Position numbers and translations under genes: made by a program. A stretch of DNA of 45,499 bases. Source: Cytophagales bacterium. Its GTDB lineage: Bacteria; Bacteroidota; Bacteroidia; Cytophagales; Cyclobacteriaceae. Positions 1 to 45,499 of the stretch are shown one piece after another. Numbering within the stretch: the stretch's first letter is position 1; each line of letters begins with the position of its first letter. The notes beneath the pieces were generated by a model. That model saw only the letters and a program-made list of their open reading frames with translations, was not told the origin of the DNA and searched no databases. The stretch is taken from contig JAKSDO010000219.1 in the NCBI GenBank assembly GCA_022360055.1, forward strand, positions 1 through 45,499, read 5' to 3'.

Positions 1-313
1 TGGTGTCTGTACTGACAAACAGGAACTACATATGGAGGCCATCAGGTCGGATGAGGTAGCACATGCTGCCGAAGTCCAATACTTTGAAAGAGGACAGGGC
101 CAAAATAGTAGATGTAGCAGGAATAGACACAAGGATATTCACCTTACCAAGGGAGATCTCCTCGTGTCGGGTACATGGGAAAAAGTCAGCAGAGGTCATA
201 GTAGTTGGTGGCAACGAGCCGAAAGTGAAAAGATAAGATCGGAGGACTCATCAGCCAATGGTGGTGTGAGAGGAGCACTCCGTCGGTTACCGCTGGCAGA
301 GCCTTCTACTCGA
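1..313 (+). mobile_element. Group II intron 3' portion, ORF-less remnant (candidate)
   Basis: This stretch reads better as structured RNA than as protein. Positions 253-288 resemble a group II intron domain V: AGCC at 253-256 can pair with GGTT at 285-288, keeping the A-U, G-U, C-G pattern of the catalytic AGC triad, and inner GTG/CAC pairing surrounds a purine-rich loop. A second hairpin covers about 270-306, and the stretch ends in CTACTCGAC, which fits an intron 3' end (AY). The segment before it, around 100-230, resembles leader sequence that normally precedes a group II reverse transcriptase, but no RT gene follows. The 5' end is outside the window. An open frame at 32-319 exists but gives no recognisable protein. 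This is pattern recognition only; a covariance-model search would settle it. Confidence 0.45.
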
Positions 314-326
314 CTGTAAGCTTTTT

Positions 327-458
327 TTATCTAAATTGATTTGGTCTTATTCCTTTGGCAGCCAATCGTGCTATTTCTGCAATTCCCTTCTTTTCGGCAC
401 TCAATATTGCAAATGGCTCTATCAATCTGTTTGTTGCAGTTCCCTCCTTATTAATGTA
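327..458 (-). pseudogene. Possible C-terminal fragment of an unknown gene
   Basis: On the minus strand an open stretch of 43 codons ends in TAA at 327-329. It has protein-like composition, with a C-terminus such as EKKGIAEIARLAAKGIRPNQ. A stop codon closes it upstream at 459-461 and there is no ATG start, so it could only be the tail of a truncated gene. I do not recognise the family. It lies between the intron remnant and the tetR promoter, where debris from rearrangement is plausible. It may also be a chance open frame. Confidence 0.25.
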
Positions 459-479
459 TTACATCTTGACAAAAAATAT

Positions 480-518
480 AAACAAATGTTTAAAACAAAC
501 GTTTTATTTGTATATTTG
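480..518 (+). promoter_or_regulatory. tetR promoter with overlapping operator repeats
   Basis: TATATTTG at 511-518 matches the Bacteroidota -7 element TAnnTTTG, four bases before the tetR ATG at 523. Directly upstream lie two AAAC-N4-GTTT dyads, AAACAAATGTTT (480-491) and AAACAAACGTTT (493-504), 13 bp apart start to start. They cover the expected -33 region and the spacer. The 17-bp string AAACAAATGTTTAAAAC at 480-496 recurs exactly at 1148-1164 before the tolC-like gene. Autorepression by the adjacent TetR protein is inferred from this layout. Confidence 0.55.
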
Positions 519-522
519 TATT

Positions 523-1128
523 ATGAATAGGAACAAGTCAACCGAAGATAGGATAAAAGAAGCCGCAAGGAATATTTTTATGAAACAAGGTTTTGCTGGT
601 ACTAAAATAAGGGATATTGCCAAAGAGGCAGGTATAAACCTGGCGTTGCTCAATTACTATTTCAGAAGCAAGGAAAAGCTGTTCAACCGAATCATGCTTG
701 AAAGTGTGTCTGAATTCATGCACAATGTTTTCAGCGTATTTAAGGATGCGGAAAGTACACTTGAACAGAAGTTTGAAGAATTAGCCATTCGCTACATTGA
801 TTACGTAAAATCTCAACCGGACCAACTATACTTCGTTTTGAATGAATTACGTATACGTCCGAATGAGTTCTTTGCTCATGTATCACTTGGCGTCAAGGTA
901 CAGGAGTCGGTCTTCTTTAACCAGTTGGTAGAAAAGATTGGGGCCGAAAAGGCGAAAGAAATCAATCCGCTACACTTCATGATGAATTTGATGAGTCTGA
1001 TCTTGTTTCCTTTTATGGGTAAACCCATATTGAAGATGCTGTCTGGTATCACTGATGAAGCATTTGATCAAATGCTGGAAGAAAGGAAGAAACTGATACC
1101 CGTTTGGATCAATCAAATGATTGCCTAA
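523..1128 (+). CDS. TetR/AcrR-family transcriptional repressor of the efflux operon
   Basis: This 201-residue protein has the TetR layout: an N-terminal helix-turn-helix (about residues 8-55, with GFAGTKIRDIAKEAG then LLNYYFRSKEKLF) and a helical C-terminal ligand and dimerisation half. An open frame extends upstream to 355, but that extension runs through the promoter and operator repeats. The ATG at 523 gives the usual TetR start, with charged residues just before the DNA-binding domain. It is the first gene of a divisome-unrelated efflux cluster whose order parallels ybiH(cecR)-ybhGFSR of enterobacteria. The dyad repeat that covers its own promoter and recurs before the next gene suggests it represses both itself and the pump. 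The ligand is unknown. Confidence 0.85.
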   Translation: MNRNKSTEDRIKEAARNIFMKQGFAGTKIRDIAKEAGINLALLNYYFRSKEKLFNRIMLESVSEFMHNVFSVFKDAESTLEQKFEELAIRYIDYVKSQPDQLYFVLNELRIRPNEFFAHVSLGVKVQESVFFNQLVEKIGAEKAKEINPLHFMMNLMSLILFPFMGKPILKMLSGITDEAFDQMLEERKKLIPVWINQMIA

Positions 1129-1147
1129 AAATTTTTATTCGAAAATT

Positions 1148-1164
1148 AAACAAATGTTTAAAAC
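1148..1164 (+). promoter_or_regulatory. Second copy of the candidate TetR operator
   Basis: AAACAAATGTTTAAAAC is identical over 17 bp to 480-496 and ends three bases before the tolC-like ATG at 1167. A repressor bound here could block an internal promoter, act as a roadblock to readthrough from tetR, or mask ribosome binding. Two exact copies flanking a tetR gene make chance unlikely, but binding is inferred. Confidence 0.5.
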
Positions 1165-1166
1165 CT

Positions 1167-2438
1167 ATGATTAATAAAAAAGCGCTTATTCTGATGGTGT
1201 TGGTACTGATTGGTCATCAGTTAGCCGGTCAGTCAAATGGTCAAGTATGGCTGGATAGTTGTCTGGTCTGGGCAGAGGCCAACTATCCGCAAATCGTGCA
1301 GTACAATCTGCTGAAGCAATCCAATGAGTACACACTGGAAAATGCTCAGAAAGGCAAACTGCCACAAATTAGTGTCAAGGGCAAGGCAAGTTATCAGTCA
1401 GATGTAACCACCGTACCCGGGAGTGAAATTGTGGGTATTCAACCTGTCAGCAAAGACCAGTATAAATTATACGGTGAAATCGTGCAGCCACTTACGGACC
1501 TGACGGTAATCAACCAAAACAAGCGGATCATTGTGACACAAGGAGAGGTAGACCAGCTCAGCGTAGAAGTAAGCCTCTACCAAATTAAAGAGCGCGTCAG
1601 TGATTTGTATTTTGGGATCCTATTGACTCAGGCGCAGCGAGCGCAAAGCAGGCTGGCGATTGAAGACATAGAGGCCGGAATCGAGCGTATAGCGTCGGCA
1701 GTAAAGTATGGCACGGCCCTTAAAAGTACGTTGAATGTGCTGAAAGCAGAGCGTTTGAATATTGAGCTACGTCTGCTGGAGCAGGAGGCACTCATCAAGA
1801 GTTACCGGGAGATGCTGGACAATTTCATTGGGAAGCGTTTAACGGAAAACACACGACTGGTCAAGCCCCAAAGTATGGTCATCGGTCATGATATCAACCG
1901 GCCTGAGCTACGCCTCTTTGATTCCAAAATCAATGCCCTCGCACTACAGAGTGATTTAATTAGCAAGAACAACCTCCCTAAGTTCAGCTTATTCTTTCAG
2001 GGTGGGATAGGTAGGCCGGCACTCAACTTTCTGAGTGATGATCCGGAGCCTTACTACATCGGGGGTCTCCGGCTTTCCTGGAATCTTGCCAACTATTACA
2101 CCTCTGGAAATCAAAAGCAGATCTACAGCATCAGTCAGGGGATGGTAGAATCAGAGAAAGAGACCTTCTTATTCAATACCAGGCTATCCATGATGCATCA
2201 GACCAACGAAATCACTAAGATGCAGCAGATGATTGCCAAAGATCAGGAAATAGTGGCTCTGCGGGAAGAAGTGGTGATCACTTCTAAAGGACAACTGGAA
2301 AATGGGGTAATCACCGCCAACGACTATAAAACGGTGGTGACGGATGCTGACCTGGCACGGCAGAACCTGTCACTTCATACAATCGAGCTTTTAAGACTTC
2401 AAAATCAGTACAAATTAACCGTCGGAAATGAACTTTAA
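1167..2438 (+). CDS. TolC-like outer membrane efflux protein
   Basis: This 423-residue protein has an N-terminal signal peptide (MINKKALILMVLVLIGHQLAGQ) and long amphipathic helices with two outer-membrane-efflux repeats, as in TolC/OprM proteins. It would form the outer membrane channel of a tripartite exporter with the HlyD adaptor and ABC permeases encoded downstream. An open frame begins at 1104, but translation from there would run through the operator repeat; the ATG at 1167 gives a clean signal peptide. Its stop overlaps the first codons of the adaptor gene, which supports translational coupling. Family assignment rests on helix pattern, length and context. Confidence 0.82.
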   Translation: MINKKALILMVLVLIGHQLAGQSNGQVWLDSCLVWAEANYPQIVQYNLLKQSNEYTLENAQKGKLPQISVKGKASYQSDVTTVPGSEIVGIQPVSKDQYKLYGEIVQPLTDLTVINQNKRIIVTQGEVDQLSVEVSLYQIKERVSDLYFGILLTQAQRAQSRLAIEDIEAGIERIASAVKYGTALKSTLNVLKAERLNIELRLLEQEALIKSYREMLDNFIGKRLTENTRLVKPQSMVIGHDINRPELRLFDSKINALALQSDLISKNNLPKFSLFFQGGIGRPALNFLSDDPEPYYIGGLRLSWNLANYYTSGNQKQIYSISQGMVESEKETFLFNTRLSMMHQTNEITKMQQMIAKDQEIVALREEVVITSKGQLENGVITANDYKTVVTDADLARQNLSLHTIELLRLQNQYKLTVGNEL

Positions 2439-3345
2439 TAACAGGCATAAAATGGAAATATACAGGTACTTAATAATTTCGGTGGCCCTGGGCTTTGCAT
2501 CGTGCAACAAAAGAGATAGTGATTTTGATGCTTCAGGTACGTTTGAAGCGGATGAAACGGTCATCTCCTCACAAGCCACCGGCACGCTGCTCGCCTTCAT
2601 CGTTGATGAAGGTCACAAACTGAAGCAAGACCAGTTGGTGGGTTATGTTGATACGATCCAGTTGCACCTGACCAGAAAGCAACTGGAAGCTCAAAAGATT
2701 ACCGTATTAAGCAAAAAACCTGATATTGAGGCTCAACTGGCGGCACTGAAAGAGCAACTCAAAGCAGCCGAGATCGAGCAGGCAAGGGTCGTCAACCTGC
2801 TCAAAGAGGATGCGGCCACCCCCAAGCAGTTGGACGACATCAATGCGCAGGTGGACATTACTAAAGGAAAGATCCACGCCTTGCAAACCTCTCTTCAAGA
2901 CAATACGACTACCTTAGATATGGAAATCAGCCCGATCGAGGCGCAGATCGAGCAAATTGGGGATCAAATAGAAAAAAGCAAGATCCAAAACCCCATTGAT
3001 GGAACCGTACTGACAGTCTATGCTGAACCATTTGAAATGGTGGCTATTGGCCAGCCTTTGTACAAAATCGCGGATATCCGGGAGTTGACGTTGCGGGCTT
3101 ACATCACAGGCGATCAATTGCCTGTTGTAAAACTAGACCAGGAGGTCACCGTCCTGACAGACGATGGGGAGGGTGGTTTCACAGAAATTACGGGACAGGT
3201 CTATTGGATCAGTGACCAGGCAGAATTTACGCCCAAGTCGATCCAAACCAAGGATGAAAGAGCGAACAAAGTGTATGCAATTAAGGTGCGGGTGAAAAAT
3301 GACGGTACCTACAAGATCGGGATGTACGGAGAGGTTAAATTCTAA
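2428..3345 (+). CDS. HlyD/RND-type periplasmic adaptor lipoprotein (YbhG-like)
   Basis: This membrane-fusion protein would link the inner-membrane ABC exporter to the TolC-like channel. It has a lipobox ending GFASC near residue 26, a biotinyl-lipoyl-like half motif (VISSQATGTLLAFIVDEGHK), a long coiled-coil hairpin (about residues 75-190) and a returning lipoyl half (IQNPIDGTVLTVYAEPFEMV), followed by a beta-barrel region. At 305 residues it matches YbhG-type adaptors. The start at 2428 overlaps the upstream stop by 11 bases; an ATG at 2452 would give a shorter, equally typical lipoprotein signal, so the start is uncertain by eight codons. Confidence 0.87.
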   Translation: MNFNNRHKMEIYRYLIISVALGFASCNKRDSDFDASGTFEADETVISSQATGTLLAFIVDEGHKLKQDQLVGYVDTIQLHLTRKQLEAQKITVLSKKPDIEAQLAALKEQLKAAEIEQARVVNLLKEDAATPKQLDDINAQVDITKGKIHALQTSLQDNTTTLDMEISPIEAQIEQIGDQIEKSKIQNPIDGTVLTVYAEPFEMVAIGQPLYKIADIRELTLRAYITGDQLPVVKLDQEVTVLTDDGEGGFTEITGQVYWISDQAEFTPKSIQTKDERANKVYAIKVRVKNDGTYKIGMYGEVKF

Positions 3346-3355
3346 ATGAAAGAAG

Positions 3356-4258
3356 ATGAAGCACGTCACCCTGGAGGGAATTTCAAAGTCTTACGACTCA
3401 ACCAAGGCAGTCGATGAGGTTCATTTTAATGTAGAGCAAGGGGAGCTTTTTGGGTTGATAGGGCCGGATGGCGCAGGAAAAACAACCCTTTTCCGCATCC
3501 TCACTACCCTGATCCTGCCCGATGCAGGTAGGGCTTTTGTGAACGGCCACCACGTGGTCAAAGACTACAAGAAGATTCGAAAGGAGGTAGGTTATATGCC
3601 GGGCAAATTTTCGTTGTACCAGGATCTTACCGTGGAGGAGAACCTCAGTTTTTTCGCTTCCATTTTCAATACCACCATCAGGGAGAATTATGAGCTGGTA
3701 AAAGATATCTACGTTCAGATTGAGCCCTTCAAAGATCGAAGGGCGGGTAAGCTTTCCGGAGGTATGAAACAAAAACTGGCACTCTGCTGTGCATTGATCC
3801 ATCGGCCTGTCGTGTTGTTTTTGGATGAACCAACGACTGGTGTGGATGCGGTTTCGAGGAGGGAGTTTTGGGAGATGCTGAAGAGCCTAAAAAAGCAGGG
3901 GATCACCATTCTGGTATCCACTCCTTATATGGATGAAGCAGACCTCTGCGAAAAGATTGCACTTATTCAATCGGGAAACATTATGACTGTCGATACGCCC
4001 GAGCGGATTGTGTCTGATTTCCCTGACCCGGTGTATGCCGTTCAATCGGACAACATGAGCAGGCTACTCAGGGAGTTGCGCGGTAGTGATCAGGTAAAAA
4101 GCGCCAATGCTTTTGGGGAGTTTCATCACATTACCTTTTCCGGGGGAACTGAAAGTATGGATAGATTTTTAAAAGGATTGCGCGAACCTATGCTGATCAA
4201 GTCCATATCACCAACCATCGAAGATTGTTTCATTCATTTAATGGCTGCCCATGACTGA
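3356..4258 (+). CDS. ABC transporter ATPase, first half (YbhF N-half-like)
   Basis: This 300-residue nucleotide-binding protein has Walker A GPDGAGKTT (residues 36-44), a canonical signature LSGGMKQK (133-140) and Walker B VVLFLDEP (152-159). The H-loop histidine is replaced by proline: the sequence is VSTPYMDEA, with Pro190 where STHYMDEA is expected. It corresponds to the N-terminal half of YbhF-type double ATPases, encoded here as a separate gene. The next ATPase gene starts inside its 3' end. It would energise export by the two ABC-2 permeases downstream, most likely as a heterodimer with the product of the next gene. Confidence 0.9.
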   Translation: MKHVTLEGISKSYDSTKAVDEVHFNVEQGELFGLIGPDGAGKTTLFRILTTLILPDAGRAFVNGHHVVKDYKKIRKEVGYMPGKFSLYQDLTVEENLSFFASIFNTTIRENYELVKDIYVQIEPFKDRRAGKLSGGMKQKLALCCALIHRPVVLFLDEPTTGVDAVSRREFWEMLKSLKKQGITILVSTPYMDEADLCEKIALIQSGNIMTVDTPERIVSDFPDPVYAVQSDNMSRLLRELRGSDQVKSANAFGEFHHITFSGGTESMDRFLKGLREPMLIKSISPTIEDCFIHLMAAHD

Positions 4259-4994
4259 CACGGTGATCCAAACGGAGAAATTGACAAAGATATTTGGTAG
4301 CTTCACTGCGGTGGATGCCATCACATTCGATGTGAAGAAGGGAGAAATCTTTGGTTTTCTTGGAGCCAATGGTGCGGGCAAAACTACGGCCATGCGCATG
4401 CTTTGTGGCTTGAGTGTTCCATCGGGAGGGGAGGCTACCGTAGCAGGCTTCAGTGTAAAAAACCAGGCAGAACAAATCAAACATAGCATCGGCTACATGA
4501 GTCAGAAGTTTTCGCTTTATGAAGACCTGACCGTCTATGAGAATATTCGGTTTTTTGCGGGTATTTATGGCATAGAAAGAAAAACGATTAGGGCCAGATC
4601 CAGTGAGATGCTACAAAGGCTTGGCCTGGGTGATCAGCGCAATACATTAGTGGGATCACTCCCTCTGGGGTGGAAGCAAAAGCTGGCTTTTTCCGTAGCA
4701 ATCTTTCATTCACCCCGGATTGTGTTTCTGGATGAACCCACGGGTGGGGTGGACCCGGTTACAAGGCGGCAATTCTGGGATTTGATCTACGAGGCTTCAG
4801 ACAATGGCATCACCGTGTTTGTCACCACACACTACATGGACGAAGCGGAATATTGCAATCGAATATCGATGATGGTGGATGGAGCAATCAAAGCACTTGA
4901 CACCCCGGCCAACCTCAAAAGTCAGTTTCAGGCTAACGATATGGATGAAGTGTTTTACCGGCTCGCAAGGAGGGCCAAAAGAAAGAGCTACTGA
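4251..4994 (+). CDS. ABC transporter ATPase, second half (YbhF C-half-like)
   Basis: This 247-residue ATPase has Walker A GANGAGKTT (38-46), Walker B IVFLDEP (157-163) and an intact H-loop (TTHYMDEA, His194). Its signature is non-canonical: LPLGWKQK (137-144) instead of LSGGxxQ. That is complementary to the preceding ATPase, so a heterodimer would have one fully consensus site and one degenerate site. It overlaps the upstream gene by eight bases and ends two bases before the first permease, so the genes are clearly co-translated. Confidence 0.9.
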   Translation: MTDTVIQTEKLTKIFGSFTAVDAITFDVKKGEIFGFLGANGAGKTTAMRMLCGLSVPSGGEATVAGFSVKNQAEQIKHSIGYMSQKFSLYEDLTVYENIRFFAGIYGIERKTIRARSSEMLQRLGLGDQRNTLVGSLPLGWKQKLAFSVAIFHSPRIVFLDEPTGGVDPVTRRQFWDLIYEASDNGITVFVTTHYMDEAEYCNRISMMVDGAIKALDTPANLKSQFQANDMDEVFYRLARRAKRKSY

Positions 4995-4996
4995 CC

Positions 4997-6100
4997 ATGA
5001 AGCAATTACTGATTTTTGTACAAAAGGAATTTAAGCATGTCTTTAGGGATAAAAAGACCTTGTTGCTCCTATTTGGGTTGCCCATAGCCCAGATTGTGCT
5101 TTTTGGCTTTGCGCTGACCAACGAAATCAAAGATGCTAACCTGCTGATCATTGATCATTCCAAAGATGAGACCACCCTGCAAATTACGGAAAAATTCAGG
5201 GCCAGCAGCAGTTTTTCTCTCAGAGAATCCGTAATGAACACCTCTGAGATGGAGGATGCCTTTAAGCGAGGGAGTATTAAGCTTGCCCTGATTTTTCCAA
5301 GCCAGTTTGAGCAAGATCTTATTCATGAAGGCCGGGCGCCGATCCAGTTAATTGCAGATGCCACGGACCCCAACACTGCTACCATGCTGATCAATTATGC
5401 CAGCTCGATCATTCGGGACTACCAGCAATCCATAGCTACTAAGCCGCCGGAGCTTTCCATTCAAATCCAGCATCGGAACATTTATAACCCTGAGCTGAAA
5501 GGGACCACCAACTTTGTTCCCGGAGTGATGGCCCTGGTGCTGCTATTGATCTGTGTGTTGATGACTTCCGTATCCATTGTAAAAGAGAAAGAAATGGGTA
5601 CGATGGAGATATTGTTGGTATCACCGTTCAATCCCATTTTGGTTATTCTGGCAAAGGCCATTCCTTACCTCGCGCTTTCGATCGTCAACCTGATCGTTAT
5701 TCTGTTGCTCAGCACCTTTTTGCTGGATACCCCGGTCAATGGCAATGTGTTTTTGCTGGTGGGGGTAAGCATCGTGCTGATTATGGCGGCTCTGTCGCTT
5801 GGGCTCCTGATTTCCAATAGCACAAACTCTCAGCAAATGGCCATGCTTATTTCGTTGATGGGAATGCTGTTGCCTACCATGATGTTTACAGGCTTTTTAT
5901 TCCCACTGGAGAATATGCCGATGGCTTTGCAGGTTTTTGCCAATATGGTTCCTTCCAAGTGGTATTACATCATTGTGAAAGACATTATGATCAAGGGCCT
6001 GGGGTGCTCTGCTGTTTGGAAGGAAACGCTCATACTTCTTGGGATGATCCTGTTGCTGCTTGCCCTCAGCATTCGAAAATTCAAAATCCGCCTATCGTGA
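4997..6100 (+). CDS. ABC-2 family permease (YbhS-like)
   Basis: This 367-residue inner-membrane protein has the ABC-2 exporter layout: one N-terminal transmembrane segment (LLLFGLPIAQIVLFGFAL), a large extracytoplasmic domain (about residues 45-170) and five C-terminal transmembrane segments. A conserved cytoplasmic loop (VKEKEMGTMEILLVSPF) precedes the last segments. It pairs with the following permease, which starts at a GTG overlapping its TGA stop. The substrate is not evident. Homologous systems have been linked to export of drugs or ions, but nothing in the sequence identifies cargo here. Confidence 0.88.
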   Translation: MKQLLIFVQKEFKHVFRDKKTLLLLFGLPIAQIVLFGFALTNEIKDANLLIIDHSKDETTLQITEKFRASSSFSLRESVMNTSEMEDAFKRGSIKLALIFPSQFEQDLIHEGRAPIQLIADATDPNTATMLINYASSIIRDYQQSIATKPPELSIQIQHRNIYNPELKGTTNFVPGVMALVLLLICVLMTSVSIVKEKEMGTMEILLVSPFNPILVILAKAIPYLALSIVNLIVILLLSTFLLDTPVNGNVFLLVGVSIVLIMAALSLGLLISNSTNSQQMAMLISLMGMLLPTMMFTGFLFPLENMPMALQVFANMVPSKWYYIIVKDIMIKGLGCSAVWKETLILLGMILLLLALSIRKFKIRLS

Positions 6101-7218
6101 AGACCCTGATTTTTCTTTTGGAAAAAGAGTTTCATCAAATCTTTAGAAATGCGATCATTCTTCGGATGATCATCCTCATGCCGGTAATCCAGCTCATCGT
6201 GTTGCCGCTTGCCGCAGACTTTGAGATCAAAGACATCAAGCTTGTGGTGGTTGATCAGGATCGTTCTTCGTATGCGAGAGACCTGATAAATAAGATTACA
6301 TCGTCTGGTTACTTCAAATTGGTAGACTGCATCATCAGTACGGAACAGGGGCTGGAGTATATTGAGTCAGATGAAGCAGATGTAGTGCTGGAGGTACCAC
6401 CGCGGTTTGAACGAGACCTAATACGAGAGAGGCAGCAAGAGGTGTATTTGTACATCAACGCAATCAACGGAACCAAGGCTAATGTTGGGGGTGCCTATTT
6501 ATCCCAGGTGATCCACGACTTTAACGGTGAAATTCGGGCGGAATGGCGGCCACTCCCCAGCCAAAGAAGTAGTCCGAAAATAGAGATCGTTTCGAATAAT
6601 TGGTTTAACCCTTTGTTGAACTACCGGGTATTTATGGTGCCGGGGATTCTGGTGCTGCTGGTAACGATGATCGGCTCGTTCATGACGGCACTTAACATAG
6701 TGAAAGAAAAGGAGGTAGGAACCATCGAGCAGATCAATGTGACCCCTATCAAGCGGCACCACTTTGTTTTGGGTAAGCTGATTCCGTTTTGGGTCATCGG
6801 TATGTTTGTTTTCAGTATCGGCCTGCTGATTGTTGCCCGGTTTCTTTATGGTATTGTACCGGTGGGCAACCTGTTGTTGCTATACGGGTATTTAGCCCTG
6901 TATTTGGTTGCCATACTAGGGGTGGGGTTGTTGGTTTCTACTTATTCGCAAACACAGCAACAGTCCATGTCCCTGGTGTTTTTCATCATGATGATCTTCA
7001 TTTTGATGAGTGGATTGTTCTCGTCATTGGAAAGTATGCCGCCTTGGGCGCAGGTGATGGCCAGGGTCAATCCGGTCACCTATTTTATAGAGGTGATGCG
7101 TATGGTGGTGATGAAGGGCAGCGAGTTTAAACACATTTCCTCCCACTTTCTGGTTATGATTGGTTTTGCCCTACTTTCCAACTTTTGGGCGGTATTCAAC
7201 TATCGAAAAACCAACTAG
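6097..7218 (+). CDS. ABC-2 family permease (YbhR-like)
   Basis: This 373-residue permease is homologous in layout to its neighbour, with the N-terminal membrane anchor, extracytoplasmic domain and the loop VKEKEVGTIEQINVTPI before five transmembrane helices. A longer open frame begins at 5959 inside the upstream permease gene in another frame. Its N-terminus is not permease-like, whereas GTG at 6097 (within GTGA, overlapping the TGA of the previous gene) gives the correct start VKTLIFLLEKEFHQIF. The overlap implies tight translational coupling and equal dosage of the two half-permeases. Confidence 0.87.
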   Translation: MKTLIFLLEKEFHQIFRNAIILRMIILMPVIQLIVLPLAADFEIKDIKLVVVDQDRSSYARDLINKITSSGYFKLVDCIISTEQGLEYIESDEADVVLEVPPRFERDLIRERQQEVYLYINAINGTKANVGGAYLSQVIHDFNGEIRAEWRPLPSQRSSPKIEIVSNNWFNPLLNYRVFMVPGILVLLVTMIGSFMTALNIVKEKEVGTIEQINVTPIKRHHFVLGKLIPFWVIGMFVFSIGLLIVARFLYGIVPVGNLLLLYGYLALYLVAILGVGLLVSTYSQTQQQSMSLVFFIMMIFILMSGLFSSLESMPPWAQVMARVNPVTYFIEVMRMVVMKGSEFKHISSHFLVMIGFALLSNFWAVFNYRKTN

Positions 7219-7377
7219 ATGAAACGGAAGTTGATCCGGTTCATCATCATTGGATTGGGCATTTTGACAGCCTTTCTCGCCATAAGGGTCAATGCCTGGG
7301 GGAGGCATGAGGTTGAACCCAAAATTAAACCTGGTTTTGAAGTTGGAGTGGCATTGAAAACACCAGTTTGCCCATAA
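7219..7377 (+). CDS. Small membrane protein, 52 aa (unknown function)
   Basis: The ATG follows the permease stop with no gap (TAGATG), and the stop lies four bases before the cyclase start. This seamless packing in an operon is the main evidence that it is translated. The product has a basic start (MKRKLIR), one hydrophobic segment (about residues 8-24, FIIIGLGILTAFLAIRV), then a short polar tail with one Cys. It could be a single-pass accessory subunit, or the truncated N-terminus of a once longer protein with a signal peptide. I recognise no family. Confidence 0.5.
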   Translation: MKRKLIRFIIIGLGILTAFLAIRVNAWGRHEVEPKIKPGFEVGVALKTPVCP

Positions 7378-7381
7378 GCAA

Positions 7382-8461
7382 ATGTTTAGACTGATTGAGA
7401 AATATTCGAAGCAAATAGACGGGGCCATCCTTATTCTCGGGTTTGTTTTTGGAGCAAACTTGTTCATCTTTTTCAGGCAGTCAGGCATTGATGAAACCAC
7501 CCGAAGCATTATGTTTGGAAGGTATGGTTTTCACTTTCTCACACCTACGATTGGAGGAATTGTTATTGGAGTAACCATTTTTTGGCTGGAGTATAGGTTT
7601 TTCAAAAACCTGGCACACTATGACCGCAGGTGGATATTTGTTTTAAAATTTATGGTGATTTCAGGTGTGGTTGTATTGAGTGTGATCGTCTTGCAAACGG
7701 GGGTTAACATCATAGCATGGGGGAGTACATTGATGCAAGCCCTTCGGAAATCATGGGGGTTTATTTCATCGGGGACCTTCCTTTCTCTTTATGTGTATTT
7801 GATCTTGCTGAGCATCACGATCAATTTTTTTAGGGAGCTGGGCAATCGCTTTGGGCACGGGATCATCATCAACTACCTTATTGGAAAGTACCGTGAGCCG
7901 GTGGAAGAATATCGTGTGTTTATGTTTTTAGATTTAAACAGTTCCACAGCCATTGCCGAAGAATTGGGGCATGTGAAGTATAGCCGCTTTTTGAATAAAT
8001 GCTTTAGTGATCTGTCGGAGGTATTGACGGCATACGATGGGGAGGTCTACCAGTATGTGGGTGATGAAGCCGTCATCACATGGAATGGAGATCAACTCCA
8101 GAACCTCTTGAATCCAATCCTTCTTTTTGAAGCCTACTCGGCAAACCTCAAGGACAATAGTAAGGTTTATCTGGAGAAGTTTGGGATCTTTCCAACTTTT
8201 AAAGCATCCATTCATTGCGGTATCGTGTCCGTTACAATGGTAGGTGGGGCAAGAAAAGAGATGGCATTTCATGGCGATGTATTAAATACCGCATCGAGAA
8301 TACTGGAGCAGTGCACAAGGCTGGGCAAAAACTTGCTGATAACAGACTCATATGCTCATTTGCTGAAAGGCAATAAGAACATGAGTGCCATCTACATGAA
8401 GGATTTATTCCTTAGGGGCAAAAAAGATATAACAGGTATTTATCAACCGATTTTGAACTGA
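7382..8461 (+). CDS. Membrane-anchored class III adenylate/guanylate cyclase
   Basis: This 359-residue protein has four predicted transmembrane helices in the first 150 residues, then a class III cyclase catalytic domain (about 175-359). The first metal-binding aspartate lies in FMFLDLNSSTA (Asp184) and the second in YVGDEAVITW (Asp228). The motif FHGDVLNTASRI carries the Asn and Arg typical of the transition-state region, so catalytic residues look intact. It would make cAMP (or cGMP) from NTP at the inner membrane. It ends the efflux operon, an unusual partner for a TetR-regulated exporter, and may be co-transcribed with it. Nucleotide specificity cannot be decided from sequence alone. Confidence 0.85.
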   Translation: MFRLIEKYSKQIDGAILILGFVFGANLFIFFRQSGIDETTRSIMFGRYGFHFLTPTIGGIVIGVTIFWLEYRFFKNLAHYDRRWIFVLKFMVISGVVVLSVIVLQTGVNIIAWGSTLMQALRKSWGFISSGTFLSLYVYLILLSITINFFRELGNRFGHGIIINYLIGKYREPVEEYRVFMFLDLNSSTAIAEELGHVKYSRFLNKCFSDLSEVLTAYDGEVYQYVGDEAVITWNGDQLQNLLNPILLFEAYSANLKDNSKVYLEKFGIFPTFKASIHCGIVSVTMVGGARKEMAFHGDVLNTASRILEQCTRLGKNLLITDSYAHLLKGNKNMSAIYMKDLFLRGKKDITGIYQPILN

Positions 8462-8469
8462 GGTTTGGG

Positions 8470-8486
8470 ATGCCTTATTGAGGCAT
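8470..8486 (+). terminator. Weak hairpin after the efflux operon
   Basis: ATGCCT (8470-8475) pairs with AGGCAT (8481-8486) around a five-base loop, nine bases after the cyclase stop. No clear U-tract follows, so it is at best a weak terminator or an RNA-stabilising hairpin. Confidence 0.25.
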
Positions 8487-8504
8487 GATAAAATCGTTCT
8501 GAAG

Positions 8505-8585
8505 ATGGATGGCAAAGCGTTCAAACTGATTGCTGTAGAACTCGTAGAATCACATAAAACCGTAGCTGAAGTATCAAAGGAATTG
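8505..8585 (+). mobile_element. IS3-family OrfA transposase remnant
   Basis: Translation from ATG 8505 gives KAFKLIAVELVESHKTVAEV and then SKEL, closely resembling the N-terminal helix-turn-helix start of IS3-family OrfA (pattern FK..AV.LVESGK.VAEVAKEL). Similarity stops near 8585, after about 27 codons, and the frame runs on as unrelated sequence to a stop at 8630. The rest of the element (OrfB, right end) is absent. Immediately beyond the breakpoint lies a truncated hybrid two-component gene on the other strand, so this marks a recombination junction. Confidence 0.5.
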
Positions 8586-8874
8586 CTGTTATGTTATTTG
8601 AATCCAGTGAGCTGTGTCTGTAAATTGTAAATTCATATCCATCATATCAATTTAATCCATCACTAGTTCCAAACCACATATATCCTTTACTATCCTTGAA
8701 GATGGACGTGACACTCTTTTGTGACAGATCGTCCTTTACAGAAAGGTGACTAAAGGAGGTTGTCTTGCTTTGAGAAAGTAAAGCAGGGCTAAGAATAAAA
8801 AAACCAAAGCAAAATAGTATTATTGAAAATGATTTAGTACAAATCTCTATATTATATGAATGGATCTGAATCAT
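8586..8874 (-). pseudogene. Hybrid two-component regulator, 5' fragment with internal stop
   Basis: On the minus strand from ATG 8874 there is a signal peptide-like segment, then a start typical of HTCS propeller domains (FSHLSVKDDLSQKSVTSIF, GYMWFGTSDGLN). The frame meets TGA at 8647-8649 where Arg is expected (GLN-R-YDG), yet the same frame continues with YDGYEFTIYRHSSLDSNNIT, clearly the same domain. Similarity ends near 8586 at the IS3 remnant. So the gene has a nonsense mutation and has lost over 95 percent of its length. It is a different gene from the intact HTCS at 10826-14986. Its start overlaps the divergent tetR gene by 19 bases. Confidence 0.7.
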
Positions 8875-9455
8875 ATAATACCTGGCTTGAAACAGCTTAT
8901 CGACTCTTTGCGGAGGAAGGTCCGGAAAACTTTTCGATAAAAGCGCTTGCGCAGAAGTGCGGACTTCCCAGAACGAATTTCTATTATTATTTTGAAAACA
9001 AAGAAGAAATAATTGATAAAATTATTGAGCTACATTTTACAACAACTATCGAAACATTCAATGAAGAATTAAAAAAGCGACTACATACGTATGTCCCGGA
9101 TTTGTTTGTTATCCTTTATGATTTTAAGTTAGGAATTCAGTTTGCAAAACAGCTGTTCAAAAACAGGGAGATTCAAAAATATAACGACGCCTATAAAAAA
9201 GGTGTAGCTCTTTCTGCCGACATACTGATTCCAAAATTTAAAACATTTTTTGAAATAGACCTCTCCGATGGAATAGTTAAAACATTATGGTTTACCTTAG
9301 TAGACACCTGGTACTCAAGATTAAACTTTAATGATTTTTCTGTCGCTTCTCAATGCACTTTGCATTACGAAATCATAGACAGTGTTCTACCGCTTACGAG
9401 GAAAACTATTATTACACAAAACAATTCTAGCAACTCTTTCGACGCTCCTGTCTAA
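8856..9455 (+). CDS. TetR/AcrR-family transcriptional regulator
   Basis: This 199-residue protein has an N-terminal TetR helix-turn-helix (about residues 8-55: YRLFAEEGPENFSIKALAQK, CGLPRTNFYYYFENKEEII) and a helical effector-binding half with no recognisable subfamily signature. It is at the left of the catabolic island, convergent with the SDR gene and divergent from the broken HTCS fragment. Its reading frame is intact, so it may still regulate, perhaps the SDR gene or distant targets. No obvious dyad operator was found nearby. It is more AT-rich than the efflux operon to its left. Confidence 0.8.
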   Translation: MNGSESYNTWLETAYRLFAEEGPENFSIKALAQKCGLPRTNFYYYFENKEEIIDKIIELHFTTTIETFNEELKKRLHTYVPDLFVILYDFKLGIQFAKQLFKNREIQKYNDAYKKGVALSADILIPKFKTFFEIDLSDGIVKTLWFTLVDTWYSRLNFNDFSVASQCTLHYEIIDSVLPLTRKTIITQNNSSNSFDAPV

Positions 9456-9780
9456 AAAAACACCCGGCATCCTGCTTTAACCCGAAATATGCCATATCCT
9501 TTCTATTCCGAGCCTGAATTACTTCAAATCAGTCCCTTCGTTTCGTTTTACTTTTCACCATAGCGGTGCTAAGCTGTCAAAGTAAAACTTCCTGATTTAT
9601 TGCAATTTAAGCGCTCATAACGAAATCTATCGCATCATCCAGTTTGACATTGGAAAAACAAATTGATCTAAATAACACTCAAATATTATGATTGTGACCG
9701 ACTGGATGAAAAAGGTATTGCCATATCGAGTTTACTTCATCAAAGAAGAAGTGCTGGCAGCTATGTCTCGTCCTAAGCCT
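9456..9780. other. Intergenic region between tetR and the SDR gene, no gene supported
   Basis: These 325 bases separate the convergent tetR and SDR genes. A plus-strand frame starts at ATG 9688 with a protein-like beginning (MIVTDWMKKVLPYRVYFIKE), but it runs into the SDR gene antisense and the frame upstream is broken by several stops. This may be the decayed tail of a lost gene, but I cannot name it. No strong terminator is visible. Confidence 0.4.
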
Positions 9781-10545
9781 CTAAAGTGCAGTGTAACCTC
9801 CGTCAATAATCAGATCGCTACCTGTCATATAGGACGAGGAATCACTAATAAGGTAAATAAAAAGCCCTACCAGATCTCCTGGTTTTCCTAATTTGCGCAA
9901 AGGAATTCTTGATTTCCATCCGGCATGATAAGACTTCATCTCCTCAACTAAATCTGTGGCAATATATCCCGGACTTACACTATTAACACGAATATTATTG
10001 CCAGCCCACTCTACAGCCAGAGCTTTTGTCAAGTGTTTTACCCCCGCCTTAGAAGCACAATAATTTGCTATTGTTTGCGGGGTATTTACTATATGAGCAG
10101 ACATTGAAGCTGTGTTTATAATACTCCCTCCAACTCCTTGTTTAACCATTGCCTGTGCTTGTGCCTGTGCGGCTAAGAATACCCCGTTAAGATTCACATC
10201 TATAACCTTTTTAAAATCTTCATAAGAGATATCAATAGCTTTTTCAATATTGGCTATTCCGGCATTATTCATTCCAAAATCTATCTGTCCAAAATCTGCA
10301 ATAAACGAATTCATCATATTATCCACAGACTCCGGATTAGTAACATCACATTGATAGGCAATAACTTTTACACTGTGCTTCCGTTCCAGTTCATCAGCTA
10401 GTTCTTTAGACTTTTCTACACGCACATCAACAAGTCCTAACATTGCGCCTCTGGCAGCTAATTCTTTTGCCAAATTACTTCCGATACCTCCCGATGCCCC
10501 TGTAATTATTCCTTTTTTTCCTTTGATACTAAATAATTCATCCAT
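9781..10545 (-). CDS. SDR-family NAD(P)-dependent dehydrogenase (sugar/polyol type)
   Basis: This 254-residue classical short-chain dehydrogenase has cofactor motif TGASGGIG (residues 15-22), NNAG (93-96), catalytic Ser in NTASMS (about 147) and the YxxxK pair Tyr162/Lys166 (NYCASK). Asp40 at the end of the second strand favours NAD(H) over NADP(H). Length and motifs resemble those of gluconate, sorbitol or arabinitol dehydrogenases, but the substrate cannot be read from sequence. It lies 280 bases downstream of the HTCS gene on the same strand. It could interconvert a polyol and a ketose feeding the kinase and aldolase of the operon on the other strand. Confidence 0.87.
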   Translation of the reverse strand: MDELFSIKGKKGIITGASGGIGSNLAKELAARGAMLGLVDVRVEKSKELADELERKHSVKVIAYQCDVTNPESVDNMMNSFIADFGQIDFGMNNAGIANIEKAIDISYEDFKKVIDVNLNGVFLAAQAQAQAMVKQGVGGSIINTASMSAHIVNTPQTIANYCASKAGVKHLTKALAVEWAGNNIRVNSVSPGYIATDLVEEMKSYHAGWKSRIPLRKLGKPGDLVGLFIYLISDSSSYMTGSDLIIDGGYTAL

Positions 10546-10825
10546 CTTATTATATTGTTAAATTAAATTTTAATTGACATTTGCAACTTTTCTTTCGTAT
10601 TGTGCTGTATAATGCATCACCTTCCGAATGTTTGGCATACCCCCCTACATACATATTCCCTTTACCCATACGTAATGGTGTGTTATCCGTGTATTTATAG
10701 TTTCCCCTGCCAATAAAAGACTTCAAATTATTCCATCACGTTATTTTTTACTTAACCGTAGTATAAAATTTGTCGAAGAAATATTTTAGCTTAGCCTGAT
10801 TCAAAGGTTTAGCTTAAAAAATAAT

Positions 10826-13800
10826 TCACACCAAATCGGGTGACAGACCAAATTGTTTTTTAAAACACTTTTTAAAATAATCTATGTCTTTAAACCCCAC
10901 TTTTTCTGCCACAAATGTATAATTGGCAGAATTCTGCTGCAGCAATTTCATAGCTTCGTTTAGACGGATAACACGTACATATTCAATGGCTGTTTTTCCG
11001 GTTAACCCCTTTATTTTTCTATAAAGTGTAGCGCGGCTCATTCCAATTTGTTTACCAAGTTCTTCTACCGAAAATTCAACTTCTTCCATTTTTAGCACTA
11101 CCATTTTCTCCAATTTTTCCAAAAATGCCCGGTCGAGGTTATTTAGTTTTTTTGATGTTATTTTTCCAACAGGTTTTTTTTGTAGTTGTTTCCAGATCCG
11201 TTCTCTATTTTCCATTAATGCCTGCATGCGCGCCAGCAAGATATCGGTATCAAATGGTTTCTCTATATAATCGTCGGCCCCACTTTCAAATCCTGAGAGC
11301 ACACTGTCTTTCCCCGACTTTGCAGTTAATAAAAGAACCGGCACGTGGCTTACTGAAATGTTACTTTTAATACGATTGCAAAATGTTATTCCATCCATTT
11401 TTGGCATCATGATATCCGACACAATAATATCTGGCACCAACTCCAAAGCCTTTTGCAAACCTTCTTCTCCATTATGAGAAATACTTACATAATACTTCTC
11501 ATCCAATATACTCCGAAGAAAAGAGCAGAGATCATAATTATCTTCAACGATCAATACCCTTGGTTTCCGATATTTTTGATTCTTGAATGATTCTAATACG
11601 TCTTTGTCTATGGCACTTTGTCCAGGTCGTTCCTCTGTTTCTACCTTTTCATCATTCCCGAACGTCGTTTCGATCAATGGAATTTCTACAATAAACCGGC
11701 TTCCCTTTCCTTCTTCACTTTCCACGGCTATTTTTCCACCATGCAATTCAACCATTTCTTTTGCTAATGATAAACCAATACCTGTTCCTGTTTCGGAGTC
11801 ATCGGAATTTACCTGATAAAAACGTTCAAAAACCTGTTGATGCTCCGACGATTTTATCCCTTTACCGGAATCTTCTACCTTAATTATCAGTGTTTTCGCT
11901 GTTTGGTCTTTTAAAATGATTATACCAATTTCGCCTCCGTTTGGTGTATATTTAAATGCATTGGAAAGTAGATTAAAAATTATTTTCTCCATTTTTTCCC
12001 GGTCAATCCAGACGGGTAAGCTTTCAAATTCTGCTAAAAGTTCAAATGAAATTTCTTTTCGGTTCGCCTCTTCATAAAACGAATACATTACACTTCTAAC
12101 AAAACTTATAATATCAGCCTTTTCAACCTTCAACTTTAAGACACCTCTTTCCTGTTTGCTAAAATCCATCATTTGCGTAATCAGTCGCGATAATATTTCG
12201 GCATTTCGTTTTATTAAGGACAGAACAGATTTATGTTTTTCCTGCAAATCCTTATCCTGTTGAATGTTTTCTAATGGTCCAAGAATTAAGGTCAATGGGG
12301 TTTTTAGTTCGTGCGATATATTCATGAAAAAGCGTTGTTTTAATGCGTTCAATTCGCGGTCCTTCTCGCGCTCCATATTTGCTACTCGCAGGTCTTCACC
12401 AAATTTCGCCTTGTTTTTATTGTATCGCCGCACAAAATAAAAAAGTGTTCCAATACCGATTACATACAACACAAATGCCCACCAACGCAGCCAGTACGGA
12501 AAATCGATATGCAGCTCTATTGTACTTTCAGGAATTTCGTCGCCGGGAACACCGGATATTGCTTTTACCCTAAACGTGTAATTACCCCCTCCAAGGTTAG
12601 TGTAGGTAGCAAAACGGTGGTTGGCATCGGCCATTTGCCAGCTACGGTTAAAACCATCCAGTTTATATTGATATGATATTTTCTCGGCATTGGAATAATC
12701 AAGGGCAGCAAATTCAAATGAAAAGCTGTTCTCGTTGTATTTCAAATCCAGTTCTTTTTGAATTGATATATCATTTTCAAGAAGTTTTCGACCGTGTATC
12801 CGTTCACCAACTTTCACCGACCGGTTAAACAATTTAAAATCGGTAATATGCAAGGCAGTTATTTGGTTGTATCGAAGTACTTTTTGCGGGGTAAAAGAAT
12901 TCACTCCTTGTGTCCCTCCAATAATAACCTGTCCTTTAGAATTAGTAAATACAGCGTTTGTGTTGAATTCGTTACTCAACAAACCATCATTTTCGTAGAA
13001 ATTGTAAAAGGTCCCGTTAATTTTGCTAAACATCGAAATTCCGTTTACCGAAGTAATCCACAGGTTTCCATGTTCATCGCCCGAAATTGCTTTGACCACA
13101 TTATTCACCAAACCATCACTTTCCGTATAAACTTTTATTTCATTGGTTTCGGTATCCAAACGATTTAGTCCGGCATCGGTTCCAATCCACAACATCCCTT
13201 CGGCATCAACAAATAACGAGTTTATCCAATTTCCCGACAAAGTACCTGTGATTTCCGGTTGCGAAAAGAACGTCTCAAATTTATTGTTACGATCCGGTTT
13301 GCTTAATTTATTTAACCCAAAAGCAGTGCCAACCCAAATATTTCCAGATTTATCCTCTGTAATTGCCCTGATATCGTTATTGCTTATCGATGAATTATTT
13401 GTTGCATCGTGTTTATAGTGTTCAAAATAATATTCACCGCGTTTTGCCACAACTAATTTATCCAAACCCCCTCCGGCTGTTCCTATCCACAAATTCCCAA
13501 GTCTATCGTTGTATAAAGACCTGATATCGTTATAGCTTACCGAATTTTGCGCCGGATTATTAATTGTAAATTTCGTAATGGTAGGCTGCTCAGAATCATC
13601 AATGAACTCAACCAAATTAAGTCCACCCCCCAAGGTTCCTGCCCACAATCTTCCCCAATTGTCGTAACTTAGTGCGTGTACAATATCACTTCCCAATTCA
13701 ATATTCCGGAAGATCATCTCTTCGGCATATTGATTTTCGGAACCAGGATCATTCTTCAAAATCGACTGATACAATCCACCACCGTTTGTGCCGATCCAGA

Positions 13801-14986
13801 GTGATTCATCGTTTTCGGCAATTGCGTACACATCCTGATTTTCAACATCTTCAAAAGCTTCATTTTTTATCGGTACAGTAGAAAATGTGGATTTATCCGA
13901 ACCAAATGAAAATACACCTCCGCCTGAGGTTCCAAGCCAAATTCGCTGCGAGCGATCTTCGTAGATTGCCCTTATATTATTACTTTTTAATCCAAACGGG
14001 GATGTGCGTTCCATTTTAATCTTCTCAAAAGATGCGTCTTCAAAACGAAAACGGTTAAGCCCGCCATCTTCGGTGCCCAACCACAGCTCCTTATTGCTTG
14101 CTGCCAGGATACTAATTACCCGGCTATCGGAAACGCCCTTTTCACTTCCCTTTTCTTGCCTGAAATATTGAAATTTTCCTTTCTGCTCATCCAACATTCC
14201 GGCACCACCGCCCCATGTCCCTACCCAAATATTTCCATTAAAATCTTGCTGAATAGAACGTACACAACTTAATGCCTGATAGTTTCCATCTTCCGGTTCA
14301 AATTGAAAATAATCAAAGAAAGGCTCAGAATCTTTATAGATTAAACGATTTAATCCGCCCCCTTCGGTGCCCACCCACATTGTTCCATTTTTATCTTCAA
14401 AAACCCAATGTACGTTATCGTTACTTAAACTTCCAGGTTTATTACCTGCTTTAAATTGAGAAAACGTTTGAGTAGCAGCGTCGAACTTATTAAGTCCACC
14501 ACCCTGAGTGCCCACCCAAATTTCACCCCGGCTATCGCAATACACTATCTCAATATTGTTGAAACTTAAATGCGATGAATCTTGTGCATAATATTGAGCA
14601 AACTGATTCGTGGCAATATGTAAGCGTGAAAGCCCTCGGGCAGTTCCGATCCACAAACCACCTTTTTGGTCGATACAAATAGATTTTACGAGATTGTGGC
14701 ATAAACTATTCGGATTGTCCGGAATAGACTTAAAAACTTTGAAATTGTTTCCGTCAAACCGGCAAAGGCCATCCATTGTACCAAACCACATAAATCCCAA
14801 CGAATCCTGAGTTATGCAATTTACGGTGTTATGAGAAAGTCCGTCGCGGATGGTGTACTGGTTGAAAATTGTTTTGGTTTGTTGGGCATTTATCACATAC
14901 GAACTCAGCAATAGGATATAGATTAAGAATAAACCCCTAACCTTTTCCCTTGAATTGTTCAATAAGATATTTCCCCTCTTAATCAT
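10826..14986 (-). CDS. Hybrid two-component system sensor-regulator (HTCS)
   Basis: This one-protein signalling system has 1386 residues. A signal peptide (about 14-34) is followed by two seven-bladed propellers made of Reg_prop repeats with the recurring motif W(V/I)GT-GGGL (about 40-760), then a Y_Y_Y domain (about 765-828). One transmembrane helix follows (about 830-853), then a histidine kinase with the H-box FFMNISHELKTPLT (His about 892), HATPase motifs, a receiver domain (IVEDN, phosphoacceptor Asp in SDIMMPKMDG near 1189) and a C-terminal AraC helix-turn-helix (about 1285-1386). Such proteins sense a periplasmic sugar and activate adjacent operons. It faces the cytochrome/aldolase operon across an intergenic region with phased direct repeats. 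All catalytic motifs look intact. Confidence 0.95.
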   Translation of the reverse strand: MIKRGNILLNNSREKVRGLFLIYILLLSSYVINAQQTKTIFNQYTIRDGLSHNTVNCITQDSLGFMWFGTMDGLCRFDGNNFKVFKSIPDNPNSLCHNLVKSICIDQKGGLWIGTARGLSRLHIATNQFAQYYAQDSSHLSFNNIEIVYCDSRGEIWVGTQGGGLNKFDAATQTFSQFKAGNKPGSLSNDNVHWVFEDKNGTMWVGTEGGGLNRLIYKDSEPFFDYFQFEPEDGNYQALSCVRSIQQDFNGNIWVGTWGGGAGMLDEQKGKFQYFRQEKGSEKGVSDSRVISILAASNKELWLGTEDGGLNRFRFEDASFEKIKMERTSPFGLKSNNIRAIYEDRSQRIWLGTSGGGVFSFGSDKSTFSTVPIKNEAFEDVENQDVYAIAENDESLWIGTNGGGLYQSILKNDPGSENQYAEEMIFRNIELGSDIVHALSYDNWGRLWAGTLGGGLNLVEFIDDSEQPTITKFTINNPAQNSVSYNDIRSLYNDRLGNLWIGTAGGGLDKLVVAKRGEYYFEHYKHDATNNSSISNNDIRAITEDKSGNIWVGTAFGLNKLSKPDRNNKFETFFSQPEITGTLSGNWINSLFVDAEGMLWIGTDAGLNRLDTETNEIKVYTESDGLVNNVVKAISGDEHGNLWITSVNGISMFSKINGTFYNFYENDGLLSNEFNTNAVFTNSKGQVIIGGTQGVNSFTPQKVLRYNQITALHITDFKLFNRSVKVGERIHGRKLLENDISIQKELDLKYNENSFSFEFAALDYSNAEKISYQYKLDGFNRSWQMADANHRFATYTNLGGGNYTFRVKAISGVPGDEIPESTIELHIDFPYWLRWWAFVLYVIGIGTLFYFVRRYNKNKAKFGEDLRVANMEREKDRELNALKQRFFMNISHELKTPLTLILGPLENIQQDKDLQEKHKSVLSLIKRNAEILSRLITQMMDFSKQERGVLKLKVEKADIISFVRSVMYSFYEEANRKEISFELLAEFESLPVWIDREKMEKIIFNLLSNAFKYTPNGGEIGIIILKDQTAKTLIIKVEDSGKGIKSSEHQQVFERFYQVNSDDSETGTGIGLSLAKEMVELHGGKIAVESEEGKGSRFIVEIPLIETTFGNDEKVETEERPGQSAIDKDVLESFKNQKYRKPRVLIVEDNYDLCSFLRSILDEKYYVSISHNGEEGLQKALELVPDIIVSDIMMPKMDGITFCNRIKSNISVSHVPVLLLTAKSGKDSVLSGFESGADDYIEKPFDTDILLARMQALMENRERIWKQLQKKPVGKITSKKLNNLDRAFLEKLEKMVVLKMEEVEFSVEELGKQIGMSRATLYRKIKGLTGKTAIEYVRVIRLNEAMKLLQQNSANYTFVAEKVGFKDIDYFKKCFKKQFGLSPDLV

Positions 14987-15032
14987 ACCTCACTTAATTT
15001 TCCCATAGATTTTTTAGTTCACTAGCCGGATT

Positions 15033-15040
15033 CAAACATA
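15033..15040 (-). promoter_or_regulatory. HTCS gene promoter, -7 element
   Basis: Read on the minus strand, 15040-15033 is TATGTTTG, an exact fit to the Bacteroidota -7 consensus TAnnTTTG, about 47 bases upstream of the HTCS ATG. No convincing -33 TTTG is seen at the expected distance. Confidence 0.45.
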
Positions 15041-15111
15041 TAAAAAATAGTTCTACTAAAGATTGTCTTTCCTATCAAAAATGACACGAAAACACCTGAC
15101 AAAGTTCAACT

Positions 15112-15161
15112 TGCAACATCTGTCCGACAGTTTGCAACATTCATCTGGCAATCTGCAACAT
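15112..15161 (+). promoter_or_regulatory. Three TGCAACAT repeats with 21-bp period, candidate HTCS binding sites
   Basis: TGCAACAT occurs at 15112-15119, 15133-15140 and 15154-15161, exactly 21 bp apart, so all three would lie on the same DNA face two helical turns apart. AraC-family DNA-binding domains bind direct repeats with this spacing (AraC I1-I2 are 21 bp centre to centre). The third copy ends 29 bases before the -7 element of the operon, next to the -33 position, as expected for an activator contacting polymerase. The adjacent HTCS has an AraC domain and is the obvious candidate ligand. Confidence 0.65.
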
Positions 15162-15190
15162 CCTTCTATATACAAATTATAAGCATCCGG

Positions 15191-15198
15191 TAATTTTG
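15191..15198 (+). promoter_or_regulatory. Promoter -7 element of the cytochrome/aldolase operon
   Basis: TAATTTTG fits TAnnTTTG, 23 bases before the ATG at 15221. A TTTG -33 box is lacking at the expected place, consistent with dependence on an activator bound at the upstream repeats. Confidence 0.5.
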
Positions 15199-15220
15199 AA
15201 AACCGGAAAAATTTAGAGGA

Positions 15221-18124
15221 ATGAATGGATTTATTACATACGGGAAACTACTTTTTATAATTCTGAGCACCACGCTGATTTCATGTACTTCAAAAAATCA
15301 GGAACAACAAAAAAAAGACTGGGTTAGCTACCTCATCGAACTCAAAAAACCGGATAAGCCGGAAGCCGATAAAGAGGAAGTCCGGGAGTTATTTAAAGAG
15401 TTCAGGACTGCGTATCCCTGGCACAGTTATAAACTAATTACCCAAAAAGAATTTGTAACCTGGGCAACCAGTGCGAACAAGGAACAATTTACAGAAAGCC
15501 TTCTTCAATCCAAACTAAACAAGCTTGAAGATAACAAAGCAATTTTCAAACGAGAAATTGAAAATATAAAAGCGCAAACAGAGCCGATCACAGCAAAACT
15601 TCTGCTGGCAGAAAAAGCTGTTCGTTTCCGCGATGACCTGCATTCGTTTAACAACATTAATTTTGAAGCGCTTGAAAAGGCCATTAATAATATTCATTCG
15701 CTCTTCCCAGATCACTACAATTATCAGGAATTTAGTTCGCAACTAAACAAACTGTCAAGGGAATATTCAGAAATCACAAAAATCATTCAGGTTAAAAATG
15801 AAATGGCAGATACGCAACTTGCTGCTTTTATCGGCCATTTCGAGGCAGTAAAAAAGGAGGCATTGCTTTCGAATCCATTAGTTGGCAACCAGCCTATTGT
15901 ATTTGTAACCCGTCGACAATATGCCCCCGACCATCATAATTCAGCAACACTTTTTCACACCAACGAAGTAAACACCAACAAGTACCGGCCCGGTGGTTCC
16001 ATGAAGATTATTGACCTGAGAAAAGAAGGGAAAATAACTACCTTGCTTAAAACTGCCGAGGGTGTTATCCGCGATCCGGAAATTAGCTATGATGGAAAAA
16101 AAATCCTGTTTTCGATGCGGAAAAACATTAAAGAAGATTACCACATTTATGAAATGGATACCGACGGGAAAAACCTGAGGCAGTTAACTGCAGCTGAAGG
16201 AGTTTCCGACATCGATCCGCAATATTTACCCGACGGCGGCATCGTGTTTTCCTCCACGCGCGAGCCCAAATACTGCATGTGCAACATTCATATAATGGCC
16301 AACCTGTTCAGGATGGAGGACGATGGGGCAAATATTACCCAATTGGGGAAAAGCACACTGTTTGAAGGGCACAGCGCCATAATGCCCGATGGCCGTATTT
16401 TGTATGATCGCTGGGAATACGTCGACCGAAATTTCGGCGATGCGCAAGGGTTATGGACAATGAATCCCGATGGTACCAACCAGGCCATTTATTTTGGTAA
16501 TAACACCAACTCGCCCGGAGGTTTCATCGATGCGCGGCCAATACCCGGGACCGACAAGGTGATTTCAATTCTCGGCTCGTGTCACGACCGTCCGTGGGGT
16601 GCGTTGGGAATTATCGACCGCAAAAAAGGACTGGACGGGAAAGATCCAGTAGAAATAACCTGGCCGGCCTCTGCCAAAGAACTGATTGGCAAAGGAAACT
16701 GGGATACGTTTAAGCAGGTAAAAACGCTTTACGAAGACCCTTTTCCGCTTAATGATACGTACTTTTTATGTTCCAGAACAATTGGATTGGGCGAGCAAAC
16801 GGGTCTATTCCTTATTGACACCTTTGGCAATGAACAATTGATTTACACAGAAGCGCCCGGATGTTACGATCCGGTTCCGATAAAACCACGCGAAAAAGAG
16901 TACAGTATTCAAGATAAACGCAACTACAAATCAGAAACCGGAAAATTCTATGTGCAGGATGTTTACCAGGGCACACATATGAAAGGCGTTGAGCGCGGTT
17001 CGGTAAAGTATTTGCGCGTGATCGAATCGGTGGAAAAGCGCAGTTGGACCCATCCGGCATGGAACGGACAGGGGGTGCATCGTCCTGCGATGAACTGGCA
17101 TAGTTTCGAATGCAAAAAAATATGGGGAACGGTTCCGGTTGAAGAAGATGGTTCGGTTTACGTTGAAGTTCCTGCCGACAAGTACGTTTATTTTCAGTTG
17201 CTTGACGAGAATAAAATGATGATCCAATCGATGCGAAGCGGAACCATGTTACATTCGGGCGAAATACTGGGCTGTATTGGTTGCCATGAAGACCGCAGAA
17301 TGGCGCCTCCTTCAACGCAATCGCAGGTTACACAAGCCCTAAAGTTACCTCCGCAAAAACTTGATGGATGGTACGGAGAGCCGAGGACTTTTGGTTTTGC
17401 GCAAGAAGTTCAACCAGTGCTAAACAAACATTGTATTGAATGTCATGATTACGGAAAAAAAGCGGGTGAAAAGTTAATCCTGTCAGGCGACCGGAATCCG
17501 TATTTTAATGCCTCGTATATTGATATGTATCTTCAAAAGGTAATCAAACCAATTGGTGCCGGCCCTGCGGAGATTCAGGAGGCTTATTCGTGGGGATCAC
17601 ACCCAAGTAAAATTATTCAGATGTTAAGAAAGGGGCATGCAAAAGTTAAATTATCTGAAGAAGAAATGGAACGTCTTACCACCTGGATTGATCTAAATGC
17701 AGTTTATTATCCTGATTTTATTTCGGCATACCCGGACAACACAGTTGGCCGAAGCCCAATTTCGCAACAAGATTTATATCAATTGGGGAAACTTACAAAT
17801 ACGGATTTTTCGGCACTAGGCGGGCACAACAGAAAGTTAAGGGCACAAATTACATTCGAACGCCCTGAGCTGAGTCCTTGTTTAAAAAATATCAAAGACA
17901 AAAATTCAACAGAATACAAAGAAGCACTGGAAATTATTATCAGGGGAAAGAATCAACTGGCACAAACTCCAAGATTAGACATGAAAGGTTTTGTGCCTTC
18001 TGAAACCGATAAAAAACGTATTGAAAAATACATGTACAGGCAAGAAGAAGAAAAACGTAACAGAACGGCTATTCTGGAAGGTAAAAAATATTATGATCCT
18101 GAGTTGGTAAATACGAAACAATAA
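15221..18124 (+). CDS. HzsA-related dihaem c lipoprotein with PD40-type propeller
   Basis: This 967-residue exported lipoprotein has a lipobox ending LISC at Cys22. An N-terminal helical region (about 30-220) leads to a beta-propeller with TolB/PD40-like blades (DPEISYDGKKILFSMR, IYEMDTDGKNLRQLT, DPQYLPDGGIVFSS). A C-terminal cytochrome region carries two CxxCH haem c sites, CIGCH (685-689) and CIECH (738-742). This layout matches proteins annotated as related to the hydrazine synthase alpha subunit; most occur outside anammox bacteria and their reaction is unknown, so no hydrazine chemistry is implied. First gene of the HTCS-facing operon. It probably handles electrons at the periplasmic or outer membrane surface together with the next gene's product. 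Confidence 0.82.
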   Translation: MNGFITYGKLLFIILSTTLISCTSKNQEQQKKDWVSYLIELKKPDKPEADKEEVRELFKEFRTAYPWHSYKLITQKEFVTWATSANKEQFTESLLQSKLNKLEDNKAIFKREIENIKAQTEPITAKLLLAEKAVRFRDDLHSFNNINFEALEKAINNIHSLFPDHYNYQEFSSQLNKLSREYSEITKIIQVKNEMADTQLAAFIGHFEAVKKEALLSNPLVGNQPIVFVTRRQYAPDHHNSATLFHTNEVNTNKYRPGGSMKIIDLRKEGKITTLLKTAEGVIRDPEISYDGKKILFSMRKNIKEDYHIYEMDTDGKNLRQLTAAEGVSDIDPQYLPDGGIVFSSTREPKYCMCNIHIMANLFRMEDDGANITQLGKSTLFEGHSAIMPDGRILYDRWEYVDRNFGDAQGLWTMNPDGTNQAIYFGNNTNSPGGFIDARPIPGTDKVISILGSCHDRPWGALGIIDRKKGLDGKDPVEITWPASAKELIGKGNWDTFKQVKTLYEDPFPLNDTYFLCSRTIGLGEQTGLFLIDTFGNEQLIYTEAPGCYDPVPIKPREKEYSIQDKRNYKSETGKFYVQDVYQGTHMKGVERGSVKYLRVIESVEKRSWTHPAWNGQGVHRPAMNWHSFECKKIWGTVPVEEDGSVYVEVPADKYVYFQLLDENKMMIQSMRSGTMLHSGEILGCIGCHEDRRMAPPSTQSQVTQALKLPPQKLDGWYGEPRTFGFAQEVQPVLNKHCIECHDYGKKAGEKLILSGDRNPYFNASYIDMYLQKVIKPIGAGPAEIQEAYSWGSHPSKIIQMLRKGHAKVKLSEEEMERLTTWIDLNAVYYPDFISAYPDNTVGRSPISQQDLYQLGKLTNTDFSALGGHNRKLRAQITFERPELSPCLKNIKDKNSTEYKEALEIIIRGKNQLAQTPRLDMKGFVPSETDKKRIEKYMYRQEEEKRNRTAILEGKKYYDPELVNTKQ

Positions 18125-18183
18125 AACAGACTTTAGAACCGGATGTTTGAGATCCACTCCTTGATACTCGATAGTCATATACA

Positions 18184-20013
18184 ATGAAAAAAATACTCTA
18201 CATAAACTTGATCATTCTTATTTGGCTGTTTACAGCTTGTGCAAATGAAAGCAACCGGGTGATGTCACCGAACCAAGTTGTTGCAGGCAAAACACAAAAC
18301 AAACTATTTGTGGCCGATGAAACAGCAAATCGGATTTCAATTATTAACGCCAAAACTTCCGGTATTGAAGGTCATATTTCGCTGGAAGCGACCCCCGGAG
18401 GATTAGTACTTTCTGCCGATGAAGCCAGGTTGTTCGTAACATTAACTGAACCACAAGGAAAATTGTTGGAGATAGATTGGGTAAGTGGAAAAATTACACG
18501 GTCATTAGCAATTGGTCATTCTCCAATGTCACCGGTAATTTCTACAGACGGTAAATCCCTCTTCTTGTGCAATCGTTTTAACAACAGTGTCAGCAAAATT
18601 GACCTTGAACGGTTCACCATTAAGAAAAACGCTGAAACCGACAGGGAACCTGTTGATGCTGCATTGCTTAAAAAGAAGGATTTACTTTTAGTGGCAAACC
18701 ATTTGCCAAATGGCAAAGCAAATGCCGATTATCATTCAGCAAAAGTATCTGTATTTAAGGCATCCACATTGGAATGTTTGAAGGAAATTTCTTTACCAAA
18801 TGGTTCAAATGCTTTAAATAGAATTGCAGTTTCGGCCGATGAAAAATTTGCCTATCTAACGCACATTCTGGCGCGTTACAATGTTCCTACCAATCAGGTG
18901 GAGCGAGGTTGGATAAATACAAATGCGTTGAGTATAATCGACCTTACAGACACATCTTACCTTTGTACCGTTATGCTCGACGATCTGGACCGTGGGGCTG
19001 CAAATCCTTACGACGTAAAATGCAGCGAGGATGGTAAGTCCATTTATGTTTCGCACACGGGCACCAACGAGCTTAGTATTATCGATTCGGAAAAGCTCCA
19101 CCAAAGGATAACGAACATTGCCAATGGCACACAGCCGACTCTTTATGCCACATCGTTACCCGACATCCAGAATGATTTGAGCTTTTTGCAAGACATCCGA
19201 GAAAGAATAGACCTAAAAGCAAAAGGGCCAAAGGGATTGACTTTTATTGAGAACAGGGTTTTTGTTTCGATGTATTTTTCTGGTTCTGTTGCAGAAATTG
19301 ATAGAGCAAATAAGAATTCGGTAAACAATATGGCATTGGGAGTGCAACCAAAACCGGATATGGCCAGATTAGGCAAAATGTATTTTAACGATGCAACATT
19401 GTGCAAACAACAGTGGCAAAGTTGCACAAGTTGTCACCCCGGAGATGCACGTGTTGATGCGTTAAACTGGGATTTACTAAACGACGGTATTGGCAACCCC
19501 AAAAATACCAAAAGCATGTTATTGGCACATGCAACCCCTCCTGCCATGATAACCGGAATTAGGCACAATGCAAATGTGGCGGTACGTGCAGGGATAGAAC
19601 ACATTTTATTTACCCATCAACCCGATAAAATTGCCGAAGCACTTGATGCTTATCTGGCGGGGCTTAGGCCTGTTCCCAGCCCATATTTGAGAAACGGAGA
19701 ACTCACTCAGTCAGCACAACGAGGAAAACAAGTCTTTGAAAAAGCCCAGTGTTCGCATTGCCATTCCGGGCCGTATTTTACCAATATGAAGAGTTATAAT
19801 GTCGGAGAAGGGACCGGTTTGGAAGAAGGGCGGAAGTTCGACACTCCATCCCTTGTTGAAGCCTGGCGGACCGCTCCATATTTGTACGATGGTAAAGCCC
19901 GGAATATTAAGGAAGTGATTACAATTTACAATACAAGTCAGCGACATGGGAAAACGGCTGATTTAACAGAACAAGAATTGGATGATTTAGTAGAGTATTG
20001 TTTGTCACTTTAA
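18184..20013 (+). CDS. YncE-like propeller fused to MauG/cytochrome c peroxidase-like dihaem domain
   Basis: This 609-residue lipoprotein (lipobox FTAC, Cys19) has an N-terminal beta-propeller of YncE/YVTN type (KLFVADETANRISIINAKTS; SKIDLERF) over about residues 35-390. A di-haem cytochrome c peroxidase/MauG-like domain follows, with haem sites CTSCH (414-418) and CSHCH (523-527) and the typical segment RKFDTPSLVEAWRTAPYLYDG. Members oxidise a partner protein or reduce peroxide; which applies here is unknown. It lies 59 bases after the HzsA-related gene, and both proteins carry a propeller plus two c-type haems, suggesting they act as a pair. Confidence 0.85.
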   Translation: MKKILYINLIILIWLFTACANESNRVMSPNQVVAGKTQNKLFVADETANRISIINAKTSGIEGHISLEATPGGLVLSADEARLFVTLTEPQGKLLEIDWVSGKITRSLAIGHSPMSPVISTDGKSLFLCNRFNNSVSKIDLERFTIKKNAETDREPVDAALLKKKDLLLVANHLPNGKANADYHSAKVSVFKASTLECLKEISLPNGSNALNRIAVSADEKFAYLTHILARYNVPTNQVERGWINTNALSIIDLTDTSYLCTVMLDDLDRGAANPYDVKCSEDGKSIYVSHTGTNELSIIDSEKLHQRITNIANGTQPTLYATSLPDIQNDLSFLQDIRERIDLKAKGPKGLTFIENRVFVSMYFSGSVAEIDRANKNSVNNMALGVQPKPDMARLGKMYFNDATLCKQQWQSCTSCHPGDARVDALNWDLLNDGIGNPKNTKSMLLAHATPPAMITGIRHNANVAVRAGIEHILFTHQPDKIAEALDAYLAGLRPVPSPYLRNGELTQSAQRGKQVFEKAQCSHCHSGPYFTNMKSYNVGEGTGLEEGRKFDTPSLVEAWRTAPYLYDGKARNIKEVITIYNTSQRHGKTADLTEQELDDLVEYCLSL

Positions 20014-20073
20014 AATGTGGATGCGGATATAAAATGAAAAAAGATAAAATTAGAAACTATAAAAAAATCAAAT

Positions 20074-21267
20074 ATGAACAATTTTGAATATTTTAATCCT
20101 GTAAAAGTAATTTTTGGAGCCGGCGAACTGAATAAACTTGCAAACGAAGCAAAACAGTTGGGGTCGAAAATCTGCCTCGTTTCATACAAAGAATTGGGTT
20201 TCCTAACACCTCTGCTTAAAAAGATTTCCGCTCAATTAAAAGGTGCCGAATTAAATGTTGTTTCGTTTTTCGAAATCGAGGAAAACCCGGAAATAAAAAC
20301 TTTAACACTGGGTGCTGAATTCTGTAAAACCGAAAATGTAGATTTGATTATCGGGATTGGTGGCGGAAGTGTGATGGACGGTGCAAAAGCTATGGCCGCC
20401 GGTGTTTATTACGAAGGTGAAATGTGGAATATGGTTTACAGTCGCCATGACGATGTAAAAACCGTTCCTCCGGAAAAAGCCTTACCGACAATCATGATAC
20501 CAACCCTTCCTGCAACGGGAAGTGAGATGAACCCATGTGCAGTTGTAAGCAGTGCCGAATTAAAAGAAAAGTCGTATATCTGGAGCCCGTGTATTTATCC
20601 AAAGGTTTCCATTATCGATCCGGAACTTACCTTAAGTCTTCCTCCCTATCAAACTGCATGTGCGGCGGCCGATACCATCTCTCATGTATTGGAAATTTAC
20701 CTGAATGGTGAAGAAGATTCAGACCTGCAACACTATTTTCAGGAAGGGGTAATGCGAACGGTTATTGACAACATTGAGAAAGTTCTGGAAAATCCGAATG
20801 ATATTTCGGCACGCTCGCATTTACAATGGGCGGCCACATGTGCCATTAATGGTTTTGCTTCTCCAGGCGATGCCTGGACCCCAATACACCAGGTTGCGCA
20901 CAATTTAACCTCGTTACATAGAGTTTCTCATGGCGCTTCTCTGGCTATTTTAATGCCATCGTGGATGGAAGCATTCAGTAGCCGTAAACCGGAACAATAT
21001 TTCCGTTTTGCAAAAAATGTAATGCAGGTAAACACCCATGGAAAAACTCAGGAGGAAGTTATTGGTGAAGGAATCGCAGCATTCAAAGCATTTTTACAAA
21101 AGATTTCTGTGCCAGTTTCTTTAAAAGAAGCCAACATCAAACAGTCTGACCTGGCAGGTATTTTGGATGGGGTTGTAAAAGTGAGTTTTGGAAATGATGG
21201 AGTTTTAGCCTGCAATCCCCCTGTTAGTAAAGAGGATGTGATGCAGGTGTTGACTTTGGCATTATAA
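20074..21267 (+). CDS. Iron-containing alcohol dehydrogenase (YqhD/BDH-like)
   Basis: This 397-residue group III alcohol dehydrogenase has an N-terminal Rossmann-like domain with GIGGGSVMDGAK (about 94-105) and an all-helical metal domain. Likely ligands are Asp200 and His204 (AADTISH) plus His272 and His286 (HQVAHNLTSLHRVSH), the same 14-residue gap as in YqhD. It is cytoplasmic and would reduce an aldehyde such as acetaldehyde or lactaldehyde, or oxidise an alcohol, with NAD(P)H. Lying directly before a DeoC-like aldolase gene, it is well placed to dispose of the aldehyde released there. Confidence 0.9.
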   Translation: MNNFEYFNPVKVIFGAGELNKLANEAKQLGSKICLVSYKELGFLTPLLKKISAQLKGAELNVVSFFEIEENPEIKTLTLGAEFCKTENVDLIIGIGGGSVMDGAKAMAAGVYYEGEMWNMVYSRHDDVKTVPPEKALPTIMIPTLPATGSEMNPCAVVSSAELKEKSYIWSPCIYPKVSIIDPELTLSLPPYQTACAAADTISHVLEIYLNGEEDSDLQHYFQEGVMRTVIDNIEKVLENPNDISARSHLQWAATCAINGFASPGDAWTPIHQVAHNLTSLHRVSHGASLAILMPSWMEAFSSRKPEQYFRFAKNVMQVNTHGKTQEEVIGEGIAAFKAFLQKISVPVSLKEANIKQSDLAGILDGVVKVSFGNDGVLACNPPVSKEDVMQVLTLAL

Positions 21268-21459
21268 AACAATCTCAACAAAGCTGCTCTAAAAATTTGG
21301 TTCATGCAAGAAACACTGAGAACTCCGGAAAGGATGTAAAAAAATTAACTTGAATTTAAAAACATCGTTGAGCTCTTTGCGCTTCTATACAACTTTACGG
21401 GAACCCAAATTTTACTTTTGGAACAACACCTTAACAGATTACTACATCATTATCAAGTT

Positions 21460-22146
21460 ATGGATATCAATAAAATAGCACGGATGATTGACCTTAGTTG
21501 CGTGCAGGCAAACAGTTCAATCCAGGAAATTAAAGAAGTGGCAGATTTTGCCAAAAAATACAACTGCATTTGCACATTTGCACTTCCGGCACACACTCCG
21601 ATACTTATTGAATTGGTAAAAGACTACCCACAAATTTTGGTGGGTGGTGTTGTAGGATTTCCTGACGGAGGGGCTACAACAAAAGGAAAAGTTGCCGAAG
21701 CCCATGAATTAATCGAAATGGGTGTTAATGAGCTGGATATGGTCATCAATATCGCCTGGCTGAAAAACAAGCAGTACGGACTTTTACTGAACGATATACG
21801 GTCAGTTGTTGATGAAGCCGGAGATATTCCGGTAAAAGTGATTCTGGAATGCCACTACCTGACCAATGAAGAAATAGTTAAGGCTTGTCAGATAGGTGTT
21901 AAAGCCGGTGTTTCGTTTGTTAAAACCGGAACAGGTTGGGCACCTACAGGGGCAACTCTTGAAAATGTAAAAATAATGAAAGACACAGTTGGTGATGCTT
22001 GTGAGGTTAAAGCAGCCGGCGGTGTTCGCAATTTGGAAACTTTACTTGCCATGAACAAGCTGGGAGCTACCCGTTTTGGGATTGGAATAAGAACTGCAAA
22101 AGCCATTTTTGAAGGAATGGAGCGTTCGGGAAGTGAGGTTTATTAG
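21460..22146 (+). CDS. DeoC-like (deoxyribose-phosphate aldolase family) class I aldolase
   Basis: This 228-residue TIM barrel belongs to the DeoC/LacD family. The Schiff-base lysine lies in FVKTGTGW, the second lysine in VKAAGGVR and the catalytic Asp in ELDMVINI, all conserved. The motif GFPDGGATTKGK differs from the usual GFPxG and VKTGTGWAP from VKTSTGF, so it belongs to a divergent subfamily and the substrate may not be deoxyribose 5-phosphate. The reaction would cleave a phosphorylated sugar to an aldehyde plus a glycolytic triose phosphate. An in-frame TTG at 21418 would add 14 residues; neither start has a clear ribosome site. It sits between the alcohol dehydrogenase and kinase genes. 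Confidence 0.8.
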   Translation: MDINKIARMIDLSCVQANSSIQEIKEVADFAKKYNCICTFALPAHTPILIELVKDYPQILVGGVVGFPDGGATTKGKVAEAHELIEMGVNELDMVINIAWLKNKQYGLLLNDIRSVVDEAGDIPVKVILECHYLTNEEIVKACQIGVKAGVSFVKTGTGWAPTGATLENVKIMKDTVGDACEVKAAGGVRNLETLLAMNKLGATRFGIGIRTAKAIFEGMERSGSEVY

Positions 22147-22183
22147 TTCCACGTTTGTTATCTGAAAACCCAACAATATTAAA

Positions 22184-23707
22184 ATGAACCGATACATAAT
22201 TGCGTATGATTTGGGAACCGGAGGTTGCAAAGCATCACTTTACAACATTTCCGGTAATTGTGTTGCCGACTCATTTATTTCCTGCGACACGGAATACCCA
22301 CATCAAGGTTGGCACGAACAAAAACCAACTGACTGGTGGGCTGCAGTGGTTCAATCCACAAAAAAACTTCTCCAGGAATCTCAAATACAAAAAAATGAAG
22401 TCTCTGCAATTGGAATTTCAGGGCACAGTTTGGGTTTGGTTCCGGTAAACAAAGACGGGAAGTTGTTGCGGAAAAGTGTACCAATCTGGTCGGATTCGCG
22501 GCCCACAGAAAAAGAACTTGATCCGTTTTTCGAAAAGATATCAGAAGAAGAATGGTATATGATTACCGGAAACGGTTTTCCTCCAAGTCTTTATACCGTT
22601 TTCAAATTAATGTGGCTACGGAACAACGAACCTGAAATTTTTGACGAGTTATATTCCATACTAGGAACCAAAGATTACATCAACTATCGAATGACCGGGA
22701 TAATGGCAACTGATTATTCCTATGCTTCGGGAACCGGCGTTTACGACCTAAAAAAATGGGAATATTCGGACAGGTTAATTGACGCCAGCGGTTTACCTCC
22801 ATCAATCTTCCCAACTCCGGTTGCATCTACCCAAGTACTGGGTACACTTACTGATGAAGCAGCAAAAGAACTTGGCCTTCATACAAATGTAAAAGTTGTT
22901 GCCGGAGGCGTAGATAATTCGTGTATGGCTTTGGGGGCACGTTGCTTTAAAGACGGACGGACTTACAATTCCCAGGGATCTTCGTCGTGGATTGCAGTGA
23001 GTTCTTCGGAACCTCTTTTAAATGTACTAAGCCGTCCTTATGTTTTTACTCATGTAGTCCCCGGATTATTTACTTCTGCAACTGCCATTTTTTCTGCAGG
23101 TACGAGTTTCCGTTGGCTGCGCGACAATATTTGCCTGCATTTAAAAGAAAAAGAAGGAAACATATGGGAAAACATGACAACACTGGCAGCAAAAGCTCCG
23201 GCAGGTTCGAATAAACTACTATTTAATCCCAGCCTGGCAGGCGGAACAATGATTGATAAAAGTGCCAACATTAGGGGGGCTTTCGCAGGAATAGATTTAA
23301 GCCATAAACAAAATGACATTATTCGCTCGGTGATGGAAGGTGTAGCTATGGGATTACGGGTTGCACTCGATGAGCTACGGGATTTAACAACAATTGAGGA
23401 TGAAATTACCGCTGTTGGAGGAGGGAGCAAAAGTGAATTCTGGCGGCAGATTTATGCCGATGTTTACAACGTAAATATCGTAAAAACCAATATCGACGAA
23501 CAAGCTGCAGCACTGGGAGCAGCGGCTCTTGCTGCAGTTGGGACTGGTATCTGGAAAGATTTTTCTATTATCGATGAAATCCATGTGACTGAATCGGTGA
23601 ATATACCAAACGAAAAAGATAATCAGACCTACGAAAAGCTTCTTCCCGTATATAAAACATTTTCAAACCATTTATCTGAAATTGGAGATCTGATGAGTAA
23701 AATTTAA
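22184..23707 (+). CDS. FGGY-family carbohydrate kinase (xylulokinase-like)
   Basis: This 507-residue sugar kinase has the N-terminal phosphate motif DLGTGGCK (9-16), the substrate-side segment AIGISGHSLG, the catalytic Asp in GGVDNS (Asp244) and the C-terminal nucleotide motif AVGGGSKSEFWRQI. It would phosphorylate a sugar or polyol with ATP in the cytoplasm. It looks closest to xylulokinases, but FGGY specificity (xylulose, ribulose, fuculose, erythritol, glycerol) cannot be assigned by eye. Next to an aldolase gene it likely makes that enzyme's phosphorylated substrate. It starts 37 bases after the aldolase gene. Confidence 0.88.
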   Translation: MNRYIIAYDLGTGGCKASLYNISGNCVADSFISCDTEYPHQGWHEQKPTDWWAAVVQSTKKLLQESQIQKNEVSAIGISGHSLGLVPVNKDGKLLRKSVPIWSDSRPTEKELDPFFEKISEEEWYMITGNGFPPSLYTVFKLMWLRNNEPEIFDELYSILGTKDYINYRMTGIMATDYSYASGTGVYDLKKWEYSDRLIDASGLPPSIFPTPVASTQVLGTLTDEAAKELGLHTNVKVVAGGVDNSCMALGARCFKDGRTYNSQGSSSWIAVSSSEPLLNVLSRPYVFTHVVPGLFTSATAIFSAGTSFRWLRDNICLHLKEKEGNIWENMTTLAAKAPAGSNKLLFNPSLAGGTMIDKSANIRGAFAGIDLSHKQNDIIRSVMEGVAMGLRVALDELRDLTTIEDEITAVGGGSKSEFWRQIYADVYNVNIVKTNIDEQAAALGAAALAAVGTGIWKDFSIIDEIHVTESVNIPNEKDNQTYEKLLPVYKTFSNHLSEIGDLMSKI

Positions 23708-23734
23708 TCAGTTAAAATCATAAAATCTAAAATC

Positions 23735-24745
23735 ATGGAATTCAACATTACAGAATTATTAGTTGCCTTTGCCGGGGGTATTTTTGGTGCGGCTATTGGC
23801 GCACTTCCCGTTTGGATATTGTGCGGGCTGGCAGTTTTGATCGGAGGGGCCATTACAATGGCTACAGGTAATGAGAGTTTTACAAACCTGGTTGCCTGGG
23901 GTTTATTTCTGGGGCCACACACTGCCTTTGCCGGTGGCACAGCAGCGGCAGCCTATGCAGCTAAAAAAGGAGAGCTGGAAAATGGGCGTGACATTCAAAC
24001 AGCACTTATTGGTTTAAACAACCCAAAAGTACTTTTTGTAGGCGGTATATTCGGGGCACTTGGTTACCTTCTGTTCTGGCTAATTATGCAGGTACCCAAT
24101 TACAGCGATCTGGCCTGGACAAACACCATTGCGCTGGCAGTAATACTAAATATGGTAATTACCCGCTTTGCTTTTGGAAAAACCGGTTTATTTGGAAAAC
24201 CTGCAAATGCTCAAAATCGTTGGGTTCCATCTGAAACAGGTTCGTGGGTTCCCTACCAATCAAAACCTATGCAATTAATTTTACTAGGTATTGCAGTTGG
24301 GGTCCCCGCTGCCTATTTAGCCGATGTACTTCCCGGAAGTGTTGGTATTACCTTTGGTTTTGTGGCATTTTTACTCATATTTATGCAGTTTGGATTTAAG
24401 GTTCCGGTAACACATCATATTGCGCTTTCCGCATCAGTAATTACGGTAGTTACAGGCGAAGTCGCCTGGGGAGTCGGTTTTGGTATCCTCGCAGCATTTT
24501 TAGGCGAATTATTTGCCTGCATTTTTGTATATCATGGCGATACGCACATCGACCCGCCAACAATGGCTTTGGTAGGAACCTTTACTTTGTTCCCACTCAT
24601 GGAACAATTTAAAGTATTCGAATTAAGTGAATACGTAATTTGGTTAATCGTGGTAGGAATTACAGCAGCAGGATATTTATTCCTGACTTCGTTGAAACAA
24701 CAAAAATTATTGCTGCGGTTATTGGTAAATAAAGCCACAAAATGA
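23735..24745 (+). CDS. Polytopic inner-membrane protein, candidate substrate permease (unknown family)
   Basis: This 336-residue, highly hydrophobic protein has about nine to ten predicted membrane helices. Glycine-rich segments recur (FAGGIFGAAIGALPVWI, FVGGIFGALGYLLFW, GVGFGILAAFLGELFA), which could reflect an internal duplication. A conserved-looking polar loop, VYHGDTHIDPPTMAL, sits between the last helices, where a charged HGD-H-D cluster in a membrane protein suggests a functional site. I do not recognise the family and no MFS, SSS or TRAP signature is visible. As last gene of an operon with sugar kinase and aldolase but no other transporter, it is the natural candidate for uptake of the pathway substrate. 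Confidence 0.75.
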   Translation: MEFNITELLVAFAGGIFGAAIGALPVWILCGLAVLIGGAITMATGNESFTNLVAWGLFLGPHTAFAGGTAAAAYAAKKGELENGRDIQTALIGLNNPKVLFVGGIFGALGYLLFWLIMQVPNYSDLAWTNTIALAVILNMVITRFAFGKTGLFGKPANAQNRWVPSETGSWVPYQSKPMQLILLGIAVGVPAAYLADVLPGSVGITFGFVAFLLIFMQFGFKVPVTHHIALSASVITVVTGEVAWGVGFGILAAFLGELFACIFVYHGDTHIDPPTMALVGTFTLFPLMEQFKVFELSEYVIWLIVVGITAAGYLFLTSLKQQKLLLRLLVNKATK

Positions 24746-25126
24746 AAAAATCGTGCTATGACATTTTTTTAGTTGCTCCTAAGATTGAATCTTTCACATT
24801 TCCAATTACAACAAGATGTTATCCGATTTTTTTAGCGATTAGCCGGCTTGCAGGGCGGGAGGCGCATACCTCACCTTACAATAAAGGTAAGATATACACT
24901 TATTATTAATTAAACCGGACGATCAGCCGGCCTGGTATTAACAATTGATTAATTGTACCAGGCACACTCTTGATTAATTTTCAATAATATTTAAATGCAA
25001 TTCAATTATTGCAACAAAAGGGTTTTGTGCACACGTTAATTTAAAAAATCATAATATCAGTTTGGTTTTTTAATTGACGTAATAATTTTTTTAATATTTA
25101 TTGTAACTAATCAATCAAAATTCACG
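24746..25126. other. AT-rich intergenic region after the catabolic operon
   Basis: No gene is supported. A 55-codon frame begins at ATG 24742, overlapping the previous stop, but its product has no protein-like features. The region contains one strong hairpin at 24931-24962 and very AT-rich sequence leading to the small-RNA promoter. Confidence 0.5.
24931..24962 (+). terminator. Hairpin downstream of the catabolic operon
   Basis: CCTGGT (24931-24936) pairs with ACCAGG (24957-24962), and inside it ACAATT (24941-24946) pairs with AATTGT (24951-24956) around a GATT loop. No U-run follows, so it may be an mRNA 3'-end stabiliser, a factor-dependent terminator or a dyad binding site rather than an intrinsic terminator. 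Confidence 0.4.
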
Positions 25127-25134
25127 TATCTTTG
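25127..25134 (+). promoter_or_regulatory. Promoter of the candidate small RNA
   Basis: TATCTTTG fits the Bacteroidota -7 consensus TAnnTTTG. A TTG at 25101-25103 lies 23 bases upstream as a possible -33 element. Transcription would begin near 25140. Confidence 0.5.
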
Positions 25135-25139
25135 TAATG

Positions 25140-25325
25140 AGGATTGGTTGAAAACTTTACTAAACAAAACGATAAGAAATTCGTTATAAAGTTTAGGATC
25201 TGAGAACAGAGAATAGAGTGAAGCTGATCTCGATTGATGATAAAAGAATTGTCTTAGTAGTTTTTTCATAATTTTGGGTGTTTAGGTTGAATAAAGGCGA
25301 GCTGCTAAGCTTGCCTTTATTTTTT
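25140..25325 (+). ncRNA. Candidate small structured RNA, about 185 nt
   Basis: A consensus -7 element (25127) and a near-perfect intrinsic terminator (25290-25325) frame a 185-base unit with no credible coding frame. Near the 5' end AAACTTTA (25152-25159) pairs with TAAAGTTT (25187-25194), enclosing an inner ACGA/TCGT stem. CTAAAC at 25160-25165 can pair with GTTTAG at 25191-25196 or at 25280-25285, so alternative folds are possible. Length and free-standing position would suit a 6S-type or other regulatory RNA, but I see no diagnostic motif. The next gene begins over 900 bases downstream, so it is not that gene's leader. Confidence 0.5.
25290..25325 (+). terminator. Intrinsic terminator of the candidate small RNA
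   Basis: AATAAAGGCGAGCT (25290-25303) pairs with AGCTTGCCTTTATT (25308-25321) as a 14-bp stem with a four-base loop and one G-T pair, running into a T-tract to 25325. Confidence 0.8.
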
Positions 25326-25458
25326 GTCCGTTTTTAGGGCTCGTCGGAGACCATGGTTCCATTGGTATTTCTGGGGGATTTGAAAAATCAGGCAAAAGGG
25401 TCTTTCGAACTTGTGAGAAACCTGGTTTCATCAACACCGGGTCACCATCAAGCAGTCA

Positions 25459-25493
25459 GATTTCTCCGCTTCGCGAAATGACAAGGTAGAAGC
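25459..25493 (+). repeat. Short interspersed repeat, copy 1
   Basis: The unit GATTTCTCCGCTTCGCGAAA then TGACAAGG resembles the short imperfect-palindrome repeats scattered between genes in many Bacteroidota. The inner CTTCGCGAAA can form a small stem. Its 3' part (GAAATGACAAGGTAGAAGC) is nearly repeated at 25627-25645. Confidence 0.45.
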
Positions 25494-25624
25494 TACTCAA
25501 TAAACAATATTTGCAAAGGTGTGATTATCAATAACGATCGACATTGCAGTCGCTTTCTTACTCAGCAGGTTTGTACTACCAATTACGTTCATTTTGGCTA
25601 AATTGATTTGCACTTATATTGGCC

Positions 25625-25645
25625 CTGAGATGACAAGGTAGGAGC
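25625..25645 (+). repeat. Short interspersed repeat, partial copy 2
   Basis: GAGATGACAAGGTAGGAGC matches the 3' half of the repeat at 25459-25493 with two differences. The palindromic 5' half is missing. Confidence 0.4.
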
Positions 25646-26258
25646 CTCGAAATAACATAAACGTCGTTTTTAATTTTACTGAACACAAATTTGAGCGTTT
25701 CGCCCGGACTTCTTCCCAAGGCACTGCCTTACACCGTGTAGCTCTGAGCGCCCTGGCATACGATTGTCAAATACATCTCTTTCGATCGGATGGTTTGCCT
25801 TTTGTCATCTTGGTGCGGAAACTTCGTGAATGGTTCATTTTTCTCACATTTGATAAAACCTGCTTTGCGTGCGTGCGGAGCAGCCTTGTCCGGCAGACTG
25901 GTCTGCCTGGTCGGAAGGTGCTTCCATGTGCTATGCCATGATCCGGACTGTATGGACTGCCCTGCACGTTTGGGATTTTATATTTAACTCGAATAAAAGA
26001 ACGCGTAAAAAAATCCGATAAAAATAGCCCGGTGGTAAAAGACCTCGCTTTCCCCGGAAATACCGACCGATCCGTTTTCGGATCGATGCGCATAAGCTTG
26101 CTCATTTTATAGACAGAATCACCGAATTGAACAGGGGGTTTATCCACGCAGACTTTTGATTATCAAATTGTTGCTTTTAATGCCCTATTCGGTTAGTTTT
26201 ACCGTCCTTTCTCAAAAGGGAAGTTTGTACATTTTTTTAATCAAAAACGCTGATAATT

Positions 26259-28385
26259 ATGAAGGCTTACGATGAGAGACATATCAAAAATATTGTATTG
26301 ATTGGAGGGGCAAAAAGCGGCAAGACTACACTTGCCGAAACCATGCTCTTTGAGGCTGGAATTTTAAGACGACGCGGTGCGGTCGAAGATAAAAATACAG
26401 TTTCGGATTATCATGAAATCGAACATGAAAGAGAAAATTCTGTTTATGCAACGTCGATGCATGCAGAATGGCGAGATTATAAGATCAATATTATTGATAC
26501 GCCCGGTCTGGATGATTTTATGGGTGAGATTGTTTCTTCAATGAAGGTAGCCGAGACTTGTGTAATGTTGGTAAATGCGCAAAATGGAGTGGAAGTAAGC
26601 ACCGAGCTTATCTGGAATTACGCGGATCAATTTAAAAAACCCGTTATTCTTGCCGTAAACCAGATTGATCATCCAAAGTCAAATTTTGAAGCTACAATCG
26701 ATTCCATAAAACAGCGTTTTGGTTCTCCTGCGATAATCATGCAATATCCCGTTAATCAGGGAGAGGGATTTGATTCTATTATCGACTTATTGAAAATGAT
26801 CATGTACAAATTTCCGAAGGACGGAGGGAAGCCGGAGAAACTTCCAATCCCTGAAGAGGAGCAGGACCGGGCTGATGAACTTCACAACGAACTTGTTGAG
26901 AAAGCGGCTGAGAATGACGAGGAACTGATGGAATTGTATTTTGAGAAAGGCAGTCTCGACGAAGATGAGATGAGAAAAGGACTGAAGCTCGGGATGATGA
27001 AACACGAGGTATTTCCGATTTTCTGCCTCTCTGCAAAGAAAAATATGGGAAGCGGAAGATTGATGGGATTTATTGACAATGTAGCCCCAACGGCTGCGGA
27101 AATGAGTCCGGAAACTACCACCGAGGACGAAGAAATATCATGCGATCCAAGTGAACCAACATCCATATTTGTGTTTAAAACGATCATTGAGCCATTCCTT
27201 GGCAAGATCACGTATTTCAAAGTAATGTCCGGAGTATTGAAGACAGGCCAGGATTTGATAAACAATCAAAACGATACCTCTGAGCGATTCAACCAGCTTT
27301 TTATCATGGATGGTAAAAATAAGAATTCTGTAGATCAACTTTATGCCGGAGATATAGGGGCAACCGTAAAACTCAAAGATAGCCATACCAATCAAACCCT
27401 CCATGAGAAGCGTGTGAGTTACGCTATAAAACCAATGGAGTTTCCATCACCGAGAATTACGACCGCCATAAAGGCAAAAGACAAAAATGACGATGAAAAA
27501 TTGGCGGAGGCTCTGCGAGAGATTAATGAAGAGGATCCCACCACGCTATATGAATATTCAAGGGAGCTGAAGCAATTAATAATGCATGGTCAGGGAGAGC
27601 TTCATTTTGCCGTTACGGAATGGAAATTGGCGAACGTTTACAACATCGGAATAGAATTTATCAAGCCTAGAATTGCCTATCGGGAAACCATTCAAAAGGC
27701 CTCAGATGCAAATTATCGTCACAAGAAGCAATCTGGCGGCGCCGGGCAATTTGGAGAGGTATTCATCCGAATTGAACCGTATTTTGAGGGTATGCCTGAA
27801 CCGACGGATTTTACCGTTAGGGGAAAGGAAGAAATAGAACTTGATTGGGGAGGTAAGCTTGTATTCTATAACTGTATAGTAGGAGGCGTCATTGATGCCC
27901 GATATATCCCATCCATTCTAAAAGGTGTCATGGAGAAAATGGAGGAAGGTCCGATAACCGGCTCGTATGTACGGGACATCCGGGTGATGGTTTATGATGG
28001 GAAAATGCACCCGGTCGACTCTAATGATATTTCATTCAAAATTGCAGGAGCCCAGGCATTTAAATCTGCTTTCGTCAATGCCAATCCCAAAATTCTGGAA
28101 CCGATAAACGATCTTGAAGTTATGGTCCCCGAGGAGTTGATGGGTGATGTTATGACGGATCTTCAGACCCGAAGAGCAATTATACAAGGCATGGATAGCA
28201 AGGGAGTTTACAAAGTTATAAAAGCTAAAACTCCTTTGGCCGAAATGTATAAGTACACCACTTCGCTGCGGTCCATTACGCAGGGGAGAGCCAGTTTCTC
28301 AACGGTATTTGCCGAATATTCACCGGTGCCGATGGATATTCAACAAAAACTGATGAAGGAAATGCAGGAAAAAGAAGAGGAATAA
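26259..28385 (+). CDS. EF-G paralogue (EF-G2 type) lacking the catalytic histidine
   Basis: This 708-residue translational GTPase homologue has all EF-G domains. The G-domain motifs deviate from true EF-G: P-loop GGAKSGKTT (16-24) instead of AHIDAGKTT, and DTPGLDDF (80-87) instead of DTPGHVDF, with Leu84 replacing the histidine that activates hydrolytic water. The G4 motif is NQID (134-137) instead of NKMD. Domain IV keeps the FGEV segment and a long C-terminal region. Bacteroides EF-G2 is a known paralogue that supports translation with little or no GTPase activity; this gene fits that class. It probably acts on ribosomes under nutrient limitation. A strong terminator follows, and it appears to be a single-gene unit. 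Confidence 0.9.
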   Translation: MKAYDERHIKNIVLIGGAKSGKTTLAETMLFEAGILRRRGAVEDKNTVSDYHEIEHERENSVYATSMHAEWRDYKINIIDTPGLDDFMGEIVSSMKVAETCVMLVNAQNGVEVSTELIWNYADQFKKPVILAVNQIDHPKSNFEATIDSIKQRFGSPAIIMQYPVNQGEGFDSIIDLLKMIMYKFPKDGGKPEKLPIPEEEQDRADELHNELVEKAAENDEELMELYFEKGSLDEDEMRKGLKLGMMKHEVFPIFCLSAKKNMGSGRLMGFIDNVAPTAAEMSPETTTEDEEISCDPSEPTSIFVFKTIIEPFLGKITYFKVMSGVLKTGQDLINNQNDTSERFNQLFIMDGKNKNSVDQLYAGDIGATVKLKDSHTNQTLHEKRVSYAIKPMEFPSPRITTAIKAKDKNDDEKLAEALREINEEDPTTLYEYSRELKQLIMHGQGELHFAVTEWKLANVYNIGIEFIKPRIAYRETIQKASDANYRHKKQSGGAGQFGEVFIRIEPYFEGMPEPTDFTVRGKEEIELDWGGKLVFYNCIVGGVIDARYIPSILKGVMEKMEEGPITGSYVRDIRVMVYDGKMHPVDSNDISFKIAGAQAFKSAFVNANPKILEPINDLEVMVPEELMGDVMTDLQTRRAIIQGMDSKGVYKVIKAKTPLAEMYKYTTSLRSITQGRASFSTVFAEYSPVPMDIQQKLMKEMQEKEEE

Positions 28386-28404
28386 AAAACTTTTATAAAA
28401 GTTT

Positions 28405-28443
28405 AAAACCCATCGGTAATTTACTTCCGATGGGTTTTTTTAT
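28405..28443 (+). terminator. Intrinsic terminator after the EF-G paralogue
   Basis: AACCCATCGG (28407-28416) pairs perfectly with CCGATGGGTT (28427-28436) around a ten-base loop, followed by seven T residues. Confidence 0.9.
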
Positions 28444-28495
28444 TTTTGTGCTGAATTGAAACTCGCATTTTTTTACATTTACGGAAAAAGTTTTT

Positions 28496-29197
28496 ATGAA
28501 ATCATCTGGTAAATTGTTCACAACTCATATTGCCGTTGCAATAATTATTTTCGCCTCGGTAAGTGTATTCGCTCAAAATAAGGTTGTAAGGGAAATTGCG
28601 CCTTTTGATAAGGTGAAAATCTCCGATGATCTGAAAGTTACATTTAAAAAGGCAGATAAGGAGAATATCACGATCGTCGCCAACGGAATCGGTTACGATA
28701 AAATTGTGACGGCGTCTTCCGGAAGAACGTTGAAGATGAAAGTGAAAACGGGAATATTTAAGAGCACGGATGTTCAAATTCTAGTTGAATATGTAAAACT
28801 CAGATCCATAGAGGCATCAAATAAGGCGGATGTTAAATTTGAAGAGCGCCTGACCGGTGATGAATTGAGTTTGAAGGCAACAGGTGGAGCCGTAATACGT
28901 GTTGAGGTAGATGTTTCCGCTTTGAAAGCCTCCTTGTCCAATGGAGGCCGGATCGAGATCTCCGGTAAAGCAGATCTTCAGGAAGTTGAGGCCAGTCTGG
29001 GGGCTAAATTCAACGCTTATGAATTTGAGACCGAAAATGGCTATGTAAAATCCAATACGAATTCGGATGTCGTGGTTTGGGTAAAGAATAGACTGGAAGC
29101 TACCGCAGGATCAAAAGCGGAGCTAAAATATAGGGGAAAACCCGTTGATGTAAAGTCGAATACAAGTCTCGGTGGGAAAATCAGCGGAGATTTGTAA
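28496..29197 (+). CDS. GIN-domain (DUF2807) exported protein
   Basis: This 233-residue protein has a signal peptide (about 1-26, ending SVSVFAQ) and a repetitive beta-strand pattern (FDKVKISDDLKVTFKKAD; LSLKATGGAVIRVEVDVSAL; LSNGGRIEISGKADLQEVE) typical of the putative head-GIN domain, which folds as a beta-helix. The family is very common in Bacteroidota envelopes; its function is unknown and adhesion or matrix roles are only proposed. It is a single gene between a terminator and the convergent pepE gene. Confidence 0.8.
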   Translation: MKSSGKLFTTHIAVAIIIFASVSVFAQNKVVREIAPFDKVKISDDLKVTFKKADKENITIVANGIGYDKIVTASSGRTLKMKVKTGIFKSTDVQILVEYVKLRSIEASNKADVKFEERLTGDELSLKATGGAVIRVEVDVSALKASLSNGGRIEISGKADLQEVEASLGAKFNAYEFETENGYVKSNTNSDVVVWVKNRLEATAGSKAELKYRGKPVDVKSNTSLGGKISGDL

Positions 29198-29203
29198 CCT
29201 GGT

Positions 29204-29914
29204 CTAAAGCAGAAAGCTCAAATTGTCGCCATCTTTATGCAATTGCGTCGGATGATCGTAGCTGAAAATCTTGCAATTCCCTTTTCCTACAAAAAACAAT
29301 TGATCTGCCTCCTTCCGCAGAAGTGAGCCTTCAGGCAGACCTACGACAGGTGTATCTCTGTTTAGCGCAACGAATTCCCCAAGGCGCATGTCACGGCTTT
29401 CACCTCCATGATTGGGGATCGTGGCTTCGGTGTAGTGCGGGTTTATTTGAAAAGGGATTAAATTCAAGCCATTAAAAGAATCGGGCGATACAATGGGCAT
29501 ATCGTTTGTCGTCTTGATGGTTGGGCATGTTATATTGGAACCGGCGCTCCATCCAATATAAGGCATGCCTTTTTCGACTGCATTTTTTATCGGATTTATC
29601 AATGCATAATCCTGGAGTAATTTTGCCAACTGGAAGGTATTTCCACCACCTACGGCAATGGCATCGAAATCGTTAAGTATCCCGGGGTTGACCTCTCTTT
29701 GGTGGATACTCGCGACATCATACCCAAAAGAAGCGAGTCGTGCGGCTACGGCATCGTAATATTCGTCGTATGTGATTGAAACTCCCGCAAAAGGTATAAA
29801 CAGAACTTTTTTGATTGTCGATCCCAGGAAATCTTTGATGTGAGGTTCGGGCCAACCCAGATACGGCTCCCCGGGATTCGTTGAATTACTTAAAAGTAAG
29901 AGTCTGCTATTCAT
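29204..29914 (-). CDS. pepE: Dipeptidase E (peptidase family S51)
   Basis: This 236-residue cytoplasmic serine peptidase hydrolyses Asp-X dipeptides. The nucleophile lies in the elbow YIGWSAGSNI, and the glycine-rich GGGNTFQL and PHYTEA segments are typical of PepE. Length matches the E. coli enzyme (229). An open frame extends to 29986, but the ATG at 29914 gives the family start MNSRLLLLSNSTNPGEPYLG. It is the last gene of a minus-strand operon, 11 bases after yjbQ. Confidence 0.92.
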   Translation of the reverse strand: MNSRLLLLSNSTNPGEPYLGWPEPHIKDFLGSTIKKVLFIPFAGVSITYDEYYDAVAARLASFGYDVASIHQREVNPGILNDFDAIAVGGGNTFQLAKLLQDYALINPIKNAVEKGMPYIGWSAGSNITCPTIKTTNDMPIVSPDSFNGLNLIPFQINPHYTEATIPNHGGESRDMRLGEFVALNRDTPVVGLPEGSLLRKEADQLFFVGKGNCKIFSYDHPTQLHKDGDNLSFLL

Positions 29915-29925
29915 AATCTTAATGC

Positions 29926-30348
29926 TTAAATTCCATAAACCGTTAAAACCAACCTTCTCGACCCCCCGTAATTTCTGTGCTCGCAAAGGTAGATTCCCTG
30001 CCAGGTCCCTACATTTATTCTTCCGTTGGATACGGGAACCGTGACAGAGCTCCCAAGAATTGAAGATTTTATATGAGCCGGCATGTCATCGGATCCTTCG
30101 TAGTCGTGCTTGTAATAGGGCATATCTTCTGGGATCATTTCATTAAAATGACTCTCAAAGTCCATGCGCACCGTCGGGTCTGCATTTTCGTTTATAGTAA
30201 GGCTGGCCGACGTATGCTTGATAAAAACATGGAGAATTCCAGTTTTGATTTCTTTAAGCTCTTGGAAACCGGTGAGTATTTCATGGGTAACGAGATGGAA
30301 CCCCCGCCCTTTTGGATTTACAGATATCTCTTTTTGAAAAACTTTCAT
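29926..30348 (-). CDS. yjbQ: YjbQ/UPF0047 family protein
   Basis: This 140-residue protein has the UPF0047 signature: HTSASLTINENADPTVRMD, the middle HxxEGSDDMPAHIKSS pattern, then NVGTWQGIYLCEHR near the end. Family members have been reported to show weak thiamine-phosphate-synthase activity and are usually annotated as secondary thiamine-phosphate synthase, though the main role is uncertain. Histidines in HTSAS and in PAHIKSS are likely metal ligands. It lies nine bases after the beta-helix lipoprotein gene and 11 before pepE. Confidence 0.9.
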   Translation of the reverse strand: MKVFQKEISVNPKGRGFHLVTHEILTGFQELKEIKTGILHVFIKHTSASLTINENADPTVRMDFESHFNEMIPEDMPYYKHDYEGSDDMPAHIKSSILGSSVTVPVSNGRINVGTWQGIYLCEHRNYGGSRRLVLTVYGI

Positions 30349-30357
30349 ACCAGTGTT

Positions 30358-31758
30358 TTATTCGATTCGTTCATATGCGCCAATATCGGGGAATTGATCT
30401 CTCTCATTCCCATCCAGATCGGCAACCACGCCAATCAATTCTCCGGCATCTTTTGCCGGGGAAAGGGTATCCAGCCGATAGTTATACCTGGGAGGATCTT
30501 TAAATTCAGGATCCGCATTAATGATATTTCCCAAGGTGTCAAGCGAAGAAATGGTAGTCCTGAACATGGAGTTGGTAAATGAAAACAAGCTATTGGTTTC
30601 GTCGGAAAGCTCAAAGGCAAGTTCATCCTCCAGATTACCATCAATAATAGAATTTTTAATTTCCAAGTTTAAATCCTCAATAATTGATGAATTATCTTCC
30701 AGGGTAATATGATCGGTAGCATAAAATAACGGACTCTGCCGGACAATATTAAAAGCATAATTGGCAAAAGTACAATGCCTGAAATAATAATTTCCTCCGG
30801 CGATAGTTCCGATGTTCGGCTCAATGCAGTTATTTACCAATACATTTTCGGCATATACATCGGATGTGAAACAGAGGATGCCCGACTTGCTCATATTTTC
30901 GATGATCGAGTTTTTTAGGATAATATCAGGAATGGTGTCCGGGTCCGGAGCTCCTAACCTTATACCGTATTCGGCATTCCTTATTATGCAGAAATTCATA
31001 TAATTGTCGTGACTGCCTTCCAGTATAAATATTCCTCCCCATTGGCCGGGCAGATTTTCATAAGCAGGATCCAGACGTTCGTTTCTGAATAGTATTCGCC
31101 TTTCGGGCGATCCTCCCGCATGAATTTTTCCCTTTACAAAGATATTTGCTCCTTTTGAACCAAATACACGGGTCCCTTCTTCAATGGTCAATCGGCAAAG
31201 TGAATCGATAAGGATGGAGCCAAAGAGCACATAAGGCCGTTCATTTGTCCAGGTCGTATTGCAATCCAAAACTTCATTTCCAAGATAATTGGCATCCTGT
31301 CCCCAGGCAATCAACTTGACATCCTGCGCTTTTCCATTGGTTTCGAAAACGATTGAGTCGTTGACCAGGTACGGGCTGTTTTCATCCATTGGATTTATAA
31401 ATACCTCAATCAAAATAAGAACGGAATCTTTGCCCAGGATCACGAATTCTTCGGACTGGCCGGGCTCCGTGCCATTTACTAAAATGTTGAACGGGGAGGC
31501 CTTCCCATTTCCAAGTTTAATCGATCCGATCTTTATTGCCTTTTGATACGGGTTGTATACTTTTAGTCGTTTTGTGGTACTTCCGAGGCCGGAAAAGACG
31601 GTGTCAAAAAGTATCGTATCGGTTGAAAATTCCAGGCCGCCGTCAAAATCCAAATCCAGGATCTCCTCTTCTGGTTTGCAAGTAAGAAACGATATCCCGA
31701 TTATCGATAGAAGGAAAACGGAAACCGGATGTGCAAAGGCCTTTACAGAGATCATCAA
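30358..31758 (-). CDS. Right-handed beta-helix lipoprotein (choice-of-anchor Q-like)
   Basis: This 466-residue lipoprotein has its lipobox SFLTC at Cys27. It starts with a beta-sandwich domain (about 40-150) resembling the Ig-like domains that follow lipidated N-termini in Bacteroidota. A parallel beta-helix follows (about 170-400), visible as repeated polar and aliphatic rungs such as GIRLGAP, ILKNSIIENMSKSGI and AENVLVNNCI. The end carries SPAKDAG then DLDGNERDQFPDIGAYE, a hallmark of choice-of-anchor Q proteins. It probably binds polysaccharide or protein at the cell surface. Its ATG overlaps the prfA stop (ATGA), so expression is coupled to that housekeeping gene. Confidence 0.82.
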   Translation of the reverse strand: MMISVKAFAHPVSVFLLSIIGISFLTCKPEEEILDLDFDGGLEFSTDTILFDTVFSGLGSTTKRLKVYNPYQKAIKIGSIKLGNGKASPFNILVNGTEPGQSEEFVILGKDSVLILIEVFINPMDENSPYLVNDSIVFETNGKAQDVKLIAWGQDANYLGNEVLDCNTTWTNERPYVLFGSILIDSLCRLTIEEGTRVFGSKGANIFVKGKIHAGGSPERRILFRNERLDPAYENLPGQWGGIFILEGSHDNYMNFCIIRNAEYGIRLGAPDPDTIPDIILKNSIIENMSKSGILCFTSDVYAENVLVNNCIEPNIGTIAGGNYYFRHCTFANYAFNIVRQSPLFYATDHITLEDNSSIIEDLNLEIKNSIIDGNLEDELAFELSDETNSLFSFTNSMFRTTISSLDTLGNIINADPEFKDPPRYNYRLDTLSPAKDAGELIGVVADLDGNERDQFPDIGAYERIE

Positions 31759-32828
31759 TCTACCTGACCAGCTTTTAGTTTTTCAGCATTCTCGGCGATT
31801 CGCAGACGCTCAATAAACTCCTGTATATTACCGTCCATGACCTGGGGTAAATTATGTTGCGAATATCCGATTCGATGGTCCGTGACCCTTCCTTGCGGGT
31901 AATTATACGTTCTGATTTTATCAGATCGATCACCACTGCCTATCATAGATTTTCTTTCTGCGCCAACTTCCTCCTGCTGCTTTTGCAGTTCAATGGCGTA
32001 GAGTCTGGATTTCAGTTCTTTCAAGGCTTTATCGTAATTCTTTAATTTTGATTTCTGGTCCTGACACTGAACCACGATCCCGGATGGAATGTGTGTTAAC
32101 CGGATTGCAGAATAGGTTGTATTTACGGACTGACCTCCGGGGCCCGAAGAACAGAATTCATCCCTTCGCACATCATTCAAATCGATCTCAACTTCAACAT
32201 CATCCATTTCAGGAAGTACCGCAACGCTTGCCGCCGAGGTATGGACCCTCCCCTGGGTCTCCGTAGCCGGAACGCGCTGCACACGGTGCACACCGCTTTC
32301 ATACTTCATCATGCCGTATACATCATTGCCTGTGATATTTGCAACCAATCTGCTGTATCCTCCGGCCGTTCCCTCGACAAAATCGGATACGGACAATTTC
32401 CAACTTTGTTTTTCACAAAATTTCTGATACATCCTCAGCAAATCTCCGGCAAATATTGAGGCCTCATCCCCGCCGGCTCCGGCTCGAATTTCCAATATTA
32501 CGTCTTTACTATCGTTGGGGTCCTTCGGGATGAGCATTTGTTTTAGTTCGGCTTCCATTTCATCTTTTCGGGGTTGCAGATCCTCCAGTTCCACCTTTGC
32601 CATTTCACGAAATTCTTCATCCTTTTCAGTTTCAAGAATTGATTTGGCGCTGGTTATTCCATCGAGAATTTTCTTGTAGCTTTCGTACTTTGCAACAATT
32701 TTTTCGAGGTCTTTGTATTCTTTGCTGAGCTTTGAGAATTCCTTCATATCTGCCATTGCATCCGGCTGTACGATCAGCTTTCCAACCTCCTCAAATCGAT
32801 CTTTAATGGCTTCTAATTTGTCAATCAT
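31755..32828 (-). CDS. prfA: Peptide chain release factor 1
   Basis: This 357-residue protein reads UAA/UAG stop codons and releases the peptide. The codon-recognition loop contains PAT (187-189, in RVPATETQGRVHTSA), which marks RF1 rather than RF2 (SPF). The catalytic GGQ is at 231-233 (SSGPGGQSVN). Length is normal. It is first gene of a four-gene minus-strand operon with the beta-helix lipoprotein, yjbQ and pepE. Confidence 0.97.
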   Translation of the reverse strand: MIDKLEAIKDRFEEVGKLIVQPDAMADMKEFSKLSKEYKDLEKIVAKYESYKKILDGITSAKSILETEKDEEFREMAKVELEDLQPRKDEMEAELKQMLIPKDPNDSKDVILEIRAGAGGDEASIFAGDLLRMYQKFCEKQSWKLSVSDFVEGTAGGYSRLVANITGNDVYGMMKYESGVHRVQRVPATETQGRVHTSAASVAVLPEMDDVEVEIDLNDVRRDEFCSSGPGGQSVNTTYSAIRLTHIPSGIVVQCQDQKSKLKNYDKALKELKSRLYAIELQKQQEEVGAERKSMIGSGDRSDKIRTYNYPQGRVTDHRIGYSQHNLPQVMDGNIQEFIERLRIAENAEKLKAGQVD

Positions 32829-33248
32829 AGCTTAATTTTTGGTCTGGCAAAGTTAATATTTATGATCGTTTAATAATAAAAGAAAAACAATATGTGTAAT
32901 ATTTTGACAAAATGTACGATTTGATGGAGATCCGAATCTTTAAATCCAATTCATGTCGTTAAATAAGACGAAATGTCGATAAAGCAGACAACTTTCGCGG
33001 GTCAAAATGCCCGGGAAATACTTAATTGTTCCTTTAATACAAAGTTTCTGTCTACATTTATTTGTTTGGATTTATTCTTCACAATTTTTTTTTAAATTCA
33101 GCAATCCATTTATTACACAAAGACATGATCACAAATGGTTTTAATTTAAATGTTTTTTATAAATTGGATTGAATTTTTATCATGACCTAATAATCCAATT
33201 CAAACTTTAATATTTTTCACTGAACATTTTTCAATAATAGTCTAACCG
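32829..33248. other. Divergent intergenic region between prfA and the HAMP-GAF-PAS gene
   Basis: This AT-rich region has no gene. It contains the prfA promoter near 32848 and a repeated string AATCCAATTCA at 32943-32953 and 33192-33202. AATTGGATT at 33162-33170 forms an inverted pair with AATCCAATT at 33192-33200. These may be binding sites for regulators of the sensor gene. Confidence 0.45.
32848..32855 (-). promoter_or_regulatory. prfA promoter, -7 element
   Basis: On the minus strand this reads TAACTTTG, an exact fit to TAnnTTTG, 20 bases upstream of the prfA ATG. Confidence 0.5.
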
Positions 33249-35174
33249 ATGAAGGGAATAAGGTTTACAATCAGACGAAAAATCATCTGGGGTTTTTTAG
33301 CTTTGATTATCATTTTTAGCGGAAACGCAGCTTATAGTGTTTATACCATATATAAGGGTAATGCTATAATTGAGCAATCACAGGAAGTAATAAATCCGAT
33401 TACGGAGGCCGTGAATGATCTTATATTTTTAGCTACCAGGTCTAAAATGTTGACTACCAACTGGGTGTATCTCCAAACAAACGACGATGACAAGGTAGCC
33501 CTGCGGGCCATTCACGATCATGAATATTTAGAGGTAAAGAACCGGATTCTCCAGCATTCCAAAGGAATCGATTACGGAGACGATATAGTAGATCTGGATT
33601 CTGCTTTTTTCAAGTTTGAGGCTTTGCTCGATATTGAGAAGGGCATTATGACGGAATTGGCTTCATTCGAGGATTATGAAGATCCGATAAAAAAATTCAT
33701 GGCTGAGGAATCTATTGAAAGTGAAGTATTGCCCCGTTCTGCCGAGTTGATCCTTATACTGGAAAATCTAAATAAATATCTGTCTACACAAAAATCCGAG
33801 ACGGACGCCGGACTCATGGGAAACTTTAAGCAATTGATAAATGTGACCGCAACCCTGGCAGTAATTTTACTGGTCATAGGACTTGTTTTGGCATTTTCAA
33901 TTTCAAGGGCCATAACCGGGCCAATTACCTATTTAAGAGCCATAATTGATCGCCTTGGAAAAGGTGATTTGGTGAAAATTGAAAAAAACAATGTTTCAAA
34001 CGATGAGATTGGGGATATGGCTACGTCGTTATCGTCAATGGCGGAAGGATTTGGAGAAATTACCGTATTTGCAAAGAACATCGGCGATGGGAAATACGAT
34101 AGCGAATTCAAACCGTTGAGCGAAAGTGATATGCTCGGTAATGCCTTATTGGAAATGCGCTCTAATTTAAAGAAAGTTGCTGAGGAGGATAAAAAAAGAA
34201 ACTGGACAACCAGCGGACTCGCAAAGTTTGGCGATATTCTCAGAAGCTATAATGATAATTTCGAAAAACTTACCGATGAGATCATCTCCAATTTGGTCAA
34301 ATATATTCAGGCAAACCAGGGAGCATTGTTTATCGTTGAATCTAATAATGCCGCGTCCGAAGACGAATATATGGAAATGGTTGCGTGCTACGCCTGGGAC
34401 AAGAAAAAATTTCTTGAGAAGAAAATTTACAGGGGAGAGGGGCTCTCCGGACAAGCCTGGCTTGAAGGTGATATCATTTATCTTACCGAGGTACCGGATG
34501 AATATGTTTCCATTACCTCAGGGCTGGGTGAGGCAAATCCGAGAAGCATCTTGATCGTTCCACTGAAATTGAACGACGAGATTCATGGGGTGATCGAGAT
34601 GGCCTCCTTCAAAGAGTACGAAGAGTTCGAAATTGAATTTGTCAGCAGGATTGCAGAGAATATCGCATCCACCATTTCTTCCGTGAAGGTAAATGAACAG
34701 ACCTCCAGGCTATTGGAAGAATCGACCATGATGACAGAACAAATGAGGGCTCAGGAAGAGGAAATGAGGCAAAATATGGAAGAGCTTCAGGCTACTCAGG
34801 AAAAAATCCAACGGGATCAGGTCGACAGAGAATCTCGTGAAAGAATTGTACTTAGCGGAACCGTATTATTTGAATTGAATAAGAGTTTTGTTGTCAGGAG
34901 CGCCAATGAAATCTGCAAAGAGGTGTTTAAATATTCTCCTGCCGAACTTGAAGGGAGAATGTTTAAAGATCTTATGGTCTCAAGCTCTGATCTTAGTATG
35001 ATTAAAGAAAATGCGACCACCGATACCTATTGGAATGGCGTTATTAAAATGAAGGATCGGAACGGAGCAAGAGTAGAACTGCTCGTTTCCGCCGGACAAG
35101 TTCCGGATTCCATTAATAATGATTCTATGTATGTAATCTACGGCAAAAACATTACAGGTCTCGTAAGTGCTTAA
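33249..35174 (+). CDS. Membrane HAMP-GAF-PAS signal transducer without a kinase domain
   Basis: This 641-residue inner-membrane protein has a first transmembrane helix (about 13-32), an extracytoplasmic helical sensor (about 33-195), a second helix (about 197-222) and HAMP (about 220-275). A GAF domain follows (about 337-480, with LSGQAWLEGDIIYLTEVP), then a coiled coil (about 490-530, MTEQMRAQEEEMRQNMEELQ) and a C-terminal PAS domain. No HisKA, HATPase, GGDEF or methyl-accepting region follows, so output must come from partner proteins or from the PAS domain. It overlaps by eight bases with a haem-binding lipoprotein gene, which suggests that pair forms one sensing module. Confidence 0.85.
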   Translation: MKGIRFTIRRKIIWGFLALIIIFSGNAAYSVYTIYKGNAIIEQSQEVINPITEAVNDLIFLATRSKMLTTNWVYLQTNDDDKVALRAIHDHEYLEVKNRILQHSKGIDYGDDIVDLDSAFFKFEALLDIEKGIMTELASFEDYEDPIKKFMAEESIESEVLPRSAELILILENLNKYLSTQKSETDAGLMGNFKQLINVTATLAVILLVIGLVLAFSISRAITGPITYLRAIIDRLGKGDLVKIEKNNVSNDEIGDMATSLSSMAEGFGEITVFAKNIGDGKYDSEFKPLSESDMLGNALLEMRSNLKKVAEEDKKRNWTTSGLAKFGDILRSYNDNFEKLTDEIISNLVKYIQANQGALFIVESNNAASEDEYMEMVACYAWDKKKFLEKKIYRGEGLSGQAWLEGDIIYLTEVPDEYVSITSGLGEANPRSILIVPLKLNDEIHGVIEMASFKEYEEFEIEFVSRIAENIASTISSVKVNEQTSRLLEESTMMTEQMRAQEEEMRQNMEELQATQEKIQRDQVDRESRERIVLSGTVLFELNKSFVVRSANEICKEVFKYSPAELEGRMFKDLMVSSSDLSMIKENATTDTYWNGVIKMKDRNGARVELLVSAGQVPDSINNDSMYVIYGKNITGLVSA

Positions 35175-35826
35175 ATCCCGATTATTATATACGACCTTTT
35201 TGTGCACCTTTATATTTGCCTCGTCGTGTACCGGCGATAAAAAATTGAATAATGAGGCTGTAAGAAAGGAGATCGAAAACAGGAAAATAAAGAAGATTAC
35301 CGAGGCTGAAATTATGACCAAGGTTCATGAAATCGGTCATTCGATTGCCTTGGAAACAAAAAAAACCTTGAGTAAGAATCTTCGGGCGGCTCTTGGGCAT
35401 GGCGGAATTGAGCATGCAATTGGTTTTTGCAATTTGAATGCCATGCCGTTAATTGATTCTTTAAATAGGGTATTTGATGCAGAGATCAGGCGTGTAACTT
35501 TAAAAGCACGCAATCCCGATGATCTGCCGGATCCTGTTGAAAAAAAGATACTCGAAGCATATGCATATCAATGGCAAGATTCGGTCCCTTTGAGTTCCAA
35601 TGTACAACCGGTGGATGAGAATTATTTATTTACAAAACCGATCCTGATTGATAACGCATTGTGTCTTAGCTGCCATGGGGTACTAGGGGAAGGGCTTACC
35701 GAGGCGACAAACGGGATCATAAAGTCAAAGTATCCGGCAGACAGGGCTACGGGTTACAGGATCGGGGATTTTCGAGGGATGTGGAGTATATTGCTCTCGA
35801 AAAAGAAAGTGGTTCAAGCTATGTGA
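35167..35826 (+). CDS. Haem c-binding Tll0287-like (DUF3365) lipoprotein
   Basis: This 219-residue protein has a lipobox ASSC (Cys21), a helical N-terminal half and a PAS-like Tll0287 domain with one CxxCH haem site, CLSCH (166-170), followed by GYRIGDFRGMWSI, typical of this family. Such domains bind one c-type haem and are thought to sense redox state or small ligands in the periplasm. It starts at GTG 35167 inside the last codons of the HAMP-GAF-PAS transducer gene and is translationally coupled to it. Sensing partner is the best guess; electron carrier is the alternative. Confidence 0.83.
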   Translation: MLKSRLLYTTFLCTFIFASSCTGDKKLNNEAVRKEIENRKIKKITEAEIMTKVHEIGHSIALETKKTLSKNLRAALGHGGIEHAIGFCNLNAMPLIDSLNRVFDAEIRRVTLKARNPDDLPDPVEKKILEAYAYQWQDSVPLSSNVQPVDENYLFTKPILIDNALCLSCHGVLGEGLTEATNGIIKSKYPADRATGYRIGDFRGMWSILLSKKKVVQAM

Positions 35827-35827
35827 C

Positions 35828-36403
35828 TTAATACAAATCGAGTATTTCCTTATATCTGAAGCAATCAATGGTATGATCGTTTACAAGTCCGCAAGCCTGC
35901 ATATGCGCATAAATGATCGTACTTCCGACAAACTTGAATCCTCTTTTTTTAAGGTCTTTGCTCAAAGCATCGGATTCCCTACCAGTCGCCGGAATCTCGG
36001 ACATTTTTTTCCATGATTTTACAATTGGTTTGTTGTCGACGAAAGACCAGATGTACGCGTCAAAACTTCCGAATTCTTCCTGAATCTTTAAAAATGCTCT
36101 GGCATTTGTTACTGCGGCATTTATTTTCAGTCTATTTCTTATAATACCCGCATCGTCCAGGAGCGAAGCTATCTTTTTTTCATCGTATTGAGCTACCTTT
36201 TTAACATCAAAATTTGAAAATGCCTTCGCATACCCTGTTCTGCGCTTGAGTATGGTGCTCCAGCTCAAGCCGGCCTGGGCTCCTTCGAGAATAAGGAATT
36301 CAAAATGCGTTTTATCGTCATGAACGGGCACGCCCCATTCTTCATCGTGATATCTGAGGTATTCCGGGAATTGTCCTTCTACCCATTGGCATCTTTTACA
36401 CAT
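35828..36403 (-). CDS. tag: DNA-3-methyladenine glycosylase I
   Basis: This 191-residue base-excision enzyme removes 3-methyladenine from DNA. The zinc site is intact: MCKRC at the N-terminus, His in YHDEEWG and the C-terminal HxxxC pair in NDHTIDCF. Family motifs EGAQAGLSWSTILKRR and GFKFVGSTIIYAHMQA are clear. Length matches E. coli Tag (187). It converges on the haem lipoprotein gene with one base between stops. Confidence 0.96.
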   Translation of the reverse strand: MCKRCQWVEGQFPEYLRYHDEEWGVPVHDDKTHFEFLILEGAQAGLSWSTILKRRTGYAKAFSNFDVKKVAQYDEKKIASLLDDAGIIRNRLKINAAVTNARAFLKIQEEFGSFDAYIWSFVDNKPIVKSWKKMSEIPATGRESDALSKDLKKRGFKFVGSTIIYAHMQACGLVNDHTIDCFRYKEILDLY

Positions 36404-36692
36404 AGCCTGTCTGATTTAATCTGGTTTTGTAAAAATACTGAAATAATATACGAATATTTTACAAGAATAATTGATTGCTCCCATCCGGTTCAAAATGGAG
36501 AAGGCGGAAATATCTGCCCGCCCCATTCAGGGTAGTAACAAATTGGGATTTCAAGGTATCAAAGTAATCATAAAACAAATATTTTTCAATGACTCTGAAT
36601 ACCCGAGCCCGGACCCGGAATTTGCGCATTTTTTGATTTGGCCTGTCGTGAGGCTTTTTTTAAAACCGCTCACTGTTGTGCGTATGGGCAGA

Positions 36693-37895
36693 TTAGAATG
36701 CTTCTTTTACTGAAAGATAGAATGCGTATTGTCCTCCTCGACCAACGCCGGCATCAAGCCGGATATTGAGTTTTTCCTCCTTCATTGCCTGAAATCTACC
36801 GCCAAGTCCTACCACATATTTCAATTCATCAAAATTAAACTTGCTCAATCCCGGCGCTACGTCTCCAAATCCCGCAAAGGCCGTGGCTCCGAATCTCCAG
36901 AATAATTTTCTTCTGTATTCTGCCTGCACCCAGACAGATTGTTTGTCCAGATAAAGACGGGAATTCTCAATCCCTCTCAACCGTTTGTCGCCACCGACTT
37001 TTTGCAGATTGTAAAATGGTATTTGATTCCCGGAGGTGAAATTTGCCGCCGCCTGGAATGCCAAAATATTTTTCGTGTTTTTTATTGAAATATATTTTCT
37101 TAAGTCAATGAGAAATAACGTATAATTAAAATCCCCACCGAAAATATCCGAATAGAATGTAAGCTCAGCCTGAGCGTAGACTCCCTTTGACGGGTACAAT
37201 ATATTATCCCGGGTATCTATCTGAGTAGATGGCCCAAAACCGGAATTTAATCCTCCCTCTACCCCAAATATATCTCCATTAATCAATACCCCGTCTTCTT
37301 CAAAATCGTACAGGTTGTTGTTTTGATAGTCAAATCTCAATCCGGCAGACCACCATTTATTTATAAATTTCATTAGCCGACCATCTAACCGGACAAATTC
37401 ATTGGTGTAGATTTCTTCATCCTCCACCTTATTATCATTGCCGATGCCAAAGAAAAAATCAGGAAAGTTATAATATCTGGGCTTGATGTCCAGGTAAAAT
37501 CCCCTCTTAAAATAAGAGTCAAAGTCGATGGCAATTAATGACTGATTATTGAGTGTATACAAAACATACGGTGAAATTGTCGAAGGCCTGTAAAATTCAT
37601 CGAGCTCATTTGTTGCATTGTCGTAAACGAAAAAGCTGATTACTCCAAAGGTAAAATTCGTTTCCGGCTGGTAGCCGAAAACCGGATATATGGAGAAATT
37701 GACATTGCTGGTTCCGGTTGAATCTTTTTGAGCCGGTGCAACAGTTGCGACAGCGACACAAAGTAAAATTGACAATGTTAAAATGGAAATGTAGCTTTTG
37801 GTTCCCCGCATTAATCCGTCAAAGATCTTTTTTAAGACGGCAAGATAGTTTTTTATTGAGAAACTCAATTTGATTTCCTCAATTTTAACACGCAA
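36693..37895 (-). CDS. BamA/TamA-family outer membrane beta-barrel protein
   Basis: The 400-residue frame has a hydrophobic export signal (KSYISILTLSILLCVAVATV then APAQ) and an aromatic-rich alternating strand pattern throughout. The conserved Omp85-type segment FYNLQKVGGDKRLRGIENS corresponds to the loop 6 region with the RGF-like motif (here LRGIENS). There are no POTRA domains, so this is a barrel-only surface-antigen-type protein rather than BamA. The signal fits best from ATG 37811; translation from 37895 would add 28 basic residues. Role unknown, perhaps lipid or protein handling at the outer membrane. Confidence 0.82.
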   Translation of the reverse strand: MRVKIEEIKLSFSIKNYLAVLKKIFDGLMRGTKSYISILTLSILLCVAVATVAPAQKDSTGTSNVNFSIYPVFGYQPETNFTFGVISFFVYDNATNELDEFYRPSTISPYVLYTLNNQSLIAIDFDSYFKRGFYLDIKPRYYNFPDFFFGIGNDNKVEDEEIYTNEFVRLDGRLMKFINKWWSAGLRFDYQNNNLYDFEEDGVLINGDIFGVEGGLNSGFGPSTQIDTRDNILYPSKGVYAQAELTFYSDIFGGDFNYTLFLIDLRKYISIKNTKNILAFQAAANFTSGNQIPFYNLQKVGGDKRLRGIENSRLYLDKQSVWVQAEYRRKLFWRFGATAFAGFGDVAPGLSKFNFDELKYVVGLGGRFQAMKEEKLNIRLDAGVGRGGQYAFYLSVKEAF

Positions 37896-38008
37896 GGCAT
37901 ACTTTTTTATGAAATTCCATGTCAGATAACCGGTGCGAATTGATGTCCGGGTTCTTGCTGTGATCGGGACGGTTTATATCTTTACGGATTAATAAATGCC
38001 ATCTTCGG

Positions 38009-38872
38009 ATGAGCTTATCGATTCATGAGATGATCCCATTGCAGAAGTCATTCGTGTTTATAAAAAAATTGCTATTCACAAACAATGTCTTTATTTCGAT
38101 TTGTGGGATCTTCTTCTTCAGCTCAGGATATTTACTTATCCATAAATCCCTGCCTTCGCCCACATCGGCTAGTCTGGTTTTTTGGTGCACATTGCTTGTA
38201 TATCAGATAAATACCAAAGTCAAATTCAATTTTTTGGATATAAACTCCTACAAAAATCCGGATTTCAGATCCGACATTCGGCTGCTATTTTTATTCGTAA
38301 CCGGAGGCGTTATAATTTTCCATATTTTATATATGGATATTCCGAGCATTTTATTTTTACTTCATCTGGGTATAATTTCAACACTTTATAATGTTCCCAA
38401 AAAAGAATACGGATCTAAACTGTTCCCGCTTCGGAGTATCCCGGCAATTAAAATCTTTCTTATATCGTATGTCTGGTCATCGATGGCTTCATTCCTCCCG
38501 GCATTAATCGCCGAAAGACAATTTTTGACCGGCAACAACGCGCAATTGTTTTTCGGACATTTTTTGTTCATTACCTCAATCACTTTGCCATTTGATATCC
38601 GGGATTTCAAAACCGATGATAAATCAGAGCTAATTACATTTCCTCATATAATCGGTATTAACGGCACAAAGCTTCTGGCAATAATATGTGTCCTTACATT
38701 TTCAGTGCTTTTCCATTCAATTCTAAATCCTGTTTACCTGCTTTTTGTGGTTTTAGCGGTAGTAATACTCATTTTCAATGCTTCTCCAAAAAAGAGCGGG
38801 CATTACTATCTTTTATATTTGGATGGCACAATTATTCTATATTTTTTCGCTGTGTTTTTATCTTTAAAATAA
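38009..38872 (+). CDS. UbiA-like polytopic membrane protein, first Asp-rich motif missing
   Basis: This 287-residue protein has about eight membrane helices. The second aspartate-rich motif of UbiA prenyltransferases looks conserved (LPFDIRDFKTDDKSELITFP, then GINGTKLLAI). The first motif, normally NDxxDxxxD, falls in the segment VYQINTKVKFNFLDINSYK and is absent or changed. It could be a UbiA homologue with altered substrate or lost prenyl diphosphate binding. It lies 11 bases before a PLP lyase gene on the same strand. Confidence 0.65.
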   Translation: MSLSIHEMIPLQKSFVFIKKLLFTNNVFISICGIFFFSSGYLLIHKSLPSPTSASLVFWCTLLVYQINTKVKFNFLDINSYKNPDFRSDIRLLFLFVTGGVIIFHILYMDIPSILFLLHLGIISTLYNVPKKEYGSKLFPLRSIPAIKIFLISYVWSSMASFLPALIAERQFLTGNNAQLFFGHFLFITSITLPFDIRDFKTDDKSELITFPHIIGINGTKLLAIICVLTFSVLFHSILNPVYLLFVVLAVVILIFNASPKKSGHYYLLYLDGTIILYFFAVFLSLK

Positions 38873-38883
38873 ACGGCTTGAGT

Positions 38884-39828
38884 ATGAATTCCCCCGATAA
38901 GGATGATATCTTACGGGCATCGTCCAGAATTGCTTCCTTTATTCATCGAACACCCGTGATTACTTCAAGATCAATAAACGAAATGTTGAATTGCAGCATC
39001 TTTTTCAAATGTGAGAATTTCCAAAAGGCAGGAGCATTTAAGTACAGGGGAGCGACAAATGCCATCCGGCAACTGCACGAGGAAGAGTTAATCCATGGAG
39101 TTGCAACACATTCTTCCGGCAATCATGCTCAGGCCTTGGCCCTGGCGGCCGGGGTGCGCAATGCAAAGGCCTATATTGTCATGCCGTCCGACGCACCGCT
39201 CATCAAGAAAAATGCTGTTGTCGGATATGGGGCCGAAGTAATTGAATGCGAACCTACGTTGGAAGCCAGAGAAACAACGCTGGATGAAATTGTCCGGGGG
39301 AAAAAAGCTCATGTTGTACATCCGTACAACGATTACCGTATTATTGCAGGTCAGGCCACCGCAGCGCTGGAGTTGATCGAAGACGCGGGACTTCTCGATG
39401 TTTTGATCGCACCCGTGGGGGGCGGGGGGCTTTTGAGCGGAAGTTCCCTGGCCGTAAAGTATTTTTCAACCGGGACAGTCGTATTTGGAGCTGAACCGGA
39501 GGGCGCAGACGACGCTAGGCGAAGTCTGGAAAAAGGAGCGATCGTACCTTCAATAAATCCCCGTACCATCGCAGATGGCTTGTTAACATCGCTTGGGACC
39601 AAAACATTTCCGATCATTAAAGAGCATGTGGAGCGCATCTTTACGGTTCCCGATAAAGCAATAGTCGCGGCCATGAAGCTCATATGGCAGCGGATGAAAA
39701 TTGTTGTGGAACCTTCGGCAGCAGTGCCACTTGCCGTTGTAATGGAAAACAAGGCGCATTTCAAAGAGAAAAATATTGGAATAATTCTTTCGGGAGGAAA
39801 TGTTGATTTGGAAAACCTTCCTTTTTAA
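38884..39828 (+). CDS. Threonine dehydratase / serine racemase-like PLP enzyme
   Basis: This 314-residue fold-type II PLP enzyme has the Schiff-base lysine Lys53 in KAGAFKYRGA, the SSGNHAQA loop binding substrate and the phosphate-binding GGGGLLSG. There is no C-terminal ACT regulatory domain, so it matches catabolic threonine ammonia-lyases or serine racemases rather than the biosynthetic IlvA. An open frame reaches back to 38686 inside the upstream gene; ATG 38884 gives the natural start. Confidence 0.9.
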   Translation: MNSPDKDDILRASSRIASFIHRTPVITSRSINEMLNCSIFFKCENFQKAGAFKYRGATNAIRQLHEEELIHGVATHSSGNHAQALALAAGVRNAKAYIVMPSDAPLIKKNAVVGYGAEVIECEPTLEARETTLDEIVRGKKAHVVHPYNDYRIIAGQATAALELIEDAGLLDVLIAPVGGGGLLSGSSLAVKYFSTGTVVFGAEPEGADDARRSLEKGAIVPSINPRTIADGLLTSLGTKTFPIIKEHVERIFTVPDKAIVAAMKLIWQRMKIVVEPSAAVPLAVVMENKAHFKEKNIGIILSGGNVDLENLPF

Positions 39829-39841
39829 TCGAAGATTTGAG

Positions 39842-40483
39842 CTATTTCTTTTTCTTTTTTAAAGATTTAAAAAAATCAGCCCAGGCAAAAGGATTTAACA
39901 GAGGATTGTATCTCGGCCCATAGGCATCATGCAGGTATACGGCCTGCTGTTGCATAAAAAATCTGTGGTTTAAACTCCCATCCATGGGCGTTGCCCTGGC
40001 CATTTCCAAAAGTGTCACCGGATCCAGATTTCGATCCATATTATTTAGATCTCCCTGATTTGGCAACTGATATGCCAGAACAGCCTCTTTAAACATTTCT
40101 TCGGTCGGGAAAGGTAAAATCTCAAGTTCCGGCAGGTAGGTAGTGTCTTCGCGCATTGCAATAATCGCGGTATAACTATCCGCCTCAACTTCCGGGATGA
40201 TGATGCTCGCTTTTTCAAATCCAACAGCGCTGATTACAACACTATCGCCTTCCAACACGGGAAATGAGAAATACCCGTAATAATTTGTGGTTGTTCCTCG
40301 CCCTCCTTTTGGTACATACACGTGGGCGCCCATAATTCCGGAGACGGTATCCTGATTGGAAACAACACCTGAAAATTGGATGACATCACGCTTTTCTTCC
40401 TGCGAAAAAACATTATTTATCAGGATGAATTGCATGAACGCTCCAATAAACAGCGATAGTGATATGTGCTTCACAATTCCCAC
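39842..40483 (-). CDS. CarboxypepD_reg-like domain exported protein
   Basis: This 213-residue protein has a signal peptide (about 1-28, ending NNVFSQ) and a CarboxypepD_reg-like beta-sandwich (about 38-110: GIMGAHVYVPKGGRGTTTNY, YGYFSFPVLEGDSVVISAVG). A C-terminal tail ends in a run of lysines. This domain is the usual N-terminal plug extension of TonB-dependent proteins but here stands alone; the role is unknown. It converges on the PLP enzyme gene with 13 bases between stops and is divergent from the ArsR gene. Confidence 0.8.
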   Translation of the reverse strand: MGIVKHISLSLFIGAFMQFILINNVFSQEEKRDVIQFSGVVSNQDTVSGIMGAHVYVPKGGRGTTTNYYGYFSFPVLEGDSVVISAVGFEKASIIIPEVEADSYTAIIAMREDTTYLPELEILPFPTEEMFKEAVLAYQLPNQGDLNNMDRNLDPVTLLEMARATPMDGSLNHRFFMQQQAVYLHDAYGPRYNPLLNPFAWADFFKSLKKKKK

Positions 40484-40616
40484 AAAATCGAAAATTCCGT
40501 TTAAAAATACTCCAAAGATTAAGAAACGACAATATATTTAACGTAATTTAACAAATAAGTGTGTAGAATGATTTGGTTTAAAATGTTTAATTTCGGACTT
40601 ATTATCATATTTTTAG

Positions 40617-41006
40617 ATGAAATTAAAAAGTCTAAGCCTTTCATATTCTACAAAAATCTTTAAAGCGCTCTCGGAAGAGCCGAGAGTAAGAATTCTGAAT
40701 CTATTGCAATATCACGGCGAGATGTGCAATTCGGACATTGAACTGATCCTGGATTACACTCAAACCAAAACCTCCCGGCATATGTCCTACCTGAAAAATT
40801 CCGGAATTGTGGGATTCAGAAAATCCGATCAATGGATTTTTTACTATATTCTTGAGGAAGTTCAGGGTCTTTTAAATCAAATCTGGAATTATATCGAGAA
40901 GGACCAGATGCTCGTAAAGGATATCGAGGTATTTGAAGTAATGTTTTCAAACAGGGAGTTGGCCGCCTTCAGGCATGGAGATACCGCGAAACATTTCAAT
41001 CCTTAA
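40617..41006 (+). CDS. ArsR-family winged-helix regulator
   Basis: This 129-residue protein has an ArsR winged helix-turn-helix (KALSEEPRVRILNLLQYHGE, then DYTQTKTSRHMSYLKNSGIV). No cysteine pair of a metal site is visible: only one Cys (MCNSD) lies near the recognition region, so metal sensing by the classical ELCVCDL-type site is unlikely. A C-terminal extension follows. It is 40 bases upstream of the nucleotidase gene and likely co-transcribed with it. Confidence 0.88.
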   Translation: MKLKSLSLSYSTKIFKALSEEPRVRILNLLQYHGEMCNSDIELILDYTQTKTSRHMSYLKNSGIVGFRKSDQWIFYYILEEVQGLLNQIWNYIEKDQMLVKDIEVFEVMFSNRELAAFRHGDTAKHFNP

Positions 41007-41046
41007 TTAGTTATTCAGATTCGCATCATTTAAAGCAGTCAGTCAT

Positions 41047-41742
41047 TTGAAAAAGTACAGGCATCTTTTCTTTGATCTCGATCACACGTTGTGGGATTTC
41101 GAGCGGAATACATCCGAAGCTATTAAGGAGATTTACGGGATATTTAATTTTTCGAAGTGGACATTCTTTACTTTTAACGACTTCATGCGCATCTTCCATG
41201 AGATCAATGATTATCTGTGGGGAAGGTTCAACCGCGGTCTCATTGACCGGATCGAGCTGCGAAATAGACGGTTTAGTTTGATATTGGGTAAGCTCGGTGT
41301 AAACGAAGGCGAGGTCCCGGAAGGAATCGGGGAGAAATACCTGGAACTTGCGCCTGTGAAACCAAATGTAATTCCCTATACACATGAAATACTTGAATAT
41401 TTACATCCGAAATACCATCTGCATATCATTTCAAACGGCTTTGATGATGTCCAGCATTCCAAGTTAAAAGCCTCCGGAATCGATAAATATTTCAATACCA
41501 TTGTTACTTCGGATAGTTCGGGGCATAGAAAACCGCAGAAAGGTATTTTTGAGTTTGCCATGAAAAAAGCCGGGGCCACCAAAGATGACGCAATCATGAT
41601 CGGAGACAATATTGAAACGGATATTATCGGCGCTCAGAATGTTTCGATGGATCACATTTTTTTCAATCCGGCCAGAATAAAGCATTCGCTCCAGGTCACC
41701 TATGAAATCAATTCTTTAAAGCAAATTATGAATATCCTGTAA
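41047..41742 (+). CDS. yjjG: YjjG-family HAD noncanonical pyrimidine nucleotidase
   Basis: This 231-residue HAD phosphatase has the nucleophile motif FFDLDHTLWDF (Asp10 and Asp12), the motif II region HIISNGFDDVQHSKL, Lys in SSGHRKPQKGIF and motif IV IMIGDNIETDI. The WDF after DxDxT and overall length fit YjjG, which dephosphorylates non-canonical pyrimidine nucleotides as housecleaning. The start is a TTG; no closer ATG fits. Preceded by an ArsR regulator gene. Confidence 0.88.
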   Translation: MKKYRHLFFDLDHTLWDFERNTSEAIKEIYGIFNFSKWTFFTFNDFMRIFHEINDYLWGRFNRGLIDRIELRNRRFSLILGKLGVNEGEVPEGIGEKYLELAPVKPNVIPYTHEILEYLHPKYHLHIISNGFDDVQHSKLKASGIDKYFNTIVTSDSSGHRKPQKGIFEFAMKKAGATKDDAIMIGDNIETDIIGAQNVSMDHIFFNPARIKHSLQVTYEINSLKQIMNIL

Positions 41743-41769
41743 AATCCTTTCCGGCCAAGGCCAAATAAT

Positions 41770-41777
41770 TAAATTTG
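41770..41777 (+). promoter_or_regulatory. pruA promoter, -7 element
   Basis: TAAATTTG matches TAnnTTTG, 33 bases upstream of the ATG at 41811. Confidence 0.45.
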
Positions 41778-41810
41778 CAAAAACATCTCTAACTAATAAA
41801 AAGAATTGCA

Positions 41811-43442
41811 ATGGCAAAAGGATTTTTCAATGTGCCTGTCCCGTCCAATGAACCTATTTTGGATTATGCTCCGGGATCAAAAGAGCGGGCAGAGTTAAAA
41901 GAAATGCTAAATTTATTAAGGTCTCAGGTATGGGATATACCCATGTTTATCGGGGGCGAAGAAGTAAGGACAGAAGACAAAAGATCTATTCGTCCGCCAC
42001 ACGACCATCAGCATATAATTGCACATTATCATCACGGGGATGAAGGTCATGTCGAGTTGGCCATCAAAGCTGCTATGAACGCAAAAGAAGACTGGGAAAA
42101 CCTTTCCTGGGAACATCGTGCAAGTATTTTTTTAAAGGCTGCCGATCTCATTGCCGGTCCGTACAGGGCAAAAATCAATGCGGCGACAATGCTGGGGCAG
42201 TCAAAAAACATATTTCAGGCTGAAATTGACTCGGCATGCGAAATTGTGGATTTTTTAAGATTCAATGTGTATTATATGTCGCAGATCTATGCACAGCAAC
42301 CCGAGTCTTCAAAGGGCATCTGGAATCGAGTCGAGCAGCGTCCTTTGGAAGGTTTTGTTTTTGCGCTCACCCCATTCAACTTTACAGCTATTGCAGGTAA
42401 TCTTCCGACAGCACCGGCACTTATGGGAAATGTTGTGGTTTGGAAGCCATCGAGAACCCAAATATATTCTGCCCATGTATTGGTGGAAGTATTCAGAGCG
42501 GCAGGAGTACCGGACGGAGTCATAAATCTCGTTTTGGTAGATGGCCCGACAGTTGCCGGACCTGTATTTGGCAGTCCGGATTTTTCCGGCATTCATTTTA
42601 CCGGAAGTACGGGAGTTTTCCATGGGATCTGGGAGACCATTGGGAAAAACATTGCAAATTATAAGACCTATCCGAGAATCGTGGGCGAAACAGGCGGAAA
42701 GGATTTTGTACTTGCGCATAGTTCGGCCGATCCGAAAGAGGTGGCAACCGGAATTGTTCGGGGAGCTTTTGAGTATCAGGGGCAAAAATGCTCCGCGGCG
42801 TCAAGGGCTTATATACCGGATATTATTTGGGAGGATGTTAAAACCTATATTCTGGAAGATCTTGGGAATATCAAAATGGGCGGTGTTGAAGATTTTACAA
42901 ATTTTGTCAATGCTGTCATTGATGAACGGTCATTCGATAAGCTGGCAAAATATATCGACGATGCAAGAGAAAGCCCATTGGTAGAAATAATTGCCGGAGG
43001 CAATTATGACAAATCAAAAGGATATTTCATAGAGCCAACCGTATTGCTCACGGAAGATCCAAAATATGTAACGATGTGTGAAGAGTTGTTCGGCCCGATC
43101 ATAACGATCTATGTATATAAAGCCGAAAACTATGATGATGCCATCTATATGGTCGACAATACTTCCGAGTATGCGCTGACAGGGGCAATTTTTGCAAAAG
43201 ACAGGTATGTTATTGAGTACACCACCAAGGGATTAAAAAATGCCGCTGGCAATTTCTATATTAATGACAAACCGACGGGCGCTGTGGTAGGACAACAGCC
43301 GTTTGGAGGCGCCAGAGCTTCCGGAACAAACGACAAGGCGGGTTCGATGATTAATCTTTTGAGATGGGTATCACCGAGGACGATCAAGGAAAACTTTCTG
43401 CCACCGAAGGATTACAGATATCCGTTTATGGGTGACGAGTGA
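41811..43442 (+). CDS. pruA: L-glutamate gamma-semialdehyde (P5C) dehydrogenase
   Basis: This 543-residue aldehyde dehydrogenase oxidises P5C/glutamate semialdehyde to glutamate with NAD+ in proline catabolism. The general base Glu293 is in VGETGGKDF and the catalytic Cys327 in GQKCSAASRAY. The length and the PFNFTAIAGNLPTAPALMGN segment fit the monofunctional P5CDH family. No proline dehydrogenase gene is in the window. It converges on the WG-repeat gene. Confidence 0.95.
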   Translation: MAKGFFNVPVPSNEPILDYAPGSKERAELKEMLNLLRSQVWDIPMFIGGEEVRTEDKRSIRPPHDHQHIIAHYHHGDEGHVELAIKAAMNAKEDWENLSWEHRASIFLKAADLIAGPYRAKINAATMLGQSKNIFQAEIDSACEIVDFLRFNVYYMSQIYAQQPESSKGIWNRVEQRPLEGFVFALTPFNFTAIAGNLPTAPALMGNVVVWKPSRTQIYSAHVLVEVFRAAGVPDGVINLVLVDGPTVAGPVFGSPDFSGIHFTGSTGVFHGIWETIGKNIANYKTYPRIVGETGGKDFVLAHSSADPKEVATGIVRGAFEYQGQKCSAASRAYIPDIIWEDVKTYILEDLGNIKMGGVEDFTNFVNAVIDERSFDKLAKYIDDARESPLVEIIAGGNYDKSKGYFIEPTVLLTEDPKYVTMCEELFGPIITIYVYKAENYDDAIYMVDNTSEYALTGAIFAKDRYVIEYTTKGLKNAAGNFYINDKPTGAVVGQQPFGGARASGTNDKAGSMINLLRWVSPRTIKENFLPPKDYRYPFMGDE

Positions 43443-43446
43443 TATT

Positions 43447-43470
43447 AAAGCCGGGTTCACCTCCCGGTTT
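43447..43470. terminator. Bidirectional hairpin between pruA and the WG-repeat gene
   Basis: CCGGG (43451-43455) pairs with CCCGG (43463-43467) around a seven-base loop, flanked by AAAG on the left and TTTCTT on the right. It could terminate both convergent genes; the T-tract is short. Confidence 0.45.
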
Positions 43471-45499
43471 CTTCACGGATTTCAAGTTCGATCCATTCGG
43501 AGGATTTGGCGGCAAGATAGACATCATTGAATCTGTCGTATTTCAATTCTTCGTAAATCATCGGAATAATGTCTACACCATCATTCGACAAAAGGCCAAA
43601 TTTGCCTTTTCTGGATGCAATCACATATCCATTGTCCAGATCTTCCACTTTGTCAAATCGAGGTAGAATTAAAAGCCTGCCTTCCGGGCTTACCAGTCCG
43701 TATTTCCCATCTCGCTTTGACAAATATCCCCCGGTCTTAAGTTTTTTCAGATCATCATATTCGCATTCAAGCGCAATCTTCCCAAAAGCACTGATCAGAC
43801 CAAATTTACCTTTCTTTACCACTTCACATAATCCGCCTCTGAAGCTATATACGGTATCGTAGGCAGGTTGCACGATAATGTCTTCTCTTTTATCGATGTA
43901 GCCCCATCTTCCCAGAATTTTTATTGGGGCCAGCCCTTCATTGTAAGGGCCAATGTTTTCATATTGGTTGGCAATCCGCAGCTTTCCATGGATATCCACA
44001 AATCCCCAGCGACCATCAATTTTTACTCCGATAAACCTCTCGGACATTTCCCTGATTTCTTCAAATCGATCGTCATTGGCATTCATGATTTCTCCGGATT
44101 TTGTAATGAAGGAGTGCCCTTTTTCAGATTTGGCGTAGTAAATGCTATCTTCCTGAAGACTGAAGATTTCATCAAATTCCGGTTTGATTACCCGCTTCCC
44201 TTCCTCATCCAACAACCCGAATTTCATATCCAGTGTCTTTTCCAAATATCTGTCTCCGTGCCTGTAGAGGAAATACTCTGCCGTGAAATCCTTAGTATCC
44301 GGATAATATGCAACATAGCTTCCAAAGGGCGAGCGAATCAAATACCTCATCGGGTCAACAATTTCAATGTCTTTTTTTTGCGGAAGGATCTCCCAGTTGC
44401 CGTCCAGGTTCAGTATACCATCTTCACCGAGGAATTTTACCAGGAGTTTTCCCTGCGTATATTGGACAATAGAATCGTATTTGCAAAAGATTATTTCTTT
44501 GCCAAGGCCATTCACAACACCCCAATAATTGCCTCTCCGGGCCTTGAAATATGAATCCCCCAACCGATCAATTTCGTCATAAACCTGATCCGTAATCACT
44601 TTGCCGCTGGGATTGATGATGCTCCATCCGCGTTTTCCGTCCTTTTTATATTTTACTATAAATACGTTATTCTCGAATTTAATAGAATCATAAGCCGGAG
44701 CCAGAAATACGTCACCGTCGAAATGGAGCACACCGCTTTTTCCTTCTTTTTTTACCGAAATCCATTCACCGTACTGATCAAGAATTTTGAAATTCGAAAA
44801 TGGGGTCAAAAGGCTGTCATTTTGATGGATTAATGCCTCTGCTTCTCCAACCGAAACTTTATAAAGTTTCTTTCCCAACGGAATGATTCTATCATAGGAA
44901 TAAGTCGATAATGGTTTGTTGCCATTATCGAAAGCTATCCATTCGCGGAATTTTTGCGCTTCGACCTTACCATCCTTTACGGCAATGCTTTTATACGTTG
45001 GAGAAATCACCCATGATCCCCGGTTGGCGACAAGACCGGTTTTCCCATTTCTGAATATTTGAATGTTTTCATTTTCCATAAGACACACACTATCCAGGTT
45101 TAATCCGGTCAGATTTTCTCCTTCGGCGTTGAATACGGCCACGGTGTTCTGCTTGGTGACTTTATAAAGCGTTTCGGTAATAGCCACAATACGATCGTAG
45201 TTTATGGGCAATAGAGATTTGCCCCGGTCATCCAATATTCCGTATAGATAATGATCTTCTTTATTAATGGAAGCGATGAGCTGATTGTTATTCACTTCAA
45301 GTGAATGGTACTGAAAAGCGATTTCGGCATTTCCTTTGGCATCAATTACCCCATATACAATGTTGGAATTGTAGGGGAGCTTTTTTGAAGCTACGATCCA
45401 GTTGTCGTTAAATCTGGTGAGCGAGGTGTAGATTGGTTCGGTAACGCGTTCGTTTTTTGTATTCAATATGCCCCATAAGCCATCTTTCTTAAATCCCAA
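43457..45499 (-). CDS. WG-repeat protein, 5' end beyond the window
   Basis: At least 680 residues of WG repeats are visible: units of about 33-50 residues containing patterns such as GLWGILN, GRWGFVDIHGKL, GRWGYIDKRED, GKFGLISAFGK and GKYGLVSPEGRLLI. The start codon lies outside the window; the frame enters at the right edge already inside a repeat. WG repeats form beta-rich solenoid or propeller-like surfaces thought to bind proteins or glycans; no catalytic domain is seen. Some repeats are degenerate (tyrosine or phenylalanine in place of tryptophan). Confidence 0.85.
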   Translation of the reverse strand: MGFKKDGLWGILNTKNERVTEPIYTSLTRFNDNWIVASKKLPYNSNIVYGVIDAKGNAEIAFQYHSLEVNNNQLIASINKEDHYLYGILDDRGKSLLPINYDRIVAITETLYKVTKQNTVAVFNAEGENLTGLNLDSVCLMENENIQIFRNGKTGLVANRGSWVISPTYKSIAVKDGKVEAQKFREWIAFDNGNKPLSTYSYDRIIPLGKKLYKVSVGEAEALIHQNDSLLTPFSNFKILDQYGEWISVKKEGKSGVLHFDGDVFLAPAYDSIKFENNVFIVKYKKDGKRGWSIINPSGKVITDQVYDEIDRLGDSYFKARRGNYWGVVNGLGKEIIFCKYDSIVQYTQGKLLVKFLGEDGILNLDGNWEILPQKKDIEIVDPMRYLIRSPFGSYVAYYPDTKDFTAEYFLYRHGDRYLEKTLDMKFGLLDEEGKRVIKPEFDEIFSLQEDSIYYAKSEKGHSFITKSGEIMNANDDRFEEIREMSERFIGVKIDGRWGFVDIHGKLRIANQYENIGPYNEGLAPIKILGRWGYIDKREDIIVQPAYDTVYSFRGGLCEVVKKGKFGLISAFGKIALECEYDDLKKLKTGGYLSKRDGKYGLVSPEGRLLILPRFDKVEDLDNGYVIASRKGKFGLLSNDGVDIIPMIYEELKYDRFNDVYLAAKSSEWIELEIREETGR

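Follow-up and report, generated by a model that had tools for sequence, protein, structure and literature searches.

A putative HTCS-controlled catabolic operon joins hydrazine synthase-like dihaem lipoproteins to carbohydrate kinase, aldolase and dehydrogenase genes

The window analysed here is a 45,499-nucleotide stretch of DNA from a Cytophagales bacterium, in which gene calls place an HTCS gene (10826-14986, minus strand) divergent from six plus-strand genes that span 15221-24745. These encode an HzsA-like dihaem lipoprotein (15221-18124), a dihaem lipoprotein resembling an HzsB-HzsC fusion (HzsBC; 18184-20013), an iron-containing alcohol dehydrogenase (ADH; 20074-21267), a DeoC-family aldolase (21460-22146), an FGGY carbohydrate kinase (22184-23707) and a polytopic membrane protein (23735-24745), confirming the six-gene group that an earlier note had described opposite the HTCS. 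That note had also called the intergenic gaps short; in order they are 59, 60, 192, 37 and 27 bp when the DeoC start is taken as the ATG at 21460, so the description fits four of the five gaps and fails for the 192-bp one. The DeoC frame is open from a TTG at 21418, and conservation makes the ATG at 21460 the more likely start. The ORF list of the window holds 46 ORFs of at least 120 aa, antisense ones included. A Pfam run on 28 window proteins found no SusC/SusD pair, a criterion for a polysaccharide utilisation locus, and agreed with the earlier note in that SusC, SusD, glycoside hydrolases and sulfatases were all absent from these proteins. A terminator scan gave no excess over shuffled sequences.

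The HTCS protein carries the Pfam domains Reg_prop, Y_Y_Y, HisKA, HATPase_c, Response_reg and HTH_18 in one chain, the combination of propeller sensor, Y_Y_Y, HisKA, HATPase, receiver and AraC-type HTH that defines this family. It is 58% identical to an HTCS at the same place in Puteibacter and 53% identical to one in Prolixibacteraceae JC049. Between the HTCS and HzsA-like genes lie three copies of TGCAACAT with a 21-bp period (15112-15161, plus strand), which we presume to be the HTCS operator. The exact TGCAACAT double motif had 2 overlapping matches in the window, compared to a mean of 0.00 over 100 shuffles, and 0 further matches in the 7.5-Mb assembly outside the window site. Puteibacter has the same repeat arrangement upstream of its HzsA gene, with TGAAACAT as the third copy, and JC049 has one single TGCAACAT copy. 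The presence of an HTCS together with an operator-like motif common to the window and Puteibacter supports the earlier proposal of HTCS control. The claim that one promoter serves all six genes found no such backing, as a sigma-70 scan gave no excess (22 matches vs 23.6 in shuffles); TAATTTTG at 15191-15198 is compatible with what we take to be the Bacteroidota -7 element. Downstream of the HTCS gene lies an SDR oxidoreductase gene (9781-10545, minus strand; adh_short_C2, E 3e-66). In Puteibacter its orthologue (84% identical) is preceded by the TGCAACAT double motif, which there runs in the opposite direction and faces away from the gene. The window SDR gene has no such double motif upstream, and JC049 has no close orthologue (best match 34%), so we treat the SDR as a possible further regulon member and as a lead only.

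Hydrazine synthase (HZS) is the defining enzyme of anammox bacteria, and the two lipoproteins of the window resemble its subunits. By sequence reading, each has a lipobox cysteine and two CXXCH motifs. The HzsA-like protein consists of a propeller-like part, an HZS_alpha middle domain (PF18582, E 1.8e-32, 112 bits vs a cut-off of 26.6) and a C-terminal haem part with motifs CIGCH and CIECH (C685-H689 and C738-H742); it thus combines the middle domain and the two CXXCH motifs that mark an HZS alpha subunit. It matched structure chain 5c2v_A (E 4e-8) and the NCBIfam alpha model NF052339 (E 3e-18), the latter at 64.9 bits, far below the cut-off of 800. The HzsBC protein contains a propeller and a CCP/MauG-like domain, with c-haem motifs CTSCH and CSHCH and a partial-length match to the CCP_MauG domain (E 3e-9). 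It aligned with structure chains 5c2v_C (E 4e-23) and 5c2v_B (E 2e-16), and it scored 116.1 bits against the beta-gamma fusion model NF052342 (cut-off 1250) and 38.9 bits against the MauG equivalog TIGR03791 (cut-off 443.85). The earlier description of this cytochrome as MauG-like holds in part; the protein is equally a homologue of the HzsB-HzsC fusion (NF052342, E 1.4e-33, vs TIGR03791, E 5.6e-10). On this basis we regard the two cytochromes as an HZS-type pair that covers all three anammox HZS subunits.

The residues named for HZS are not retained in this pair. The position of alpha-Tyr591, an HZS ligand residue named in PMC12758564, lies four residues past the CXXCH His and is R693 in the window HzsA, in a register that we infer past this His, where the 5c2v_A alignment ends; the six residues that follow the His include no Tyr in any HzsA of two overlapping aligned sets (8 of 8 and 15 of 15). 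The equivalents of gamma-His144 and of gamma-Cys165, which makes a third haem bond in HZS, read from the 5c2v alignment with chain-to-paper numbering taken from the CXXCH His, are I456 and L475 in the window HzsBC; all six aligned HzsBC have Ile or Val at the first of these positions and Leu or Gln at the second. I456 also occupies the position of the catalytic CCP/MauG Trp, as named in PMC12758564, which is likewise Ile or Val in 6/6 aligned HzsBC. With these active-site residues missing, hydrazine synthesis by the window cytochromes is very unlikely. In locus L035, and likewise in L132, the homologue from JC049, HzsA carries fused NPCBM carbohydrate-binding domains.

The dehydrogenase, aldolase and kinase fit the enzyme logic of the earlier note's model. 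The iron ADH is 77% identical to its counterpart in Puteibacter, 76% in JC049, 68% in L077 and 66% in L080, and its best NCBIfam model, below cut-off, is PRK15138, which we take to be YqhD. The aldolase scored 196.2 bits against TIGR00126 (cut-off 117.3) and retains D107, K169 and K198 (numbered from TTG 21418). A Ser-Ser loop near the C-terminus of DeoC is its phosphate loop, and at this site the window protein reads GIGIRTA where L046-type DeoC has TSSG, so that a 5-phosphate substrate is uncertain; cleavage yielding triose phosphate by this subfamily, which lacks the usual phosphate loop, is plausible. The FGGY kinase is nearest to xylulokinase XylB (TIGR01312) at 357 bits, short of the 380.25 cut-off. 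In trees, the FGGY kinases of the five window-type clusters form one supported clade, as do their DeoC proteins, and the window-type and L046-type kinases join weakly (support 80/59).

The membrane protein (336 residues) had 0 Pfam or NCBIfam matches, and its predicted structure, built from 3 sequences, reached a pLDDT of 38. By hhalign with few sequences, it showed no link to DUF6905 or DUF1097, and its two halves showed no mutual similarity. Distant relatives adjoin glpK in 3 of 6 loci, one of which also has DhaM, DhaL and DhaK; glpD-like matches nearby were under cut-off. In the locus of one relative (L206) the gene lies on the other strand. Proximity to glycerol kinase genes fits a small-polyol permease and favours the importer role proposed earlier, and we presume the protein to be a small-polyol or ketose permease.

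Cytochromes with kinase, aldolase and dehydrogenase genes recur as neighbours in other Bacteroidota, which supports the earlier note on this point. Puteibacter has the full set with an HTCS and the operator-like motif. In another family, six loci (L046, L091-L095) have a rearranged order with a zinc ADH replacing the iron ADH, and contain a DUF6905 pair, FGGY, MDR ADH, DeoC, HzsA, HzsBC and a small propeller; the HzsA frame is split in L095. A third version combines DhaK, DhaL and an LsrF-type aldolase, with HzsBC in L035, L037, L045, L108 and L109 and with no HzsBC seen in L090 and L116. The L037 aldolase scored above the LsrF cut-off and the remaining copies were identified by BLAST; lsrF, DhaK and DhaL are annotated in Parabacteroides distasonis and on Aureibacter pAT4.

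Kinase and aldolase genes lay near HzsA in 18 of 62 neighbourhoods compared to 0 of 20 control stretches, and in 13/17 HzsA loci with HzsBC compared to 5/45 without it, the 62 loci being related, non-independent and partly hand-picked by HzsA type. The other 44 had no nearby kinase and aldolase, and L079, L081 and L083 sit amid housekeeping genes. The four HzsBC loci lacking this pair are L036, L096, L114 and L132; on Aureibacter pAT2, HzsBC adjoins IclR, and the annotation of the 29.7-kb stretch includes neither a kinase nor an aldolase. HzsBC was seen in only two of the five window-type clusters. The earlier note had held that cytochromes and metabolic genes lying apart and never adjacent would refute it, and this applies in part: in JC049 no cytochrome gene adjoins the HTCS and the four metabolic genes, and a related HzsA-HzsBC pair lies elsewhere in that genome (L132), but the two groups are neighbours in Puteibacter and other loci. 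SusC was not enriched near HzsA (20/62 loci vs 9/20 controls), so a general link to polysaccharide utilisation loci is not supported. The recurring partnership itself hints at a carbohydrate role for HZS relatives.

We take as established the homologies, the recurring neighbourhoods, the common operator-like motif and the loss of hydrazine-synthase residues. The reading we favour, to which we give about an even chance, is an HTCS-switched catabolic operon in which an HZS-like periplasmic oxidoreductase acts on a carbohydrate whose product is imported, phosphorylated and cleaved. The substrate would be a small sugar or polyol, probably a deoxy compound. The two lipoproteins would assemble into a four-haem complex of the HZS type, located periplasmically or on the cell surface, and carry out a redox step on this carbohydrate; the product of that step would enter through the 336-residue permease, be phosphorylated by the FGGY kinase, as its family suggests, and be split by the aldolase into a two-carbon aldehyde, which the iron ADH would reduce, and triose phosphate.

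An unlikely but serious alternative sees the cytochromes as passengers of the operon, with a general function in periplasmic electron transfer or peroxide handling, and the four metabolic genes as sufficient by themselves for a deoxysugar or polyol pathway. The JC049 core with HTCS and no adjacent cytochromes fits this, as do HzsA genes without partners beside housekeeping genes and the CCP/MauG-like C-terminus of HzsBC, whereas the 13 of 17 HzsBC loci with kinase and aldolase in three differently built clusters, the Ile or Val at the CCP/MauG Trp position and the pair that JC049 retains argue against it. The haem proteins and small propeller might also be non-catalytic, detecting or capturing the substrate and relaying a signal to the HTCS. 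Propeller-rich lipoproteins adjoining an HTCS and the NPCBM fusions are in keeping with such a role, but we think it improbable, as the HTCS has its own propeller sensor, four haem motifs would be unusual in a sensor, and the DhaK-LsrF versions carry an IclR gene beside HzsBC, although in P. distasonis a response-regulator gene also adjoins IclR.

Ordinary 2-deoxyribose salvage with unrelated neighbours has a similarly low probability. Although the DeoC score exceeds the TIGR00126 cut-off and the ADH could reduce acetaldehyde, a further DeoC beyond these clusters exists in 7/7 genomes tested, the subfamily lacks the TSSG loop, the neighbours recur across families, and the kinase is FGGY whereas deoxyribokinase is ribokinase-type. 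A true hydrazine synthase, or another anammox-type nitrogen enzyme, would explain why all three HZS subunits are matched; we consider it almost certainly wrong, and rejected a true anammox function on residues and scores, as the scores fall far below the NCBIfam cut-offs, the alpha-Tyr591, gamma-His144 and gamma-Cys165 positions are not conserved, and the partners are sugar enzymes.

Beyond the favoured reading of an HTCS-switched catabolic operon, we tentatively suggest, while thinking it rather doubtful, that the HZS superfamily may basally consist of periplasmic carbohydrate oxidoreductases. Bacteroidota HzsA-HzsBC, including those of gut Parabacteroides, would convert a glycan-derived sugar whose product is split by FGGY/DeoC or DhaKL/LsrF into a two-carbon unit and triose phosphate, and anammox HZS would have been recruited from such an enzyme. 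These observations bear on where HZS came from and on what its non-anammox relatives do; for the latter, the repeated association with genes for kinase, aldolase and dehydrogenase, carried by the named organisms Puteibacter caeruleilacunae, Parabacteroides distasonis and Aureibacter tunicatorum, offers a first testable role for HZS-like haem complexes. The operon is a candidate new sugar pathway, and its presumed operator and regulator offer a route to the inducer.

Among known systems, HTCS polysaccharide utilisation loci share the divergent HTCS and operator-like repeats, but the 28 scanned window proteins lack their SusC, SusD, glycoside hydrolases and sulfatases. The fucose/rhamnose pathway uses an FGGY kinase, an aldolase and an iron-ADH lactaldehyde reductase, the same enzyme logic as the window operon, which differs in its DeoC-family rather than class II aldolase and its added cytochromes; no isomerase was found in the operon. 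Autoinducer-2 degradation uses LsrK and the thiolase LsrF, and is echoed by the FGGY kinase of the window and the above-cut-off LsrF of a sister cluster; however, the sister clusters pair LsrF with DhaK/DhaL, and the window has DeoC instead. Literature searches of open-licence PMC text found no published sugar link of HZS homologues and no paper on DUF6905. In the available text of two papers on non-anammox HZS relatives, key residues are missing and other substrates are suggested, with none named (PMC12758564, PMC10732223). Suarez et al. 2023 described low-similarity hzs-like genes in Planctomycetota and KSB1 MAGs and suggested a broader HZS enzyme family with other substrates; the available text gives no carbohydrate pathway, and "aldolase" is absent from its main text (PMC10732223). 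Hagglund et al. 2025 sorted non-anammox homologues into clades I-IV, placed beta-gamma homologues in Bacteroidota and reported that alpha and beta-gamma homologues lie together in Planctomycetota and in a small number of further species (PMC12758564). The homologues described here stand in sugar-enzyme operons, whereas "aldolase" and "sugar" are absent from that main text, and their gamma-144 position is Ile or Val where clades I-III are given as Trp (PMC12758564). In common with anammox HzsABC (5C2V) and its non-anammox homologues, they have an alpha subunit and a fused beta-gamma subunit encoded by neighbouring genes, with two CXXCH motifs each and propeller domains (PMC12758564).

The gene coordinates confirm an operon of six plus-strand genes (15221-24745) and a divergent gene for a hybrid two-component regulator (HTCS, 10826-14986). 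With DeoC translated from ATG 21460, which conservation makes likelier than TTG 21418, the five intergenic gaps measure 59, 60, 192, 37 and 27 bp. The host genome comprises 7.5 Mb in 300 contigs, with the window in contig C109, and the nearest named relatives for the operon cluster are Prolixibacteraceae (Bacteroidota). An efflux cluster adjoins the operon (355-9455: two TetR, an outer-membrane efflux protein, an HlyD-type protein, two ABC ATPases, two ABC-2 membrane proteins and a guanylate-cyclase-domain protein), and a Group II intron match (RF02001, D1-D4-3, 62.7 bits, 1-142) is truncated by the 5' end of the window.

The first operon protein carries the HZS_alpha domain of hydrazine synthase (HZS; Pfam PF18582, E 1.8e-32) and also matches 5c2v_A, while the best model for the second is a beta-gamma fusion (NF052342, E 1.4e-33), with matches to 5c2v_B and 5c2v_C; the pair therefore corresponds to HzsA and a fused HzsB-HzsC (HzsBC). 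Hagglund et al. 2025 (PMC12758564) describe this arrangement for homologues outside anammox bacteria; they report homologues of the beta-gamma type in Bacteroidota and, elsewhere, alpha homologues co-located with beta-gamma ones. PMC10732223 suggests that HZS-like proteins make up a broader family acting on other substrates, and our search of open-licence PMC literature found no published tie of HZS homologues to sugar operons. More important than the pathway proposed in the earlier note is the identity of the cytochromes, a hydrazine-synthase-type pair placed among genes of carbohydrate metabolism.

That the gene set recurs in other genomes was borne out by gene-neighbourhood comparison, which revealed a real, recurring and unusual partnership. 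Using one supported FGGY kinase clade and one supported DeoC clade, which split alike where resolved, we defined five window-type clusters: the window, Puteibacter caeruleilacunae (L009/L134), Prolixibacteraceae JC049 (L010), L077 and L082. The earlier note had tied the cytochromes to the four metabolic genes; HzsA is indeed adjacent in four of the five clusters and HzsBC in two (the L082 contig stops at HzsA), but the JC049 cluster lacks cytochromes, its HzsA (63%) and HzsBC (49%) pair lying elsewhere (L132). Iron alcohol dehydrogenase (ADH) was seen in all but L082 and the membrane gene in all but L077, the L082 copy having a broken frame that reaches the contig end. A small secreted-looking propeller gene precedes the ADH gene in Puteibacter and JC049 and is absent from the window operon.

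We compared 62 HzsA neighbourhoods (4 from the window's own genome, 58 from others; HzsA also found by BLAST in 61) with 20 control stretches at round coordinates in five genomes of the same family. Kinase and aldolase occurred together in 18/62 neighbourhoods and 0/20 controls, and in 13 of the 17 HzsA loci with HzsBC versus 5 of the 45 without it (Fisher p 1.6e-6). This p-value is descriptive only, because relatedness and partial hand-picking affect the sample of loci, contig ends truncate several of them and the detection references were drawn from the clusters themselves. SusC was not enriched near HzsA (20/62 versus 9/20 control stretches).

HZS_alpha proteins were found in 64 of 123 genomes of the family of G347 and G890, from which 40 neighbourhoods were picked mainly by HzsA length class, in 17/395 genomes of the phylum sample (13 over cut-off) and 6/395 of the class sample (4 over cut-off), own genome included in both, and in 0/14 control genomes. 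A second cluster version, at six loci (L046, L091-L095), combines a DUF6905 membrane pair, FGGY, zinc ADH, DeoC, HzsA, HzsBC and a small propeller. The DUF6905 pair (L046 3964-4823) stands where the window type has its 336-residue membrane protein; a literature search found no paper on DUF6905. The third version joins DhaK, DhaL and an aldolase (L035, L037, L045, L108, L109; without visible HzsBC in L090 and L116), the L037 aldolase scoring 440 bits for LsrF against a cut-off of 297. This DhaK-DhaL-LsrF version is annotated in P. distasonis (NZ_OY725748.1) and on Aureibacter tunicatorum pAT4; Aureibacter pAT2 carries HzsBC beside IclR, without annotated kinase or aldolase, and a fourth plasmid record with 80% coverage is from Anoxybacillus, at 26%. 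The P. distasonis block (L188, 16066-31112) contains IclR, HzsBC, two hypothetical proteins, a SUMF1-annotated HzsA-like protein, ccsA, DhaK, a DAK2 protein, lsrF and a WD40 protein; it lacks an annotated LsrK, and its host is a gut commensal. ResB/CcsA-type cytochrome maturation genes within DhaK-LsrF clusters (L037; ccsA in P. distasonis) support true c-haem proteins.

Other arrangements were also observed. Puteibacter has nine HZS_alpha proteins (L134-L142), several adjoining sulfatases, HTCS or SusC/SusD; L141 holds FGGY, DeoC, zinc ADH, two SDRs and HzsA, its FGGY and DeoC falling outside the supported clades. HzsA-HzsBC pairs without nearby sugar genes occur in L096, a short contig whose second HzsA has three haem motifs, and L114, where one three-motif HzsA lies beside HzsBC. 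HzsA carries fused NPCBM domains in L035 and L132; the L035 protein also has a fused FGE-sulfatase-like domain, as does HzsA in L189. A chorismatase/RidA-like protein (FkbO_Hyg5-like_N) accompanies the DhaK-LsrF-HZS cluster (L037 13431-14525, L045 5879-6973, L189 15731-16912), and related proteins of 230-250 residues recur beside HzsA (L141 3153-3881, L035 3270-4001, L037 12525-13286), the L141 member weakly matching D-lyxose isomerase (E 0.002, under cut-off).

The region separating the HTCS gene from HzsA contains three copies of TGCAACAT spaced 21 bp apart (15112-15161); the exact double motif occurs nowhere else in the assembly. Puteibacter has five double-motif sites: between HTCS (58%) and HzsA (L134), upstream of the orthologue of the window SDR and oriented away from it (L143 5914), upstream of SusC (L144 7857), and beside two other HTCS genes (L145 6085; L146 5982). 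The L143-L146 sites are likewise intergenic, and the double motif may represent a broader class of HTCS operator. JC049 has one single copy before its cluster and no double motif was found there.

The membrane protein is rare (1/241 genomes in the order, the window's own; 1/123 in G890's family; 8/395 in the phylum, own included), and the window member has no Pfam or NCBIfam match. We examined six of its seven distant matches (L203-L208). In L206-L208 the membrane gene adjoins GlpK, which scores over its cut-off, and a gene resembling glycerol-3-phosphate dehydrogenase, which stays under its own; it lies on the opposite strand in L206 and on the same strand as DhaM, DhaL and DhaK in L208. Its positions in L206 and L207 were taken from the homology search, as ORF picking selected different frames at these two loci. 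L203-L205 lack neighbours of this kind. From this context, the family in L206-L208 is a candidate unrecognised glycerol or DHA permease, and the simplest reading of the window protein is a small-polyol or ketose permease.

In window-type DeoC the catalytic Asp and both Lys are conserved, whereas the Ser-Ser loop is not; a further DeoC lies outside these clusters in 7/7 genomes tested. The cluster versions with DeoC and with LsrF both predict the formation of a two-carbon unit and a triose phosphate from a phosphorylated deoxy compound, probably one of five carbons. Because both predict such cleavage, we propose that the haem complex would make or unmask that compound outside the cytoplasm. The catabolic route outlined in the earlier note is plausible.

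Residues listed as important in PMC12758564 are not conserved here; we mapped its numbering onto the printed chain by our own reckoning, anchored at the CXXCH His. The position of HZS alpha-Tyr591, its register inferred past that His, is R693 in the window HzsA, and gamma-His144 and gamma-Cys165 are replaced by I456 and L475 in HzsBC. Beta-loop E240, which is Glu, Asp or Gln across six aligned sequences, is a lead only as a possible counterpart of the HZS magnesium ligand. All six aligned HzsBC sequences have Ile or Val at gamma-144, whereas PMC12758564 gives Trp for clades I-III and CCP/MauG.
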